Below are positions 1 through 64,000 of a stretch of 64,000 bases of DNA, piece by piece. Source of the DNA: Gluconobacter cerevisiae. Its GTDB lineage: Bacteria; Pseudomonadota; Alphaproteobacteria; Acetobacterales; Acetobacteraceae. How positions within the stretch are numbered: the stretch's first letter is position 1; each line of letters opens with the position of its first letter. The DNA lies in NCBI RefSeq assembly GCF_015244675.1, contig NZ_JABCQO010000008.1:1-64000 (forward strand), read 5' to 3'. The notes under the pieces are model-generated. The model was not told the DNA's origin. It ran no database searches and saw nothing but the letters and a program-made list of their open reading frames with translations. A program made the translations under genes and the position numbers.

Positions 1-29
1 TGGCGCTCAGACAACAAAAATACCTCACT

Positions 30-60
30 CACAGGCCTACCCTCCATCGGTAAGCCTGTG
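30..60. terminator. Stem-loop, possible terminator or attachment-region hairpin
   Basis: Arms CACAGGCCTACC (30-41) and GGTAAGCCTGTG (49-60) pair with one internal mismatch around a seven-base loop. No T-run follows on the plus strand, so a terminator role is uncertain. It lies just before the integrase relic and could equally belong to an integration region. Confidence 0.35.
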
Positions 61-120
61 AATCACAACCTCTCGCTCAGTTCAATAAATTAATAGGTCC
101 TGAGCCTAGAAGATGATGAT

Positions 121-950
121 ATGCACGGCTTGAGGCGGACGGGTGGCCAAGCATACTCTGCCCATTTGTCTATTCCGCGTGATCGCTGGGCTGATGCCGG
201 AAAGGCGTTTGGAACTAAGACAGGCATCAAGCAGGAAGTGGTCCGCTCTCTTGGAACCCGTGAAAAACAGGAAGCCATCAGAAGGCGCGACAAGGCCCTT
301 GCAGCGATGCGAGAGGACTTGACAGGCTGGATGGCTGAAGATCGACTGCTCAATGGGGCGTTTGAGGCCCGGCGGGAGATAGCGGCCACTTCAGACAGGA
401 CGGTGGTGACAGGCAGATGGGACCTACCGCCCCTAAACGCCGTCTGATCGAGGGTATGGACTACTTGGAGGATCGAGCGGAACGGCTTGAGAAGGCTGGA
501 TAAGGACTCTTCAGGCTATGTGAGGCAGTTCCGGGAAATCGCGCTTGGCGAAAGGACGCCTTTTGCTCTGGTGCTGGATAGATGGATGAAGGATCGGGAG
601 AGTTATGCGTCCCATTCCGTCATTTCTCTGGATCGGGCCACCCTCAACAACTTCGGACACTATCTGGCCGATGTGCAGGACGCCCCCTAAACCGCCTGAG
701 GACCCGATAGCCTTCTTGCGGGCACAGGTGATCGAGGATGTTCCTGATATGGTCCTTGGGGGCTTTGCTGAGTGGCTGATGAACAAGCAGCGTCTCAGCC
801 CCAAGATTGCCGGGAACCGCATCACGCCTCTCAAGGCCATGTGGATCTATGCAATCCAGAATCACATTCTGAAGGGCCCCCAACCCGTGGACGGGCGCTA
901 CTGCCGGGTTGAAAAGGAAAGCCGGAAAGAAGGGGGCTGAGCCCCGAGCC
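121..950 (+). pseudogene. Decayed phage-type tyrosine recombinase (integrase), N-terminal part only
   Basis: Three reading frames in succession spell one integrase-like protein. Frame 1 from 121 to about 425 has the N-terminal DNA-binding part. A shift near 425-430 leads into a stretch reading MDYLEDRAERLEKAG that ends in a stop at 501. Frame 1 resumes with GERTPFALVLDRWMKDRESY (ends 690), and frame 2 then carries a core-binding segment (FAEWLMNKQRLSPKIAGNRI) and a NPW-like tail near 900. The catalytic domain with the R-H-R-Y residues is absent. Integrases of this kind insert phages or islands next to tRNA genes, but no tRNA is visible here. I infer a dead remnant of an old integrated element, cut off by a deletion before the ROK regulator gene. 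Confidence 0.65.
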
Positions 951-979
951 TAGGTTCGGCTACACGAGGAAACATGTGT

Positions 980-2188
980 TCAGCGATGATCAAAAGGTCT
1001 CTCGTCGCTTGCCGCAAGGTGGCGGATATAGAGATGGCGAAAATCCGAACGCGTATTGACGAAAATGGGCAGGCTCATACCACCGATGACTGGTCCGTCC
1101 GCCAGTTCCACAACAGAAAAGCGCGGCAGATCACGCTCCCGTATAGCGCAGAGCGACGGCAGAAGTGGGTAGCTGCGTTCAACGAGCGCAGACAGAATTG
1201 TCTCTGGCAGCGCTCCTCCCAGCAATACCGTTTCAGGATCAAAAGCCGTTTCCATAATGGAGACGAGGTAGCGTAAAGTTGCAGCGGCATCTTCAAGCCA
1301 ATGCATCAGACGGGTATCACGGCGCCGATGCAATTCGGATAGAATTTCTGGAGTCAGTTCTTTGACGGGGACCTCCAGTTGCTGAGCGATGGCGTGAAGC
1401 GACAGCAGATCATCAATCACGCCTTTGCCACCAGGAGCAGGAAGCAGACCGAATTCACCAGCATTGCCGTGAACGCCTTTCATCGGCATTGCGTCAGCTA
1501 CGATGCCTGCTCCGGTACCATAACCAATATAGACAAGAACAAAATTACGCATCGAACCGCCAGATTGATGCAGAAGCGTGCCAACTGCCGCCGCAGTAGC
1601 GTCATTTTCCATTAACACTGGTATTTTGAGGCGATCTGCCAGATCAGTCACGGGGTCAAAACCACGCCACTTTTCCCAACCCGGCATACGCATCTCAACT
1701 TCGTATTTATCGGCATTGAGCGTCGGTAGCACGAGACCCAAACCCCAGAGGCCCTCCTGCTTAACTCCACTACCCGTCATTAACTGTCCGACCATCCCTA
1801 CGATAACCGACATGGTCGCAACTGGATCGCTTGTGTCACCAGACCAGTCGACCCGGGCTACGATGTTGAGCAAAAGATCTCCAAGAACTGCAGAAATCCG
1901 TCCACGATCCACATGTATGCCAATCGCATATCCAGCTTCCGGGTTAGGAGCGAGATATGTCTGCGGCTGCCCCCGTAAGCCGGTGGAACGTCCCGCTTCC
2001 CGAATCAATCCTTGGTCAAGCAGTTCACGGGTAATGCCCGAAATGGTCTGCGGCTTAAGACCGACGCGTTGTGCAATGTCAACACGACTTAGTGGGCCGT
2101 TCTGATGAAGTAACTCGAAAACAAGACGACGGTTATAGATACGTGAAAAAGCCTGCCCTGCCCCATCTGGCACATCATGCTCGCTCAT
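980..2188 (-). CDS. ROK-family transcriptional regulator (NagC/XylR type)
   Basis: A 402-residue protein with an N-terminal winged helix-turn-helix (about residues 15-70, containing SRVDIAQRVGLKPQTISGIT) followed by a full ROK sugar-kinase-like domain (IGIHVDRGRISAVLGD, ENDATAAAVGTL, GYGTGAGIVADAM). ROK regulators of this build bind a sugar or sugar phosphate and usually repress a sugar-uptake operon. The CxCGxxGC zinc motif of many ROK proteins is not seen. It is the last gene of a seven-gene minus-strand chain; its ATG overlaps the stop of the permease gene (ATGA at 2188-2185). It probably regulates that chain and perhaps the divergent receptor operon. The ligand cannot be read from sequence. 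Confidence 0.88.
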   Translation of the reverse strand: MSEHDVPDGAGQAFSRIYNRRLVFELLHQNGPLSRVDIAQRVGLKPQTISGITRELLDQGLIREAGRSTGLRGQPQTYLAPNPEAGYAIGIHVDRGRISAVLGDLLLNIVARVDWSGDTSDPVATMSVIVGMVGQLMTGSGVKQEGLWGLGLVLPTLNADKYEVEMRMPGWEKWRGFDPVTDLADRLKIPVLMENDATAAAVGTLLHQSGGSMRNFVLVYIGYGTGAGIVADAMPMKGVHGNAGEFGLLPAPGGKGVIDDLLSLHAIAQQLEVPVKELTPEILSELHRRRDTRLMHWLEDAAATLRYLVSIMETAFDPETVLLGGALPETILSALVERSYPLLPSLCAIRERDLPRFSVVELADGPVIGGMSLPIFVNTRSDFRHLYIRHLAASDERPFDHR

Positions 2189-3003
2189 TTGACTGCTCCT
2201 GCCGTTAATCCGGCCGCGATGCGATGTTGGAAGAGCAAAACAAGTAAAACAGGAGGCACAATTGCAAGGAGAGAGGCAGACATGATGATTCCGAAAGGGA
2301 GCTCGAAACGACTAGGAGCAGAAATAAGACCAATGCTTACTGGCAACGTCCGCGCAGAGTCGCTCAGGGTAAAAGTCAGCGCGAAAAGGAATTCATTCCA
2401 GCAATTCATAAAAATCAAAAGCCCCGTCGCGACAATGCCAGGCCAGATTAACGGCAAATGAATCATGATCAGGCGCCGCAGTAGCCCACATCCATCGAGA
2501 GATGCAGCGTCATCAAGGTCCCGCGGGATGTCACGGAAAAAGCCGGCAAGTAGCCAGATCGCAAAAGGTAGTGCAAAAAAAAGATCAGCAAAAATCAGGC
2601 TTTCAAGGCGATTATAGAGCCCAAGCCGGGAAATAAGAGTAAACAGACCCGACAGGAGCGCAATCTGGGGAAGCATTGAACAACCAAGGAGCGACGCAAG
2701 CACCAGACTATGACCACGAAAAGACATGCGCCCTAATGCATAAGCTCCAGGAAGTGCCAGAATAAGGGCAATCAGATCCACTGCACCAGCCGATATCAGT
2801 GAATTGGCCGCATCTCGCCACCATGTCGGGTCTGACAGTATCTGGCGATAATTATCAAAATCAGGCGTTGCCAGAAGCGCGGCGGAAAAAAGCTGTGGTC
2901 CACGCCGAAAGGACGTCACAAGCGCCCAATAAAGTGGAAACACTGTCTGCCCTAATGCTGCAGCAAGAGCTACCCAGCGCCAGGACAGCGAAATCGCACG
3001 CAT
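2185..3003 (-). CDS. ABC sugar transporter permease, MalG type
   Basis: A 272-residue inner-membrane permease with about six hydrophobic segments and a late EAA-type loop (DDAASLDGCGLLRRLIMIHL) that docks on the ATPase. It belongs to the binding-protein-dependent transport family (MalG/UgpE class). The start was set at 3003 because the ATG there overlaps the stop of the upstream permease (TGATG), a translational-coupling arrangement; an in-frame ATG at 3039 would lie inside that gene. It pairs with the MalF-type permease and the binding protein of the same operon. No ATPase gene is present in the chain, so a shared MsmK/UgpC-like ATPase from elsewhere is presumably used. Confidence 0.88.
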   Translation of the reverse strand: MRAISLSWRWVALAAALGQTVFPLYWALVTSFRRGPQLFSAALLATPDFDNYRQILSDPTWWRDAANSLISAGAVDLIALILALPGAYALGRMSFRGHSLVLASLLGCSMLPQIALLSGLFTLISRLGLYNRLESLIFADLFFALPFAIWLLAGFFRDIPRDLDDAASLDGCGLLRRLIMIHLPLIWPGIVATGLLIFMNCWNEFLFALTFTLSDSARTLPVSIGLISAPSRFELPFGIIMSASLLAIVPPVLLVLLFQHRIAAGLTAGAVK

Positions 3004-3905
3004 CAGAAGGGCTCTCTGCGCTGCGGCAGGGTAATGCACCGCCAGAACAGGACCACGGTAAGGGTTATGACGCCGAGGGTCGCCAATGCAGCCGCAGCGC
3101 CGTAACCCGGTGCTCCAAGCTGTACGATCTGCGTATGAATGAAAACGGATAAAGTCATGCCGTTCATGTCTACACCGTAAAGGACGCTCGAAAGATCAAA
3201 CATTCTCAGCGCATCAAGCAAACGAAACAGAGCAGCAACTGTCAGCATTGGCCAGATCAGCGGCATGGTGACGTAACGGAAGCACTGCCAGTGCGTCGCG
3301 CCATCCATAAGGGCTGCTTCCAGCGCATCCGTTGGTACGGTTTGAAGCCCGGCGAGAGCGAGCAACGTCATGAAGGGTGTTGCCTGCCATATATCGACCA
3401 CGATCATCGTAGCGAGCATACCATTTGGTCCAGCGGTCCACGCCACACCATGTTTGATCAATCCGCTCTCAAGTAATACGGCATTGATAACGCCGTACTG
3501 CTCGTTGAGCATCCAGCTCCATAACCGTGCCGCCACCACGCCAGGAACCGCCCATGGCAGCAGCATAACTGCCAGCACAATCCCCCGGATAACGGTGTTC
3601 AACTTCTGAAGGATGACTGCAAAGCCGACGCCAAGAACGGTTTCTACGACTACCGATCCCAGCGCAAAAATAACTGTCGTGCGGACTGATCGCCACCAAC
3701 TGGAATCTCCCATCATGATCCAGAAATTCTCCAGTGTCGCTCCGGTCTGAGCGGGAACGAAACCGTGCGGATCATGGCTGAAAGCCAGATGTAACGTCTG
3801 GATGAACGGCACAAGAACGAGCGCCATAAGCGTCAGCAGTGAGGGCGCCAGTAATACCCATGGTTGCCAAACAAACATTCTGTGTTGCAGAATTTTACGT
3901 GACAT
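3003..3905 (-). CDS. ABC sugar transporter permease, MalF type
   Basis: A 300-residue inner-membrane permease with about six membrane segments and the EAA loop EAALMDGATHWQCFRYVTMP near residue 200. MalF/UgpA-class proteins form the channel heterodimer with a MalG-class partner, which here is the next gene. The start overlaps the ROK kinase gene by 11 bases and the stop overlaps the next start by one base. In context it imports the oligosaccharide or glycoside freed by the exported GH76 enzyme; the true substrate is inferred only. Confidence 0.88.
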   Translation of the reverse strand: MSRKILQHRMFVWQPWVLLAPSLLTLMALVLVPFIQTLHLAFSHDPHGFVPAQTGATLENFWIMMGDSSWWRSVRTTVIFALGSVVVETVLGVGFAVILQKLNTVIRGIVLAVMLLPWAVPGVVAARLWSWMLNEQYGVINAVLLESGLIKHGVAWTAGPNGMLATMIVVDIWQATPFMTLLALAGLQTVPTDALEAALMDGATHWQCFRYVTMPLIWPMLTVAALFRLLDALRMFDLSSVLYGVDMNGMTLSVFIHTQIVQLGAPGYGAAAALATLGVITLTVVLFWRCITLPQRREPF

Positions 3906-4842
3906 CCAGTGCCTGTCGCGCCGCCCACGCCGTTAAGGCTGCTCCAATAATCCCTGCCTCTTCCCCCAACCCCGCCACAAGTAGTGGAATATCAGAACAG
4001 GACTGCTCCCAGATGTGCGAGCGTATCTGTGTTTCCAGCTTTGTGCGGTAAACACCTGTCGAACAGCCAAGGCCACCCCCAAGAATGATCTTCTCGGGAT
4101 CGAGCATGTTCACAACCTGGGCAATCAGACGCCCTCCCATTCCGGCGCCATCCGCAATGACACGTAGTGCCATAGGATCCTCCAGTGCCGCCAGTTCCTC
4201 TAAGCTGTGTACCCCATGCAGCAATGGTTCGCCCCCACGCTCTTCCCACAGGCGCGCCATGCCAATTCCCGAAGCATAATCCTCAGGAATTGCGGATGCG
4301 AGTTCTGAACGGTCCCTCACCGGCACAGCCATTTCAGAACTGGCAAAATGAATCGCAAAACCATGCGCTCCTGCGTAAGGACGTCCCTCAAGGCATAGCG
4401 TGTAGCTCATCCCCGAACCAAGGGAGAAATAAGCGAAATTGCTACACCCTCGCCCGGCACCAAATCGGGCTTCGGCAAAAGCTGCCGCGCGGACATCACT
4501 CTCTGCCCGAACCGGAGCTCCCGTTATGCTCGACAAACGCTCGATGAGGCCTGGCAGAGGAAAGTTCCAGGCACTCCGGATTTCGCCGTACAGATCCACC
4601 AGTTCGGGAACAGCTACGCCGATCGCGGCCGTTGCCCCGTTATGGATACCATCAGGCGGCAGAATAGAATCCAACAGCATGGCAATGTCATCTACAATCC
4701 CCTCGCCCGGTGCATTGCGACGGGTCTGAATGCGGCAGACAGGCCCAAGAGTGCCGGTTTCCATGTTGACCCATGCTGCCGCGATCTTGGTCGCTCCAAC
4801 ATCAATCCCAATGGCATAGGAAGAAGATGCCCGCGTTGTCAC
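3895..4842 (-). CDS. ROK-family sugar kinase-like protein
   Basis: A 315-residue protein with the ROK/actin-fold phosphate-binding start IGIDVGATKIAAAWV (about residues 11-25) and the adenosine-site segment EKIILGGGLG near residue 255. It has no DNA-binding domain, so it is a kinase rather than a repressor. The zinc-binding CxCGxxGC motif is missing and the usual GHAGEIGH segment is replaced by GAHGFAIHFA, which makes it an atypical member. It overlaps the TIM-barrel gene by 4 bases (ATGA). In the operon it probably phosphorylates the imported sugar. It could be inactive or have an unusual substrate, because the residues normally positioning the sugar hydroxyls differ. Confidence 0.8.
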   Translation of the reverse strand: MTTRASSSYAIGIDVGATKIAAAWVNMETGTLGPVCRIQTRRNAPGEGIVDDIAMLLDSILPPDGIHNGATAAIGVAVPELVDLYGEIRSAWNFPLPGLIERLSSITGAPVRAESDVRAAAFAEARFGAGRGCSNFAYFSLGSGMSYTLCLEGRPYAGAHGFAIHFASSEMAVPVRDRSELASAIPEDYASGIGMARLWEERGGEPLLHGVHSLEELAALEDPMALRVIADGAGMGGRLIAQVVNMLDPEKIILGGGLGCSTGVYRTKLETQIRSHIWEQSCSDIPLLVAGLGEEAGIIGAALTAWAARQALDVT

Positions 4843-5711
4843 AGGCCAAGTCGCCGTAGAACGTCACGATTATGTCGAGCAATGGGTAATGGCTTTTCCG
4901 GCACACAGGGATACATGTCCTGCTCCACCACAGCAAAACCATCAAAGCGTCGACCTTTAAGAAAAGCTACGACGTCTGCAAAGTCCATGACTCCCTTGTC
5001 CAGTTCGCACATGACACCATTCTGAAAGACGTCCATGAAAGGTGTCTGCTCCGCCATGGCTCTCGCATGTATGGCGGCATCCATATTTTTAAAATGATAA
5101 TACGGGATACGGTCGGCATGAGCACGCATGAAGGCCAAAGCATCCCCGCCTGCATAAGCATGATGGCCAAAATCATAACAGAGTTCGACCAGGTCAGCAG
5201 GAGTATCGGCTAACAAGTGCAGAATTTCCTCTTCGCTCTCCACCGCCGTGCCCACATGCGGGTGAAACAGAAGCCGCAACCCATATTCCTGCGAAATAAT
5301 GCGTCCGGCCTCGGTAATCACACCCATCATGTGACGCCATGTTTCCGGAGAGGCAACGCGAGCCTGTCGGGAAGAATAGACGTCCGAGTCATCCATAAGC
5401 AGAAACCACGGCGTATTGGTCGCAACCAGTGTCTCACATAGTGGCTTAATCCGAGCTCGCAGCGTCTGCCAGGCATCCTGCTTCGCAAGTGGATGCACGA
5501 CAGCCGCACCACACAGCCCAAGATTGCGGGACGCAAGCGCATCCGTCAGTCGGCTGCGATCCGTGGGGAGATATCCCCATGGTCCCAGTTCAGTCCACTC
5601 ATAGCCAGCCTGCGCCACCTCATCGAGATACCGCTCCCAAGGCGTCTGGCGAGAGTCCTCAGCATACCACACCCCCCAGGCATCCGGGGCCGTTCCAATA
5701 CGAATGGTCAT
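4839..5711 (-). CDS. Xylose-isomerase-like TIM-barrel protein (IolE/inosose dehydratase-like)
   Basis: A 290-residue TIM-barrel protein of the AP-endonuclease-2/sugar isomerase superfamily. Opening segment IGTAPDAWGVWYAEDSRQT; metal-ligand segments are LLFHPHVGTAVE, ELCYDFGHHAYAGGD, YYHFKNMD and FAVVEQD (the usual Glu-Asp-His-Glu set). Its opening and the TELGPWGYLPTD segment resemble inosose dehydratase/IolE- or IolI-like enzymes of inositol catabolism, although sugar-epimerase roles are also known. It is cytoplasmic and overlaps the genes on both sides by 4 bases. With the PI-PLC/phosphatase and the Gfo/Idh dehydrogenase across the promoter region, a step on inositol or a keto-sugar is the best guess. 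Confidence 0.78.
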   Translation of the reverse strand: MTIRIGTAPDAWGVWYAEDSRQTPWERYLDEVAQAGYEWTELGPWGYLPTDRSRLTDALASRNLGLCGAAVVHPLAKQDAWQTLRARIKPLCETLVATNTPWFLLMDDSDVYSSRQARVASPETWRHMMGVITEAGRIISQEYGLRLLFHPHVGTAVESEEEILHLLADTPADLVELCYDFGHHAYAGGDALAFMRAHADRIPYYHFKNMDAAIHARAMAEQTPFMDVFQNGVMCELDKGVMDFADVVAFLKGRRFDGFAVVEQDMYPCVPEKPLPIARHNRDVLRRLGL

Positions 5712-7000
5712 TGTGTTTTCTCCTCAAGAACATCCTCACCTGCCCGGCTTTCAGACCAACGGCCGCGACGGGCCATAAACTCGAAAATTTCTGAAAGCCG
5801 GCGCAAGCTGCCGGCAGCATCCTGCTGTCCACTCAGCGTTTGGTGAAAACTGTTGGCCGCCAGCCACGCCACGCGTGGATAATCCGTTCCGGTCTGAGCC
5901 ACAGGACGCAGGACGGGACGCGCAAGCGCAGTCCTGATTGTGCTGAGAACCGGCAACGCCGTGAGCACAGCGGGATCGTTGAGGAGTGCGCGACGCGCAG
6001 GGATATAAGCCCCCCTAACAACACGCTCGCGCTCAACCTCTGGCGATGTCAAATAGCGCATCAGCGAAAGAGCTTCTTCGGGATGAGGACTATTCCGGGC
6101 CATGCCAAGATAGACAGTCCCGTCAACACCACGCGGTGGGTCGGATGCCTTCTCACGCGGCAGAGCTGCAACGCCGACCTTTCCGGCAATCACACTCTGC
6201 GGGTCATTGGCCAGAGCCCAGGCATAGACCCAGTTCCGCATAAATACCGCATGGCCAGACTGGAAAGCCCCACGGGCAGCTTCTTCATCATCGGAGAGAA
6301 CGCCAGAGGGTGAAATCGTACCAATCCATCCCGCGGCACGCTTCATAGCCGCACGAGCCACTCCGTTATCCAGAGTAATCTGCCCATCTCCTGAAACGAT
6401 GGTTCCACCTTCAGGACCAAACCATTCCAACACGTTGCATACGAGACTTTCTGCCGTACGTCCCTGCCAGACATACCCCCACAATGCGCTGTCTCCACGG
6501 GCACGCTCCGCTTTTTGGATCGCATTTGCCTCGGCACCCAGTTCGTCCCAGCTCTGCGGCACAGGAAATCGGTACTTCTCCAACAGGTCCCGTCGATAGA
6601 ACAGAAGTCCGACATCGCGATACCAGGGTAACGCAACGTCATGGCCCGAACTGACGAACGGGCCAGGCGTCAGGTCATCATCAGCCGCAGCGCGGGGAAT
6701 AATTCCCAGCCTTGGTGCCAGTGTGCCCAGCCATGTTCCGTCCATAACCAGAACATCAACCATAGGCGACTGCGCGGAAAGTAGCTGTCGATATAGCGGC
6801 AGGATCGCACCCCAGTCAGACGGTAGCGGGACAAGCGTCACGGTATTGCCGGTCATGTGTGCCCAAGCCTGTGTCTCGGAGGCACAAAGAGCCATTTCTG
6901 CGCCATTCGACGAGCAAAATACCGTAAGATTTTTAGCACGGACGCCAGAAGACAAAATCAGCGCGCATCCTGCCAGAAACACTGATAACCGTCTTTTCAT
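5708..7000 (-). CDS. ABC transporter sugar-binding protein (family 1)
   Basis: A 430-residue periplasmic solute-binding protein. The signal peptide is MKRRLSVFLAGCALILSSGVRA, followed by a MalE-like fold (LTVFCSSNGAEMALC, WGAILPLYRQLLSAQSPMVDV, late LSLMRYLTSPEVERE). Such proteins hand oligosaccharides to the MalF/MalG-type permeases, which are two genes downstream. The start overlaps the stop of the GH76 gene by 4 bases. The operon order (hydrolase, binding protein, isomerase-like, kinase, permeases, regulator) fits capture of a product of the hydrolase. Confidence 0.88.
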   Translation of the reverse strand: MKRRLSVFLAGCALILSSGVRAKNLTVFCSSNGAEMALCASETQAWAHMTGNTVTLVPLPSDWGAILPLYRQLLSAQSPMVDVLVMDGTWLGTLAPRLGIIPRAAADDDLTPGPFVSSGHDVALPWYRDVGLLFYRRDLLEKYRFPVPQSWDELGAEANAIQKAERARGDSALWGYVWQGRTAESLVCNVLEWFGPEGGTIVSGDGQITLDNGVARAAMKRAAGWIGTISPSGVLSDDEEAARGAFQSGHAVFMRNWVYAWALANDPQSVIAGKVGVAALPREKASDPPRGVDGTVYLGMARNSPHPEEALSLMRYLTSPEVERERVVRGAYIPARRALLNDPAVLTALPVLSTIRTALARPVLRPVAQTGTDYPRVAWLAANSFHQTLSGQQDAAGSLRRLSEIFEFMARRGRWSESRAGEDVLEEKTQ

Positions 7001-8097
7001 CGCGCGACCTCCCCGGACACACGGGCAGCCGCTACGAACAGACTGGCCGCGGTCAATTGGGCCTGTGCCGAGGGAGTAAAAGGCGTAGCGCTCCAGTCGC
7101 TATCGAACTGCGCATCCGGAAACCTGTTAGCCCATAGACGCATACTTTCGTCGGTGAGCCATGTCTTTAAAGCTTCCTGATCTCCGCCAGCAGGCAATGC
7201 CGGCACAAGACGGCCTAAAGCCTGCACGAAAATACCGCGGAAAATTCGGCTATCGATATTCATCACTCCCGTAGCCTCGCGAAAGCCTCCATCGAGCATG
7301 GTACGTTCACCAATAGCCTGCCGAGCGATATGGGCAGCCTGTAGCAGAAAATAAGGATCCCCTGTCAGCACCGTCAAATTCCGCAAGGCGTCAAGAATGA
7401 CTCCTTGATTATAGCTATAGGTGGGCGAGCCATTATTAAGACACCGCGCATCAAGACCGTCATTGATTGCATGAGATGTCAGGATCATGCCGCTACCCTC
7501 GAACCATCGCCAACTTTTCAATGCCCACTCTTTATAAGAAGCATCCCCGGTCATAACGGACAGACGTGCGGCAACATCTATGAAAAGTTCGTTGGTAATC
7601 GCGTTTTTATAGGTGTGCGCATGATCCCACCATACACCACCACCGCAGGCTCCGTCCCAGGCATGCACAGTGAGCCTGCTGAAAATACGGGCCGCATTTT
7701 TTAGAGCATTGCGTTGCCGCTCCCGATTCCCATCCTGAACGGCCCAATCCAGTTCTGCTTCTGCGAGCCAGAGATCATCATCATTGCCGTCCAACCCCCG
7801 ATGATCTGCCAGCAACTCACCGGCAAGTGCGTGAAAGTGCGAATCACCCGAGGCGGCTTCATAGTCCATCAATGTCCCAACAGACACGAAACGCTGCCAG
7901 GCATGAAACGCGTCCCCGTCATGATGAGTGTGCAGCTCACGAGCGTAGTGCGCAGACAAAATATCCAGCGCCATTCTGGCCTGCTGCAGAGGGGGCGCTC
8001 TCGAAAAATCCACTGTCTTAGCAAGGCAGGAACCCGACCAGAAAATCCACGCAACCATGCCAAAAATTCCCGGCGCCTTTCGAAGAATGCCCGACAT
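6997..8097 (-). CDS. Exported glycoside hydrolase family 76 (alpha-1,6-mannanase)
   Basis: A 366-residue protein with an N-terminal export signal (hydrophobic GIFGMVAWIFWSGSCLA, residues 10-26). GH76 marks are the acidic cluster NDDDLW (residues 105-110), which corresponds to the paired catalytic aspartates of bacterial endo-alpha-1,6-mannanases, the segment CGGGVWWDHAHTYKNAITNE (151-170) and YSYNQGVILDAL (227-238). Known family members cut the alpha-1,6-mannan backbone of yeast cell walls or mycobacterial phosphatidylinositol mannosides. It heads the seven-gene operon, about 450 bases from the divergent TonB-receptor gene. An action on yeast mannan or mannosyl-inositol lipids is inference from the family and from the neighbouring PI-PLC/phytase protein. 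Confidence 0.86.
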   Translation of the reverse strand: MSGILRKAPGIFGMVAWIFWSGSCLAKTVDFSRAPPLQQARMALDILSAHYARELHTHHDGDAFHAWQRFVSVGTLMDYEAASGDSHFHALAGELLADHRGLDGNDDDLWLAEAELDWAVQDGNRERQRNALKNAARIFSRLTVHAWDGACGGGVWWDHAHTYKNAITNELFIDVAARLSVMTGDASYKEWALKSWRWFEGSGMILTSHAINDGLDARCLNNGSPTYSYNQGVILDALRNLTVLTGDPYFLLQAAHIARQAIGERTMLDGGFREATGVMNIDSRIFRGIFVQALGRLVPALPAGGDQEALKTWLTDESMRLWANRFPDAQFDSDWSATPFTPSAQAQLTAASLFVAAARVSGEVAR

Positions 8098-8551
8098 CTC
8101 CGCCCTCTTTCGTTACGCGACACCGAAAAACAATGAGAGCCTGGAATGCCCTTAAAAGCCTACAGGTCATATTAAATACATAACTCGTATTTATATCCAA
8201 ATGTTTTTGTAATTTTGTTACAAAATAGTGCTGGTCGATATTTAACACAGGCTTCACACAAATTTTCTCAGAAACATATTAAGCCCACTCGGACAGCGGA
8301 TTTCCATGTTTATAGAGGGTTCCAGAAGGACGAATCGACAGAACGAAGGGGGCCGTATGTTTCTCCGTTGCATGTTCGAAAGAGAAAAACTTAGATCAAA
8401 ACATTTGTTTTATAGGCCAAACTCAGAAGCCATAGAGGACAATTCCTCATGTTTTTGATCGCCGAATTTTTCGCCCCTGCCATTGGCAACACCCAATAGG
8501 TCCACGTGCGCAGTGCGTGGTTCGTCTCTTTCCTTCAAGAGGGTCCGTTCG
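8098..8551. promoter_or_regulatory. Divergent promoter region with a TTTTGTAA/TTACAAAA dyad
   Basis: About 450 bases separate the GH76 operon from the divergent TonB-receptor operon and hold no convincing gene. An inverted repeat TTTTGTAA (8205-8212) and TTACAAAA (8218-8225), separated by five bases, lies in an AT-rich stretch about 110 bases upstream of the GH76 start. It is a plausible operator, for instance for the ROK regulator of the operon. The rest shows nothing I can name. Confidence 0.4.
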
Positions 8552-11410
8552 ATGATATCGTTTAAAAAAGCTCTGACGAGATATCTGATCCCGCTGACGA
8601 CAGTCGGCGTTATTGCGCCTGCACTGGCGCAGCCAACCTCCCACAAGGTCAGAACTCACAGCAAGAAACAAGAATCGCGTGCCATCAATCTGGCTCGGGG
8701 CAAAACGCCGACAGCGCCGGTGTCAAAACCATCGTCTATCCCGCCGCGTCCGCAGATTTTTGCTTCCGCCAGCAAGGCCGAAAGCATCAATGTTACGGGA
8801 ACGCGTGGCGGGAGCGTTGCAGCAGCCCTTGACGAGCAGCGCCACAGCGTAGGGGTGGCAAGCGTCATGTCGCGTGAGCAACTCGAACAGGCCCCAGAGA
8901 CAAACCTCTCAGATATTCTGACACGTCTTCCCGGCGTCTCGGCCTATAGCGACATGGGAGGCGCCCAGGCTGCAACAGGAGAGTCTCAGTACATGACCAT
9001 TCGTGGTCTTGACTCAAGCTACAACGCGTACACCCTGAACGGGGAACGCATCGCTCCAGCCGACCCGTCCACACGCGCCGTATCATTCGATATGCTTGCC
9101 CCGTATGGCATCACATCAATTAAAGTATCCAAAAGCACCACGGCCGATATGGATGGCGATGCAATCGGCGGCGCAATCGATATCAGAACCCCCACTGCTT
9201 TCGATTTTTCTGGCCCGTATCAGAAAATTACTCTGCAAGGCCAGTTAAACGACAAGGCGGCACAGATTGGTACGCAGGATCTTGGAGGCACCGCGCAGGT
9301 AGAATTCGCCCGTCGCTTTGGAAAAGATAATCGCTTTGGTATTTACGCCACGGGCTATTATTCTTCCAAAGGGGTACTGGCAGACGCCGTTGCACCGAAT
9401 ACCTCCTATTCTCCAACGCTTCTGTCACAGTCAGGGGTGACAAGCCTGAACCAGGCATCGCAGCTCTCGACACAGCAATTGAAGTACGATCTCTTCTCCA
9501 GTTCCATCAAACGGTATGGTGGCTCTCTTTCGCTCAACTACAAGGGCGATAATCAAGAGTTCTATGCCTTGGGAACTTATGGTCAGTACAATGTCAAAAT
9601 GGACGATAACCAGATTTCATTGCGCGGCGCAGATTCCGGTTATAATGCCAGCGGAATTTATCAATCCGCAAATGCAACCCGGGGCCAGTATTTTGAAACT
9701 GACGACTCAGCCCAGTTGTTAACAACACAGAAAATTGGAGGAATTACTCGCGCCCAGAACTGGACCATCAACTACGACGTGTTCAACAGCTATGGCGTAC
9801 AATCAAGCCCGAACCAGGTCGAGGCAAGCATGTATGGTAACACAACTGTCAATGGCCCTTTCAATTTTGATGTCGCCAACACAACGTTGCCCCGCGCAGT
9901 TGCGTCTTCTGGCGCCCTCGCAGAACTCTACAATCAGAACACCAATAAATTTTGGAAAACACAGGGGCGTGACTCCCAGAGTACGGCGGACATGTTCGGT
10001 ATTCACGCTGACGCCGCCTATCATTTCCATTTGGATATCCTGAAATCCATCGTCTTCGGCTTTAAAATCAGCGATACCCAACGCCAGTCCTGGCGTCACC
10101 CATATTTTCATGACGATAATAATTTCGTTTATGATGGTCCCTTTTTCGGCGGCGAGAGCTGGGCCTACAATAATGCAGCCGGTCCTATGGTCGGCAATAT
10201 TCCTGGAAAAAATGTCAATGCCTTCGGAGGCGCAGCCGGTGATTTCCGCCTGTTGGACCGGGACTGGGTCAAGAACACGACCGTCCCCCATAAATATCAA
10301 AATGACCCCAACGGCGCGGGTAATTACACAAAAAACGATTGGAATGCGAATACCAGTCGTGGATCTGAACGCGTTTACGCGGCCTTTGTTGAACTCAATC
10401 TTCAGGCCGGTCCTGTCGATATCCACCCAGGGTTTCGATATGAATATACAGATTTCAGCGGATCACATTGGAAATCCAATGGCGATGATGCGACCGGAGA
10501 GTTCATCAATATCAAGCAATCCTACGGTACACCGCTTCCATACCTCAACATCAATTATCGCCCGACAGACCTCAGCGTCCTGCGATTTTCCGTACGTCGC
10601 GCCCTTACACGCCCCGCCTTCGGCCTGATCAACGGCGCAACATCGTTAACGCTTGACTCATTGACCAACCGGGTCATTTCCGTATCCCAACCCAACCCAA
10701 ATCTACGTCCGACTACCGCTACGGTCTTTGATTTCTCAGGAGAGCTTTACAATCATCATTCCGGAGTTGTTTCCGCTTCCATTTATTATAAGCAGATCCA
10801 GAAATTTGTTTTTACATCTGTTTCAGGCACGACAAACAGCACGACGCTTGGCGGTAACGTGCCAACCAATGCCTATACCAATAATGGCACCGAATATCAG
10901 ATGCCTATGAACGGTGGTAGCGCGACATTGGAAGGCATCGAACTGAACGCTCAGCAAACACTCTATTTCCTGCCAGACTGGCTGAGTGGCTTCGGTGTTA
11001 ATGCAAATATTACACTCCAGCATTCAAATGCCCAGAGTAATATTTCCGGACACCCGAACACGGCACTCCCGCGCGCACCGGAAATGATGTATAATCTCGG
11101 GGTATTCTATAATTACGGTCCGATGCACTTCGATCTTAACTACAATTACATTGGAACGCAGCTTCTTAGTGTCAATTCGTCTCTTCCTGATTTCTATCTG
11201 CAACCGACACAGCGTCTTGATCTCAGCATGAAATACAAGTTCGGCTGGGGGCTGACAGGAACACTGGCGATGCAGAACCTTTTGAATACGCCTGCTTATT
11301 GGGAGACAATGGGTAAAGGTAAGTCCTATCTTGCCTATGATGGTTCAGCTAACGGCGCATTCGTCCAGACTGGGCGCACATATCTCGTAGGATTAACCGG
11401 ACAGTTTTGA
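8552..11410 (+). CDS. TonB-dependent receptor, carbohydrate type (Xanthomonas/Caulobacter class)
   Basis: A 952-residue outer-membrane receptor. The start at 8552 (ISFKKALTRYLIPLTTVGVI follows the initiating Met) gives a proper signal peptide ending PALAQ; an upstream in-frame ATG at 8483 would bury it. The plug domain follows (NLSDILTRLPGVSAYS, then TIRGLDSSYNAYTLNGERI and DAIGGAIDIRTP), then a beta-barrel ending in the aromatic-terminated strand YLVGLTGQF. The barrel resembles the large receptors that import oligosaccharides in Caulobacter and Xanthomonas. The stop overlaps the ATG of the PI-PLC/phosphatase gene (TGATG at 11408-11412), so the two are translationally coupled. It probably brings the released glycan or inositol phosphate into the periplasm. 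Confidence 0.9.
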   Translation: MISFKKALTRYLIPLTTVGVIAPALAQPTSHKVRTHSKKQESRAINLARGKTPTAPVSKPSSIPPRPQIFASASKAESINVTGTRGGSVAAALDEQRHSVGVASVMSREQLEQAPETNLSDILTRLPGVSAYSDMGGAQAATGESQYMTIRGLDSSYNAYTLNGERIAPADPSTRAVSFDMLAPYGITSIKVSKSTTADMDGDAIGGAIDIRTPTAFDFSGPYQKITLQGQLNDKAAQIGTQDLGGTAQVEFARRFGKDNRFGIYATGYYSSKGVLADAVAPNTSYSPTLLSQSGVTSLNQASQLSTQQLKYDLFSSSIKRYGGSLSLNYKGDNQEFYALGTYGQYNVKMDDNQISLRGADSGYNASGIYQSANATRGQYFETDDSAQLLTTQKIGGITRAQNWTINYDVFNSYGVQSSPNQVEASMYGNTTVNGPFNFDVANTTLPRAVASSGALAELYNQNTNKFWKTQGRDSQSTADMFGIHADAAYHFHLDILKSIVFGFKISDTQRQSWRHPYFHDDNNFVYDGPFFGGESWAYNNAAGPMVGNIPGKNVNAFGGAAGDFRLLDRDWVKNTTVPHKYQNDPNGAGNYTKNDWNANTSRGSERVYAAFVELNLQAGPVDIHPGFRYEYTDFSGSHWKSNGDDATGEFINIKQSYGTPLPYLNINYRPTDLSVLRFSVRRALTRPAFGLINGATSLTLDSLTNRVISVSQPNPNLRPTTATVFDFSGELYNHHSGVVSASIYYKQIQKFVFTSVSGTTNSTTLGGNVPTNAYTNNGTEYQMPMNGGSATLEGIELNAQQTLYFLPDWLSGFGVNANITLQHSNAQSNISGHPNTALPRAPEMMYNLGVFYNYGPMHFDLNYNYIGTQLLSVNSSLPDFYLQPTQRLDLSMKYKFGWGLTGTLAMQNLLNTPAYWETMGKGKSYLAYDGSANGAFVQTGRTYLVGLTGQF

Positions 11411-13704
11411 TGACGATGTATAAAACGTACCGTTTCTATTGGGGAGTGGCCTTATTGGTCGCTCCTCTTCTTGCAACGATCGGCACGGCAAAAGCTGATA
11501 ACCCGCTTGATCCCAATAACCTGCGACTGGACCAGTTGCAGGTTATTGGATCCCACAACAGCTATCATTCCGGCGTAGAGCCAGGTATTCTTTCAAGAAT
11601 ACAACAGATCTCTCCTGCCCTCGCAAAACTACTTGACTATAAACATCCGGCTCTTTCGACACAACTTGATCAAGGCATCCGTCAGGTCGAACTCGATATT
11701 TACGCTGATAATCACGGCGGCCGGTTTTCAAACCCGCACAATCCTTACGCTCCGACAGAAAAATGGCCTCTTCCGCCGGCAGAAGCAGCGCTCATGCGTC
11801 AGCCCGGCTTCAAGGTCATGCATATCCCTGACATAGACCAGCACGCCAACTGCCAGCCGCTTAAGGCCTGCCTTGAGAACATTCGCAACTGGTCTGACGC
11901 GCATCCTCATCATATTCCGGTCTTCGTTATTCTTGAAATAGAACAATCCAACGATCTGCCTGGGGCGACACCTGTCGAACTCTTCAATGCCAGAACATTC
12001 AATGATCTCGACGCAACGATCCGGTCCATTTTTTCAATACACAACCTTCTGACCCCGGACGACGTGCGTGGAAATGCCACCACGCTTTCGGAAGCCGTAC
12101 AGGCACACGGGTGGCCAACTTTAGCCCAAAGCCGCGGAAAAGTTATTTTTCTTCTGGATCAACGCAGCAATGGGCCACTTTATCTGGAAGGTCATAAAGG
12201 TCTGCGCGGTCGCGTTGCGTTCACCAATGCAGACCCTTCCGCACCTGACGCGGCATTTACCGAACTCAACGATGGTCCTGTTTCCCAGATCACGAAACTG
12301 GTCCGGAAACATCTTCTTGTGCGGACAAGAGCAGACGTAAACACTGCTGAAGCGCGCGAGGGAGATCCCGCCCGACCGAATGCCATGCTGGCGAGCGGCG
12401 CACAAATTATCAGCACAGATTATCCGAATAGCGAACCAGCACGCTGGAGTGGATACAGGGTCGGCTTTCCAGCCGGTGGGTCTGTGCGCTGTAATCCAGT
12501 CACATCTCCTACGGGCTGTGTTTCACGCCTCATAGATGCAGCGGACGCACAAAAACTGTATTTGCGCCGCGTCGTTATGGTTATGCGTCACGGCATACGC
12601 TCGGCGTTGCCGGGTCAGGAGCCTGCGACGGCAACTGTTAATGGTGGTTGGCCAAAATGGGAAGTTGCTCCCGGAGACCTGACGCCCCACGGCGCTACAG
12701 GCATGCGCGCTCTGGGACAATTTGAACGTCAGTGGCTTAGCGAAAATGGTCTCATTTCAAACGCTGGATGTCCCTCCTCTGAAAAAATCGCAATGCGATC
12801 CAATTCGGAGCGGCGAACCATAGCCAGCGCCCAGGCATTCGCGAACGGCTTTGCACCAACCTGTTCCATCACCATCGCGCATCAACCAGAAGGGACGGCA
12901 GATCCCCTTTTCTCTCCTCTTGAAGCGGACCCCGCGCGTTTCGATATGCGGACGATCATCTCCCAGTTGCCTGACGCAAACGAGATGTTCGCGCCCCACA
13001 AGGACATGTTGAACGCACTTTCAAACATTGTCCGGTGCACTACCGGTTCCTGCGATTTCCTCACAGCACCAAGTCACATAGAAGCGGACAGCACCAATCA
13101 TGAATTGACACTCTCCGGCCCGATCCGCGACGCCTCATCCATCGCTGAAGCCCTGATGCTGGCCTATCTGGATGGGAAGCCAGAAATAAGCAGCTTCAGC
13201 GGAAAACGCATCGACGCCACGACACTGGGGCCACTCTCTGCATTGCATGCAGCGATGCTGAAGACCATCGTACGCCCTCCTGCAATCGGTGAGCCCTTGT
13301 CTCGTAACCTGAGACAGCGCATCATCACGGACTTGACTGAAAAAAACGGTCCTGATTATCGCCTGTATGTCGGGCATGATGACACTATAGCCCCCTTACT
13401 GGGCCTATTGGATGCGCATATACAAGCACCAGGCTATGCAGCAGATGAAATCCCGGTCGGGTCTGCTTTAGGCTTTGCCCTGTACGATAACGACGTCGGC
13501 GCAACCTTCGTCCGCGTATTTTTCCAGTCCCAGACACCGCAAGATCTCCGAACGACACCTGAAACCGCGTGGCCTTCGCTCAGCTTTCCATCAATACCAA
13601 TCTGCAAAGCTGACACGCATCTCTGCACGATCGACGAACTACTGTTTGCCCTAAAAAGTACTCAGTCACGGAAGCAGTCTCTCTCAGACACAGGACAGAA
13701 ATAA
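11410..13704 (+). CDS. Exported PI-PLC domain / histidine acid phosphatase (phytase-like) fusion
   Basis: A 764-residue exported protein with two catalytic domains. After the signal peptide (hydrophobic GVALLVAPLLATIGTAKA), residues about 40-375 resemble the calcium-dependent phosphatidylinositol phospholipase C X-domain: VIGSHNSYH with His49, RQVELDIYAD (91-100) and VMHIPDIDQH with His138. Residues about 385-760 are a histidine acid phosphatase domain with the nucleophile motif MRHGIR (392-397) and the proton-donor pair in YVGHDDTIAP (His656-Asp657). That second family includes phytases and glucose-1-phosphatases. Together the protein could release inositol phosphates from a glycolipid and dephosphorylate them. 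It sits between the TonB receptor and a Gfo/Idh dehydrogenase. The fusion order is unusual to me. A TTG three bases upstream could also be read as a start. Confidence 0.85.
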   Translation: MTMYKTYRFYWGVALLVAPLLATIGTAKADNPLDPNNLRLDQLQVIGSHNSYHSGVEPGILSRIQQISPALAKLLDYKHPALSTQLDQGIRQVELDIYADNHGGRFSNPHNPYAPTEKWPLPPAEAALMRQPGFKVMHIPDIDQHANCQPLKACLENIRNWSDAHPHHIPVFVILEIEQSNDLPGATPVELFNARTFNDLDATIRSIFSIHNLLTPDDVRGNATTLSEAVQAHGWPTLAQSRGKVIFLLDQRSNGPLYLEGHKGLRGRVAFTNADPSAPDAAFTELNDGPVSQITKLVRKHLLVRTRADVNTAEAREGDPARPNAMLASGAQIISTDYPNSEPARWSGYRVGFPAGGSVRCNPVTSPTGCVSRLIDAADAQKLYLRRVVMVMRHGIRSALPGQEPATATVNGGWPKWEVAPGDLTPHGATGMRALGQFERQWLSENGLISNAGCPSSEKIAMRSNSERRTIASAQAFANGFAPTCSITIAHQPEGTADPLFSPLEADPARFDMRTIISQLPDANEMFAPHKDMLNALSNIVRCTTGSCDFLTAPSHIEADSTNHELTLSGPIRDASSIAEALMLAYLDGKPEISSFSGKRIDATTLGPLSALHAAMLKTIVRPPAIGEPLSRNLRQRIITDLTEKNGPDYRLYVGHDDTIAPLLGLLDAHIQAPGYAADEIPVGSALGFALYDNDVGATFVRVFFQSQTPQDLRTTPETAWPSLSFPSIPICKADTHLCTIDELLFALKSTQSRKQSLSDTGQK

Positions 13705-13706
13705 TC

Positions 13707-14792
13707 ATGAAAAAAATCTCTCTTGGCCTGATTGGTGCAGGCGAAGTCGCCCAACTCATTCATCTGCCAATTCTGAAACAATTACAGGATCATTATGCGG
13801 TCACAGCATTGTATGATCCCTCTCCTTCTGTTCTGGAGCAGGTCGGAAGCAACTGGAATATCCCTCATCGTTACACGACACTCGATGACCTCCTGTCTGA
13901 CCCGACCATTGATGCCATCATGGTTCTGAGTCCGGACCAGTTCCATGGGGACCACGCCCGATCTGCTCTGCGGGCCCAAAAGCATGTCTTTCTTGAGAAG
14001 CCTGCTTGCCTGACCCTTACGGATCTCAAATCTCTGATTGAAGTAGAACGAGAGAGCAATCAGGTGACGATGGTTGGCTACATGCGCTGTTATGCACCTG
14101 CTTTCACACAGGCTCAGTCCCTTCTGAAACACATGGGAGAGACACGCTACGTCCGCGTCCGGGATCTGATCTGCGAAGGACCATGGTTTTTTAACAGCTG
14201 GGGCCATGTTGCCACACCGGATGGCGACATAGCAGTTGACCTGATCGATTCAGGCCGCGCTAAACGCCTTGCGGACATGAAAGCTGTCTGTGGAGAAGAC
14301 GCGTCCCCCGCGATCCTGAAAGCTTATGAAGTTCTGACCGGTTTGGGCATCCATTCTCTTTCAGCCCTCCGCGTATTGATAGGCTCGCCACAAAAGGTTA
14401 TCTCAGCCCATATCGCGCAGGGTGGAACACAGATCAACGCACTTCTGGACTATGGACAGTTCATAACGAGTTATGAATGCCTGATTGACGACGTCGTTCG
14501 GTTCGACGCTACAATTGAAGTCATTTCCGCCCGCGAAAAACTCGATATCTATTACGATACCCCGTATATCCGTAACCTCCCAGGACGTACGGTATTTCAG
14601 ACGAGCACGGAGACAGATAATACCGTTCAGAATTTCGGTCCTTTCTACAAGGATCCATTCCGTGTCGAACTCGAACATTTCCATGATGCTATCGTCGCAG
14701 GCACGCCCGTTTCCACCCCTCTTCAGGACGCGTGGGCTGATCTCGATTTGTGTCAACAGATCATGACAGCGGCTCGAATAAGCACAAAGTAA
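13707..14792 (+). CDS. Gfo/Idh/MocA-family oxidoreductase
   Basis: A 361-residue NAD(P)-dependent dehydrogenase. The N-terminal Rossmann fold has GLIGAGEVAQLIHLPIL, and the family signature LEKPACLT near residue 95 supplies the conserved lysine. The C-terminal half is the alpha/beta substrate domain. Relatives oxidise inositols, sugars and sugar acids, so inositol 2-dehydrogenase-type chemistry is possible but unproven. It starts two bases after the stop of the PI-PLC/phosphatase gene and is the last gene of the receptor operon. With the IolE-like protein of the divergent operon it could make the first two steps of inositol breakdown. No signal peptide is seen, so it acts in the cytoplasm. 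Confidence 0.85.
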   Translation: MKKISLGLIGAGEVAQLIHLPILKQLQDHYAVTALYDPSPSVLEQVGSNWNIPHRYTTLDDLLSDPTIDAIMVLSPDQFHGDHARSALRAQKHVFLEKPACLTLTDLKSLIEVERESNQVTMVGYMRCYAPAFTQAQSLLKHMGETRYVRVRDLICEGPWFFNSWGHVATPDGDIAVDLIDSGRAKRLADMKAVCGEDASPAILKAYEVLTGLGIHSLSALRVLIGSPQKVISAHIAQGGTQINALLDYGQFITSYECLIDDVVRFDATIEVISAREKLDIYYDTPYIRNLPGRTVFQTSTETDNTVQNFGPFYKDPFRVELEHFHDAIVAGTPVSTPLQDAWADLDLCQQIMTAARISTK

Positions 14793-14899
14793 TTTTCGAA
14801 TTGTCCCAGTTTGAGTTCGGACGTTGAGAAACCGAATCACCGTTGATTGACGTCCTTCGCAGCTTGAATCTGTACTCAACCGGCAGAAATTGATAGTTC

Positions 14900-15320
14900 T
14901 GGATAGTGGACCTGCTAAGGTTTTGTGCCGGTTGACTGAGCGTTTTAAGCTCGCATCGGGGGACATACTAGACCATGGCAGCGCGGATCTGCCAGTACCT
15001 GAACCGCAGTCCGACCTGGCCCGGGAGAACGAGCGCCTACGCCAGAAGAACCGCGTTCTGCGGGAGGAAAGTGAAACCTTAAAAAACCGCTACATAGTTT
15101 TTCGTGAGCTAAAAGCCATGAGGTTCGCCTTCATCCGGGAGAATTTTGTCCTGAGCAACTCCAATTATGGTCGTCCTCGAATAATTATGAACTCAAGGAG
15201 ATGGGGCTCGATGTCGAAGAATGTCGCGCGGGGCGGCTGATGAAACTCAACGGGATTCGCCCAGTGCGCACCCTTCACCACAGGGTCACAATTGATAGCC
15301 GTCATTCCTTGGTGTTGCAG
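14900..15320 (+). pseudogene. IS3-family transposase relic (orfA end and orfB start)
   Basis: An OrfA-like coiled coil (LARENERLRQKNRVLREESE) runs into an OrfB-like segment (KAMRFAFIRE) and, after a break near 15180, further OrfB-like words in another frame (GLDVEECRAGRLMKLNGIRP and VTIDSRHSL). The catalytic DDE core is absent and several stops and shifts are present. It is a degraded insertion-sequence remnant lying directly behind the dehydrogenase gene; no clear terminal repeats were found. Confidence 0.6.
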
Positions 15321-15460
15321 CCAATATTCTTTACACGATTTCCAGAAGAAACTGACGGAATGTAGGATGATGCATTCATATCTCGGCTACATCACAGCCC
15401 TATCGCTTTAGAGACTAAAGCCGCCTAACAGTATCACATACCGGCACAAACCGTAATTAG

Positions 15461-15631
15461 TCCAAACGCAGGACGTCCTCCTTTGCTCTCGTCTGAATAG
15501 GCCAGTGCCTTTTCTATACTAGGGCAGCATATTTCAAAATTTACAGTTCGGGAAAAAGATTAGAATTGGTCGCTAAGCTCATTCAACCGAGTAAGCCGCT
15601 CTTCAACACCAAAGAAACCTAGCTGCTTCAT
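15461..15631 (-). pseudogene. IS5-family transposase relic, N-terminal fragment
   Basis: On the minus strand from 15631 the sequence reads MKQLGFFGVEERLTRLNELS, then a stop and SFSRTVNFEI, and ends near KALAYSDESKGGRPAFG. This matches, segment by segment, the N-terminus of the decayed IS5 transposase at 62.6-63.6 kb (LARLSGFGDQLEAFSRTVDF and GGRPPF). Only about 55 residues survive. The rest of 15321-15771 shows nothing else I can name. Confidence 0.6.
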
Positions 15632-15771
15632 ACCATCCCTTCACATCTCGCGCGAGAATACTGGTAGCTCTTGGCTCGGAACGCAAAAAATTGATATGGG
15701 AATACTACAACGAGTGTCGTGGTTGTTCTGCAGCATGATTTCGAGTGATAATAAACAAAAAAAGGTATTCG

Positions 15772-16293
15772 TCAGGATATTTTGCCCTTCCAAATGAAGC
15801 GATATCGTCCAGGTCTTTGTCCTGGATCTCGGGTCGCTTTAAACCCGAGTTTTTCCAAAAGCTGCCACGAAGGCTGATTTTCTGGACGACATTCCGCGAT
15901 AATTTGACGTTCTGGAAAAATATCGACTAGCTTTGCTAGCAGGGCGGCAACGCTCTCTCTTGCAATTCCTTGCCTTTGTTGCGCAGGATGAACCCAATAT
16001 CCGACCTCAATCTCACATTCATTATGTAAGTGCGTACCAATCACGGCCGTCAATTCGTCATGCCCATGCATCCACACGCCGATGAACTGGTCACGCCCAT
16101 TATCTTCCCCGGTGATCAGTTTCTGGGCGTCAAGCATTGTGAAAGGTGTTGGTAGAAAATGTACAATATCCGTAATTTCAGGGTGATTGGTCAGTTTTTG
16201 TAAAGCTGCCGCATCATTTCCGCTGAGAGCCTTGATAAGCAGACGTGGTGTCTGGATTTCTGGAAACTTCTTTAAGGTGTCTTTGGGGCGCAC
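15772..16293 (-). CDS. GNAT-family N-acetyltransferase (RimJ/RimL-like)
   Basis: A 173-residue acetyltransferase. It opens with IQTPRLLIKALSGNDAAALQ, typical of RimJ/RimL-type enzymes, and has the acetyl-CoA loop HPAQQRQGIA followed by the helix and the late NQPSWQLLEKLGF segment. The start was placed at the GTG at 16293, seven bases after a GGAG; an ATG at 16377 is in frame but adds 28 residues without similarity to the family. The acceptor (protein N-terminus or small molecule) cannot be told. It stands alone between IS relics and the cupin gene, in AT-richer sequence than the surrounding operons. Confidence 0.78.
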   Translation of the reverse strand: MRPKDTLKKFPEIQTPRLLIKALSGNDAAALQKLTNHPEITDIVHFLPTPFTMLDAQKLITGEDNGRDQFIGVWMHGHDELTAVIGTHLHNECEIEVGYWVHPAQQRQGIARESVAALLAKLVDIFPERQIIAECRPENQPSWQLLEKLGFKATRDPGQRPGRYRFIWKGKIS

Positions 16294-16444
16294 AGCACAC
16301 TCCGTAGATAAAAAATGTTTTGGTCGCGTAAATCGTGTGGAGATATTGCTTGTAGCGACCGATTTTACATATTTCAAAGCGAGCGGATTATTTCGCCTGA
16401 GAAGCTACTCTTGATTTCTTATCTGACGTAAGCAGTTGAATGCA

Positions 16445-16864
16445 CTATCTTAAGGTAGCCGCTCCGGGTCGAAGCCACCAATCAGGGTCGTTATCGACAA
16501 GGTCTTTCTGTGTCCATTTCTCACTCAGATGAATATCGATGGTTTCAAGTGGTGTATCGCCATTATTTTTGAATGCATGAGGGATATTCGCGGGTCCGAA
16601 AAGAACGTCACCTTCTTTTGCTTCTATGCAGACATGGCCGATTTTGAAGACACCTTGACCACGACGTACAATGAAAATTTCATCGTATGTATGGACATGT
16701 AGTGTCGGACCGTCACCTCGCGTTTCTTGGGTAAAATTTAGAACAGTGACATTCACGCCAAACGTCGTGCCGTCAAAATGCCCGCGCCAGGGATGTAGAC
16801 CTGACAACCACATGGCAGCGGGTAAAGTTTGAATTCTATTCGACACGCTTTCAGCTCCTGACAT
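16445..16864 (-). CDS. Small cupin-domain protein
   Basis: A 139-residue single-domain cupin. Motif 1 is HVHTYDEIFIVRRGQG and motif 2 is GDVLFGPANIPHAFKNNG, which together give the 2-His/1-Glu plus His metal site of the fold. Small cupins of this type act as dioxygenases, isomerases or sensors; the function here is unknown. It is divergent from a LysR gene 90 bases away, which suggests that regulator controls it. Confidence 0.78.
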   Translation of the reverse strand: MSGAESVSNRIQTLPAAMWLSGLHPWRGHFDGTTFGVNVTVLNFTQETRGDGPTLHVHTYDEIFIVRRGQGVFKIGHVCIEAKEGDVLFGPANIPHAFKNNGDTPLETIDIHLSEKWTQKDLVDNDPDWWLRPGAATLR

Positions 16865-16954
16865 TTTTTTGAACTACAAATTTAGTGCGATGAATTTCTT
16901 GCATGCAGGATCTTCGAATGGAAATAATGATTCAATATCTGATATATTCACCAT

Positions 16955-17893
16955 ATGAATGAGCTGAGACGTATCGACTTAAACTTGCTTCCGACGCTGT
17001 ACGCGCTGCTCACGGAAGGACATGTCACGCGTGCTGCAATACGTTTAAATAAAAGCCAACCAGCCGTCAGTCATGCCCTCGCTCAACTCCGTGGGCATTT
17101 TGGAGACCCTCTCTTGGTCCGCCAGAGAGGCAATATGATATTAACGAATAAAGCACTGCAGCTTTTAGAACCTTTGGAAAAAGCCTTAAGTGGCATTCAT
17201 ACACTATTGGAGACCCCGGAATTTGACCCGAGTTCCTATAAAGGCCTTATAAGACTTTCTCTTTCTGATTACGCATCCGGGATTATTTTACCGCACCTCA
17301 CTCGAATACTCCGAAGTACAGCACCGGGCATTGATCTCGGGATAAGCCAAGCGAGCCGGGACACAGCATTATCTCAATTACGCGATGGAGAAGTAGATCT
17401 CGCGTTTGGTATCTTTCCCGTGTGCCCAGAAGATATAAATCGCGAGAATTTATTTGAAGATCATTTCGTAAGTATTATAGATTCTTCAGAACGGTTACCA
17501 TCAGAACCACTCTCTTTAAAAGAGTGGTTTTCCAGACCGCATGTTATGGTTGCCTTACGACCTGATGCTCAGGATGAGATCGAACAGGTTTTACTCGATC
17601 AAAATTACCATCGTCGTCTTATGCTTGTCATGCCCCATTGGAGCGCTGCAGTAGCGACAATAGCTGGGACAGATTTAATTTTGACTATCGCGCGACGATC
17701 GATCCGAGATCTAAGTCTATATCCCTCTTTGAGGATTTTTGAGCCGCCATTACAGCTTCCGTCTTTGCAATACCAACAAGTATGGCATGAGAGACGGCAT
17801 CGTGATCCTATGCTTTCCTGGCTACGTAATATTGTGAAAACAAGTTGCGCTTCGATAGCGTCGACTGCCTTCTGTACGTCTAATGGAGTGTAA
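16955..17893 (+). CDS. LysR-family transcriptional regulator
   Basis: A 312-residue LysR protein. The N-terminal helix-turn-helix begins RIDLNLLPTLYALLTEGHVT and contains NKSQPAVSHALAQL (residues about 28-41); the effector domain follows (LIRLSLSDYASGIILPHL onward). Such regulators usually sit divergent from their target, which here is the cupin gene. The coding sequence is AT-rich compared with the hut region. The inducer is unknown. Confidence 0.85.
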   Translation: MNELRRIDLNLLPTLYALLTEGHVTRAAIRLNKSQPAVSHALAQLRGHFGDPLLVRQRGNMILTNKALQLLEPLEKALSGIHTLLETPEFDPSSYKGLIRLSLSDYASGIILPHLTRILRSTAPGIDLGISQASRDTALSQLRDGEVDLAFGIFPVCPEDINRENLFEDHFVSIIDSSERLPSEPLSLKEWFSRPHVMVALRPDAQDEIEQVLLDQNYHRRLMLVMPHWSAAVATIAGTDLILTIARRSIRDLSLYPSLRIFEPPLQLPSLQYQQVWHERRHRDPMLSWLRNIVKTSCASIASTAFCTSNGV

Positions 17894-17912
17894 TCTACCC
17901 TAAGCTTGGGCC

Positions 17913-18690
17913 TCATAACGGGAACAGGAGGGTTGCGGCGAAGCAGATTTCTGAGAAGAAGACGGTCGGGCGTTTGTCGTAGAATGTCGCGATCCGCCTC
18001 CAGTCCTCGAGCCTTCCAAGCATGAGCGCGATGCGGTTACGGCGTTTGTATTTCCGCCTGTCATATTTGACGGGTTTTTCGTGAGATTTCCGTCCCGGGA
18101 TGCAGGGCTTTATCTCTTTCTCTTCCAAGGCATCATAACCTCGGTCTCCCAGCATCCACTGTGCAGCAGGAAGACTTTCCAGCAGGACAGCGGTAGCGGC
18201 CGCCGGTATAATCACTGATCTGTCCGGCTGTCATGAAGAAGCTCAACGGTCGTCCTTTCTGATCGTTGAGCGTATGGAGGAGTTTCATGTTCAGCCACCT
18301 TTTGTTCGTCCGATCAGGTGGCCCGGAACCCCTTTTTTAGCCGCAGGCTCAAAGCCGGGCGGTGTGCCTTGAGGTAGATCGCATCTATCATGATGGTCTG
18401 AGGCTCGGTCTTTCCGTCAGTCAGACCGCTCATCATCCCTGCGAAGACCTTCATGGCACCCCAGTGTTTCCAACGGTTGTACAGTGTCTTGTGTGGACCG
18501 TACTTCCGGGGTGCGTCACGCCAGCGCAGGTCGTTCCGATTAACAAAGATGATGCCGCGCAGCACGCGGCAGTCATCAATTCGCGGTCTGCCGTGGCTCT
18601 GTGGAAAAAAGGGCCGCAGACGCTCCATCTGGTCATCCGTCCGCAAAAAACAGGCCGCTCATTTCCAGTCTTCTCACTAAGCCTGAATCA
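17913..18690 (-). pseudogene. IS5-family (IS427-like) transposase, frameshifted
   Basis: Pieces of one DDE transposase lie in different frames on the minus strand: RLRPFFPQSHGRPRIDD and WRDAPRKYGPHKTLYNRWKH (18646 to 18314, first catalytic region MIDAIYLKAH), a middle piece RTNKRWLNMKLLHTLNDQKG in another frame, and the C-terminal piece QWMLGDRGYDA to YDRRKYKRRNRIALMLGRLE (18215 to 17913). An alternative start in yet another frame near 18666 reads MSGLFF. IS427-type elements often use one programmed frameshift, but more than two shifts here indicate decay. It is inserted right behind the LysR gene. Confidence 0.75.
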
Positions 18691-18721
18691 GATTTACACA
18701 ATCAAATCAATGGAGTCTTAG

Positions 18722-18943
18722 CCTAAGGTGAAGAATGAATCTGTTTACAAAGAGCAGTAGATACAGGCCGCTCTTCAGTGCAAGCATATCCTCATCACTC
18801 CATCTCACAAGTAGCTCGTCAATGTTAATGCCCTCCAAATTCATTGACGAGAATGGTACGGCGATTGAGCAAAGTAGTTTTGCCTAATCCGAGAAAATTG
18901 CCCAGTACTTGGGCCGGAATAGCCGCTCTCAAAACAATCGTCT
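18722..18943 (-). pseudogene. Relic of a CobW/COG0523-type GTPase
   Basis: On the minus strand one frame reads IPAQVLGNFLGLGKTTLLNR then RTILVNEFGGH, which matches the P-loop and the following strand of CobW-family GTPases; the next frame continues NIDELLVRWSDEDMLALKSG, matching the switch region that normally precedes the CxCC motif. About 20 residues after the P-loop are missing and the rest of the protein is gone. It is clearly dead. It lies beside the IS5 relic, which may have caused the loss. An intact family member stands at 42751. Confidence 0.5.
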
Positions 18944-19032
18944 TGCTTACGACGTGCCGAAATGTCCGCAGGACGGATTTGCTCGGAAAAGCGTCTCTCT
19001 AGAATTCGCAATTAACAATCACCACCTGACGA

Positions 19033-19242
19033 TTACCTGAATATGCTCGGACGCTGTGCATTGAGCGTGGTGTTGAAATTGATGAATCCGGGCGTAGTCA
19101 CGAACCCTATTGCATCGATTCCTTGCTTTGCCTCACCGGAAACGGCCCCGACATTCTGGACGATGCCATCCCGCACCACCGGGCTGCTGGAGACATGTCT
19201 CAGGGTAAACGAACAGCCTGTGTGGATCACAAGATCAAACAA
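19033..19242 (-). pseudogene. N-terminal fragment of an N-acyl-D-amino-acid deacylase-like amidohydrolase
   Basis: The 69-residue frame opens FDLVIHTGCSFTLRHVSSSP, continues VVRDGIVQNVGAVSGEAKQG and ends IDAIGFVTTPGFINFNTTLNAQ-like before running out. This is the composite beta-sandwich plus first barrel strand of D-aminoacylases, whose metal motif would be PGFIDxHTHxD; here the two histidines and the aspartate are replaced (NFNTTLN). The remaining 400 or so residues are absent. It lies 32 bases after the M20 peptidase gene on the same strand, so it was probably the last gene of that operon before a deletion. Confidence 0.5.
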
Positions 19243-19274
19243 ATGCCTACCCTTTCACGATATGCGTACTGCTC

Positions 19275-20729
19275 TCAGTGAGACAAGTCCGGTATTAGAA
19301 CCAGTAGGTTTTCCAGAGCCGGTGCAATGCTGGATACAGGCGTGCGTTCGTTCAGGCCATGCATGAAGGAGTCTGAGTTCTTGATGAAAATCGGACTGAT
19401 CCCATAGCTCGGCACACCGTGATAACGAAACCACATGCTGTCACTGGCTCCCGACGACAGTGCTGGGAAAACAGCCACTCCCGGATAGGCAACCTGCATT
19501 CCGTGCTCAATAGCTTTGACGATATCCGGCCGCATCGGAGACGCAGCAGTCTGGACTGAACCTTCTGTTACATCCTCTATCTTCATCGAGGGATCCTGTG
19601 CGGCCTGCTGCAACTCCTCCATGATGCTTGGGCGCGGATGGCCTGGGAAAATCCTGCAATTGATATTGGCCGTAACCTTTTGCGGCAGTGCATTAAGCGC
19701 ATGGCCACCGTCGATCATGGTCACAACACATGTTGTCCCTATTCGACCAATATAGGATGGATCTTCAGACAGGGTGTGAATGGCTTTTTCGTCCGCAGGA
19801 TTTTGAGCGAAAGCCTTCATAGCGGCAGCCATTTCAGGTTTCTGCCAGCGTGCAGCATTCAGAAAATAGCTGCGGCTCAGCTCATTGACCTCTGGCTTGA
19901 AACGATGTTGCTGAATGCGCAGAAGATCTGCCGCAAGTTCATCAATCGCATTCACCGGCCGTGGTTCAGAAGAGTGGCCCCCTGGATTGGTCACGGTCAG
20001 ACGGAAATCTGCATAATTCTTTTCCGCTCCTTCCCAGGTAAAATAATCCGGCTTACCCGTCTTCTCGTTGAGCGTCCCGTTTGCGCCATCCATATTCAGA
20101 ACTAGCTCGGCATTGGAGAGCTTGTCCGCAATGATGGCGCCCGTCGCCATCGTCGTTTCTTCGTCTCCAGAAAACTCGAGGATGATATCTCGCCGTGGTT
20201 TGTAACCTTCGCGTTTGAGTTCCAGCAGGGCGACGATCGCCAGCGTGTCATCCAGCTTCATGTCCGTTGAGCCACGGCCCAAAAGATAGCCATTTTCGAT
20301 CTGTGGCTTGAACGGATCATGCGCCCAGTCCGCGGCCTTGGCTTCCACGACATCCATATGCCCCGAAATTACCAGCGGCTTGAGAGACGGGTCCTGTCCG
20401 GGCCATCGGGCGATCAGATAGGCCGTATCCTTGTAAGGGGTGATGGTAATGTCGGACGGAGCAAACCCACCCTTGATCAGCGCATCACGGAACAATGCGG
20501 CCACGTCCGGCGTCTGGTTTCCTGGCCCTGCCACTGAGCGCAAGGCAATCGATTTTTCAGCCAGATCCAGCGCCTGTGCGGCTGCGGCATGATGGATGGC
20601 AGCATGGTTTTGGGGTGCACCCATCCCCTGCTCAAGCGTCAAATCGCAAGTCAGCAGCAGGAACCCGCTTTTCAGCACAGCCTTGCCAATCCGCTTCTGA
20701 GGAGGCTGCGTCCGTTTGAGTACTTTCAT
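19275..20729 (-). CDS. Exported M20-family metallopeptidase
   Basis: A 484-residue zinc peptidase. The start at 20729 is preceded by AGGAG six to seven bases away; an ATG at 20780 lacks this. A hydrophobic N-terminal segment (LKSGFLLLTCDLTL) suggests export or membrane attachment. The M20 metal-site segments are present: VISGHMDVVEA, GRGSTDMKLDD, SGDEETTMATG and the late SSGASDSMWFRYHGVPSYGI. The family includes carnosinase-like dipeptidases, acylases and carboxypeptidase Ss1-like enzymes. It follows the RidA-like gene in the TonB receptor operon and precedes the deacylase relic, so hydrolysis of an N-acyl amino acid or a dipeptide is likely; which one cannot be seen. Confidence 0.87.
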   Translation of the reverse strand: MKVLKRTQPPQKRIGKAVLKSGFLLLTCDLTLEQGMGAPQNHAAIHHAAAAQALDLAEKSIALRSVAGPGNQTPDVAALFRDALIKGGFAPSDITITPYKDTAYLIARWPGQDPSLKPLVISGHMDVVEAKAADWAHDPFKPQIENGYLLGRGSTDMKLDDTLAIVALLELKREGYKPRRDIILEFSGDEETTMATGAIIADKLSNAELVLNMDGANGTLNEKTGKPDYFTWEGAEKNYADFRLTVTNPGGHSSEPRPVNAIDELAADLLRIQQHRFKPEVNELSRSYFLNAARWQKPEMAAAMKAFAQNPADEKAIHTLSEDPSYIGRIGTTCVVTMIDGGHALNALPQKVTANINCRIFPGHPRPSIMEELQQAAQDPSMKIEDVTEGSVQTAASPMRPDIVKAIEHGMQVAYPGVAVFPALSSGASDSMWFRYHGVPSYGISPIFIKNSDSFMHGLNERTPVSSIAPALENLLVLIPDLSH

Positions 20730-20807
20730 GCTTTGCTCCTGTTGATTGCCTGAAAATTCAAAGCCGAAACTACGAGCCAACGTCGTCCGGCAATCGCGCC
20801 AGACACA

Positions 20808-21341
20808 TCATTTCGTGGGAATTTTTTTATCTTTTGCGTCGCTTCTGGATGCAATCACGTCCACCTCGACAAGCCAGTGAGGATTGCCCAGATGCGGAAC
20901 CTCGATGACGGTCCGTGCAGGAAAAGCGCTTCGGAACTGAGTCCGATAGGCCTGCATCATGCCGTCGAAATCCATATGTCCCAGCCGTGGATCAGCGACC
21001 AGATAGATATGCATCTGCACGATATCCTGAAGCGTCATCCCGTAATGTTTCAGTGCCGCCGAGATCTGATCCAATGCACTTCGCGTCTGCTCAGCGGTTG
21101 TTGTGCCAGATATCCTGTCCGTCGCAGGGCCCAACCCTGAGACATAAACCGTTCTTGATCCAGCCGAGACCTGAACGGCTGTCGAAATCGGAAAATCATC
21201 TTTTGGATCAGAATAACGCTGAACGGACTGCGCAGACGCGCCTTGCATGCCCGCAGAGACCCCGACAACAAGCATACCGAGTTGACACCATCGGCGCCAG
21301 TTGCATTCGGACATGTCAGCAGGAAGAGGTGCGGGAGACAT
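20808..21341 (-). CDS. Exported RidA (YjgF/UK114)-family protein
   Basis: A 177-residue protein with a hydrophobic export signal (QLGMLVVGVSAGMQGASAQ) and a RidA domain: VYVSGLGPATDR, QTRSALDQISAALKHYGMTL and the arginine-containing signature FPARTVIEVPHL. Cytoplasmic RidA hydrolyses enamines and imines; periplasmic relatives commonly sit in amino-acid-scavenging operons. The start at 21341 has GAAGGAG about nine bases upstream and overlaps the permease gene by 26 bases; an ATG at 21314, one base after the permease stop, is an alternative without a ribosome-binding site. The M20 gene follows after 78 bases. Confidence 0.82.
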   Translation of the reverse strand: MSPAPLPADMSECNWRRWCQLGMLVVGVSAGMQGASAQSVQRYSDPKDDFPISTAVQVSAGSRTVYVSGLGPATDRISGTTTAEQTRSALDQISAALKHYGMTLQDIVQMHIYLVADPRLGHMDFDGMMQAYRTQFRSAFPARTVIEVPHLGNPHWLVEVDVIASRSDAKDKKIPTK

Positions 21342-22719
21342 CACCGACACTGCTCCTTCGAGACACAAATGCATAAAACAGAGTGGTCACAATCAGGCTG
21401 ACCAGCCAGGAAACGTCCACCTTGTGAACATAGGGAACCAAAAAACCTGTAAAGAATTCATTCTTCAGAAAAGGGATTTCAACCAGAACACCCAGAACGT
21501 AACTTCCAACAGCGGCCCAGTTTACATATCCGTATATGCCGCCGTCTTTCTGGAAGAACGACTCAACATCATAATCCCCATGACACAAAATATAGTAATC
21601 ATACAGATTGATTGCAGTCCATGGCACCATGACGGCCATGAGAATATCCAGAAAAGCGGCATAGGACTGCATGAAGCTGTCCGCCATTCCCAGTGCAAAA
21701 AAAAGAGATAGTCCCAGCAGTGCGCATGTCAGCACCACCCGGCTCCTTAACGCGGCACGCCACTCAGGGAGAAAAGTCTGAATGATCGTGATGCTCGACA
21801 GCGCCCCGCAATAGACGCTCATCGCATTGGCCAGAGCGATCGATATGGACAGGACCACCAGAACCGGTACTCCCCAGAAGCCTGCCAGATGCCCCAATGA
21901 CTGCACCACGCTTTCGCCAGGCCACTGCAGAACCAGAAAGGATCCCAGTATCATTGGCAGGATCGTCCCCAGAACTGTGCCTCCGTAACTCGCCCAGAAT
22001 GTGTTCCTGACGGACAGGCTGTCCTCAGGCAGATACCGTGATGAGTCTGAAACGTAAGGTGCATAGGCGATCTGCCAGAGTGCCGAGATCGAAAACATAC
22101 CGAAGAAACCAGCGATCGAGCCATGCATTTCCGTCAGAAGCGTGACTGGCATATGCCAGAACCCCACCACGAGACAGTACATGACCGCAATTCCGGACAG
22201 CCACGTCACGATCTTCGAGCAGGCATGAATAGCGCCATACCCCAAAATACAAGGTACAAGGCTGATAAACGCCAGCAGAAGAACTGCGGGAATGCGCCCG
22301 AGTAGAGGGAGTGCGTCGTCAAGCGCTTCGCCGCCTACCACACAATTCGAGGCCGCAAAGCCGATATACATCAGTACGACCAGAACAATAATGGGGACGG
22401 CCCCCCAGACGCCGAACTGTCCCCGGCTCTGTACCATCTGCGGTACACCGAGCACCGGCCCCTGTGCGGCATGGAGCGCCATAAAAACCGCGCCGACCAG
22501 ATTCCCTGCTATAACCGCGACAATCGCCCAGATCAGGGAAAGATCGAAAATTTTTGGCCCTAATGCTCCGGTCACGATGGTCAGGAGCGTCATGTTCGTA
22601 CTGAACCAGACCGTGAACAGGTCGCGGACACGTCCATGCCGGTGTTCTGTCGGAATCCGATAGATCGTATGGACTTCGACGGACTGGGTGAATTCAGCCC
22701 TGCGCCCCTGTTTTACCAT
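21316..22719 (-). CDS. NCS1-family permease (purine-cytosine permease type)
   Basis: A 467-residue inner-membrane transporter with about 12 hydrophobic segments. Early IPTEHRHGRVRDLFTVWFS and TNMTLLTIVTGALG, plus late NLYDYYILCHGDYDVESFF, are hallmarks of the nucleobase:cation symporter-1 family (CodB, allantoin, hydantoin and thiamine carriers). Its ATG overlaps the stop of the TonB receptor (TGATG at 22721-22717), so both are translated together. It probably takes the same ligand, or its hydrolysis product, across the inner membrane. The substrate could be an imidazole, hydantoin or nucleobase-like ring; this is a guess from family and from the hut genes next door. Confidence 0.86.
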   Translation of the reverse strand: MVKQGRRAEFTQSVEVHTIYRIPTEHRHGRVRDLFTVWFSTNMTLLTIVTGALGPKIFDLSLIWAIVAVIAGNLVGAVFMALHAAQGPVLGVPQMVQSRGQFGVWGAVPIIVLVVLMYIGFAASNCVVGGEALDDALPLLGRIPAVLLLAFISLVPCILGYGAIHACSKIVTWLSGIAVMYCLVVGFWHMPVTLLTEMHGSIAGFFGMFSISALWQIAYAPYVSDSSRYLPEDSLSVRNTFWASYGGTVLGTILPMILGSFLVLQWPGESVVQSLGHLAGFWGVPVLVVLSISIALANAMSVYCGALSSITIIQTFLPEWRAALRSRVVLTCALLGLSLFFALGMADSFMQSYAAFLDILMAVMVPWTAINLYDYYILCHGDYDVESFFQKDGGIYGYVNWAAVGSYVLGVLVEIPFLKNEFFTGFLVPYVHKVDVSWLVSLIVTTLFYAFVSRRSSVGDVSRTSSC

Positions 22720-25322
22720 CAGAATTCCGCCTTGAGTGTGCCATAGTACTGACGGGGCGCGCCAACGAGAAACGACTGATAATCGCCAGACATCGGAATC
22801 CCTGTCTCCCCCATCGTAGAAATGTATTTCGTATTCGTCAGGTTATAGACATTGAACTCGAAGGTCAGGTTCTGCACGAAATTCAGGCTTTTGGAATATT
22901 TTCCAAGATTACCGAAGCGGTACCGCGCCCCCAGCGTTTCGATCCAGTAAGAAGGAATTTTCATATCCCCTGTATAGCTATAGTTGCGTGTTCCGAGGAA
23001 CTGGGTATCGAGATGCGCTGAAAAATTCTGCCACTCATAGGCCAGACTGGCTTTGTACATGAAGCGTGGATAAGCAACGATCTGCTGGCCTTTGATGTGA
23101 TAGGTGGTTCCGGTTTCTGTAACGTTATTGTCATAGGTCGCATGATTGTAACTGATACTGTTATACAGCGAGAGTCCCTTGACGGGCATCAGTGTGAGTC
23201 CGGCATCCACACCGTTCATGGTCACACCGCCGACATTTGCAACCGTGGAAACCGGATTGACGATCGAGCCTGACGTCACCTGCTGCAAGCGGTTGTGAAA
23301 GTTCGTTCTATACGCATACACAGATGCCAATGCATATTTGTGCGTGAAACGATATCCGACCGCAAAATTCCAGTCCGTTTCTGGCTTCAGGCCACCATTC
23401 TGCAACATCTGGTTATATGCAGACTGCGAGACAGAAAAGGGTGAGGCTCCTTCCTTGAACGCTTGGACAGGATAGGATTTTACGTTCTCAGCAATATCGA
23501 AATAAAGTTCATGATTCTTCAGAAAATGCCAATCTCCGCTGAAATGCGGCAGGAACGCTCTGGCCGTCGTGATGCTGCCACCGGCAATCTGCCCAACGCC
23601 CGTATAGCTCTCGTCGTTGGCGTATTGTCCGCCTCTCACAGTCTGTAGAAGTGATTTGAAACCAAAATGCAGGGAAAGATTGGGAAGGACATGGTACGTG
23701 TCCTGTACAAAAGCCGTAAAGCTGTTTGAATTGAAGTTCTGCCCCCATAGTGTAGCGTATGGATCGGGAAGCTCTCCTACTGAATTGACAGGTTTGGCCT
23801 TGCCGGCTTCCACATCCGAAAGCAATGGTTCCTCGTAGGCAAAACGTCCGACGTCCGTATGAAAATTTTCGTACCAGACGCCACTGCTGATATCATTATG
23901 TGCGATCTGGTAATGAAGAGCAGACGTAAAACCGAAACGTTGGGAGTGAGTTACGGTCGCCTGATCGATCAGCGGCGCTCCATTGGGGGATGAAACATAA
24001 GGGTTCGCCCAGGTCCCACGCAAATACTGCCCGTGCCCATAAACGACACTTTCCCAGCGCAGACGATCCGTCAGAGCCAAATTGGCCTTCAGACCCCCCA
24101 GATAGTCACGCTCGACCAATGCACCATCGTAATAGGATGCATCCCAAGGATCGGACATCTTTGAGTAACCCGGCGGCAACGCCCCTCCCGGTAGACCATT
24201 TGCTGAAAGCGCGGATAAATACGCTTTCCTGTAGGCGTTGGGTGTTCCGTAGAAATTATCGATCCTGTATCCGCCATTCTTCAGCATATCAAAGGACATA
24301 TCCTGATACAGGTAACTCTGTGTCAGGTTATAATCGAAGAAAGACGAAATACTGCTGCGCTCACCAATAGGTTGAACGAATTTTGCATTAACCTGCTGAC
24401 CAAACTGGTCGCCGCCACCTTTCCATTTATCCTGCGCGTTGCGCATGTAGGAGACGTAAAATCGCGTAGCGCTCTTGTTCAGGTCACCACTGTCCATCCG
24501 CAAAAACGTATGAAAACCGCTATTTGAGCCAAATGTCTGTGATGCAAGACCGCCAGCCTTGTGCTTGGGGTCGGAAGAAATATATTCGACAGCGCCACCC
24601 AGATTGCTTGTGCTGGCAACGGATTCAGCTCCGGCTCCCATGGAAACATCCAGGCGTCCAACATTTTCGGCTGAGATCGCATTGACGGCGTTTAGACCAT
24701 TGAACGTGTGAAATTCCTGATCGCCCAGTGGGATGCCATCCAGTGTCATGCCGATCTGATTTTGTAGAAAGCCGTGCATGTAAAACTGGGTAGACCAGGT
24801 ATCCACACCCTGCGGATCATCGGACTGGAACATCACGCCTGGCTGACGTGCCAGGATCTTGAGTGGGTTGGTCCCAGGTACAGCGTCTGCCAATGCTGCC
24901 GCTGATACCGTTGTGACGGCACCACGGGGCACATGACGGGCCGTCACCTGCATATTCTCGCTTTCCAGCGCTTCGTGCGCTGTAACGCGGCGGGACCGTA
25001 TAGCTTTCGGCCGGATGGAACTCGCTGGGGGTGTCGTGTCCGTAGTATGATGGGCAACAGAACGGGTCTGCTTTTTGGGATCTGCAGCCTGAGCTGAGTA
25101 GCAGGAAAACGCAGTCGTTGCGAGTATCCAGACAAGGAAGGAAGATGCTCCCTTTCGTTTTATGTCCGATGTAAATCCGATTCCTGACGCGGGAAAACAA
25201 CAGGCACTCTGATTTGATAATGAAACGTTATTTTTCGGTACCATATTCCCGCACTTTCCCAAAGCAGTCGTTGAGGAGACACCATCAGCCGCTGACAGGC
25301 TACAGAGGAAACTGAGAGGCAT
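22719..25322 (-). CDS. TonB-dependent receptor
   Basis: An 867-residue outer-membrane receptor. The ATG at 25322 has GGAAAGG five bases upstream; an ATG at 25244 is an alternative, and both precede the hydrophobic export stretch SFLVWILATTAFSCYSAQAA. The plug domain contains NPLKILARQPGVMFQSDDPQ, MHGFLQNQIGMTLDGIPLGD and TSNLGGAVEYISSDP, and the barrel ends in YYGTLKAEF. The N-terminal cysteines are unusual for this position. It heads an operon with the NCS1 permease, the RidA-like protein and the M20 peptidase, so the ligand is probably a small nitrogen compound or peptide rather than a siderophore. Confidence 0.88.
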   Translation of the reverse strand: MPLSFLCSLSAADGVSSTTALGKCGNMVPKNNVSLSNQSACCFPASGIGFTSDIKRKGASSFLVWILATTAFSCYSAQAADPKKQTRSVAHHTTDTTPPASSIRPKAIRSRRVTAHEALESENMQVTARHVPRGAVTTVSAAALADAVPGTNPLKILARQPGVMFQSDDPQGVDTWSTQFYMHGFLQNQIGMTLDGIPLGDQEFHTFNGLNAVNAISAENVGRLDVSMGAGAESVASTSNLGGAVEYISSDPKHKAGGLASQTFGSNSGFHTFLRMDSGDLNKSATRFYVSYMRNAQDKWKGGGDQFGQQVNAKFVQPIGERSSISSFFDYNLTQSYLYQDMSFDMLKNGGYRIDNFYGTPNAYRKAYLSALSANGLPGGALPPGYSKMSDPWDASYYDGALVERDYLGGLKANLALTDRLRWESVVYGHGQYLRGTWANPYVSSPNGAPLIDQATVTHSQRFGFTSALHYQIAHNDISSGVWYENFHTDVGRFAYEEPLLSDVEAGKAKPVNSVGELPDPYATLWGQNFNSNSFTAFVQDTYHVLPNLSLHFGFKSLLQTVRGGQYANDESYTGVGQIAGGSITTARAFLPHFSGDWHFLKNHELYFDIAENVKSYPVQAFKEGASPFSVSQSAYNQMLQNGGLKPETDWNFAVGYRFTHKYALASVYAYRTNFHNRLQQVTSGSIVNPVSTVANVGGVTMNGVDAGLTLMPVKGLSLYNSISYNHATYDNNVTETGTTYHIKGQQIVAYPRFMYKASLAYEWQNFSAHLDTQFLGTRNYSYTGDMKIPSYWIETLGARYRFGNLGKYSKSLNFVQNLTFEFNVYNLTNTKYISTMGETGIPMSGDYQSFLVGAPRQYYGTLKAEF

Positions 25323-25646
25323 TTTGCCTTTCCGGGATAAACCATGTCATTACAAAAAACGGTTGTCTATGTCTATTCTGATATCGAATTGGTTTTTTGG
25401 CGTTTGCAACGTCATGGATGCCATTTTAACAAACAAGGATATCCTATGAAATCTTCTGTAAAATCTCCTTCAATCAATACCTTATCCCTTGCCTATCCAG
25501 CCTGATCTTTCTCTATTCCGGTCTGCTTGAAGTGCTGTACAAAAGATTGGAAAAATATCCTCATACCTCTTTGGAGCTCTGGATATCGTAAAGAATCTAT
25601 GGTTGTATTTACAAGTTGGAAGGCATTCCTTCCGTGGAGCTTTTGC
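25323..25646. promoter_or_regulatory. Divergent promoter region between TonB receptor and aminotransferase operons
   Basis: A 324-base AT-rich region without a convincing gene. A reading frame open from 25527 into the aminotransferase gene has no family resemblance before 25647. It holds the candidate HutC site at 25603-25614, described separately. No other repeat or clear promoter was recognised. Confidence 0.45.
25603..25614. promoter_or_regulatory. Candidate HutC operator before the aminotransferase gene
   Basis: TTGTATTTACAA is a dyad of arms TTGTA and TACAA, 32 bases before the chosen start at 25647. The two sites in the hut region share CTTGTATATACCA, so this one matches the left arm exactly and the right arm with one change. 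The position relative to the start is like that of the hutI site. Confidence 0.5.
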
Positions 25647-26801
25647 ATGACTGTCACTCCTGATCATCGGATATCTCCCCTCTCCCTAGCTCGGGCTGAA
25701 GTCCGTAAACTGCCGGTCTATAATGCTGGCTTGTCGGAAGGCGCTGTTAAGGAAAGATACGGCATTTCTCAGGTTACCAAACTGGGAAGTAACGAAAATC
25801 CTTACGGCCCATCTCCATTTGCTCTAGACCATTGGAAAGAAATCGCTTCCAGCCTGTTCCGCTATCCGGATGCGTCAGCCGAGGCGCTTCGTGAAGGGTT
25901 GTCTCGTCAGACCGGGATCGACACGGATCGGATCGTTATCGGAAATGGATCTGAACAGATCATTCGGATGATTTGCGAGGCGTTCCTGGGGCCCGGAGAT
26001 CGCCTCGTTACGGTTCTACCTTCCTTCGGGCTGCATCTGATTTGGCCGCAGATGATGGGAGCCCGGGCAGAGGCGATCCCAATGACGCCAGAGGTCCGTT
26101 TCGATCTTCCCGCTCTGTATGAGGCCGTGACGTCTGCTCCACTCAAAGTCCTGATGTTCTCGAACCCTTCCAATCCTGTCGGGTGCATGATGACAGGCGA
26201 TGCCATGCAGACACTGATCAATGCCTGTCCGGAAGACACGTTGATCGTCATTGACGAAGCCTACTGGGAATATGCACGTTCCACCCAGGATTATGCCGAC
26301 AGTCTGTCCATTCTCGAAAAACAGTCCCGCCCCTGGATGGTTCTGAGAACCTTCTCGAAGGCTTACGGTCTGGCCGGGCTGCGGGTCGGTTATGCCCTCA
26401 CATCGGATGTCGGACTTACCGCCGTCATGACGCGGGTCCGCGATCCGTTCAATAGCAACGGCGCAGCGCTGGAAATGGCGCGGTTGAGCCTGCTCGACCA
26501 AGACCACATGCTCAGGACGGTGGACGCAACCCTGATCGAAGGTCGTGTCCTGAAATCGGCTCTGGAAGAGCGCGGCTATTTCGTCGCACAGTCCTTCGCT
26601 AACTTCTTGTTCTTCGACGCACGCGAATCTGCTTTAGCCTTGGCTGAACGCCTGCTCGAACACGGGGTTATCGTCAAACCCTGGAAGGAGAAAGGCTACG
26701 AAAGCTGGATCCGGGTCAGCATTGCGCGCTCCGAAGACAGTCATGCTTTCCTACAGGCCTTCGATCATGTCCGACAGCCCCTCAACTCTCCCACAGTTTG
26801 A
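25647..26801 (+). CDS. HisC-like PLP aminotransferase
   Basis: A 384-residue class I/II aminotransferase of the histidinol-phosphate aminotransferase family. Features are [13 protein letters not shown] (45-57), [23 protein letters not shown] (172-179), the PLP-pairing Asp in VIDEAYWEY (Asp203), and the Schiff-base lysine in [17 protein letters not shown] (Lys238). The start at 25647 follows GTGGAG and removes a 40-residue extension unlike the family. It sits in an operon with an FAD hydroxyacid dehydrogenase and hutD, not with biosynthetic his genes, and has a HutC-like site upstream. I therefore infer a catabolic role between histidine and imidazolepyruvate; a role on phenylalanine or tyrosine is also possible. 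Confidence 0.84.
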
Positions 26802-26814
26802 AAAGGAAAGCGCC

Positions 26815-28221
26815 ATGACCGGTTCTTCCGCCGCCGAATGCGCCGCCCGGCGTCTCGCTCCTCTTTTCGGAGATCGCCTGACGGCCAACGCGACAGTCCG
26901 GGAGCATCATGCTCATGGCGAAGGGTGGCGTCACCCGGATCAGACCCTTCTGCCGGCTTATGTTCTGTTTGCCCGCACCACACAGGACGTGTCCGACGCT
27001 CTGAAAATTTGTCATGAGGAGAATGTTCCCGTCATTCCCTTCGGCGGCGGAACGTCCCTTGAAGGACAGCTTACTCCTGTTCCGGAGTGCATCAGCCTCG
27101 ATCTGTCCATGATGACAGACATTCTTGATGTCTCACCGGAAAACCTGACATGTCGTGTTCAGGCGGGTGTGACGCGGCAGGATCTGAACCTCCATCTGCG
27201 AACACAAGGCCTTTTCTTCCCGGTCGATCCCGGCGGAGAGGCAACCTTTGGCGGAATGTGCGCCACCCGGGCGTCCGGCACCGGTGCCATGCGGTATGGC
27301 ACCATGCGTGCGAATGTTCTGGGGCTGACGGCTGTTCTGGCCGACGGACGCATCCTCCGCACGGGAGGCGCCGTCCGCAAAGCCGCTACAGGCTATGATC
27401 TGACAGGGCTACTGATCGGCTCGGAAGGCACACTGGCCGTGATTACGGAAGTGCAGGCGCAACTCCATCCCATCCCCGAGGCCGTAGGCGCTGCGGTCTG
27501 CCAGTTTCCAACACTGGCCAGCGCCGTAGAGACAGCCGTTCTTGTCATCCAGTGCGGTCTGACGGTCGGACGGATGGAACTGCTCGACGATGTCCAGATG
27601 GATGCCTGTATCCAGTATTCCCGTCTTGAGGGCTATGAAGCCCTCCCCACCATGTTCTTCGAACTGACAGGTTCGCCCGCCAGCGTTGCGGAACAGGAAA
27701 CAGTGCTGCGCGATCTCGTGGAAGGACAGGGTGGACAGTCTTTCCGTTGGGCCACCGCCACCGAAGAGCGTAACATTCTCTGGAAAGCACGCCATGATGC
27801 TTTCTGGGCCTGCATGGCCTATCGCCCCGGTTACCGAGGCATCACGACCGACGCCATCGTCCCCATTGCTGCGCTGACGGAACTCATGACAGGTGCCAGA
27901 GCCGATATCGACGCTTCTGGCCTGCTGGCTCCTATTGTCGGTCATGTCGGCGACGGTAATTTTCACACGGTCATTCTGATCCCGCCCAATGACGTGGATG
28001 CGGAAAGACGTGCTCTCGAACTGGATCATAAAATCATCCGTCGCGCCCTCTCACTCGGGGGTTCTGCAAGTGGCGAACATGGGATCGGCCTCGCAAAACA
28101 GCTCTTCATGACAGAAGAACACGACCCCGCAGCCCTCTCAGTCATGCGCGCCATTAAAACCGCTCTGGACCCGAAGAATATTCTCAACCCTGGAAAACTC
28201 GTTCCCGCAGACGCCCCATGA
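26815..28221 (+). CDS. FAD-linked D-2-hydroxyacid dehydrogenase (GlcD/D-LDH type)
   Basis: A 468-residue flavoprotein of the FAD-binding-4 family. It has the PP-loop/FAD segment IPFGGGTSLEGQLTPVPE and VDPGGEATFGGMCATRASGT, and C-terminal GHVGDGNFHTVILIP and GSASGEHGIG, the metal and substrate signatures of D-lactate dehydrogenases and glycolate oxidase GlcD. The start at 26815 follows AAAGGAAAG; upstream ATGs at 26722 and 26767 lie inside the aminotransferase gene. It begins 13 bases after that gene and overlaps hutD by 4 bases (ATGA). It probably oxidises a D-2-hydroxyacid to the 2-oxoacid that the aminotransferase uses; D-imidazolelactate would fit the hut setting. Confidence 0.87.
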   Translation: MTGSSAAECAARRLAPLFGDRLTANATVREHHAHGEGWRHPDQTLLPAYVLFARTTQDVSDALKICHEENVPVIPFGGGTSLEGQLTPVPECISLDLSMMTDILDVSPENLTCRVQAGVTRQDLNLHLRTQGLFFPVDPGGEATFGGMCATRASGTGAMRYGTMRANVLGLTAVLADGRILRTGGAVRKAATGYDLTGLLIGSEGTLAVITEVQAQLHPIPEAVGAAVCQFPTLASAVETAVLVIQCGLTVGRMELLDDVQMDACIQYSRLEGYEALPTMFFELTGSPASVAEQETVLRDLVEGQGGQSFRWATATEERNILWKARHDAFWACMAYRPGYRGITTDAIVPIAALTELMTGARADIDASGLLAPIVGHVGDGNFHTVILIPPNDVDAERRALELDHKIIRRALSLGGSASGEHGIGLAKQLFMTEEHDPAALSVMRAIKTALDPKNILNPGKLVPADAP

Positions 28222-28751
28222 CCCTCCGTCACATCCGTCTGAACAGCGTTCCCTGTACACTCTGGAAGAACGGCGCGGGCACGACCCGACTGCTGATTGA
28301 ACAGCCTGAATGGCGTCTTAGCGTCGCCACCATCATCCGGGCTGCACCATTCTCCAGCTTTCCGGGTCTGTTCAGACAGATGGGACTTCTGACGGGAGAT
28401 GGCGTTCGGCTTCTTCCCCCAACAGGCGCCCTCCCCCTTCTACTGGATCAGCCCGGTGATCTTCTTCGGTTCAGCGGCGACCTTCCGCTGACTGGAACGC
28501 CCCTGAATGGTTCCGTCAATGTTTTGAACCTGATGCGCTTTTGTGACAGATCAGGTCCAAACCTGATTAGCATCAAACAGGATACGCTTCCTTCAAATGT
28601 CCTGTTAGGTTTTATGCCCGTAGAAGGGCAATGGGACGTCATGATAGGCGGTCGGCACTACACGCTTGCGCCTGGCGACATGCTTCTCGACGAAGCCTCC
28701 TTTGAACTCAGCATCCTGAAGCCGGGTCAGATCGCCTATGGTATCAGCTGA
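28218..28751 (+). CDS. hutD: HutD-family protein
   Basis: A 177-residue cupin-like HutD protein. Recognised by the opening LRHIRLNSVPCTLWKNGAGT, then EWRLSVATIIRAAPFSSFPG and RQMGLLTGDGVRLL. HutD accompanies histidine-degradation genes in many bacteria and is thought to limit or sense pathway intermediates rather than catalyse a step. Translation is coupled to the D-hydroxyacid dehydrogenase through an ATGA overlap at 28218. The last eight bases overlap the convergent L-hydroxyacid dehydrogenase gene. Its presence here ties the aminotransferase operon to histidine use. Confidence 0.88.
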   Translation: MTLRHIRLNSVPCTLWKNGAGTTRLLIEQPEWRLSVATIIRAAPFSSFPGLFRQMGLLTGDGVRLLPPTGALPLLLDQPGDLLRFSGDLPLTGTPLNGSVNVLNLMRFCDRSGPNLISIKQDTLPSNVLLGFMPVEGQWDVMIGGRHYTLAPGDMLLDEASFELSILKPGQIAYGIS

Positions 28752-29889
28752 CAGGCCGAAGCATCGCCCTGCCCTGAGACCAAAGCGACGCAAGATCAAC
28801 CATCCCACCCAGACGCAGGACATCGCGGATCTCATCGCCTAATCCGCTTACCAAACTGTTAACCCCTTTCTCGCCACCCGCGGCTAGCGCCCAGGCCCAG
28901 GGACGTCCGATCCCTACGGCCTGAGCACCCAGCGCCAAAGCGGTGACAGCATCCCCGCCCCAGCGGACACCCCCATCAAGAATGATCTCGGTCTCGCCCT
29001 TCAGGGCTTCGGCAATGTCCGGCAGGACGGAAAGCGACGATGGGGCCGGGTCCATCTGCCGCCCCCCATGATTGGAGATGATGACCGTCTGCGCCCCCGC
29101 TTTCTGACAGGCCAGCGCATCTCCCGCATCCATGATTCCCTTGACAGCAAGATGCCCCGGCCAGACAGACCGCAGCCACTCCAGATCCTTCCAGGTCAGG
29201 GTTGGATCAATCTGGGACGCCGCATTTCTGGCCTGTTCCATCAGAGTGTTCCCCATGCCGTAGGGCGCCAGATTGCCGATTTTCGGCATCCCGTTCCTCA
29301 GCATCCCCGCCGTCCAGCGCGGATGCGTGGCCATGGAGAGGAGATGCCGCAGGGACGGACGTGTCAGATTTCGAAAGCCATTCCGGGCGTCGCGCAGCCG
29401 GAGCGGCGTGATCGGCGTATCAACCGTCAGGATGATGGTCCGGATGCCGCACTCCTCCGCCCGACGCAGCATGTCACGGGTAATGCCCCGGTCGCGAAAG
29501 ATATAAATCTGTGCCGCGAGCGTTACCCCCGGCACCCGGGAGAGCGTCTCCAGGGACTGGATGGCGAATGTGGACACCGCCATCGGCAAACCCGCCGAGG
29601 CCGCGACCCGCGCAGCCCGGAGTTCACCGTCCGGACACATGAGGCCGCCAAATCCCAGCGGTGCCAACATGAAGGGAAGCCAATGGAAGCTTCCCAGAAA
29701 AGACGCGGACAGATCGCAGTCCGAAACATCAACCAGACATTTCGGAACAACCGCCCAGCGGTCAAAGGCCAGACGATTGGCGCGGACGGTACGCTCCGAA
29801 TGAGAACCGCCATTTACATAATCACGAAAAATACGGGGAAGAACCCTGTCAGCCTGACGATGCAAAGCCGCGACGCCATGATGGTTCAT
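28744..29889 (-). CDS. FMN-dependent alpha-hydroxyacid dehydrogenase (LldD-like)
   Basis: A 381-residue TIM-barrel flavoprotein of the L-lactate dehydrogenase/glycolate oxidase family. Evidence: FDRWAVVPKCLVDVSDCDLS, PLGFGGLMCPDGELRAARVA, LTVDTPITPLRLRDARNGF, and the catalytic histidine and substrate arginine in SNHGGRQMD followed by ILDGGVRWGGDAVTALALGA. It lies 23 bases after hutH on the same strand and ends inside the convergent hutD gene. Together with the D-specific flavoenzyme it would allow both enantiomers of a 2-hydroxyacid to be oxidised. Lactate or mandelate is possible, but the hut setting favours imidazolelactate. Confidence 0.87.
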   Translation of the reverse strand: MNHHGVAALHRQADRVLPRIFRDYVNGGSHSERTVRANRLAFDRWAVVPKCLVDVSDCDLSASFLGSFHWLPFMLAPLGFGGLMCPDGELRAARVAASAGLPMAVSTFAIQSLETLSRVPGVTLAAQIYIFRDRGITRDMLRRAEECGIRTIILTVDTPITPLRLRDARNGFRNLTRPSLRHLLSMATHPRWTAGMLRNGMPKIGNLAPYGMGNTLMEQARNAASQIDPTLTWKDLEWLRSVWPGHLAVKGIMDAGDALACQKAGAQTVIISNHGGRQMDPAPSSLSVLPDIAEALKGETEIILDGGVRWGGDAVTALALGAQAVGIGRPWAWALAAGGEKGVNSLVSGLGDEIRDVLRLGGMVDLASLWSQGRAMLRPVS

Positions 29890-29912
29890 CCCCCGTTATT
29901 CTCCCGTCCTGA

Positions 29913-31460
29913 TCAGTCTTCTAAAACAGGCAGGGGGACATCCGGCCCGACACACTCTCCAAGAGCGCCATCAATGATGAGCGCCCGGGCCGCCTCCATA
30001 TCCGGCGTGAACAGGCGGTCCTGCGCAAAGAATGGCACGGTTTTCCGCAATGTCTTTGCGACTGAAAGCAGTGGCGAAGACGTTTCAAGGGGCGCCAGAA
30101 AATCAAGCCCTTGCACGGCCGCCAGATATTCAACCGCAATGATCGTCCGGACATTATCCACGATATCGCCGACACGACGCGCGGCAAACGTCGCCATCGA
30201 GACGTGATCCTCCTGATTAGCCGACGTCGGCAGACTATCCACGCTCGCCGGATGGGCCAGCGTCTTGTTTTCGGACGCCAGAGCCGCTGCCGTGACCTGT
30301 GCGATCATGAAGCCCGAATTCAACCCGCTGTCCTGCACCAGAAATGGCGGAAGGCCACTCATCTGCGCATCTACCAGCAGCGCCAGACGCCGCTCTGCAA
30401 TCGCGCCTACCTCGGACACGGCAATCGCCATGAGATCCGCAACAATGGCCACCGGCTCGGCATGGAAATTACCACCCGAAATCATTTCGTCCGTGTCCGG
30501 GAAGTGGATCGGATTGTCCGAAACCGCATTCGCCTCGATCACCAGAACCCGCGCCGCCTGACGCAGATTGTCCAGACACGCTCCCATGACCTGAGGCTGA
30601 CACCGCAGGCAGTATGGGTCCTGAACGCGCTCGTCATCTTCAAGATGCGACGCGCGGATGGCAGAGCCTTGCATCAGCGAACGATAAACCGCCGCGCACT
30701 CGATCTGTCCCCTCTGTCCGCGCAGTTCATGCAAACGCGGATCGAACGGCGCATCCGTGCCGCGTGCTGCATCAAGCGTGAGGCCACCTGTGATGAGGGC
30801 GGCGTGAAACAGACGCTCGGCATCCAGAAGCGCTGCAATCGCCAGCGCCGTAGAGGCCTGCGTGCCATTCAGAAGAGCCAGCCCTTCCTTGGCTCCCAGA
30901 ACCAGAGGTTCAAGTCCGGCAGCTTTCAGGGCCTCGTCACCCTTCAGACGCTGACCTTCGTAGAATGCCTCACCCTCGCCGATCACCACAGCCGACATAT
31001 GCGCCAGCGGAGCCAGATCGCCGGAAGCCCCGACCGATCCCTTTTCCGGAATGACGGGCACAACCCCGCGGTTCAGCATGTCCAGCAGAAGCTGCACAAT
31101 CTGCGGACGCACACCTGAATAGCCGCGCGCCAGTCCATTGGCCTTAAGCAGCAGGATGAGCCGGACCACACGCTCCGGCATCGGCTGGCCGATCCCCGCA
31201 GCATGGCTTAGCACCAGATTGCGCTGAAGATCCCGCAGGCGGTCATCGGGAATACGGGTCTTCGCGAGTTTTCCGAAACCCGTATTCACCCCATAAACCG
31301 GCTCGCCACGCCCGACGATACGCTCCACGGATTCCGCTGCACGTTGCAGAACCTCGAAGGTCGCATCGTCAAGGCGAACATCCATCTGCCCGAAATAGAA
31401 GCCCCGTAGGTTGTTGAGTGCAATCTTGCCGGGGATGAGTGTAAAAATGCTGGTCGTCAT
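29913..31460 (-). CDS. hutH: Histidine ammonia-lyase
   Basis: A 515-residue MIO-dependent lyase that converts L-histidine to urocanate and ammonia, the first step of histidine degradation. The MIO-forming triad Ala-Ser-Gly lies in [16 protein letters not shown] (ASG at 145-147); further family segments are [27 protein letters not shown] and [11 protein letters not shown]. The length is normal for HutH. It starts seven bases after hutU, so it belongs to the same transcript, and is followed by the L-hydroxyacid dehydrogenase. Confidence 0.95.
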
Positions 31461-31467
31461 GATGATC

Positions 31468-33153
31468 TCAGGCTCCGCGCGTAATCATGGGAAGGTCGAG
31501 GCCCTTCTCGCGGGCGCAATCTGTTGCAATGTCGTAACCCGCATCAGCATGTCGCATGACCCCCGTAGCCGGGTCGTTCCACAACACCCGCTCCAGACGC
31601 CGCGCCGCATCGGGTGTACCATCCGCCACGATCACCATGCCGGAATGCTGGGAGAAGCCCATACCGACGCCGCCGCCATGATGCAGCGACACCCAGGTCG
31701 CGCCCGATGCCGTATTCAGAAGCGCATTCAGCAGTGGCCAATCGGATACGGCATCCGATCCGTCCCGCATGCTCTCGGTCTCACGGTTCGGACTGGCCAC
31801 CGAGCCACTGTCCAGATGATCACGGCCGATCACGATCGGGCCCTTGAGTTCACCACTGGCAACCATTTCGTTGAACGCCAGCCCGAGGCGGTGACGGTCC
31901 CCTAGGCCAACCCAGCAGATACGCGAAGGCAGTCCCTGGAAGTGGATTTTTTCCCGCGCCATATCGAGCCAGTTGTGAAGATGCTTGTCGTCTGGCAGCA
32001 GCTCTTTGACCTTCTGGTCCGTCTTAAAAATATCCTCTGGATCTCCCGAAAGCGCAGCCCAGCGGAACGGACCGATACCCCGACAGAACAGCGGGCGGAT
32101 ATAGGCCGGAACGAAGCCCGGAAAGGCGAAGGCGTCTTCCAGGCCCTCATCAAAAGCCATCTGGCGGATATTGTTGCCGTAATCGAAGGTTGGAATACCC
32201 TGACGGTGGAATGCCACCATGGCCTCAACCTGAAGCCGCATGGACTCCCGTGCTGCCTTCTCGACTGCTTCCGGATTGGTGATCCGCATTTTCTCGGCCT
32301 GTTCCAGCGACCATCCCGCAGGCAGATAGCCGTTCAGCGGATCATGGGCGGAAGTCTGATCCGTCACGCCATCCGGTCGAATACCGCGCCGCACCAGTTC
32401 GGGGAAGACTTCCGCGGCATTTCCAAGAAGCCCCACGGAAACCGCCTCACCCTTCGCACAGGCATCCTGAATCATATCCAGAGCCTCATCGAGCGTGTCG
32501 ACCTGACGATCCAGATATCCCGTCTCCAGACGCTTGCGGATACGGGACGGCTCGCATTCAACCGCCAGCATGGACGCACCGGCCATGACAGCCGCCAGAG
32601 GCTGCGCACCACTCATGCCGCCAAGACCGCCTGTCAGAATCCAGCGTCCTTTCAGGCTGCCGCCATAATACTGGCGTCCCATTTCTACGAAGGTTTCATA
32701 CGTACCCTGAACGATGCCCTGCGAGCCGATATAGATCCACGATCCCGCCGTCATCTGCCCGTACATCATGAGCCCGGCCCGATCGAGTTCGTTGAACTTC
32801 TCCCAGGTGGCCCAGTGCGGCACAAGATTGGAGTTTGCGATCAGCACACGCGGAGCATCCGCATGCGTCCGAAACACGCCAACCGGCTTACCGGACTGCA
32901 CCAGAAGCGTCTGGTCATCTTCCAGATCGCGCAGCGCCTCGACAATCCTGTCGTAGCAGTCCCAGTTTCGGGCAGCCCGACCGATGCCACCATAAACAAC
33001 GAGTTCGGATGGCTTTTCCGCGACCTCGGGATCCAGATTGTTCATCAGCATTCTGAGCGCCGCCTCTGTTTGCCAGCTTTTTGCCGAACGTTCAGGGCCA
33101 ATCGGGGCGCGGATGACACGATCATTCGAAAGGCGGTTGCCGGGATCACTCAT
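31468..33153 (-). CDS. hutU: Urocanate hydratase
   Basis: A 561-residue NAD-dependent urocanate hydratase, which turns urocanate into imidazolonepropionate. Clear segments are [57 protein letters not shown] and, near the C-terminus, [19 protein letters not shown]. The start at 33153 has AGGA eight bases upstream; an ATG at 33162 is a near alternative. A HutC-like operator lies at 33173-33186, so hutU and hutH may be transcribed from their own promoter as well as from the hutF promoter. Confidence 0.95.
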
Positions 33154-33172
33154 GGGCTTCATCCTGTATGAA

Positions 33173-33186
33173 CTTGTATATACCAA
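33173..33186. promoter_or_regulatory. HutC operator before hutU
   Basis: CTTGTATATACCAA lies 20 bases before the hutU start. It is a near-perfect dyad of the TTGTATATACAA kind known for HutC, and its first 13 bases recur exactly before hutI. The site lies in the 86-base gap between hutG and hutU. Confidence 0.72.
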
Positions 33187-33239
33187 TACTCAGATCGCAT
33201 CGCGGAATTGTCAATGCATTTATGAAATGATATCAGGAT

Positions 33240-34055
33240 TTATTTTCGCGAGCTTGCTGCCTTCGGCCGCCAGCACAGTGCGGTTTCAAGAAGGCTGTCG
33301 ATCATCCGGGACAAACGCGTCGCTTTTTGCAGGTCGATCGGCCAAGGTGTTTCTTCGCTCCGCAGATAAGTGGATTGTGCAATTTCAAGCTGGATGGCAT
33401 GGATTCCACGCTCGGGCTGCCCGTAGTGCCGCGTCGTATATCCGCCTTTGAAGCGACCGTTGACGACATGACTGAAAGCCACGCTTGCTTCTAGCTGGGC
33501 GCCCAGCAGCGTTTGCAGATCTCCATCACAGGACTGACCGCTGTTTGTTCCCAGATTGAGGTCCGGAAGCGTACCTTCAAACAGCCGGGGAATAGCTGAT
33601 TTGATGGAATGTCCATCCCACAGAACGGCCCACCCCCATTTCTGGCGCAATCTCTCCAGTTCTTCTGCAACAGCCTCATGATAAGGGCGCCAGTACGCTT
33701 CCCGACGCTCGGCGATCTCGCTTTCGTCAGGCTCCTGACCAGCCCGATAAATGGGCTGCCCGTCAAATGTCAGGGATGGCACAAGCCCTGTACTAGGGCG
33801 CCCTGGATAAAGCGCCGCATCATCTGCGCCGCGGTTCAGATCCACCACATAACGGGAATGATTGGCTTTTAGCACGCCCATGCCTTTCGACAGCGCGCCC
33901 GCATAGAGATGTTCCATATACCAATCGGTATCGGGCAACTGACGTCCTTGCGCAGTCATGCGCCTTTCCATACCCGGCGCCAGATGGGAGCCGGAATGAG
34001 GGAGCGTCACCAATACGGGCATCGTGCCGCGAATAAAGGAAAAAATATCCGTCAT
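33240..34055 (-). CDS. hutG: N-formylglutamate deformylase
   Basis: A 271-residue N-formylglutamate amidohydrolase: TLPHSGSHLAPGM, DTDWYMEHLYAG, VDLNRGADDAALYPGRPST, WGWAVLWDGHSIKSAIP and the late GGYTTRHYGQPERGIHAIQL. It releases formate and glutamate in the five-step histidine pathway, after HutF. AAGGAAAT stands ten bases before the start. It lies 21 bases behind hutF. Having this enzyme and HutF, and no HutE-type formiminoglutamase, defines the route with N-formylglutamate as intermediate. Confidence 0.92.
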   Translation of the reverse strand: MTDIFSFIRGTMPVLVTLPHSGSHLAPGMERRMTAQGRQLPDTDWYMEHLYAGALSKGMGVLKANHSRYVVDLNRGADDAALYPGRPSTGLVPSLTFDGQPIYRAGQEPDESEIAERREAYWRPYHEAVAEELERLRQKWGWAVLWDGHSIKSAIPRLFEGTLPDLNLGTNSGQSCDGDLQTLLGAQLEASVAFSHVVNGRFKGGYTTRHYGQPERGIHAIQLEIAQSTYLRSEETPWPIDLQKATRLSRMIDSLLETALCWRPKAASSRK

Positions 34056-34076
34056 GATCAGGATTTCCTTGTAAGA

Positions 34077-35438
34077 TCAGAGATCGAGAAGGGTACGTAC
34101 GGTGCGCCTGAAGGCAGTCGTCACTATTTCCTGTTTTAAGTGTCGGCCATTGCGAACCTGCCATTGGCCAGCGCACAGCACATCCTTCACGGGAGGTTGA
34201 CGCGATCCGAAAATAGCCGCGTCAAGAACAGCATCACCCTGAAGGTCTGGCAGTGGCAGCAGGTCCTCGTCCAACACGCACAGATCAGCCCGTGCTCCGG
34301 CAACCAGTCCCCAAGACTCCAACCCACAGGCACGACGTCCGCCATCCAGCGCTTGCCGATATAGCCATCCACCCGTAGATCCCAGCGCCTTCGCCGGGAG
34401 AGCTGCGCATCGCGTCTGCGTAAAAAGTCTCTGACCGTATTCCAGAGTACGCAACTCTTCCCAGGGGCTGATCAGCACATTGCTGTCGCTCCCGATTCCG
34501 AAACGGCCTCTCGCATTAATATAAGGTGCCAGCGGGAACAGGCCGTCTCCCAGATTAGCTTCCGTAATCGGACAGAGCCCCGCCACAGCTCCGGAACGCG
34601 CCATATCCACAACTTCGGAAGATGACAAATGGGTCGCATGAACTAGGCACCACCGCTCATCCACATCCGCCTGAGACAAAAGATATTCCACAGGCCGCGC
34701 GCCGACGGCGGCAATGCACTCCTCCACTTCCTTCTGCTGTTCAGCCACATGGATATGCACCGGCCCTGTCTGCGCAGACAGAAGATCTGCAACCGTCTTC
34801 AGGTCAACCGCACGCAGTGAATGCAGTCCCAGCCCTACGGAAAGTAGCGACGTTTCCGACCAAGCCGACTGGGCCTCGCTGATGATCTTCTCAATGAGTT
34901 CAGGCGTCGTCGCGAAACGCTCCTGTGCCTCCTGTAAAGGACGACCGTCAAAGCCGCCGCGCTGGTAAAGCGTCGGCAAAAGCGTCAGGCCAATCCCAAC
35001 TGCATGTGCCGCCCCGCCTAACCGCAAAGACATTTCCGCCACCTGCCCATAGGATGCGCCGCCCTGTGCATGATGCAGATAATGAAATTCTGCGACCTGC
35101 GTATATCCTGCTGTCAGCATTTCCATATACAGGTAGCTTGCGATATCCTGCATCTGCTCAGGCGAGATACGATGTGCGAGCTGATACATCAGCCGGCGCC
35201 AGGTCCAGAACGTATCCGATGGATTCTGGCGGCTTTCTGCCAGTCCCGCCATGCCACGCTGAAACGCATGGGAATGAAGGCTTAACTGTGATGGAACAAC
35301 AACCGCTTTGCGCTCTATCCCGGCAGGCGCATCGGAATCTGGGGTGATCGCGTCAAATCGTCCGTCAGGAGCAACGGAAATTCGCACATTTCTGTGCCAG
35401 CCCTCCAGCAGAAACGCCTGCTCAGCAAACAGTTCCAT
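34077..35438 (-). CDS. hutF: Formimidoylglutamate deiminase
   Basis: A 453-residue amidohydrolase that converts N-formimino-glutamate to N-formylglutamate and ammonia. Recognised by LSLHSHAFQRGMAGLAE with the HxH metal pair, GYTQVAEFHYLHHAQGG, IHVAEQQKEVEECI, CLVHATHLSSSEV and GIGSDSNVLISPWEELRTLE. The ATG at 35438 follows AAGGGG by 11 bases. It is first in the minus-strand hut transcript hutF-hutG-hutU-hutH and is divergent from hutI. The shared HutC site at 35519-35532 would control both directions. Confidence 0.93.
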   Translation of the reverse strand: MELFAEQAFLLEGWHRNVRISVAPDGRFDAITPDSDAPAGIERKAVVVPSQLSLHSHAFQRGMAGLAESRQNPSDTFWTWRRLMYQLAHRISPEQMQDIASYLYMEMLTAGYTQVAEFHYLHHAQGGASYGQVAEMSLRLGGAAHAVGIGLTLLPTLYQRGGFDGRPLQEAQERFATTPELIEKIISEAQSAWSETSLLSVGLGLHSLRAVDLKTVADLLSAQTGPVHIHVAEQQKEVEECIAAVGARPVEYLLSQADVDERWCLVHATHLSSSEVVDMARSGAVAGLCPITEANLGDGLFPLAPYINARGRFGIGSDSNVLISPWEELRTLEYGQRLFTQTRCAALPAKALGSTGGWLYRQALDGGRRACGLESWGLVAGARADLCVLDEDLLPLPDLQGDAVLDAAIFGSRQPPVKDVLCAGQWQVRNGRHLKQEIVTTAFRRTVRTLLDL

Positions 35439-35518
35439 AACTTCAACGCCCCTTCCCTTGGTGTGCGGAAAGTCTTTTCTTTTCCCGTTGGTTGCGTGAT
35501 GATAATGGAATTATAAGA

Positions 35519-35532
35519 CTTGTATATACCAT
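35519..35532. promoter_or_regulatory. HutC operator between hutF and hutI
   Basis: CTTGTATATACCAT in the divergent promoter, 34 bases before the chosen hutI start and 80 bases before hutF. The first 13 bases are identical to the site before hutU, in the same orientation. Confidence 0.72.
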
Positions 35533-35566
35533 AACAACGGATTTGATGTCGCAAGGAAGAAAGCGG

Positions 35567-36805
35567 ATGTGGGATACGCTCTGGACAGATATTCATGTTG
35601 CAACTGCCGATCCGGCACGCATGTCGGAAAAGGACGGTTATGGCTGCATCCACAACGCCGCTATTGGTATTGAAAACGGAAAAATTTGTTGGATTGGTGC
35701 GGCCAAGGACCTTCCTGAAGCTTCGCAGCCTCTGGCGCGCAACATTTATTCAGGGCATGACCTCTGGATGACGCCAGGTCTTGTGGATGCTCACACCCAT
35801 GTTATTTATGCTGGAGATCGCAGCCTGGAGTTTGCGGAGCGCCTCAAAGGCGTTTCCTATGCGGAAATTGCGCGTAAAGGTGGTGGTATTCTCTCGACAG
35901 TCAACGCTACGCGCACTGTCTCCGAGAACGAATTGTTTGACATGACTGTGCAGCGCGTTCTGCGTATGATCGCTGAAGGCACGACCACAATCGAAATGAA
36001 ATCCGGATATGGTCTGACTCTAAAGGACGAGCTCAAGCAACTCCGGGTTGCCCGTGCCATTGGCGCAGCCTTGCCTGTGCGGGTTCACACAACCTTTCTT
36101 GGCGCCCACGCGCTTCCGCCAGAGTTCAAGGACCGCCAGGACGACTATGTCTCGCATCTCATCAAAGAGATTCTACCGCAGGCCGCAGAAGAAAAGCTAA
36201 TCGACAGTATTGATGGCTTCTGCGAAAATATTGCATTCACCACTGATCAGATTGAAAGGCTCTTTATTGCCGCATCTGCGTTTAAAATTCCTGTCCGCCT
36301 GCATTCCGAGCAGCTCTCCAACACTGGTGGAACCAGACTGGCTGCACGTTACGGCGCTCTTTCGACCGACCATCTGGAATACGTCGTGGAAGACGATGTT
36401 ATTGATCTGGCTGATGCGGGCACGGTAGCCATGTTGCTTCCGGGAGCCTTCTATTTCATTCGTGAAACACAAATGCCTCCCATCAATCTGTTCCGAAAAC
36501 ATAATGTTCCAATGGGTCTTGCCACAGATTGCAACCCTGGCACATCCCCAAGCGTAAGCCTGACAGGCATAATGAATATGGCCTGCACCCTGTTTCGTAT
36601 GACGCCTGAAGAGACCTTTTCGGCCGTGACGCGGATTGGCGCCCAGGCCTTGGGCCTTCAGAACGTCACTGGCACCCTCACGACCGGACGGGCCGCAGAC
36701 ATGCTTCTGTGGGATATTGCCGGACCGCACGAACTTTCATACTGGATCGGCGGCAAGAGGCCCATTCAGCGAATTTTTGACGGTAAACCGCTTCCTGTGG
36801 TATAA
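35567..36805 (+). CDS. hutI: Imidazolonepropionase
   Basis: A 412-residue amidohydrolase hydrolysing imidazolonepropionate to N-formimino-glutamate. Metal and family segments: [78 protein letters not shown] and [11 protein letters not shown]. The start at 35567 follows AAGGAAG by eight to nine bases. A reading frame from 35492 would run across the HutC operator and is rejected. It is divergent from hutF and followed 99 bases later by hutC. Confidence 0.94.
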
Positions 36806-36904
36806 ATTCTTATAGTCTTATCCATACAACTTCTTGTCTAAATAACAGTTTCGTCAGGATGTTTTTTTGGATTGCCGCTTCTTAGCTGAAGGACAAGCCG
36901 CGAC

Positions 36905-37645
36905 GTGAAAATAGACGTCTCCCGGGAGCGCTCTCCCGCTCGGTACGAACAGGTCAAGCTCCACATTACCGAGCGTATTCTGGGCGGAGAATGGGAAGAA
37001 GGTCAGAAACTTCCTTCAGAAAGCGAGCTGGTTGATCTTCTCGGCGTTTCACGCATGACGGTCCATCGGGCTCTTCGGGAACTGATGACCGAAGGGATCG
37101 TGATCCGGGCACAGGGGGTGGGAACATTCGTTGCCCCCCCTTCCCCGAAAGCAGATCTGTTGGAGCTTCATGACATTGCTGACGATATTCTCAGCTCCGG
37201 CCACGCCCATACGGCCCGTGTTATTACGCTGGAAGCCATCCGCGCCGACGTCAATCTGGCATTTTCCTTCGATATGCGGCCCGGCAGCAAGCTGTTTCAT
37301 TCGGTAATCGTGCATTTTGAAGACGATATCCCCCTTCAGGTGGAAGAACGTTTTGTCTCCCCTGCATTCGCCCCAGAATACCTTCAGCAAGACTTTACCC
37401 TGACACATCCACATCGGCATCTGTATCATATATCGGGCCCAGATGAGATCGAGCATGTCGTGTTTGCCGTCTCGCCTACGCCCGAACTTCAGGCCCTGCT
37501 GGACATTACCCCGCACGAACCCTGTCTCCAGCTGGTACGTCGTACATGGGTCAAGGGCCGGGTTGTCATGAAAGGTATCTTCACATACCCGGGAAACCGA
37601 TACAGTCTCGGTGGTCGCCGCAAATCTTCATCAGAAGGTTTTTAG
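36905..37645 (+). CDS. hutC: Histidine utilization repressor, GntR/HutC family
   Basis: A 246-residue GntR-type regulator with a GTG start (36905). The N-terminal winged helix contains ARYEQVKLHITERILGGEWE and SESELVDLLGVSRMTVHRAL; the C-terminal UTRA domain binds the inducer, urocanate in known HutC proteins (FHSVIVHFEDDIPLQVEERF and the late VKGRVVMKGIFTYPGNRYSL). It follows hutI on the same strand. The three TTGTA-type dyads of the region are its likely targets. No such dyad is visible directly before hutC, so it may depend on read-through from hutI. Confidence 0.92.
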   Translation: MKIDVSRERSPARYEQVKLHITERILGGEWEEGQKLPSESELVDLLGVSRMTVHRALRELMTEGIVIRAQGVGTFVAPPSPKADLLELHDIADDILSSGHAHTARVITLEAIRADVNLAFSFDMRPGSKLFHSVIVHFEDDIPLQVEERFVSPAFAPEYLQQDFTLTHPHRHLYHISGPDEIEHVVFAVSPTPELQALLDITPHEPCLQLVRRTWVKGRVVMKGIFTYPGNRYSLGGRRKSSSEGF

Positions 37646-37680
37646 CCAGATTTTCCAAAATCCGTTGTGCGAATTCGGGA

Positions 37681-38559
37681 TTAATCTTTGCTGACCAGCC
37701 GATCCTGTGTCTTAGTCTCGAAATCAGAAGCGTCATGACGTTCATGAAGCTGGCTGGAAAGTTCTCCTGACGTCCGGTTGACCATCCGTCCACGCTGCAC
37801 GGCAGGCCGTTTCATAAGTCGGTCGGCCCATGCCTTGAGATGGGGATAGTCCTGTACGTTCAGGAACGTGGCCGCATCATTATAAAGCCAGCCTTCCACA
37901 ACCCCTCCATACCACGGAAAAATGGCCATATCGGCAATCGTATATTCCTGGCCGGCTATGAACGGACTTTCCGCCAACCGTCGATCAAGCACATCCAGCT
38001 GTCGTTTGGCCTCCATGGCAAAACGGTTGATCGCATACTCGATTTTCTCGGGTGCATAGGTGTAGAAATGCCCAAAGCCGCCGCCAAGGTAAGGCGCGCT
38101 GCCAACCTGCCAGAAAAGCCAGTTCAGGCAGGCCGTCCGGTGAGCGATATCCTTCGGAATGAAAGCGCCGAATTTCTCGGCCAGATACAGCAGGATAGAA
38201 CCTGATTCAAAGACTGCCAGAGGCTCGTCACCGCTATGATCGACAAGGGCCGGAATTTTGGAATTCGGATTGATTTCCGTAAAGCCAGATCCGAACTGAT
38301 CCCCTTCTCCAATGCGAATAAGCCAGGCGTCATATTCGGCCTGTGTGTGTCCTGCAGCAAGGAGTTCCTCAAGCAGGATCGTGACTTTTACACCGTTAGG
38401 TGTTCCCAGGGAGTAGAGCTGCAGGGGGTGACGGCCAACCGGAAGTTTCTGCTCATGGGTAGCCCCCGCGGTGGGGCGGTTTGTGCGGGCGAACTTGCCG
38501 CCATTCGGGGTCGTCCATGTCCAGATTTTGGGGGGTACGTACTCTGAGGTTCCGCTCAT
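37681..38559 (-). CDS. Glutathione S-transferase, YghU-like
   Basis: A 292-residue protein with a GST fold. The long N-terminus (KIWTWTTPNGGKFARTNRPT) and the thioredoxin-like start LQLYSLGTPNGVKVTILLEE are typical of YghU/YfcG disulfide-bond oxidoreductases, which bind two glutathiones. Later segments are NPNSKIPALVDHSGDEPLAV, FESGSILLYLAEKFGAF and the C-terminal YTIADMAIFPWYGG. The start overlaps the next GST gene by 4 bases (ATGA at 38559-38556); a longer frame to 38784 lies inside that gene. It probably acts on disulfides or organic peroxides in the cytoplasm. Confidence 0.9.
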   Translation of the reverse strand: MSGTSEYVPPKIWTWTTPNGGKFARTNRPTAGATHEQKLPVGRHPLQLYSLGTPNGVKVTILLEELLAAGHTQAEYDAWLIRIGEGDQFGSGFTEINPNSKIPALVDHSGDEPLAVFESGSILLYLAEKFGAFIPKDIAHRTACLNWLFWQVGSAPYLGGGFGHFYTYAPEKIEYAINRFAMEAKRQLDVLDRRLAESPFIAGQEYTIADMAIFPWYGGVVEGWLYNDAATFLNVQDYPHLKAWADRLMKRPAVQRGRMVNRTSGELSSQLHERHDASDFETKTQDRLVSKD

Positions 38560-39275
38560 GACACTCTCTCTTTTGAGGCAGTGGAAAAACTGGTCGGGTA
38601 CATGGCCTGACGCGCATCGGCGTCCATAACGGTTTTGAATGTGTGCCTGCTCATGATGGCATGTGCACGATCGACTGCCGGACGGGCGTTCATCATCTGC
38701 ATGAAACGAGCAAGATTGGGCCAGCGTTCCAGCGGTCTGTCTTCGTCTTTCATGACCCGTGTTGCCCGACCAAGCCAGCCCCATGCTGACATGTCCACAA
38801 TCGTATAACGATCACCGACAATGAAAGATCGGCCTTCCAGATGAGAATTCAGGACCTGATAATGTCGTTCCGCTTCGCGGCGGTATCGGGTGGTCGCATA
38901 ATCCAGACCTTCCGGCGCCGCATGCTGGAAGTGCACAGCCTGCCCCGAAAAGGGTCCGAGGCCTGTTGCAATGAACATAAGCCAGGATAGAAGTTCAGGA
39001 CGATCCTGCGCTCTAGCTAAAAAATGTCCCGTTTTTTCGGCCAGATAAAGAAGGATGGCCGTGGAATCGAATAGCGTTGCGCTGCTGCCCTGCGGACCAT
39101 CTGTATCCACAAGAGCAGGAACTTTACCATTGGGATTGATGGTCCGGAATGCGGCATCATGCTGCGCGCCGCGATAGGTATCGACGGGAATGGCTTCAAA
39201 AGGCATTCCCGTTTCAGCCAGAAACAGGGCAATTTTTTCCGGGTTCGGGCCGGGACCGTAGTAAAAATGAATCAC
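38556..39275 (-). CDS. Glutathione S-transferase family protein
   Basis: A 239-residue GST: thioredoxin-like domain IHFYYGPGPNPEKIALFLAE, INPNGKVPALVDTDGP with the cis-Pro loop, LFDSTAILLYLAEKTGHFL, then an all-helical domain with VGDRYTIVDMSAWGWLGR. It lies upstream of and overlaps the YghU-like gene, so both are made together. The substrate is unknown. With the peroxiredoxin 96 bases upstream it forms an oxidative-stress or detoxification cluster. Confidence 0.88.
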   Translation of the reverse strand: MIHFYYGPGPNPEKIALFLAETGMPFEAIPVDTYRGAQHDAAFRTINPNGKVPALVDTDGPQGSSATLFDSTAILLYLAEKTGHFLARAQDRPELLSWLMFIATGLGPFSGQAVHFQHAAPEGLDYATTRYRREAERHYQVLNSHLEGRSFIVGDRYTIVDMSAWGWLGRATRVMKDEDRPLERWPNLARFMQMMNARPAVDRAHAIMSRHTFKTVMDADARQAMYPTSFSTASKERVS

Positions 39276-39371
39276 GTATCACTTTTCTCGAGTCAACTCA
39301 GGAAAACTTTTGCCTGATGGCGACCGGACTGATCCTGATACAGAAGTGTCCGACCGCCATAGCATCGATGT

Positions 39372-40049
39372 TCAGCTGGCAAGCGACTGCGCTGCTTTCC
39401 GAAGCGCCGGAAGCATATCTTCTGGTTCTGGGCGGCGAGTATAGTCTGGATTAACCTCGGCGTAGAGGATCACTCCGTCCTGCCCGATGACGAAACGGCC
39501 AGGCATCGGCAGAGTCCAGCTATTATCTCCGTTGAAGGACGGAAGATCGTTTTTCAGGTTGGTGTAGAGTTCTACAAGATAGTCCGGCAGTGCGAAACGC
39601 AGACCGAACGCTGCTGCAACGTCGTTGTGCGTATCTGAAAGAATTGGGAAGTCGAGATGGTTCTGACGGACTGACTTACGACTGTTCACGGCTGTCTGCG
39701 GCGAGATGGCAATCAGGTTTGCACCGAGTTCCCGGAAGGATGGAAGTGCGGCCTCAAGAGCCTGAAGCTCCATATTGCAGTATGGGCACCACACGCCGCG
39801 ATAAAAGCTGATGACCAGCGGGCCTTTGGCCAACAGATCGGCGCTGGACAAGGGATGACCGTCTGGGTCGTTCAGGGTGAACGCCGGAGCCTTGTCACCA
39901 GCCTTAAGCGTATTCTCTGCTGCACCTGAAGCGACCAGTTCAGCGGTTGCACGATGCATGACCTCGATCACTGAAGCAGGAACGCGATAGGGCGGCTTTC
40001 CAGCTTCGAAATCGGCTTTGAAAGCATCAAGTTTTGCCTGAAGGGACAT
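39372..40049 (-). CDS. Peroxiredoxin-like protein (AhpC/TSA fold)
   Basis: A 225-residue thioredoxin-fold protein. The redox centre is SFYRGVWCPYCNMELQALEA, with Cys88 and Cys91 in a CPYC pair; AGDKAPAFTLNDPDG precedes it and MPGRFVIGQDGVILYAEVNP follows. This 'RGVWCPYC' group of peroxiredoxin-like proteins probably reduces peroxides with thiols. It is upstream of two GST genes on the same strand and may share their transcript. The third GST and a LysR gene lie upstream. Confidence 0.87.
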   Translation of the reverse strand: MSLQAKLDAFKADFEAGKPPYRVPASVIEVMHRATAELVASGAAENTLKAGDKAPAFTLNDPDGHPLSSADLLAKGPLVISFYRGVWCPYCNMELQALEAALPSFRELGANLIAISPQTAVNSRKSVRQNHLDFPILSDTHNDVAAAFGLRFALPDYLVELYTNLKNDLPSFNGDNSWTLPMPGRFVIGQDGVILYAEVNPDYTRRPEPEDMLPALRKAAQSLAS

Positions 40050-40224
40050 GGGTTATTTCCTTAATTTATGGAAGTCTGAGGTTAGACTGGCTGGAACGGT
40101 CTGGGATGACACGAAGAAGGACTATTGCTCATTCCGTGCCGGAATGGTCGTCAGTCGGAGCATTAAGTGCGTGGGTCTGAGGTGTAGCCATATGCGCCTC
40201 CGCCCTGACGGATATGGCTCACTC

Positions 40225-40854
40225 CTAAGGGGCAAGCGCTTCGATACGGGCGATACCGCGTTGCACGGCAGGTCGGCTCTCGATGTCTGCATACCAGCGA
40301 GCAACATGAGGTGTGTCGTCGAGGGTGATGTTGGGAAAGTTGCGACGCCACAACCAGCCAAAATGAGCGATATCGGCGATGGTGAACTCTTCCCCTGCTA
40401 CAAACCAGCTTTTTGCCAGAATTGTATCGAGCACGTGGAGCGTGCGTTTTGCTTCGGTCGAGAAACGCTCAAGAGCAATCGGTTCCGGCGCTGCCGCAAA
40501 TTTCTGGAAAAACCCCGACTGTCCAAAAGCCGGGCTAAGACCGGAGGCGTGGAAGAAAAGCTGCTCGAAAACCCGGGCCCGGGATTGAGCCCCAGTCGGA
40601 AGAAGCTGGCCTGTTTTCTCGGCAAGAAATACAAGAATGGCCGCCGATTCCGTTAAGACGAACATGCGTCGCGCTTCATCCGTTTCCACGAGAACGGGCA
40701 CCTTGCCATTGGGATTCAAGGCCAGGAACTCCGGGGTTTTCTGCTCCCCTTTGCGAACATTCACGCCATGAAGCGTGTAAGGAAGGTCCAGTTCTTCCAG
40801 TGCGATTGTGACTTTGACGCTGTTGGGCGTCGCGAAAGCATAGATGTCCAGCAT
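40225..40854 (-). CDS. Glutathione S-transferase family protein
   Basis: A 209-residue GST: LDIYAFATPNSVKVTIALEE, LNPNGKVPVLVETDEARRMF, LTESAAILVFLAEKTGQLLP and the helical-domain signature VAGEEFTIADIAHFGWLW. It is the first gene of the minus-strand redox cluster and stands 181 bases from the divergent LysR gene, which is its probable regulator. It is the third GST within 3.2 kb; the three differ clearly in sequence and are not recent duplicates. Confidence 0.88.
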   Translation of the reverse strand: MLDIYAFATPNSVKVTIALEELDLPYTLHGVNVRKGEQKTPEFLALNPNGKVPVLVETDEARRMFVLTESAAILVFLAEKTGQLLPTGAQSRARVFEQLFFHASGLSPAFGQSGFFQKFAAAPEPIALERFSTEAKRTLHVLDTILAKSWFVAGEEFTIADIAHFGWLWRRNFPNITLDDTPHVARWYADIESRPAVQRGIARIEALAP

Positions 40855-41035
40855 CGGCGATTATTCCCTGGCTTGTAGAAGACGGGTAGGAAATGATCTG
40901 TTCAAGAAGGTCTTCGGCAATTTCTTTTCCGTCTTCGCTCCGGCCTGTCCGGAGTTTATGCCCAAGAGATGCCTCTTCCGCGCTCGACAGAGCAGATGTC
41001 TTGAGGCGATAAAGGTCATTCCCTGGAGGAATGTC

Positions 41036-41932
41036 ATGGACCGTTATCAGGCAATGGCCACGTTCATACGCGTGGTAGATACAGGATCGTTTTCAGCCGC
41101 CGCCCGACATTTCGGCGTAGGGCAACCAGCGGTGTCCAAGACCATCGCGCAGCTTGAGGCGCATCTTCAGGTCAGTCTTCTCATCCGCTCCACACATGGC
41201 CTGACGGCGACCGAAGCCGGGCAGAATTTTTACGACCGGGCACGAAACGCCATTCAGGAGGCCGATGAGGCGGAACTTGCAGCTAAGGGAGCGGGAACTG
41301 CCCTGTCGGGACGGTTGCGGGTTTCAGCGGCAACAACGTTCGCAAGACTACATATCATTCCAGAATTGCCTCGCTTTCTGGAGGAACATCCTCATCTGAC
41401 AGTCGAAATTCTCCTTGATGACCGGATGATCGACCTCGTGGCAGAAGGCGTCGATATTTCCCTTCGTATGGGGACACTTGCGGATTCCACTGCAATCACC
41501 CGGAAGATTGCAACGGGACGACGCTCGGTCCTCGCCACACCTGCCTACCTGAATCAGGCAGGGACGCCCCGCTCTCCGGCAGATCTGCCGAACCATGAAG
41601 CGATCATATACAGCCAACTGCCGACTGTATGGTCGTTCCTCCGAGACGGCGCTGCGATATCGGTTTCCGTAAGCGGAAGGCTCAGGGTTAGTGCAGCCGA
41701 GGGCCTCAGGGCTGCTGTTCTGGCGAATATGGGATTAACCATCGCGTCCGACTGGATGTTTGTACCAGAGCTCGAAGATGGCACTGTCGTTCGTGTTCTT
41801 GATGCCTGGTCTTTGCCTTCGATCGATCTGTGGGCAGTCTTTCCCGCGGGACGGATGATAACGGCAAAAGCACGCCAGTTTGCAGCTTTCGTAGAGAACG
41901 TGATGAAAACGGTACACGCTTCCTCGTCCTAA
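41036..41932 (+). CDS. LysR-family transcriptional regulator (CrgA/YafC-like)
   Basis: A 298-residue LysR regulator. The start at 41036 follows GGAGG and gives the standard opening MDRYQAMATFIRVVDTGSFS, then AAARHFGVGQPAVSKTIAQL as recognition helix. The effector domain (RLRVSAATTFARLHIIPELP, LVAEGVDISLRMG) is of the group that controls redox, quinone and detoxification genes. A reading frame from 40844 overlapping the GST gene is rejected. It is divergent from the GST cluster, and I infer that it regulates it. Confidence 0.88.
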   Translation: MDRYQAMATFIRVVDTGSFSAAARHFGVGQPAVSKTIAQLEAHLQVSLLIRSTHGLTATEAGQNFYDRARNAIQEADEAELAAKGAGTALSGRLRVSAATTFARLHIIPELPRFLEEHPHLTVEILLDDRMIDLVAEGVDISLRMGTLADSTAITRKIATGRRSVLATPAYLNQAGTPRSPADLPNHEAIIYSQLPTVWSFLRDGAAISVSVSGRLRVSAAEGLRAAVLANMGLTIASDWMFVPELEDGTVVRVLDAWSLPSIDLWAVFPAGRMITAKARQFAAFVENVMKTVHASSS

Positions 41933-42055
41933 AAGCGAAAGGGAGTATCAAATCCGACAAAAGCTACGATACGAGTAGGGATCTGGATGGCGTCTTTGAT
42001 GATGCTTTCCTTCTGGTTGGACATGTGTGACCGGTTTTCTAGAGCCAAATGCAAA

Positions 42056-42661
42056 TCAGGTGGTCATGTCGAAAGGTGCATCAGGGCAAGCATTCACTTC
42101 GTCGATGGTCAGGAGGAGTCTGATGCGTTCTTCGATGGGGCGGCATGATAAAGGCGGCGAGCGGTGGAGAATTTTCTCCGCCTCGTCCCACCCCGGAAAA
42201 TGCTTCCCTTTGAGGAAGACAACAGCTCCCGTCGGGGCTTCCTGTACGGTCCGCCCCTCGTCAGCGGTCCACTGCACGCCCGGCCCGACATAAGCCCGAA
42301 GCAGCCGCAGGTCTACACAGTCCACGTGGAATTTCCGGCAACTGTCCGTGGTGATCTTCTCCAGCCGCACACGCAGGTTTCGGTGTTCAGAAACCACACT
42401 GTAAAGTTCCGCAAGCTCAAGCATATCCGGGATTAGAAGCAGCGCAGGTTCCGGACAACGGGAAGCAAGCTGCGCCGCTATTTCCGACAGTTCCCCCTTT
42501 GCCATGAGCAGACGCGGGCCCGTCGCAAGATATGCTGACGCTGCCGTCGTCAGGGCTGAGGACATGTCCATCCGATGTAGCTCAAGACTGCGATGTACAG
42601 ACAGGATACCGCCGAACGGCAACTGACGCTCCAGAAAGCAGCATGTCGGACATGCAGACAT
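42056..42661 (-). CDS. DUF1826-family protein
   Basis: A 201-residue protein of unknown function, recognised by the centre TTDSCRKFHVDCVDLRLLRA and YVGPGVQWTADEG, and by GAVVFLKGKHFPGW. The Cys-rich opening SACPTCCFLE and the conserved FHxD could bind metal. In other alphaproteobacteria such genes lie beside COG0523 GTPases in zinc-starvation loci. Here it is divergent from one, with a Zur-like palindrome 24 bases before its start, so induction at low zinc is likely. Confidence 0.78.
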   Translation of the reverse strand: MSACPTCCFLERQLPFGGILSVHRSLELHRMDMSSALTTAASAYLATGPRLLMAKGELSEIAAQLASRCPEPALLLIPDMLELAELYSVVSEHRNLRVRLEKITTDSCRKFHVDCVDLRLLRAYVGPGVQWTADEGRTVQEAPTGAVVFLKGKHFPGWDEAEKILHRSPPLSCRPIEERIRLLLTIDEVNACPDAPFDMTT

Positions 42662-42684
42662 GACGAAAAATACTCCTCATTGTT

Positions 42685-42702
42685 GATATGTTATAACATA
42701 TC
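42685..42702. promoter_or_regulatory. Zur-like operator, 18-bp perfect palindrome
   Basis: GATATGTTATAACATATC is identical to its reverse complement and contains the TGTTATAACA core typical of alphaproteobacterial Zur boxes. It sits in the 89-base gap between the divergent DUF1826 and CobW-type genes, where bound Zur would block both. Confidence 0.78.
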
Positions 42703-42750
42703 TAATAATAGAAGCACATCAACCCGCCTCACATCCCAAGGATCTCCCCC

Positions 42751-43953
42751 ATGTCGGATACCCGATTGCCCGTGACTGTCCTTTCCGGCTTCCTGGGCGC
42801 TGGCAAGACAACACTCCTCAACCATGTCCTCAATAACCGTGCAGGGTTGAAGGTCGCAGTCATCGTCAACGACATGAGCGATGTGAATATCGATGCAGAC
42901 CTCGTCCGCAACGGCGGCAGCAATCTGTCGCGAACAGACGAAAAACTGGTCGAGATGACCAACGGATGTATCTGTTGCACTCTACGCGACGACCTTCTGA
43001 CGGAAGTGAACCGGCTGGCACAGGAAAAGCGGTTCGATTATCTCCTGATCGAGTCCACTGGAATTGCCGAGCCCCTTCCCGTGGCCGCAACATTCGAATT
43101 CCGCGATGAAGCCGGTCGCAGCCTGAGCGATATCGCGCGCCTCGATACGATGGTTACAGTCGTGGATGCCGTAAACCTGCTTCGGGATTATGGCTCGACC
43201 GATTTTCTGCGGGACAGGGGTGAAGTGGCGGGAGAGGACGATGAACGCGCACTTGTGGATCTCTTCGTCGATCAGATTGAGTTTGCGGATGTCATTATCC
43301 TCAACAAGATGGATACGGCCTCGGCTGCGGAGGCTGAGGCGGCACGGCTAATCATCCGCTCCCTGAACGCCGATGCAAAGCTCATCGAAACACAGCAGAG
43401 TCAGGTTTCACCAGACAAGATCCTGAATACAGGTCTTTTCGACTTCGACCGCGCACACCAGCACCCGACCTGGTTCCGGGAATTGCACGGACATGCCGAG
43501 CATCGTCCCGAGACAGAGGAATATGGCATCACCAGTTTCGTCTATCGTGCCCGACGCCCTTTCAACCCGGAAGCCTTTGCCGCCTTCATCGAAAAATCAT
43601 GGGAGGGTGTCGTCCGGGTCAAAGGCTATTTCTGGCTCGCGACACGACCAGACTGGGTTGGTGATCTGAGTATCGCAGGCGCCCTGGCCCGCCACCAGGC
43701 TGCGGGACGCTGGTGGGCCAGCGTCCCGCATCAAAACTGGCCAGATGATGAAGCCTGGCGCACTACTCTCGCAGGGTATTGGGATGATATTTATGGAGAC
43801 CGCCGACAGGAACTCGTTTTTATCGGTGCTGGAATGGATGAAACCGCTCTTCGCACGGCTCTGGACGACTGCCTTGTCCCTCCCTCACAAAACGAGGTAT
43901 TTATGCCTTGGCATTACGACAACCTAACCGATCCTTTTCCTCAGTGGGCATAG
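42751..43953 (+). CDS. CobW/COG0523-family GTPase, probable zinc chaperone
   Basis: A 400-residue metallochaperone GTPase. The P-loop is [13 protein letters not shown] (GAGKTT at 16-21), the metal motif is [13 protein letters not shown] (Cys73, Cys75, Cys76), and SNKxD-like LNKMD follows near residue 190. The C-terminal CobW domain contains [19 protein letters not shown] and [21 protein letters not shown]. Zur-controlled members (YeiR/YciC/ZigA type) deliver zinc to client enzymes when zinc is scarce. Its promoter carries the palindrome at 42685-42702. No client gene is next to it other than DUF1826. Confidence 0.88.
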
Positions 43954-43969
43954 AGGAACATCTACCAGA

Positions 43970-44015
43970 ATCCGTTTGCAAACAGGTAGTTTTCTGATCC
44001 CGTTTGCAAACGGAT
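43970..44015 (+). terminator. Strong stem-loop after the CobW-type gene
   Basis: Arms ATCCGTTTGCAAAC (43970-43983) and GTTTGCAAACGGAT (44002-44015) pair perfectly over 14 bases around an 18-base loop, followed by CATTCATTTTTCC. It lies 17 bases after the stop codon, as expected for a terminator. Each arm itself holds the palindrome GTTTGCAAAC. Confidence 0.65.
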
Positions 44016-44085
44016 CATTCATTTTTCCACAGAAAACAATGTAATTTTTCTTATTGTGGCACGCTCAAATTATATTCCATAATTT

Positions 44086-44609
<524 letters not shown>

Positions 44610-44785
44610 TTATTTTAGGAAGCCCTTTCGCCCTCGTCGAAGCAAGATCTGCAAACAAAGAACAGTTGGTTTCGAAATAATCATCACACACCCGCATCGG
44701 AGATGCCGACGTTTCGGTTTAGGCGCTGGCGAATTGGTTGCGATAATATAGGCATCATGCCCCTATCGAAAGCCTGAAAAATGCC

Positions 44786-44969
44786 CAATGCTTGTTGATG
44801 AATCGGGGTTATGCAGCCGATAGGCGTTGTGAAGTTCTAAAGGCGGAAGTGATCAGGGCGTGTATTTACAGCCGAAAATCCAGCGCTCTTCCCATCCAAT
44901 ACGATAAACAGCGTTATAAACGCCGCAATCGTACCAAGGTCCTGTTCGGTAAGCTCAAGGACTGGTGGG
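44786..44969 (+). pseudogene. IS5-family transposase relic, C-terminal fragment
   Basis: The frame reads CLLMNRGYAADRRCEVLKAE and then YDKQRYKRRNRTKVLFGKLK-DWW, matching the last catalytic region of IS427-type transposases (compare the relic at 17.9-18.7 kb). The earlier two thirds and the end are missing. Its right edge, near 44965-44969, falls inside the 3' end of the SnoaL-like gene on the other strand. The region 44580-44785 shows nothing else that I can name. Confidence 0.6.
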
Positions 44970-45428
44970 TGAATTATCTGACCACATATCCCGATGAATT
45001 TTCCATTTTCCATCCTGTTTGAGCAAAACGATCGTCTGTTTGCCGTGCTCAATAACCTGTCCTTTGGGATCAAGCATTCTGATTTGAGAGAGGCTGATCG
45101 CGGATGCTTCGCCACCATAGATCTCGTAGTCATCGAATGTGGCGCCGCCGACGAGATCTGGCCGCAGAGTTTTCTCAAAATAGGCGAGGATTGCAGCACG
45201 GCCGGAAATCGGGTCTGCGTTGGGGGGCAGCAGCTTGGCATCATCGGTGTAGAGACGCGAAATCGCCTTGAGATCACCTTTGGCAAGGTCCGCAGCAAAC
45301 TCTTCGGTCACCCCTTTCACGGCGTCCGCATCTGGCGATTGCGTATTGGCCGCCAGAGCAGGAGCGCATTGCAGGGCAAGTGCCATAGAGGCGGCCAAAA
45401 AACAGGAGAGCGGTTTTGTAAATGTCAT
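44955..45428 (-). CDS. Exported SnoaL-like (NTF2-fold, DUF4440) protein
   Basis: A 157-residue protein with a signal peptide (LSCFLAASMALALQCAPALA) and an NTF2-like domain: VTEEFAADLAKGDLKAISRL, YTDDAKLLPPNADPISGRAA, late KQTIVLLKQDGKWKIHRDMW. The start at 45428 follows AAGGA; a longer frame to 45596 lies inside the SDR gene. The protein resembles the one at 47440-47922 throughout. Its last four residues and the stop codon come from the adjoining IS5 fragment, so the original tail was lost. The role is unknown; it follows the SDR gene by 49 bases. Confidence 0.8.
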   Translation of the reverse strand: MTFTKPLSCFLAASMALALQCAPALAANTQSPDADAVKGVTEEFAADLAKGDLKAISRLYTDDAKLLPPNADPISGRAAILAYFEKTLRPDLVGGATFDDYEIYGGEASAISLSQIRMLDPKGQVIEHGKQTIVLLKQDGKWKIHRDMWSDNSPTSP

Positions 45429-45477
45429 AATGGTTGTCCTTGTAATGGAAGGTCGTTGAGGCGGTCGGATTGATGCT

Positions 45478-46224
45478 TTAAAGCTGTGAACAACCACCAT
45501 CGACGACCAGTTCTGTGCCGACGACGTATCGGGATTCGTCGCTTGCGAGGTAGAGAACGGCGGCAGCAATTTCTTCGGCCTGGCCCATTCGCCCAAGAGG
45601 GACGCTCGCAGCGAACTGGGTTTTGAAGTTTTCCACTTCCGCTTCTGAGAGACCGATCTTGCTCAAGAGCGGTGTTTCGATACCGCCGGGGGCAACAGCG
45701 TTGACGCGGATTTTGCGATCAAGAAACTCATAGGACCAACTGCGTGCGAATGAGCGAACCGCCGCCTTGGCAGCTGCAACCAGCGACAGACCATGCTTGC
45801 CGGTCTGGTCGATGAACGAAGTCGTCAAAATAACGGATGATCCCTCACGCAGCACAGGCAATGCCGCCTGCATCGTGTACACAGCGCCTTTGACGCTGAC
45901 ATCCATGACGTCGTCATACTGATGCTTATCGATTGACTGTAATGGTGTCGGAATGACGTAGCCGGCATTCACAAACAGAATATCGAGGCCATCAAATGAT
46001 TTCTGAACCTTGTCCACAACGGATTTCATATCTTCGATAGACCGCACGTCAGCAGCAAGAACCAGCGCCTCGCCGCCGAGTTCTGCATGAACATCGGCAA
46101 ACCGGGTTTCGTCACGACCAGTCACGGCAACGCGGGCACCTTCTGCGATGAATCTCTTTGCGGTCGCAAGGCCGATACCGCTCGTACCACCCGTGATAAG
46201 GGCAGTTTTTCCCGAAAGTCTCAT
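45478..46224 (-). CDS. Short-chain dehydrogenase/reductase with altered active site
   Basis: A 248-residue classical SDR: nucleotide motif ITGGTSGIGLATAKRF (10-25), FVNAGYVIPTP, catalytic-Ser region ILTTSFID (Ser136) and Lys153 in SLVAAAKAAV. The catalytic tyrosine of the YxxxK motif is missing: Val149, encoded by GTT, stands in its place. Relatives in this position read VYGASKAAVRSFAR. It may therefore be inactive, regulatory, or use another proton donor. It is first in a two-gene unit with the SnoaL-like gene and divergent from the DJ-1-type gene. Confidence 0.83.
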   Translation of the reverse strand: MRLSGKTALITGGTSGIGLATAKRFIAEGARVAVTGRDETRFADVHAELGGEALVLAADVRSIEDMKSVVDKVQKSFDGLDILFVNAGYVIPTPLQSIDKHQYDDVMDVSVKGAVYTMQAALPVLREGSSVILTTSFIDQTGKHGLSLVAAAKAAVRSFARSWSYEFLDRKIRVNAVAPGGIETPLLSKIGLSEAEVENFKTQFAASVPLGRMGQAEEIAAAVLYLASDESRYVVGTELVVDGGCSQL

Positions 46225-46469
46225 ATCAGATCCTCATATTAGAAAAACGTGACAAGCGTTCCGGACGCTGATCATCGTTCCCGTTGATACTAGCCAAAAG
46301 GTTTGCGACCTAAAGGACATATTTCCCTCTTTTCGAGACATGATAATTCGCGACTTAGGTTATGGCGCAAAATAAGGGAAATAGGTCCTTTGGGAAATTA
46401 TCGTGGGGGACTACGTCTCAAGACCGTCCGACAACAAGCCTTAGAGGCAGAAGAAACGAGGAGGCAGAG

Positions 46470-47285
46470 ATGCCAGAAATATTCGATGAAACGACCTTGG
46501 AAGAGTTGAACGAGGCAGGGAGTACACGGCGGCGCATGATGTTAATCGGGAGCGCTGCGATTGCCGCAACGGCGGCAACGCGCCTTCTGCCGCAAAGCGC
46601 ACGGGCGGCTGTGCTGGGAACAGCCGAAAAGCCTATCGATTTTCTGTTTGCGATTTATCCGAACGGGACACTTCTCGATTTTGCCGGTCCCAACGAAATC
46701 CTGTCTCGCATTCCCAACACGAATGTTCGTTTTGCCAGTCCTGAGGGCGGTTTCGTCACGCTGGAAAAGGGCATTGTTTTCGGGCCGACGGAGAAACTTT
46801 CCGATATCGACAAAGTCGATGTCATTTGCGTGCCTGGCGCCCTGAATCTTTCGGCCATGATGAAGCCCGAGATGCTGGGGCATGTCCGGCGTCTGTCCGA
46901 GACGGCGAGATATGTGACCTCCGTCTGTACGGGCTCGATTATTCTCGCAGCTTCAGGGGTTCTGAAGGGACGTCGAAGTGCCTGTCATTGGGCATTCCTG
47001 AACGTACTCAAGGAGTATGGAGCTATTCCGGATTCCGCACGTATCGTGAAAGATGGCCGTTTCATGAGCGGTGGTGGGGTGACGGCTGGTATTGATTTCG
47101 GTCTGGCGATTGCGGCTGAACTCCGTGGGGCGCAGGCCGCGCAGGAAGTGCAGCTTCTTGTGCAGTATGATCCGCAGCCGCCATTTCATGCCGGAAGCCC
47201 TGCTGAGGCGCCCCCCAAAATCCGCGACACTGTTTATAAAATGTTGCCCGGATCCAAAGACGGTTTAATGCGCCCAATTCTTTAA
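46470..47285 (+). CDS. Tat-exported DJ-1/PfpI-family protein
   Basis: A 271-residue protein. The start at 46470 is preceded by GAGGAGG. A twin-arginine signal lies at residues 18-46 (STRRRMMLIGSAAIAATAAT). The DJ-1/PfpI domain has FAIYPNGTLLDFAGPNEILS and the nucleophile elbow VTSVCTGSIILAASGVLKGR with Cys153, followed by CHWAFLNVL. This is the isonitrile hydratase/GATase1-like group. Export through Tat of a folded DJ-1 protein is uncommon. It is divergent from the SDR gene with a 245-base gap. The reaction is unknown. Confidence 0.82.
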   Translation: MPEIFDETTLEELNEAGSTRRRMMLIGSAAIAATAATRLLPQSARAAVLGTAEKPIDFLFAIYPNGTLLDFAGPNEILSRIPNTNVRFASPEGGFVTLEKGIVFGPTEKLSDIDKVDVICVPGALNLSAMMKPEMLGHVRRLSETARYVTSVCTGSIILAASGVLKGRRSACHWAFLNVLKEYGAIPDSARIVKDGRFMSGGGVTAGIDFGLAIAAELRGAQAAQEVQLLVQYDPQPPFHAGSPAEAPPKIRDTVYKMLPGSKDGLMRPIL

Positions 47286-47439
47286 TTGGGTGAGCAGATC
47301 GCGGAGATTTCTGATCCTAAAAACAAGCGATTATTTATTGCAAGATCCGATAAATAATCGTGCGGCATAACAGGAAACCAACCTGTCAGTGATCTCCAGA
47401 CATTTTTAAATTACCTAGAGGGCTCCCTGAGCAATTCAT

Positions 47440-47922
47440 ATGAAATTAGTTCTTACTAAGATCGCTCCTTTTTGTATCGTTGCAAGCGTCACTATCACTC
47501 CGATTGCAGCTTATGCTGATCGTCCTCAAAAATCTGTAGAGACAGCTATCAAAGCTGAAAACAATCGTTGGGCCGATGCTTTTAAGCGAGGCGATTACCA
47601 AGCTATTGGTCGTCTTTATACTGAAGATGGAACATTGCTACAGCCAGGCGGCAAGCGGATTACTGGCGCTGCAGCAATTTCGAAATATTTTACGGACGGA
47701 TATGCTGGGACAGCACCGGATACGGTGACGTTCAATAATTTTGAGTTCTACGGCAATGATAAAGTAGTAACCGAAGTTTCGAATTCGATTGTTCGGGATC
47801 ATGACGGAAAATTAAAGTCACGTGGCAAGCAAATTCTCATTTTTTTAAAGCAGAGCAATGGCTGGAAACTTCATCGCGATATTTGGAACGACGATGGTCC
47901 ATTAAAGTCAGATGACCGCTGA
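47440..47922 (+). CDS. Exported SnoaL-like (NTF2-fold, DUF4440) protein
   Basis: A 160-residue protein with a signal peptide ending ITPIAAYA and an NTF2-like domain: AENNRWADAFKRGDYQAIGR, LYTEDGTLLQPGGKRITGAA and KQILIFLKQSNGWKLHRDIW. It is a paralogue of the product at 44955-45428 and shows the unbroken tail (NDDGPLKSDDR) that the other lost. The coding sequence is AT-rich. It lies 27 bases before the flavodoxin-fold gene. The function is unknown; NTF2-fold proteins bind or isomerise small molecules. Confidence 0.8.
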   Translation: MKLVLTKIAPFCIVASVTITPIAAYADRPQKSVETAIKAENNRWADAFKRGDYQAIGRLYTEDGTLLQPGGKRITGAAAISKYFTDGYAGTAPDTVTFNNFEFYGNDKVVTEVSNSIVRDHDGKLKSRGKQILIFLKQSNGWKLHRDIWNDDGPLKSDDR

Positions 47923-47949
47923 TTCAATAATTTTACTATTGGGTGCCCC

Positions 47950-49029
47950 ATGCGCAAAAATGTTCTTATTCTCTACGCGCATCATGATCCGAATTCATTC
48001 GCCAAAGCAATGTTGGATTGCGCTCTTAAAGCCCTTGCTCAGCAGGAGCATAACACGCGCGTATCTGACCTGCATGCCATGAAGTTCAAAGCCGTCGCAG
48101 ATGACGCTGACTTTATCACGCCTCGGCCGGGCAGCGGACCGGGTTCGGGTACTGACTACCAGTCACGCCAGCGGGTTGCTTCAATCAATGCGGGATACAC
48201 CCCCGACATTCTTGACGAACTGAACAAGCTGGCTTGGGCCGATGCAGTTATTTTTTTATTCCCGATGTACTGGTTCCACGTTCCGGCAATTCTTAAGGGC
48301 TGGTTCGACAGGGTATTTGCGTATGACCGGATATATAGCAATGAACACCCAAGTCTCGGTGCTTACGGGAAAGGTGGTCTGAAAGGCAAGCGTGCCTTGA
48401 TCGGCACGACCCTTGGTGCCTCTGAACCGCGTCAGGGAGCCGTCCCAAGCAGGCAATCCGAGCGGTTTGAGGCAATCCAGAATGGCTTGCTGGCTTACGC
48501 AGGGTTCGATGTAATGCCTCCCTTCTACGTCTGGTCCGTTGCGCATGTCAGTTCGGACCGTCGCGTCGACTACTTGAATGCATGGAAGAAGCGCGTCCTC
48601 GGGCTGTTCACTGATATTCCTGAACTTCTTGCCGCCGATGGCCCCTCACCCCAACCAAGTGCACTGAGGGGCCGGGTGCGGAAACCGAATGAAAAGATCT
48701 GGCCTTACGGAGGCGACCAGACTATCGCGGACTTCGCAGTGGTGCGGATATTAAAGGCAAAGCCCGGTCAAGCATCGACACTATTGCAAAAGCTCAAACC
48801 GCTGGTCAGGGCAGCCAGCGCAGATAATAAGATTCGAATCTGCGCCTTGTTAAACTCACTGGATGACAAAGACGATATATGGATGATCCAGACTTTCGAA
48901 GATATGGACGCGTGCAAACGGGATGAAAGTATAGCATCAATGTCCACGCTTCTTGAGGAAATCTCTCCACTACTGTCGAGACCATATGAGGCTATTTCTC
49001 TAGTCCCTAAACTCGCAAAAGGTCTGTAG
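47950..49029 (+). CDS. NAD(P)H:quinone oxidoreductase-like flavoprotein with C-terminal ABM-like domain
   Basis: A 359-residue protein with two parts. Residues 1 to about 225 are a flavodoxin-fold quinone reductase/MdaB type: VLILYAHHDPNSFAKAMLDC, ADAVIFLFPMYWFHVPAILK (FMN and dimer region) and GWFDRVFAYDRIY. Residues about 255-355 resemble an antibiotic-biosynthesis-monooxygenase (ABM) domain: FAVVRILKAKPGQASTLLQK and DIWMIQTFEDMDACKRDE. ABM domains act on quinones or polyphenols without a cofactor, so a joint quinone-handling role is plausible. It starts 27 bases after the SnoaL-like gene and ends before a shared terminator hairpin. Confidence 0.82.
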   Translation: MRKNVLILYAHHDPNSFAKAMLDCALKALAQQEHNTRVSDLHAMKFKAVADDADFITPRPGSGPGSGTDYQSRQRVASINAGYTPDILDELNKLAWADAVIFLFPMYWFHVPAILKGWFDRVFAYDRIYSNEHPSLGAYGKGGLKGKRALIGTTLGASEPRQGAVPSRQSERFEAIQNGLLAYAGFDVMPPFYVWSVAHVSSDRRVDYLNAWKKRVLGLFTDIPELLAADGPSPQPSALRGRVRKPNEKIWPYGGDQTIADFAVVRILKAKPGQASTLLQKLKPLVRAASADNKIRICALLNSLDDKDDIWMIQTFEDMDACKRDESIASMSTLLEEISPLLSRPYEAISLVPKLAKGL

Positions 49030-49071
49030 ACAGAAATAAATATTTTGTAAATTACGATTGAGCTGTTTCCC

Positions 49072-49128
49072 GTTTCTGGTGTCGATAATGAGGGGAAATC
49101 TTGCTCCCCTCTCCCGACAACCAGAAAC
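49072..49128. terminator. Bidirectional terminator hairpin between convergent genes
   Basis: Outer arms GTTTCTGGTGTCG (49072-49084) and CGACAACCAGAAAC (49115-49128) pair with one bulge; inner arms AGGGGA (49091-49096) and TCCCCT (49105-49110) close the stem around an eight-base loop. It lies exactly between two convergent stop codons. Confidence 0.7.
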
Positions 49129-49134
49129 TCGAAG

Positions 49135-50511
49135 TCAATCTGTCGCGGACATAGTGGCGCGATCCGCGACCCATTCTCCGTGAAAACCAAACGGAACCCG
49201 GACTGGCAGGCGTATAGTAGCGACAGGCTCTCCGGTAAAATCCTGAGCATCCAGAATGACGACGTCACTCAGATTTCGGGCTGCATCGTATACGTAAGAC
49301 ATGATCCAACCCTCATCTTCGGCAAGTGCCTCTGGCTTGCGCACGAAGATAGGCTCAAGCGTCATTCGGTCCGGGCCATAGTGATGTATTTCTGTACTTC
49401 CCCGCAGCATGTCATGTTTCATGGCCGGTCCGAAGCGCACGTCCTGGCCCCAATGGGCTGTGTAGCCGAAGCGATAGGACTGGCCACCGAACCGCTCATT
49501 GATGCGTGGAAACTCAGTTCCGTGATCGTCAAGGAGCGTCTCGCTCAAGCGTCCGGAACGCCGGTTGAGCGTCCAGCGTACAAGTTTGGGCGCACCTTCG
49601 TTCGGGCCATTATGATCGCACTCGAACATGCGGGGATGACGGGCGAGATCAATGAGGGTCAGGTGGCCATCGTCATAAGCATTCATGAAATGGAAAACAA
49701 AGCAGCGTGGGGCTTCGAACCATTGGATGTTCGTGACGTCTCCGTTGCGGGGTAACAACCCAATCCGCGCATCCCGTCGCTCATCCCAGAGCCAGGGGAA
49801 TTTCGCCTTCGCATGCTCGGGCTGAAACGTGACAGGCAGATCGGGTATGACGACGAACGACGAGGTAAATGCCATATCGTGGATCAGTGGAATATGGGGC
49901 AAATCAATCCGCGCTTTCGTCGTGGCATATCCGTTCTGCCCGAGCGAAATATAGCGAACAGGCTGCCCGGGTTCATAGGCGAGAGCGTGCTGTTCGCCAG
50001 TTATGGGATCGAATTTTGGATGACCGGTGAAGCCGGCTTCAAGAGTCCCATTGAAATCCGCACGCGCGATGCTGTCTAACTCGTAGTTTAGTTCGACTGG
50101 AAGGCTGCCTGCTTCGACAACGGCATAGAGCTTTCCTCCAACACTGGTAAAATTCGTGTTCACGCTGCCATCGCGCAGACCGGCACCAGGCCCTCCAAGC
50201 CTTGGCAATTCCAGAGCGGCAACTACGGACGCATCCCTGACATAACGGCTGCGATACCACTCTGCCCTTCCCTCCCGCAGACGTAAGCCATGCGCCATGC
50301 CTGATCCTGAAAACCAGTGATATTGTACGGGGTCTGGAATACTGGCGGGGTTGGGACCGATACGAAGCAGACGGCCATTCAGAGCCTCGGGAATATGGCC
50401 GATGACTTCCAGATCGAAAGTGGTCGTTTCGGCTTCGATCGGTTTGAAATTATTGGCGAGATAAGATGCACCTGAATGTTTGGGAATGGAGGAATTTGGT
50501 GTCAGCGGCAT
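49135..50511 (-). CDS. Carotenoid oxygenase-family protein
   Basis: A 458-residue seven-bladed propeller dioxygenase. The opening ALNGRLLRIGPNPASIPDPV is the family entry motif, and iron-ligand histidines fall in FTGHPKFDPITGEQHA, LIHDMAFTSSFVVIPDLPV, FVFHFMNAYDDGHLTL and the last strand PFGFHGEWV. Such enzymes cleave carotenoids, apocarotenoids or stilbenes across a double bond. The start at 50511 has GGAG seven bases upstream; a TTG at 50523 is in frame but unlikely. It is divergent from a TetR gene with two operator-like dyads between them, so it is probably induced by a ligand such as a phenolic or apocarotenoid. Confidence 0.88.
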   Translation of the reverse strand: MPLTPNSSIPKHSGASYLANNFKPIEAETTTFDLEVIGHIPEALNGRLLRIGPNPASIPDPVQYHWFSGSGMAHGLRLREGRAEWYRSRYVRDASVVAALELPRLGGPGAGLRDGSVNTNFTSVGGKLYAVVEAGSLPVELNYELDSIARADFNGTLEAGFTGHPKFDPITGEQHALAYEPGQPVRYISLGQNGYATTKARIDLPHIPLIHDMAFTSSFVVIPDLPVTFQPEHAKAKFPWLWDERRDARIGLLPRNGDVTNIQWFEAPRCFVFHFMNAYDDGHLTLIDLARHPRMFECDHNGPNEGAPKLVRWTLNRRSGRLSETLLDDHGTEFPRINERFGGQSYRFGYTAHWGQDVRFGPAMKHDMLRGSTEIHHYGPDRMTLEPIFVRKPEALAEDEGWIMSYVYDAARNLSDVVILDAQDFTGEPVATIRLPVRVPFGFHGEWVADRATMSATD

Positions 50512-50520
50512 AATGGTCTC

Positions 50521-50591
50521 CAATGTGATACACCATCACATTGTCATGCATTGATCCAGTGTCAACTTAAATGTTATACGTCATCACATGA
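50521..50591. promoter_or_regulatory. Two copies of a dyad operator between the carotenoid oxygenase and TetR genes
   Basis: Copy 1 (50521-50543) has arms CAATGTGAT and ATCACATTG around ACACC. Copy 2 (50570-50591) agrees with copy 1 at 17 of 22 positions and covers the TetR start codon at 50588. Copy 1 adjoins the ribosome-binding site of the oxygenase gene. The arrangement fits TetR repression of both genes. Confidence 0.65.
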
Positions 50592-51163
50592 AGCACAGCG
50601 CAGGCGCAAAATCCTCCGGTTCTCGTAAAACCTATCATCATGGCGCTCTGCGGAAGGTGTTGCTCGATGCAGCGCGGGCGGAAATCGCCGCTCATGGGGC
50701 GCGGGGTCTTTCCATGGCATCACTGGCACGCAGGGCTGGCGTGGCGCAGTCGGCGCCCTACCGTCATTTTAGCGACCGTGAAGACCTGCTTTTCTCCGTT
50801 GCGACAGATGGGTTCGAGCGATTTACCGAAGCTCTTCTCGAAGCCGCGTCGGACGGAGACGATATGAGCGCGCTGAGCAGGATGGCGGCTGCCTATCTTG
50901 TGTTCGGGGAACGGAATGTAGAGCTTTACCGCCTTATGTTTGCATCGGGTCTGGTTCCGGGGGCTGCATCCGACAGCCCCCTCAAACGCGCAGCGAGCGC
51001 AAGTTTTCAGCCGCTTCTTGATCGCGTTACGGCTTTGGATTCGCCGACATCACATCTGTCCGCGCATGTCAGATGGGGGCAACTCCACGGTCTGGTCATG
51101 CTCAAGGCTGATGGGTTCATTCATGATTCGGTGGAGGCACTGATGGGCGTCATATCTTTTTGA
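50588..51163 (+). CDS. TetR-family transcriptional regulator
   Basis: A 191-residue TetR protein: opening KTYHHGALRKVLLDAARAEI, helix-turn-helix LSMASLARRAGVAQSAPYRH then FSDREDLLFSVATDGF, and a C-terminal ligand domain of the TetR_C_13/WHG type (AYLVFGERNVELYRLMFASG). It is divergent from the carotenoid oxygenase gene and probably represses it and itself through the two dyads. The effector is unknown. Confidence 0.88.
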   Translation: MKHSAGAKSSGSRKTYHHGALRKVLLDAARAEIAAHGARGLSMASLARRAGVAQSAPYRHFSDREDLLFSVATDGFERFTEALLEAASDGDDMSALSRMAAAYLVFGERNVELYRLMFASGLVPGAASDSPLKRAASASFQPLLDRVTALDSPTSHLSAHVRWGQLHGLVMLKADGFIHDSVEALMGVISF

Positions 51164-51183
51164 GATCATGGCGATGTCGTCAT

Positions 51184-52131
51184 TCAGAGCGAGTTGTCCT
51201 GACGACCGGCGCGACGGATTGCCTGCGGTGGATGACCGTGCAGCTTGACGAACGCGCGGCGCATGCGCTCCGGATCGGAAAACCCCACGGATTTTGCGAT
51301 CTGCTCAATCGGTTCCGACCCGCTTTGCAGGCGGCCACAGGCCGCTTCCACGCGTAGGCGTTCCACTGCTCTGGCCGGTGTCTCCCCAGTCTGACTGCGA
51401 AAAGCACGTCCGAACTGGCGGACGCTTAACCGGGCGGCTTCCGCTAAACGTTCGATAGGGAGCGGTTCGACCAGATGATCACGTGCGAAAGCAAGAGCCA
51501 TGCGGATACGGTCTGATTCCGGTTCCATCTGGGACATGGCCGAGAACTGCGACTGTCCGCCGGAGCGGCGGTAAGGAACAACAAGTTCACGAGCCACGTC
51601 GCGTGCGATTGCGATGCCGTGGTCGGTTTCGATGAGGGCCAGTGCCAGATCGATCCCTGCCGAAATGCCTGCGGAAGTCCATACGTTGTGGTCTGAGATG
51701 AAAATACGATCCGCATCGACCCTGATCTGGGGATAACGCTGTTGCAGTTCCGGTGCGAGACGCCAATGGGTTGTTGCACGGCGACCATCGAGCAGTCCGG
51801 TCTCTGCAAGGAGGAAGGCGCCTGTACACACGCTCGCGACGCGGACAGTGTTTAGTGTGAGATTTTTTGCTGCTGCGACTACGTCATGACTTTGAAAAGG
51901 GTCGATATCTCCGCCTATGAAGAGAACCGTATCAAAGGCCGCGTTACGGGAAGACTGAGTATGGATGGGGACCCCCGAACTCCCTACAACGACGCCTCCG
52001 CACTCAGAAATTACCGTTAAACGGTAGGCCTCCCCCTCAATGAGAATATTCGCTTCTTCGAAAGCGCCTAAGGGGCCCGCAAGGTCGAGGATGCGGTGGT
52101 TCTGGCAAACAAAAAATCCGATATGATGCAT
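51184..52131 (-). CDS. GlxA-family AraC-type regulator with DJ-1/PfpI domain
   Basis: A 315-residue regulator. The N-terminal 190 residues form a DJ-1/PfpI-like domain (IGFFVCQNHRILDLAGPLGA, RVASVCTGAFLLAETGLLDG); the C-terminal 100 residues are an AraC double helix-turn-helix (EPLPIERLAEAARLSVRQFG, then EQIAKSVGFSDPERMRRAFV). Members of this group sense amine or amide compounds and activate degradation genes. It ends just after the convergent TetR gene; its own target is not evident, although the DJ-1-type gene at 46470 shares the N-terminal fold. Confidence 0.88.
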   Translation of the reverse strand: MHHIGFFVCQNHRILDLAGPLGAFEEANILIEGEAYRLTVISECGGVVVGSSGVPIHTQSSRNAAFDTVLFIGGDIDPFQSHDVVAAAKNLTLNTVRVASVCTGAFLLAETGLLDGRRATTHWRLAPELQQRYPQIRVDADRIFISDHNVWTSAGISAGIDLALALIETDHGIAIARDVARELVVPYRRSGGQSQFSAMSQMEPESDRIRMALAFARDHLVEPLPIERLAEAARLSVRQFGRAFRSQTGETPARAVERLRVEAACGRLQSGSEPIEQIAKSVGFSDPERMRRAFVKLHGHPPQAIRRAGRQDNSL

Positions 52132-52281
52132 GGTCTGAATTTAAGGGAAAGCCGAAATTCACGCCATGATTTTTTTTCGAAATGCCTGTTCTTAAGTTTT
52201 GACTGTCAGATTTTGCAAACGGCTCCCAAGAAACACAATAATAATTAGGGGAAAATAGCAGGATCTTTATTGTCCTATTAA

Positions 52282-53541
52282 TTAAGATCTCATAAGAAAA
52301 AAGATCCAGACCACTGCCATCAACATACAAATTATAGAAACTGGAGCGCCCACGCGCGTAAATGTTTTAAATGAAATCTTCACTCCACAAAGAGCGGCCT
52401 GTTCAACAACGATAATACCTGCAAGACTTCCGAAAATTATTAGGTTACTAAAAAAACCAGTTCCTAAAGCAATGGCTGCACCCATAGCGTTAACATGTGT
52501 TCCAGGATTTAAAAATGGAACGAGCAACATAACAGTCGGATTGTTTCCAATAATATTACTCGAAGTAGCGCTGCTTAAAAACAATTCTATGGGATTATTT
52601 AAATCAACACCGCTTTTGTGAAGATGTGACAAAATATTTTGTGGCAATCCTGTATTAGACAAGGCTGCGTTTACAATGAATAATCCAGATATTAAAAGCA
52701 AAAGATTAGCATCGACCCTATGAAGAACATCTTTAGAAGAGATTTTACGGTTTAGCAACAATATTGCGGCGGCAGTTAGAGAAACTAATTCTTTTGGCCA
52801 AAAATCCAAAACGAATGTTATAATAACAGCAAGGGTAATGATGGCTGCCTTGCAAGTTTCGTGAATATTTAAAGGCGTTATTACAGGATTCGTTGTTGAT
52901 ACGCTGCTGGAAGTATCTGATTTATTTAAGTCGAAATTTCCCCGATACATCCAGGCAACAACGCCCCATACAACCGGCAGCGATAACAAAGCAGGTATTC
53001 CAGCTGCAGATAAAAATCCTGTAAATGAAATCCCGAGCTCTTGTGCCGCGATCATATTTTGTGGACTGCCGATTAAAGTTCCGGCTGATCCGGTGTTGGC
53101 TGCAAAACAAAAAGCGAGTAAAAATGGTACAGGATTAAGTCCTCGAGCCAAAGTGACTGATACTAAAAGAGGCGTCATAGCGACGACAACAACATCGTTT
53201 GTTAAAAGTGCAGAGAGACAACCAGAAACAGCAACAAAGACGGCCAAAAGCGTTATTGGACCGACAGATAAAGTAGCGACTTTACGTGCTGCCCATTCAT
53301 AAAAACCAGATTCAGCAAACGCGCCTGATACGACCATTAAGCCAAAAAGCATGCCAATCGTTCGATAATCTACCGCCACCCAAGCTGCTTTAGCGCCAAT
53401 ACTACCTACAGCCATCATAGCCATAGCGCCAATCATGGCCGCCCCGGTACGATCGACTTTGAAGCCAGGCAATTTGCCTAGCCCCATCGCCAAATAAACC
53501 ATTAAGAAAATAAAAAGAGTTACATTCATGAATTGTACCAT
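52282..53541 (-). CDS. ArsB/NhaD-superfamily anion or ion transporter (SLC13-like)
   Basis: A 419-residue inner-membrane carrier with about 11 hydrophobic segments. Segments such as AVFVAVSGCLSALLTNDVVV, FCFAANTGSAGTLIGSPQN and the second-half ATSSNIIGNNPTVMLLVPFL are the inverted-repeat hairpin motifs of the ArsB/NhaD/CitMHS superfamily. The transported ion (arsenite, Na+, dicarboxylate) cannot be decided. The gene is clearly AT-richer than its left neighbours and begins the same-strand block with PPK2 and the H+-ATPase. An ATG at 53529 is an alternative start. Confidence 0.82.
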   Translation of the reverse strand: MVQFMNVTLFIFLMVYLAMGLGKLPGFKVDRTGAAMIGAMAMMAVGSIGAKAAWVAVDYRTIGMLFGLMVVSGAFAESGFYEWAARKVATLSVGPITLLAVFVAVSGCLSALLTNDVVVVAMTPLLVSVTLARGLNPVPFLLAFCFAANTGSAGTLIGSPQNMIAAQELGISFTGFLSAAGIPALLSLPVVWGVVAWMYRGNFDLNKSDTSSSVSTTNPVITPLNIHETCKAAIITLAVIITFVLDFWPKELVSLTAAAILLLNRKISSKDVLHRVDANLLLLISGLFIVNAALSNTGLPQNILSHLHKSGVDLNNPIELFLSSATSSNIIGNNPTVMLLVPFLNPGTHVNAMGAAIALGTGFFSNLIIFGSLAGIIVVEQAALCGVKISFKTFTRVGAPVSIICMLMAVVWIFFLMRS

Positions 53542-53597
53542 TCAAAACATCAAGAGCATTAAAGCTCAAGCCGGAAGGGCAATCTTAAACGATTAAA

Positions 53598-54434
53598 TTA
53601 AAGATTCTTCTCCTTAGCCTGATGATACTCTTCTCTGATTTTTTCAATATCAACGGTAGGCTCTGGGAAAGCCAGATTCATATCCTGAAGGGTCTTCCAT
53701 ATAATATTGGATACAGCGAGATTCCTAAACCATTTGTTGTTTGACGGAATGATGTACCAAGACGCGTGTTTTGTTGAACATTTTTCCATCATGTCCTGAT
53801 ATGCGTTGGTATATTTATCCCAATACTCTCGCTCTTTATAATCAGAATCACTGATTTTCCATTGTCTGGCAGGATCATCCAGACGTTGACGAAAGCGTTC
53901 CAATTGCTCTTCTGGAGTAATATAAAGAAAGAATTTCAGAATAGTCACATTGTTCGCGACCAGCATTTTTTCAAAATCATTGATGAGATCATATCGATTT
54001 GACCAGATTTTTTTTGGAACAAGCTCATGCACTCTTGTTACCAACACATCTTCGTAATGTGATCGATTAAAAACTCCGACTTGTCCTCGGCCAGGTGTGT
54101 GTGGATGGACACGCCACAAGAAGTCATGAAGCTTTTCTTCTTCTGTCGGTTGCTTGAAACCCTGTACGGATGTTCCCTGAGGATTCATTGCTTTCATGAC
54201 ATGCCAGCAAGTGCCGTCTTTTCCGGCAGCATCAATGCCTTGAAGAACAATTAAAAGAGCGTGCTTCTTTTCAGCATATAGTTTCTGCTGGTGCTCCCCA
54301 ACACGAGCCTGATGATTTTCAATGTCTTTTTCAGCTTCATGTTCTGATTTGTAGTGAGCATGATAAGAGGCATCTACATTTTTCAGGCGAACGGCTGTTC
54401 CTGGTTTGACGATGAGTTTACGACGTAAATCCAT
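53598..54434 (-). CDS. Polyphosphate kinase 2 (PPK2) family protein
   Basis: A 278-residue PPK2: P-loop GIDAAGKDGTCWHVMKAMNP (starting at residue 66), lid-region NRSHYEDVLVTRVH, RFRQRLDDPARQWKISDSDY and the late WYIIPSNNKWFRNLAVSNII. PPK2 enzymes make ADP or ATP (or GTP) from polyphosphate and the lower nucleotide. The start at 54434 follows AAGGA at nine bases; the ATG at 54443 directly abuts that motif. It lies 29 bases after the H+-ATPase gene on the same strand. ATP from polyphosphate could feed the pump under acid or energy stress; this link is inferred. Confidence 0.9.
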   Translation of the reverse strand: MDLRRKLIVKPGTAVRLKNVDASYHAHYKSEHEAEKDIENHQARVGEHQQKLYAEKKHALLIVLQGIDAAGKDGTCWHVMKAMNPQGTSVQGFKQPTEEEKLHDFLWRVHPHTPGRGQVGVFNRSHYEDVLVTRVHELVPKKIWSNRYDLINDFEKMLVANNVTILKFFLYITPEEQLERFRQRLDDPARQWKISDSDYKEREYWDKYTNAYQDMMEKCSTKHASWYIIPSNNKWFRNLAVSNIIWKTLQDMNLAFPEPTVDIEKIREEYHQAKEKNL

Positions 54435-54463
54435 GACATACATTCCTTAATAATTATTGTTAG

Positions 54464-57088
54464 TTACTTGTCGGAAATAGGGTGAGATAATTTTTGGCTA
54501 TTTTTCTCACGTTTCATCATTTGCAAGTTAGTGAAAATCTTAATCCCGTCAATAATTACCATCCAAACAAGAGCATATGCCCAAACAACAGCAATCATTA
54601 TCCAAGGTAACGCTGGAACAAGAATACCGAATACACAGAGCACAACTGCCACAATCTGTGTTCCAACTACTGCAAGAAAGAGCGGGCGGCTAGGATAAGG
54701 AGGTCTAAAAATCGTATGCCGCGTTCGCACGACTAACAGAAGCAGATGGCCACCGGCAGCAAGTTGGAGGAAGATCATTGTCTGGAGATGAGCGGTTGTT
54801 AGCGGAACTATTTCCATCAACCATGGTGTATGCATCCAGGCAATACCAAGAAGTAGCATACCAAAACTCTCGGCTAAAGACGCAATACCCATAATTGAAG
54901 AAAAGGAAATAATGCGATGCATGTCCCAGCGCACGGGTTGAGGAGACGTCACAACATTATCGTATGCAATCGTCATAATCGGGATATCGTCAAGAAGGGC
55001 CAAAACCACAATCATAATGGCAGTCAAAGGCTGAAAGCCGAAAACAAGATAAGAGGCGACAACCAAGAACATAATATCGATCGTCATTGCGATACGATAA
55101 TAAATGTATGATGTGATACGTTCGAAAATTGCTCGAGCTTCCACTATCGCATTTACGATCGTTGATAATCCCGGTGCTGTCAGTACAAGTGCTGCTGCGG
55201 AACGGGCTGCATCAGTAGCTCCACTCACAGCAACACCGCAATCTGCCTGTTTTAAAGCCGGAGCATCATTAACACCATCTCCTGTCATGGCGACGATATG
55301 ACCGCGTTCCTGCAGAGCTTTAACAATTTCAAATTTATGTTCAGGGAAGACCCGCCCAAACCCATCTGCAGCTTCAACCGCGCGTGCCGCATCAACCGGA
55401 ATTTTATTTGGGTTCATATCAGGTGAAAATATGTCACTTGCCTTAAGCAGGTGCTCCCCCAACCCTAATTGATGTGCAATTTCAGAACCAATCGCGACAT
55501 CGTCACCTGTGACCATTTTCACGGATAGCCCAAGCTTTTTTGCTTGGGCAATTGTAGCCGCTGCGTCAGGACGCGGGGGGTCCAGCATAGGCAGAAGCCC
55601 TAACAAGACCCAAGTCTTACCGTCGTCGTGAGAAACAGCCACGCCCAAAGATCTGGTTCCGTGACTGGCTAACTCGGAAACCTTGCCGAAATACTCGGTT
55701 GTTGGAGTACTATCATTTGAGCTGATTACTCCTTCCGTCAACCCGCATAACTTCGCAATAACCTGCGGTGCTCCTTTGGCATAACGAAGGTTATGTCCGG
55801 CAGTATCCTGCACAATTCCGACTGTTTTTTTATTAACAGGGTCAAACGGAATAAAGTCCACGCGCTTATAGGTGCCAAACGGATTATTTTCTGGAAGCGC
55901 TTTAAGAACAGCAAGGTCAATCGCATCCGTACTTTCCTTTTGCGTTGCCAAAGCGGCTGCGATGACCAGATCATCTGCCTTTGCAGTTCCAAATGGAATC
56001 GGCGCCTGTAATGTCAGCTTGTTTTGGGTGAGTGTTCCTGTCTTATCCGAACACAGCACATCTACGCCCGCCAGTTCTTCAATAGCTGACAGACGGGATA
56101 CGATGGCTTTTTGTCGCGAAAGGGCGAGCGCTCCAAGTGCCATTGTAACGGACATAACCGCGGGCATGGCCACCGGCACGGAGGCTACAAGAAGAACCAA
56201 GACAAACTGGGCAATAGCCCCTGCTTCACTCCAATGCCAGATAGCGTTATGAGCTAAATCGCGCCAGAGTTGCGCTCCAACCAACACAACAGCAAGTGCT
56301 GCGGCAAGAATAATCAGGAAGTCGCCGATACGCAGAACAGCCTGTTCTGCATGCGACTTGCTACCAGCAGATGCCACCAACTTGGCCGTACGACCAAAAA
56401 AAGTATTATTACCTGTCGCTGTAACCAAACCAATCATGGATCCTTGCCGCGCAATCGATCCAGAATATGCCCCGTCACCAATTTTTTTAGAAACAGGTAA
56501 AGATTCGCCCGTTAAAGCAGCCTGATCAACTGACAGATATTTTCCGTTAATTAACAGAAGGTCTGCAGGAATAATTTCTCCTGCGGCAACTGTTACAACA
56601 TCTCCTGTCACAAGATCGGTTGCTGCAATCGAAGTCCAGGCTCCATCGCGGCAGACGGAGGCTTTGAGAGCCAAACCTTTTTTTAAGGCCGCAAGAGCGT
56701 TCGCGGCTTTATTATCCTGCCAGAACCCGATAGCAGCATTGTAAAGAAGCAAACCAGCTATAACGAAAAAGTCTGGCCAATCGGCGCGTAAAAATGAAAT
56801 AACCGCTGCAATCTCGATCATCCAGGGAATTGGTCCCCAAAAATAACCCAGAAGTTTCTTCCAACGACTCTCTTCGTGCGCCTGAATTGCATTTGGACCA
56901 TCTTTCGCGAGACGATCCTGAGCTTCTATAGAAGTCAAACCCTTAGGCGATGTTTTTAATTCAGAAAATTTATTCTGAATTTCTGTTGAATTTAAAGTAT
57001 CTAAATTAAGATCTGAGTCTGTGTTTTTTGTTTTAACTTGCTCCGTGGGCCGTGAAGGAGATACTTCCCCCACAGAAGAAGATGACAT
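54464..57088 (-). CDS. P-type H+-ATPase, plasma-membrane (type IIIA) class
   Basis: An 874-residue P-type ATPase. The N-terminal cation-ATPase segment is followed by TGESLPVSK (194-202), the ion-site helix LLVASVPVAMPAVMSVTMAL, the phosphorylation motif CSDKTGTLTQNKLT (Asp348), KGAPQVI, and the hinge VAMTGDGVNDAPALKQADCG. The PxVAMPA helix and short C-terminus match proton pumps of fungi, plants and some prokaryotes rather than metal or Ca2+ pumps. The start at 57088 has GGAG upstream; a TTG at 57100 is less likely. It is first of the AT-rich block and probably exports protons in an acid-forming organism. Confidence 0.9.
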   Translation of the reverse strand: MSSSSVGEVSPSRPTEQVKTKNTDSDLNLDTLNSTEIQNKFSELKTSPKGLTSIEAQDRLAKDGPNAIQAHEESRWKKLLGYFWGPIPWMIEIAAVISFLRADWPDFFVIAGLLLYNAAIGFWQDNKAANALAALKKGLALKASVCRDGAWTSIAATDLVTGDVVTVAAGEIIPADLLLINGKYLSVDQAALTGESLPVSKKIGDGAYSGSIARQGSMIGLVTATGNNTFFGRTAKLVASAGSKSHAEQAVLRIGDFLIILAAALAVVLVGAQLWRDLAHNAIWHWSEAGAIAQFVLVLLVASVPVAMPAVMSVTMALGALALSRQKAIVSRLSAIEELAGVDVLCSDKTGTLTQNKLTLQAPIPFGTAKADDLVIAAALATQKESTDAIDLAVLKALPENNPFGTYKRVDFIPFDPVNKKTVGIVQDTAGHNLRYAKGAPQVIAKLCGLTEGVISSNDSTPTTEYFGKVSELASHGTRSLGVAVSHDDGKTWVLLGLLPMLDPPRPDAAATIAQAKKLGLSVKMVTGDDVAIGSEIAHQLGLGEHLLKASDIFSPDMNPNKIPVDAARAVEAADGFGRVFPEHKFEIVKALQERGHIVAMTGDGVNDAPALKQADCGVAVSGATDAARSAAALVLTAPGLSTIVNAIVEARAIFERITSYIYYRIAMTIDIMFLVVASYLVFGFQPLTAIMIVVLALLDDIPIMTIAYDNVVTSPQPVRWDMHRIISFSSIMGIASLAESFGMLLLGIAWMHTPWLMEIVPLTTAHLQTMIFLQLAAGGHLLLLVVRTRHTIFRPPYPSRPLFLAVVGTQIVAVVLCVFGILVPALPWIMIAVVWAYALVWMVIIDGIKIFTNLQMMKREKNSQKLSHPISDK

Positions 57089-57100
57089 AATAGTCTCCAA

Positions 57101-57311
57101 AATACGTATAAACTTTTTTTACAATAAGCAAAAAAAATTAAATTAACTAAAATTATTTATTAAATAAAATAGAATATTATCACAATATACGGCAATAAAT
57201 TATTTTATGGAACTTTTCTTTCTAATATGAAAATAGATCAGGTTTCATTAATTTAAATATTTTTATTCTACATATTGAGCGGCATTTGTTTGGAAAGATA
57301 TATTTTTTTGA
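57101..57311. promoter_or_regulatory. AT-rich leader of the H+-ATPase gene
   Basis: About 210 bases of very AT-rich sequence with no gene. It is the only place for the promoter of the H+-ATPase-PPK2 unit. No particular operator was recognised. Confidence 0.35.
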
Positions 57312-57689
57312 TTATTGCCTGCTTGGCACCGCTTCGGCAGAGACCGGCGTTGAAATAAAACTGGCAAGCAGGTCTTGAACAATCGTCCGCCCTGTATCTG
57401 GAAGGTCCGGGGGACAAGGCATGACGCAGAATTTGCTCGACCTATACCCCAGGCCTAGTTGAACCGGGAGATCACAAAAACCTCCAGTCCATGGCAGCAA
57501 GTTCGGATGCGCCCCTCCCCCTATGACCGGGTACATCATTTCATCGGGGCCACGCAGTCGATATTCCCCGACGCCAGAGAGTCTACTACCCCGATGTTCA
57601 GCTAATTTTTCCGGTTTCAAGTCAGCGCCGCCCAAAGGTACGACTTTTCCTAGACAGCAGATACTATGCTCGAGGAGACGGTAGGTCAT
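57312..57689 (-). pseudogene. Possible LysR effector-domain relic
   Basis: A 125-residue frame without a believable start. Segments LGGADLKPEKLAEHRGSRLS, GVGEYRLRGPDEMMYPVIGG and the terminal RTIVQDLLASFIS look like the last half of a LysR effector domain, but the middle is disturbed and no helix-turn-helix is found upstream. It would once have been divergent from the SDR gene at 58173. It could also be a chance open frame. The region 57690-58172 shows nothing else that I can name. Confidence 0.35.
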
Positions 57690-58172
57690 GGCGCAAGAGA
57701 ACGAATGGGCGCATGATCACTCATTTCTATGTTGATGATGGTCGGCGCCTTCTTGCAACTCCACAGGTCCGCTCCGTCAAGACAAAAAAAGTCCTCTCGC
57801 CGCCATTGCAACCTTGCCTGCCAGCGTGACCAGACCATCTTTTATCGCATATCTTGTTCACTGCCGAAATATTGCTCTCATTCCGATGTAAGTACGTTCA
57901 TCAGCAGATATCCTCACTCTGGTCCGTCAAAGTAGCGCTAGTTAGGGAAAACCTGATCCATAAGATCATTCCGGTCTCAAATAAGATCGTACTTCATGCT
58001 TTTGCTGAAAATCGGGACTACATCTCCCGCCCCTGGCATGCATGTATCACAACAACCACATTCAAACTCTAATCTATGTCACTTCCTTCTTGACGATACC
58101 TATCTTATGATAGCTATAATCCCCTCATATCGTTTGAGGTTATCGCAAGTCAAAAACCAAGGAAGTTGGAAC

Positions 58173-58904
58173 ATGCGGATATCAGGCTCAATTGCTATCG
58201 TTACCGGTGCATCTTCGGGTATTGGAGCAGCAACGGCACGGCTGTTGTCCGCTGCCGGGGCAAAAGTAATCTTGCTTGCTCGCCGCGAGGAACGGATCAA
58301 AAAGCTGGCTGGGGAACTGAACGATGCTGTCGCGATCCGCTGCGATGTAACGGCTCTTGACCAAGTCGCCCAAGCAATTAAGGAAACTATCAAAATCCAC
58401 GGGCGCATCGACATTTTGATCAACAATGCGGGACAGGCGCTTCAAGCCCCTATTGAGCAGATCAATATCGATGACTTCCGCGATATTTTCGAGCTAAATG
58501 TTTTGGCTCCTCTCGTTATAATGCAACATGTCCTTCCCGCCATGCACAAGCAGGGCGCAGGAAGTATCGTTAATGTGAGTTCCGGTATCTGGTTCCATCC
58601 ACTTGCGGAAAGCGCTGCCTACAGTGCAACCAAAGCGGCGTTGAGCACCATATCGGGGGTGGCGCGGGTTGAACTCGAAAAAAACAACATTGCGGTATCC
58701 GTAATTTACCCCTTCATTACCGAGACAGAACTGGTCGCATCAATCAAAGCTGGATCAGAATCAGCCAAGAAGCTGGAGGCTCCCATTTCTGCGGAACGTC
58801 AGCATCCTGAACAGGTTGCAGAAAAAATCCTCGAACTCGTCCGATCAGGCGAAAAGCAGGCAGATTTGGTACCGGTGCAATACGGCGGAACTTACGAAGG
58901 CTGA
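58173..58904 (+). CDS. Short-chain dehydrogenase/reductase
   Basis: A 243-residue classical SDR: IVTGASSGIGAATARLLSAA, ILINNAGQALQAPIEQINID, catalytic Ser in IVNVSSGIWFHPLAES, Tyr-Lys in AAYSATKAALSTISGV. The start at 58173 follows AAGGAAG; a frame from 57996 adds 59 residues that look unrelated. The catalytic set is complete. The substrate is unknown. The next gene (metallo-beta-lactamase fold) starts 60 bases later on the same strand. Confidence 0.87.
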   Translation: MRISGSIAIVTGASSGIGAATARLLSAAGAKVILLARREERIKKLAGELNDAVAIRCDVTALDQVAQAIKETIKIHGRIDILINNAGQALQAPIEQINIDDFRDIFELNVLAPLVIMQHVLPAMHKQGAGSIVNVSSGIWFHPLAESAAYSATKAALSTISGVARVELEKNNIAVSVIYPFITETELVASIKAGSESAKKLEAPISAERQHPEQVAEKILELVRSGEKQADLVPVQYGGTYEG

Positions 58905-58964
58905 ATGATGATGCGTCGTAGGAGGATATCCTTCGGCGTGCCTATTTCTCGTTTGGATTAAAAA

Positions 58965-59624
58965 ATGATTTGTGAAGTCTCGAACAAGGATATTTCGCTG
59001 CCGGGTCTCTTTGCCACGGAGGCCGGAGACCTACCCTTCATGCAAGACGTCGAGGTGCGATCCTATCTGATCAAAACAGATAAAGGATTTATTGCAATCT
59101 ATAATTCGCCAGGTCTTTCCAAAGACAAAAATGCGATCGTTGAGCTGGGCAGGCCCTCTGCTCTCCTTATGAGCCATTGGCATGAGGCCATGTATAAAGC
59201 ACCTGAGCTGGACATAGCTGCATATGTTGCAGCTGCTGACCTCTCTCAAACCAAAGCTTCCATGTCAGGAGCTGTAGATTTAGCAACTTATCTGAGAAGC
59301 GATAATACGATCGAGATTATTTCTACACCAGGACACACAGCGGGATTTTCCATGTTCCTCTGGACGTGCGGTAATCATCGGGTGCTGTTCAGCGGTGACA
59401 TGATCTGGTCCCACCATAATCGATGGGAAGCGGTTGTTCTGGATGAAAGCAACCGTCAGAAATATATCTCAAGTCTGGAGACCATTGCGAGACTGGACTT
59501 CGATGTCTTGGTACCGTGGATTTCTATGCGTGGCGAACAGTATCCGATCCTGAGCGACAGGCCTTCAGCACGTAATAAAATATTGAGAATCATAGAGCGC
59601 CTTAAAGGCGGTGAAGTGACTTGA
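58965..59624 (+). CDS. Metallo-beta-lactamase-fold protein with altered metal motif
   Basis: A 219-residue protein of the metallo-beta-lactamase fold: VRSYLIKTDKGFIAIYNSPG, the metal loop LLMSHWHEAMY, ISTPGHTAGFSMFLW and FSGDMIWSHHNRW. The usual HxHxDH reads HWHEAM, so the Asp and third His are missing while the later GHT histidine and the GD aspartate remain. It may bind one metal or none. It lies between an SDR and an epimerase-like gene on the same strand; no substrate is evident. Confidence 0.72.
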   Translation: MICEVSNKDISLPGLFATEAGDLPFMQDVEVRSYLIKTDKGFIAIYNSPGLSKDKNAIVELGRPSALLMSHWHEAMYKAPELDIAAYVAAADLSQTKASMSGAVDLATYLRSDNTIEIISTPGHTAGFSMFLWTCGNHRVLFSGDMIWSHHNRWEAVVLDESNRQKYISSLETIARLDFDVLVPWISMRGEQYPILSDRPSARNKILRIIERLKGGEVT

Positions 59625-59695
59625 ATTTGTGCTTATTGATAACCCCATGAAAAATCACTCTCCAAATTGATACGACCTGAGTATGGGAAACACTT

Positions 59696-60577
59696 ATGAA
59701 AGTATTCATTACTGGCGCAAATGGCTTCATTGGCTCCGCTGTCGTTTCCGAACTTCTTTCCACAGGCCACGAAGTGCTAGGGTTAGCCAGATCCGAGGAA
59801 GCGGCCCGTGCCATTCAAGCTGCTGGTGCCGAAGTTCAGCGCGGCTCGCTCGACAATCATGAAAGCCTGCGTATCGGTTCAGGAAAAGCCGATGCTATTA
59901 TTCATCTTGCTTTCAATCCTGATTTTACGGCCTTTCAGGAATCATGTGAGCTTGACAGGAACGCTATCGAAATAATCGGCGCTTCCCTTTTTGGTACCCA
60001 AAAACCGTTACTCGTGCCTAATGGAATAGGCGGATTGGCACCGGGACGGATCGTAACAGAAGACGATAACGTCCCGACAACCTACAGGCTTCCACGCGTG
60101 TCCGAGCAAACAGCATTACGCCTGGCTTCACAAGGCGTAATCGCCTCGGTCATCCGCCTATCGCAGGTGCACAATGTGAACAGACAGGGACTTGTAAGTA
60201 CTCTGATTGATATCGCACGAGCGACGGGAATATCCGCCTATATAAATGATGGAAGCAACCGGTGGCCCGCTGCGCATGTTTCAGATGTGGCCCGCCTCTT
60301 CCGGATGACACTGGAAAGCCCCAAAGCCGGAGTAAAATATCATGCGGTTGCCGAAGAAGGCATTGAGATGCGGGCCATTGCCACGACAATCAGTCGCCGT
60401 CTTGGGATTCCAGTAAAATCGCTTAGTGCCGAGGAGGCGCAAGACCATTTTGGGTCCTTGGCACCCTTCGTGGCTATGGATATGCCCGCATCGTACAATG
60501 AGACGATAAAGCGAACAGGTTGGCATCCCACGGGCCCGGCCCTTTTGGTTGATATCGAGAAGATTAGCCGATCTTGA
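59696..60577 (+). CDS. NAD-dependent epimerase/dehydratase-like protein (extended SDR)
   Basis: A 293-residue extended SDR: FITGANGFIGSAVVSELLST (4-23), IIHLAFNPDFTAFQESCELD, VIRLSQVHNVNRQGLVSTLI and late HVSDVARLFRMTLE. The YxxxK pair is not in its usual form (TTYRLPRVSEQTA), so the reaction may differ from classical epimerases. It follows the metallo-beta-lactamase-fold gene after 71 bases. The three genes at 58.2-60.6 kb may form one transcript. Confidence 0.82.
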   Translation: MKVFITGANGFIGSAVVSELLSTGHEVLGLARSEEAARAIQAAGAEVQRGSLDNHESLRIGSGKADAIIHLAFNPDFTAFQESCELDRNAIEIIGASLFGTQKPLLVPNGIGGLAPGRIVTEDDNVPTTYRLPRVSEQTALRLASQGVIASVIRLSQVHNVNRQGLVSTLIDIARATGISAYINDGSNRWPAAHVSDVARLFRMTLESPKAGVKYHAVAEEGIEMRAIATTISRRLGIPVKSLSAEEAQDHFGSLAPFVAMDMPASYNETIKRTGWHPTGPALLVDIEKISRS

Positions 60578-60708
60578 CGTAGTACGAAGATAGGGTCCGG
60601 AATATCACTTTTTTTTATCTTAACGAGGATAAAGGGTGCTCCTCAGACATGACGATTTTCTAAGCACGACAGTAGTTCTATTACAAACTGACGGAATAAA
60701 CGACGAGT

Positions 60709-61536
60709 TTAGTCCTGCGATTGATGGATGTAAAACTCGATCGGCACGGTGAGTGTGAGTGTGATCGGATCGCCTACCATCGTGTCGGGCGGGATAGAGA
60801 GAGGCTGGGCACGCGTCGGCAATGCCATTGCTTCCTGATCTAACAGCGTACGACCAGAACTTCTGGCAAGCGTGACTGACAGCACATGCCTCCTACGGTC
60901 CATAGAGAAAGTTACTATCGGCACGCCTTCCTGATGATCTTCCATGCTATCGGCCGGGTATCGTTTAAACTTCTCCAAACGCCCCAGAAGTGCGCCCTGC
61001 CAAGTTGTCCTGTCACGAGAGGGGGATGACGATGACACCCCCGATGCGGGGGTAGCCTGAGTTTGGGCACGTGGTGCATCTGATGATGGCGGCGCTGTAG
61101 TGGTTTCCGCAGACAAAACCTTGTCCGGAACCTTTTGTCTTACCGGTGGCGAAGATTTATTTTTCTTTAATATCTTGTGGGGCTTTTCCATTTTGGCAAC
61201 CGGCGCCGGAGGATTGGGTGATGAAGATGGAGGCGCAGTCATCTTTGGTGGGTTAACAGCCGCAGGATCAGAAATGGATTGCGTTTGCTGTTTTCCCGGA
61301 GGCACGTCGACCGGTGGCATAAGTGTGGAAACCGGCTCCGGGGCCATGTCTATAGCGATTGCAGCAAGAGGGGGCGCACTTACGGCTTCTGAAGCGGTCG
61401 ACAAATGCATTATCCAGCATAAAACACTGCCTGTGGAGGTGAGTACGACCAGAAAAGAAATGCTCCATCGCAGCACTTCCTCTCGTTGCGCAAAACACAC
61501 CTGTCTTTTCTGCCAGCCGACGAACGTGCGGGCCAT
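60709..61536 (-). CDS. TonB-family energy transducer
   Basis: A 275-residue protein with one N-terminal membrane segment (LRWSISFLVVLTSTGSVLCW), a proline-rich periplasmic linker (residues about 60-170: PPVDVPPGKQ, PPSSSPNPPAPVAKMEKPHK) and a TonB C-terminal domain (LGRLEKFKRYPADSMEDHQE, SVTLARSSGRTLLDQEAMAL). It couples the proton gradient to TonB receptors such as the two in this window. No exbB or exbD is adjacent. The start is uncertain: 61536 (ARTFVGWQKR) was chosen for topology; 61569 and 61701 are in frame. Confidence 0.8.
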   Translation of the reverse strand: MARTFVGWQKRQVCFAQREEVLRWSISFLVVLTSTGSVLCWIMHLSTASEAVSAPPLAAIAIDMAPEPVSTLMPPVDVPPGKQQTQSISDPAAVNPPKMTAPPSSSPNPPAPVAKMEKPHKILKKNKSSPPVRQKVPDKVLSAETTTAPPSSDAPRAQTQATPASGVSSSSPSRDRTTWQGALLGRLEKFKRYPADSMEDHQEGVPIVTFSMDRRRHVLSVTLARSSGRTLLDQEAMALPTRAQPLSIPPDTMVGDPITLTLTVPIEFYIHQSQD

Positions 61537-62011
61537 AGCAGCATGATTGATCTTAGCGATACAGTTCATGGTCTGCTGGTGCCAAACGCCGCACACGCGA
61601 TGCTCCATTCCACCCGAGATCCTAGTGCGCACTGCGCGGGGTACCATCCACATCCCCTTTGCAACCTCACAAATCACAAGTCCCCACAGCGTTAGAATCA
61701 ACTGTGATTTGAGATGCGAATGTCGTTACTGCTCAAAACTGTCGAGTTCTATTTCACTACCAACGACAAATACTGGTCGCGGAACTTCTTGCGGATACAA
61801 AATATACCATGATATATCGAAAATATACATCTCATCTCTATCTTTTTGTTTTATATTACGATTATTGTTGCGATAATTCAAAAATCTCTAATGCCCACAT
61901 CCTGCTTTACATGCTATAAATTAATTATGCCCGAAAGGCTGCACATGATTCATATTCATAATAAACTATCCAGACCATAAAGCTATCACACAATAGGTTA
62001 AATTGCATACC
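61537..62011. other. AT-rich intergenic region
   Basis: About 470 bases between the TonB-like gene and the MarR gene. Small open frames here have no family resemblance. The part next to 62012 is AT-rich and must hold the promoter of the MarR gene. Nothing else was recognised. Confidence 0.4.
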
Positions 62012-62467
62012 ATGACTGATGATGATAAGCAGAAACTTTATTTACTCGCTGATTTAATTCATGCGATCAGTCGGCAACTTACGACCCCAACAAACCTCAA
62101 ACCCGCTCCCTGCACTTCAGTCGAAATTCTGGTTATGCGTTATATTAGACAGAACGCAGGTGCATCCGCGCGGGATGCGGCTGAGGCAACGCTTTTACCG
62201 TCAAGCAATTTCAGTCGGATATTGCGAGGATTGACGGAGAAAGGCCTACTTCGGCAGGAAAAAGATACTCGCGATGCACGAGGGAAAAAACTCTATCTGA
62301 CCGATGTTGCAAAGACTAATTTCAGTCTGATGCGAGAAGCATGGAGCAAGGATCTAGAAGGACTGATCGAGGACTCCGATCAAATCGATCTCGTAAATAC
62401 AACGCTTAAAGATATTGAAACTAAGCTTCTAGCGCGACGACGAACTGATAATTCAGCCAGCGCGTGA
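62012..62467 (+). CDS. MarR-family transcriptional regulator
   Basis: A 151-residue MarR protein: PCTSVEILVMRYIRQNAGAS, recognition helix AEATLLPSSNFSRILRGLTE, wing segment KGLLRQEKDTRDARGKKLYL and a C-terminal dimer helix. The start at 62012 (ATG) is preferred over a TTG at 62003. No target gene lies on its 3' side, where an IS5 relic begins about 100 bases on; the divergent TonB-like gene is one candidate. Confidence 0.86.
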   Translation: MTDDDKQKLYLLADLIHAISRQLTTPTNLKPAPCTSVEILVMRYIRQNAGASARDAAEATLLPSSNFSRILRGLTEKGLLRQEKDTRDARGKKLYLTDVAKTNFSLMREAWSKDLEGLIEDSDQIDLVNTTLKDIETKLLARRRTDNSASA

Positions 62468-62571
62468 GGCTAGGTTCCGCACTCATGACCAGAAGATAAC
62501 GTTTGCTGCAAGACAGATGGAGTGTTCGAAAAATCCTTTGGTTTTGAGGGTTCCTCTGTGATTCCATTTCC

Positions 62572-63575
62572 TCTTAGTTGATTGGGGATGATGGAAGATG
62601 AAGTAGGCTTGTTTCTTTGATGTTGAAGAGCGGCTTGCTCGATTGAGCGGGTTCGGTGATCAACTCGAAGCGTTTTCCCGGACTGTGGATTTTGCAGCGT
62701 TCCGTCCTGATCTGGAAAAGGCCCTGGCGTATTTCGATGGAAGCAATGGCGGACGACCGCCTTTTGATGCGGTGCTGATGTTCAAGATCCTGGTGATCCA
62801 GACGTTGAACAACCTGTCTGATGAACGGGCAGAGTATCTGATCAACGACTGCCTGTCGTTCATGCACTTCCTTGGTTGGGGGCTTTCAGATCGGGTGCCG
62901 GATGCCAAACACTCTGGCTGTTCCGCGAGCGTCTGACACAGGCGGGTGCGATCGATGGGCTGTTCAACCGCTTTGACGCAATCCTGCGCAACGCCGGGTA
63001 TTTGCCTATGTCCGGCCAGATCCTGGACACCACACTGGTGGCTGCGCCAAAGCAGCGCAATACGAACGCTGAGAAAGTCGATCTTCGGAAGGGACGGATC
63101 CCACAGGAATGGCAGGACAAACCGGCAAAGCTGTCGCACAAGGATCGTCATGCGCGCTGGATGCTGAAGTTCACGAAGGCGGAGCGACAGGATGATGGAA
63201 CGATCCCCGCAACGAACCTCGCCATCCCGTTCTTTGGCTACAAGTCGCACATCTCCATCGACCGGAAGTTCCGGTTCATCCGCAAATGGAAAATGACGCA
63301 TGCCGCCGCCAGTGATGGCGCCAGGCCGCGCGAGGGCCTGCTGGATAAAACCAATACGGCCTCAACGGTTTGGGCTGACACGGCGTATCGCTCAAAAACC
63401 AATGAAGACTTCATGGAAAAGCACGGCTTTGTCTCAAAGGTTCACAGAAAAAAGCCGCATCTCAAACCTATGCCCCGGCATCACCCGGGTCACTATAAGG
63501 ATCGGGCTTGCCAATATCGTCTATAATATGCGTCGCTTCCTCTTCTTGGAGCGGATCAGCACCACAGCGTAGCTA
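62572..63575 (+). pseudogene. IS5-family transposase, decayed
   Basis: A DDE transposase of the IS5 group in pieces. The start reads MK followed by a stop, then FFDVEERLARLSGFGDQLEA. The frame runs to SDRVPDAK at about 62908, where one A is missing, and continues shifted as LWLFRERLTQAGAIDGLFNR, MSGQILDTTLVAAPKQRN, FFGYKSHISIDRKFRFIRKW and KTNTASTVWADTAYRSK. After LKPMPRH (63480) about 35 residues of the final catalytic region are deleted and it ends ITRVTIRIGLANIVYNMRRF. It cannot make active transposase. Terminal repeats were not resolved. Confidence 0.8.
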
Positions 63576-64000
63576 TCAAGCGGGTAACAGCCTCCAATCT
63601 GCTCAAAACACAGATCAACAGAGATCCAAAGAACCGTCAATCAGAACGCCCAAAGCCCAAAATCAGAACCAAAGTACATCAACCAATGGTTCTTCGATCC
63701 CTCCACCTGTATCCATAAGGCTATTATTAACGGACATAGTGTGTCTTTTCCATCTGGCCACGAAATTTGTTGAAATCCTTCATTGAAGAAAACGATACTC
63801 TGGCGAGGCGCTGCAACCGAAAGTGTCACCTTAGTCAGGTTACCTACATCAACAGGACCGTCTCGCAGGCGGCGAACCGCGCTCTATCATGCAGAACCAG
63901 CCACCAGAATAACGTCTGATAATCGGAAACGCTCGCAGTGATATCCGCTCTTTTTCACCCGCGTTTGAGGCGGAACTATACTCAAAATTGAAAAACGAAA
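63576..64000. other. Region without recognisable genes
   Basis: About 425 bases after the IS5 relic. Open frames at 63508-63786 (plus) and 63641-63829 (minus) have no family resemblance. Some of it may be the outer end of the insertion sequence. No other structure was seen. Confidence 0.4.

Follow-up and report, generated by a model that had tools for sequence, protein, structure and literature searches.

Utilisation of fungal mannan has been described mainly from Bacteroidota, whose mannan loci include a TonB-type receptor and a local regulator. Acetic acid bacteria live together with yeasts in vinegar, kombucha, fruit and insect guts. For the fungal alpha-mannan loci of Salegentibacter sp. 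Hel_I_6 and Bacteroides thetaiotaomicron, one report describes a GH76 endo-mannanase together with GH92 exo-mannosidases (PMC9213526). Two further reports, on the levoglucosan (LgdA/B1/B2/C) and Agrobacterium 3-keto-O-glycoside (GlycDH/OGE/HYD) pathways, describe a dehydrogenase that works with an eliminating protein annotated as a sugar phosphate isomerase/epimerase (PMC7676230, PMC10628242). Here we describe a locus of Gluconobacter cerevisiae that joins the usual mannan-cutting enzyme with an unusual pair that may split imported fragments by oxidation and not with water. Judging from sequence, we put the probability that this locus is an alpha-mannan foraging system, directed at fungal or yeast cell-wall mannosides, at roughly 60%, and an alpha-mannoside of some kind is its likely substrate. 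A conserved locus of this type would suggest that acetic acid bacteria can feed on yeast walls, and would form a testable link between the two partners.

The window, i.e., the whole 64,000-nucleotide stretch analysed, carries at 980-14792 ten uninterrupted ORFs in two divergent, tightly packed sets, as the initial annotation had proposed, and each gene label given there was backed by a Pfam match above cut-off. Outward from the divergent region, the minus strand encodes a GH76 endo-alpha-mannanase family protein (6997..8097; PF03663, 122.9 bits, cut-off 25.9), a periplasmic sugar-binding protein predicted to be of the alpha-disaccharide type (5708..7000; PF01547), an IolE-like protein with a xylose-isomerase fold (4839..5711; PF01261), a ROK-family sugar kinase (3895..4842; PF00480, 119 bits), ABC sugar permeases of the MalF type (3003..3905) and the MalG type (2185..3039; both PF00528), and a ROK-family transcriptional regulator with a winged HTH and a ROK domain (980..2188; HTH_24 and PF00480, 84 bits). 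The longest ORFs of this set overlap by 4, 4, 4, 11, 37 and 4 bp, in the same order. The plus strand encodes a TonB-dependent receptor of the TIGR01782 subfamily (8552..11410; 528 bits, cut-off 310), which is the only one of the ten proteins above an NCBIfam cut-off. It is followed, with a 4-bp overlap, by a Ca2+-dependent PI-PLC fused to a branch-2 histidine acid phosphatase (11407..13704; PF16670, 398.7 bits; PF00328, 87.6 bits), which is secreted to judge by eye from its signal, and, after a 2-bp gap, by a Gfo/Idh/MocA-family dehydrogenase (13707..14792; PF01408). NCBIfam listed no entries for the binding protein or the GH76 protein.

The receptor ORF has a signal-peptide-like start at M24 (by eye), and translation probably begins at the ATG at 8552 rather than at the TTG at 8483, so that about 450 bp would separate the two operons. 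This common region (8098..8551) contained no convincing promoter or conserved operator: promoter-like sites numbered 2 against 0.9 in shuffled sequences, and terminator-like sites 2 against 1.0. The 9-mer TGATTTATT is present upstream in six of ten loci; we rejected it as a common regulator site and draw no inference from it, because the upstream regions are AT-rich and come partly from close relatives.

The window genome shares with the Bacteroidota mannan loci a GH76 protein, GH92 enzymes, a TonB-type receptor and a local regulator. In contrast to those loci, its GH92 genes are located elsewhere in the genome, where two of them follow a TonB receptor gene; no SusD was found among the ten locus proteins, unlike the SusC/SusD pair of Bacteroidota; GH125 and GH38 are missing from four of the five GH76 carriers in the family (GH38 in 0/5, GH125 in 1/5); and an ABC importer, the PLC-phosphatase and the Gfo/IolE-like pair are added. 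GH92 was found in 15 of 249 family genomes, comprising all five GH76 carriers and 10 of the 244 others (Fisher p 4e-7, or 3e-5 without one carrier whose GH92 is a 56-position fragment, neither value being corrected for phylogeny). In Novacetimonas hansenii, the regulator, ATPase and GH92 genes form a single run. The initial annotation had proposed that all activities could serve one substrate built of mannose, phosphate and inositol. The mannose part gained support from the co-occurrence of GH92 and from GH38 genes in homologous loci, whereas the part concerning catabolism of the inositol ring was not supported.

The GH76 protein has a signal-like N-terminal sequence (by eye). Its catalytic pair, D106/D107, is kept in all eight aligned sequences and in the homologues of three further loci (L088, L090 and L091), and corresponds by eye to D163/D164 of CtGH76 from Chaetomium thermophilum, a member of the Fungi/Bacteria-mixed GH76 subfamily and its closest solved relative (130 bits vs 96 for the next protein). 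Equivalents of W111, D268, Y217 and Y289 of CtGH76 are conserved by eye, whereas its canyon aromatics W110 and W287 are, again by eye, replaced by residues other than Trp, and the window protein is bacterial and shorter. CtGH76 bound GPI-core glycan fragments, and alpha-1,6-mannanase activity was not detected by TLC in its paper (PMC12295086). The window GH76 is predicted to cleave alpha-1,6-mannose or GPI-core bonds, and, given what its nearest solved relative binds, the substrate may be a GPI or a mannosyl-inositol compound. A second GH76 match in the window genome (C1:260443, 25 bits) covers part of the model only, and the GH76 gene of the carrier L088 has an in-frame stop.

The locus was also found in nine further records of acetic acid bacteria, with identical gene order in Acidomonas, Gluconacetobacter sacchari and Brytella and close variants in six more, and this recurrence argues that the ten-gene set is a genuine unit beyond chance arrangement. 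In profile and homology searches, GH76 and an orthologue of the IolE-like protein (at least 76% identical) marked the same five of the 249 family genomes, so the expected co-occurrence in Acetobacteraceae survived this comparison; GH76 was not found in the four other sampled genomes of the window's genus. The regulator is 66-89% identical and in the same place in eight of the nine other loci (the ninth contig stops earlier), and the MalG-type permease (69-83% identical) and the MalF-type permease were each found in eight. All nine have a TonB receptor, 85-87% identical to that of the window in five and of a different kind (27-29%) in four. A plasmid search for GH76 returned seven records, all below 60% identity; in one of them, from Novosphingobium, no other locus gene matched. 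Searches of the open literature found nothing on acetic acid bacteria with GH76, nor on Gluconobacter with a mannanase and the yeast cell wall. None of the papers listed by a broader search seemed, by title and opening of the abstract, to deal with such a locus; one of them, on lichen metagenomes, has many mentions of Acetobacter and a single one of mannan.

Does the plus-strand set belong to the same system? The phosphatase domain has the RHG and HD motifs in an alignment to the solved phytases 3zhc and 4arv, and the receptor and the PLC-phosphatase could scavenge phosphate from phytate or phosphoinositides as mere neighbours of an independent mannoside module. These two genes occur without the GH76 core in two loci (L042 and L043), three genomes of the genus to which the window belongs (L047, L049 and L053) pair the receptor with just a phosphatase, and Novacetimonas maltaceti has the core without the PLC-phosphatase. 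However, the fusion lies within the GH76 locus in eight of the nine other records, even beside the other type of TonB receptor (L088, L090 and L091), which bears out the joint occurrence of the two divergent operons; it also forms a single run with a TonB receptor and GH92 in another genome, and is followed by Gfo in the window. We regard two unrelated neighbours as a doubtful explanation.

If the locus is an alpha-mannan foraging system, mannan fragments would enter through the TonB receptor, and side chains would first be trimmed by the GH92 enzymes encoded elsewhere. In the periplasm, GH76 would then cleave alpha-1,6-mannose linkages or those of a GPI core, and the PLC-phosphatase would strip phosphoinositol or phosphate attachments, yielding phosphate. 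The ABC importer would take up short alpha-mannosides, probably using a shared ATPase. The best solved matches of the binding protein are 6jb0 (241 bits), which we take to be an alpha-glucoside binder, MalE3 (6dtq) and a trehalose/maltose binding protein. The window locus has no ABC ATPase gene; such a gene directly follows the ROK regulator in four of the nine relatives and lies on a second contig in a fifth, N. hansenii. The only OB_MalK match of the window genome was dismissed as a dedicated ATPase, since it sits in a separate ABC operon, next to genes for an FGGY kinase and a short-chain dehydrogenase. Beyond the regulator, the start of the window contig holds a weak integrase-like fragment.

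In the cytoplasm, Gfo would oxidise a hydroxyl of the imported mannoside and the IolE-like protein would split the oxidised product by beta-elimination, which would account for the missing GH38 and GH125 in four of the five carriers. The released mannose, probably the substrate of the ROK kinase, which among solved proteins scores best with ROK glucokinases (55-59 bits), would be converted to mannose-6-phosphate and then to fructose-6-phosphate by an AlgA-type isomerase. This type is present in all five carriers, and the ManA type of mannose-6-phosphate isomerase in none.

For the Gfo/IolE-like pair, three other roles were weighed. In the first, a single substrate of mannose, phosphate and inositol (a GPI or a mannosyl-inositol lipid) is dismantled and the pair starts inositol catabolism in the manner of IolG and IolE. 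The locus does bring together genes for a PI-PLC, an inositol-phosphatase-like domain, an IolE-like protein and a Gfo protein, the PLC-phosphatase stays with GH76 in those eight of nine records, IolE is the nearest fold (3cny, TM 0.85), and the nearest solved GH76 binds GPI-core fragments (PMC12295086). IolD above cut-off, however, was found in one carrier only (G079); the other four, including the window genome, are the same four that lack GH38 and GH125, and weaker IolD matches occur in all. Both window proteins, although related to IolE and to the Gfo family, fall far below the equivalog cut-offs for IolE (TIGR04379, 147.9 vs 290 bits) and IolG (TIGR04380, 99.5 vs 355 bits), and neither PLC nor phosphatase was seen in the stretches fetched from core loci outside acetic acid bacteria. 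Around the conserved His of Gfo (G212 and H216 in 24/24 sequences, S219 in 23/24), Gly and Ser stand where the inositol dehydrogenase motif D-x3-H-x2-D, matched by eye, has Asp, a weak point as the alignment does not pair the two stretches. With four carriers lacking IolD above cut-off, we discarded a role of the pair in inositol catabolism, and find the reading as a whole very unlikely.

In the second, the pair would epimerise or otherwise reshape a keto-sugar without cleavage, as YcjS/YcjQ and YcjR do in Escherichia coli; the ycj cluster comprises an ABC importer, sugar dehydrogenases and the epimerase/isomerase YcjR (PMC11543891). YcjR (6wn6) matches the IolE-like protein in fold (TM ~0.68), but its sequence match is marginal (E 0.066) and the dehydratase IolE is a much nearer relative, which makes this role unlikely.

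The proposed oxidation and elimination of mannosides draws on the levoglucosan and 3-keto-O-glycoside pathways, with which the locus shares a Gfo dehydrogenase (model pLDDT 91) and a xylose-isomerase-fold partner as candidate eliminase. Residues H150, H152, D180, H206 and E263 of the IolE-like protein are kept in 28 of 28 aligned sequences, and the same His/His/Asp/His/Glu set aligns in the inosose dehydratase IolE. For AtOGE, a 3-keto-glycoside eliminase, such a set is given at 132, 134, 163, 189 and 233 (PMC10628242); on these positions the order is the same and the first four residues are nearly equally spaced, with 13 additional residues before the Glu in the window protein. The locus differs from those pathways in having one enzyme per type and in its association with mannanase and importer genes; neither their hydratase nor a second dehydrogenase was found among the ten proteins. 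None of the 3-keto-glycoside enzymes seen comes as near to the IolE-like protein, in fold or in sequence, as IolE does, and AtOGE was not among the 18 sequence matches of this protein or the 50 fold matches listed. The gene for the IolE-like protein is the only one in the whole genome to match an IolE-like query. Its product may act on an oxidised sugar as a beta-eliminase or a dehydratase, and Gfo is a candidate sugar dehydrogenase. That the two cleave imported mannosides, as the four carriers without GH38 and GH125 led us to propose, is a tentative suggestion from sequence comparison. If true, the alternative to glycoside hydrolases that has recently come to light would gain a branch for mannose.

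The third role, also non-hydrolytic, would have a headgroup released by PLC, phosphatase and GH76, such as mannosyl-inositol or mannobiose, imported whole, a ring hydroxyl oxidised by Gfo and the sugar expelled by the IolE-like protein. In the IolE mechanism the group beta to the ketone is lost, so a 2-keto-inositol with an O6-linked sugar would release exactly that sugar. We deem this route improbable.

Homologous core loci outside acetic acid bacteria, 21 from Hyphomicrobiales and MAGs, were compared within the fetched stretches. Those of Hyphomicrobiales (Allorhizobium ampelinum pAtS4e and others) resemble the window locus in Gfo (18/21), an IolE-like protein (55-59%), a ROK protein and an ABC importer, but GH38, NagB-like or PfkB genes replace GH76, and TonB, PLC and phosphatase had no match in the fetched stretches. 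A GH38 mannosidase was present in 11 of the 21 loci; it was not seen in the fetched stretches of the other ten, five of which have a NagB-like gene, so the substrate of the core may be other than mannose in some loci. The partner genes differ between groups, with the kinase alone in acetic acid bacteria, the kinase and a NagB-like deaminase in the Rhizobium tropici group, and GH38 in the Agrobacterium vitis group. Such a swap, with which the non-hydrolytic expulsion of a sugar from an inositol or a mannoside would agree, would fit partner genes that track the sugar, i.e., mannose in acetic acid bacteria and glucosamine in the Rhizobium tropici group.

All ten genes that the initial annotation had placed at 980–14792 of the window, which forms the beginning of a 146.8-kb contig in a 3.0-Mb genome of 40 contigs, were found by an ORF check to be free of interruption, and the label assigned to each was backed by a Pfam match above the cut-off. 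Among the ten proteins, only the TonB receptor had an NCBIfam match above the cut-off, and none was listed for the binding protein and GH76. Neighboring ORFs of the minus-strand set (GH76, binding protein, IolE-like protein, ROK kinase, two permeases, and ROK regulator) overlap by 4 to 37 bp, and those of the plus-strand set (TonB receptor, PI-PLC/histidine-phosphatase fusion, and Gfo/Idh protein, hereafter Gfo) show one 4-bp overlap and one 2-bp gap, spacing that is typical of operons. The divergent region (8098–8551) carries an AT-rich inverted repeat, TTTTGTAA-5-TTACAAAA; a similar repeat, TTTTCGTAACGAAAA, is present in the divergent region of Acidomonas, and none showed for the other loci among the highest-ranking rows of that scan.

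The gene set was also recovered in relatives. When the IolE-like protein was used to scan named genomes, 30 loci emerged, nine from acetic acid bacteria and 21 from Hyphomicrobiales (by name) or MAGs; the scan was built on two peptide patterns and is therefore biased to close relatives. GH76, the binding protein, the IolE-like protein, the ROK kinase, and Gfo were present in all nine acetic acid bacterial loci, as was a TonB receptor, which was of the window's type in five and of another type (27–29% identity) in four. The PLC-phosphatase was found in eight of the nine, and so were the regulator and both permeases; at the ninth locus (Novacetimonas hansenii), the contig breaks off early and the locus apparently continues on a second one. 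Among the nine, the GH76 gene of Gluconobacter oxydans NBRC 14819 (L088:7603–8691) is interrupted by an in-frame stop, at position 318 of 363, and that of its near relative L090 is intact. Three genomes of the window's genus (loci L047, L049, and L053) possess a related TonB receptor (65–66%) paired with a phosphatase without a PLC domain, and their PLC is encoded by a separate gene on another contig.

GH76 occurs in five of 249 family genomes, the window's included; the window's genus is represented in this sample by four further genomes, all without GH76. The same five carriers contain an IolE-like ortholog with at least 76% identity (window included), while 100 genomes have some match to this protein. 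The PLC-phosphatase was matched over both domains in seven genomes, four of them with GH76, and GH92 was present in 15, including all five carriers, although that of Acidomonas (G037) is a 56-position fragment. In Fisher tests, which take genomes as independent and leave kinship uncorrected, co-occurrence with GH76 gave p values of 1e-6 for the fusion and 4e-7 for GH92 (3e-5 leaving out the fragment). The locus is 74% identical to that of Acidomonas over 13.9 kb and 65–71% identical to Gluconobacter loci, whereas a cassette at 19082–22890 (M20 peptidase, RidA-type protein, and cytosine/purine-type permease) is 82% identical to one adjoining a different GH76 locus in Gluconobacter oxydans and Gluconobacter sp. 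P1C6_b. This discordance in similarity suggests lateral exchange within the family.

One N. hansenii contig has the order permeases-regulator-ATPase-GH92, and genome G174 combines a TonB receptor, PLC-phosphatase, and GH92 in one run. On another contig of the window's own genome (L117; G000 C1:172001–192000), two GH92 genes lie in a run behind a TonB receptor gene, this receptor having no BLAST match to that of the window at 1e-5. All five carriers possess an AlgA-type mannose-6-phosphate isomerase. GH38 was found in none of them and GH125 in one, so that four carriers lack both of these enzymes for alpha-1,6-mannobiose.

In profile comparisons with solved relatives, GH76 scored highest against CtGH76 (130 bits), followed by Lin0763 (96), a Salegentibacter enzyme (77), and CtDfg5 (71). 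According to PMC12295086, CtGH76 binds GPI-core fragments and alpha-1,6-mannobiose and gave no mannanase activity by TLC. As judged by eye, the window's GH76 retains the DD pair and equivalents of W111, D268, Y217, and Y289, whereas residues other than Trp stand in place of W110 and W287. The nearest solved match of the binding protein was 6jb0 (241 bits). The PLC-phosphatase contains a full-length PI-PLC-C1 domain (Pfam), scored 42 and 39 bits against two solved PI-PLCs, and has phytase-like RHG and HD motifs.

The predicted model of the IolE-like protein (pLDDT 93) matched IolE 3cny (TM 0.85) and Brucella IolE (0.86–0.87), then Art22 (0.78) and AsbF (0.72), with the 3-keto-glucal hydratase AtHYD and YcjR at about 0.7; a profile search agreed with this ranking (IolE, 147 bits; AtHYD, 38). 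The Gfo model (pLDDT 91) matched many Gfo/Idh enzymes about equally and thus indicates no substrate. IolE eliminates a group beta to a ketone and has, by alignment, a His-x-His, Asp, His, Glu set. The same set and the same type of elimination are described for the O-glycoside eliminase AtOGE in PMC10628242, and because the two enzymes share this reaction, elimination is our best guess for the chemistry of the IolE-like protein. Its H150, H152, D180, H206, and E263 are kept in all 28 aligned sequences; the likeness to AtOGE lies in residue order alone, since AtOGE was absent from the sequence matches and from the 50 fold matches listed. A role of the IolE-like protein and Gfo in ordinary inositol catabolism is unlikely, because four of the five carriers have no IolD above the cut-off. 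We infer substrate and chemistry for the locus throughout, and prefer an oxidized alpha-mannoside as the candidate substrate of the IolE-like protein, given that two hydrolase families usual for alpha-mannosides are missing; an oxidized glycosyl-inositol would be the bolder choice.

The core (Gfo, IolE-like protein, ROK protein, and ABC importer) extends beyond the family. On plasmid pAtS4e of Allorhizobium ampelinum, it includes an importer ATPase and adjoins a GH38 alpha-mannosidase (Pfam GH38N, 258 bits), and GH38 was present in 11 of the 21 loci outside acetic acid bacteria. In two bacterial orders, then, the core is associated with alpha-mannosidic enzymes, but this does not hold for every locus: five of the 21 had neither GH38 nor a NagB-like gene within the fetched stretch. 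In Rhizobium tropici and four relatives (5/21), a NagB-like gene (L093:10899–11714) lies inside the homologous operon between the IolE-like and kinase genes, which could mean that an amino-sugar variant of the substrate is used there. At three of the GH38 loci (L108, L110, and L111), the ATPase and IolE-like genes are separated by a GH2 gene, and Gfo was not found within the fetched stretch. A PfkB-type kinase gene is located near the Gfo or binding-protein gene in five of the 21.

An importer ATPase gene directly follows the regulator in Acidomonas, Gluconacetobacter sacchari, Novacetimonas maltaceti, and Acetobacter senegalensis, and in N. hansenii on the second contig; no post-regulator ATPase was found at E 1e-20 in the fetched stretches of the three Gluconobacter loci and Brytella. 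In the window, this place (1–980) is occupied by the contig end and a fragment that, by a DUF6538 match (23 bits, below the cut-off), resembles the N-terminal part of phage-type integrases. The window's genome gave a single OB_MalK match, which lies in another ABC operon; since this protein shares 63% identity with the ATPase of Acidomonas, it could plausibly be shared with the importer of the locus.
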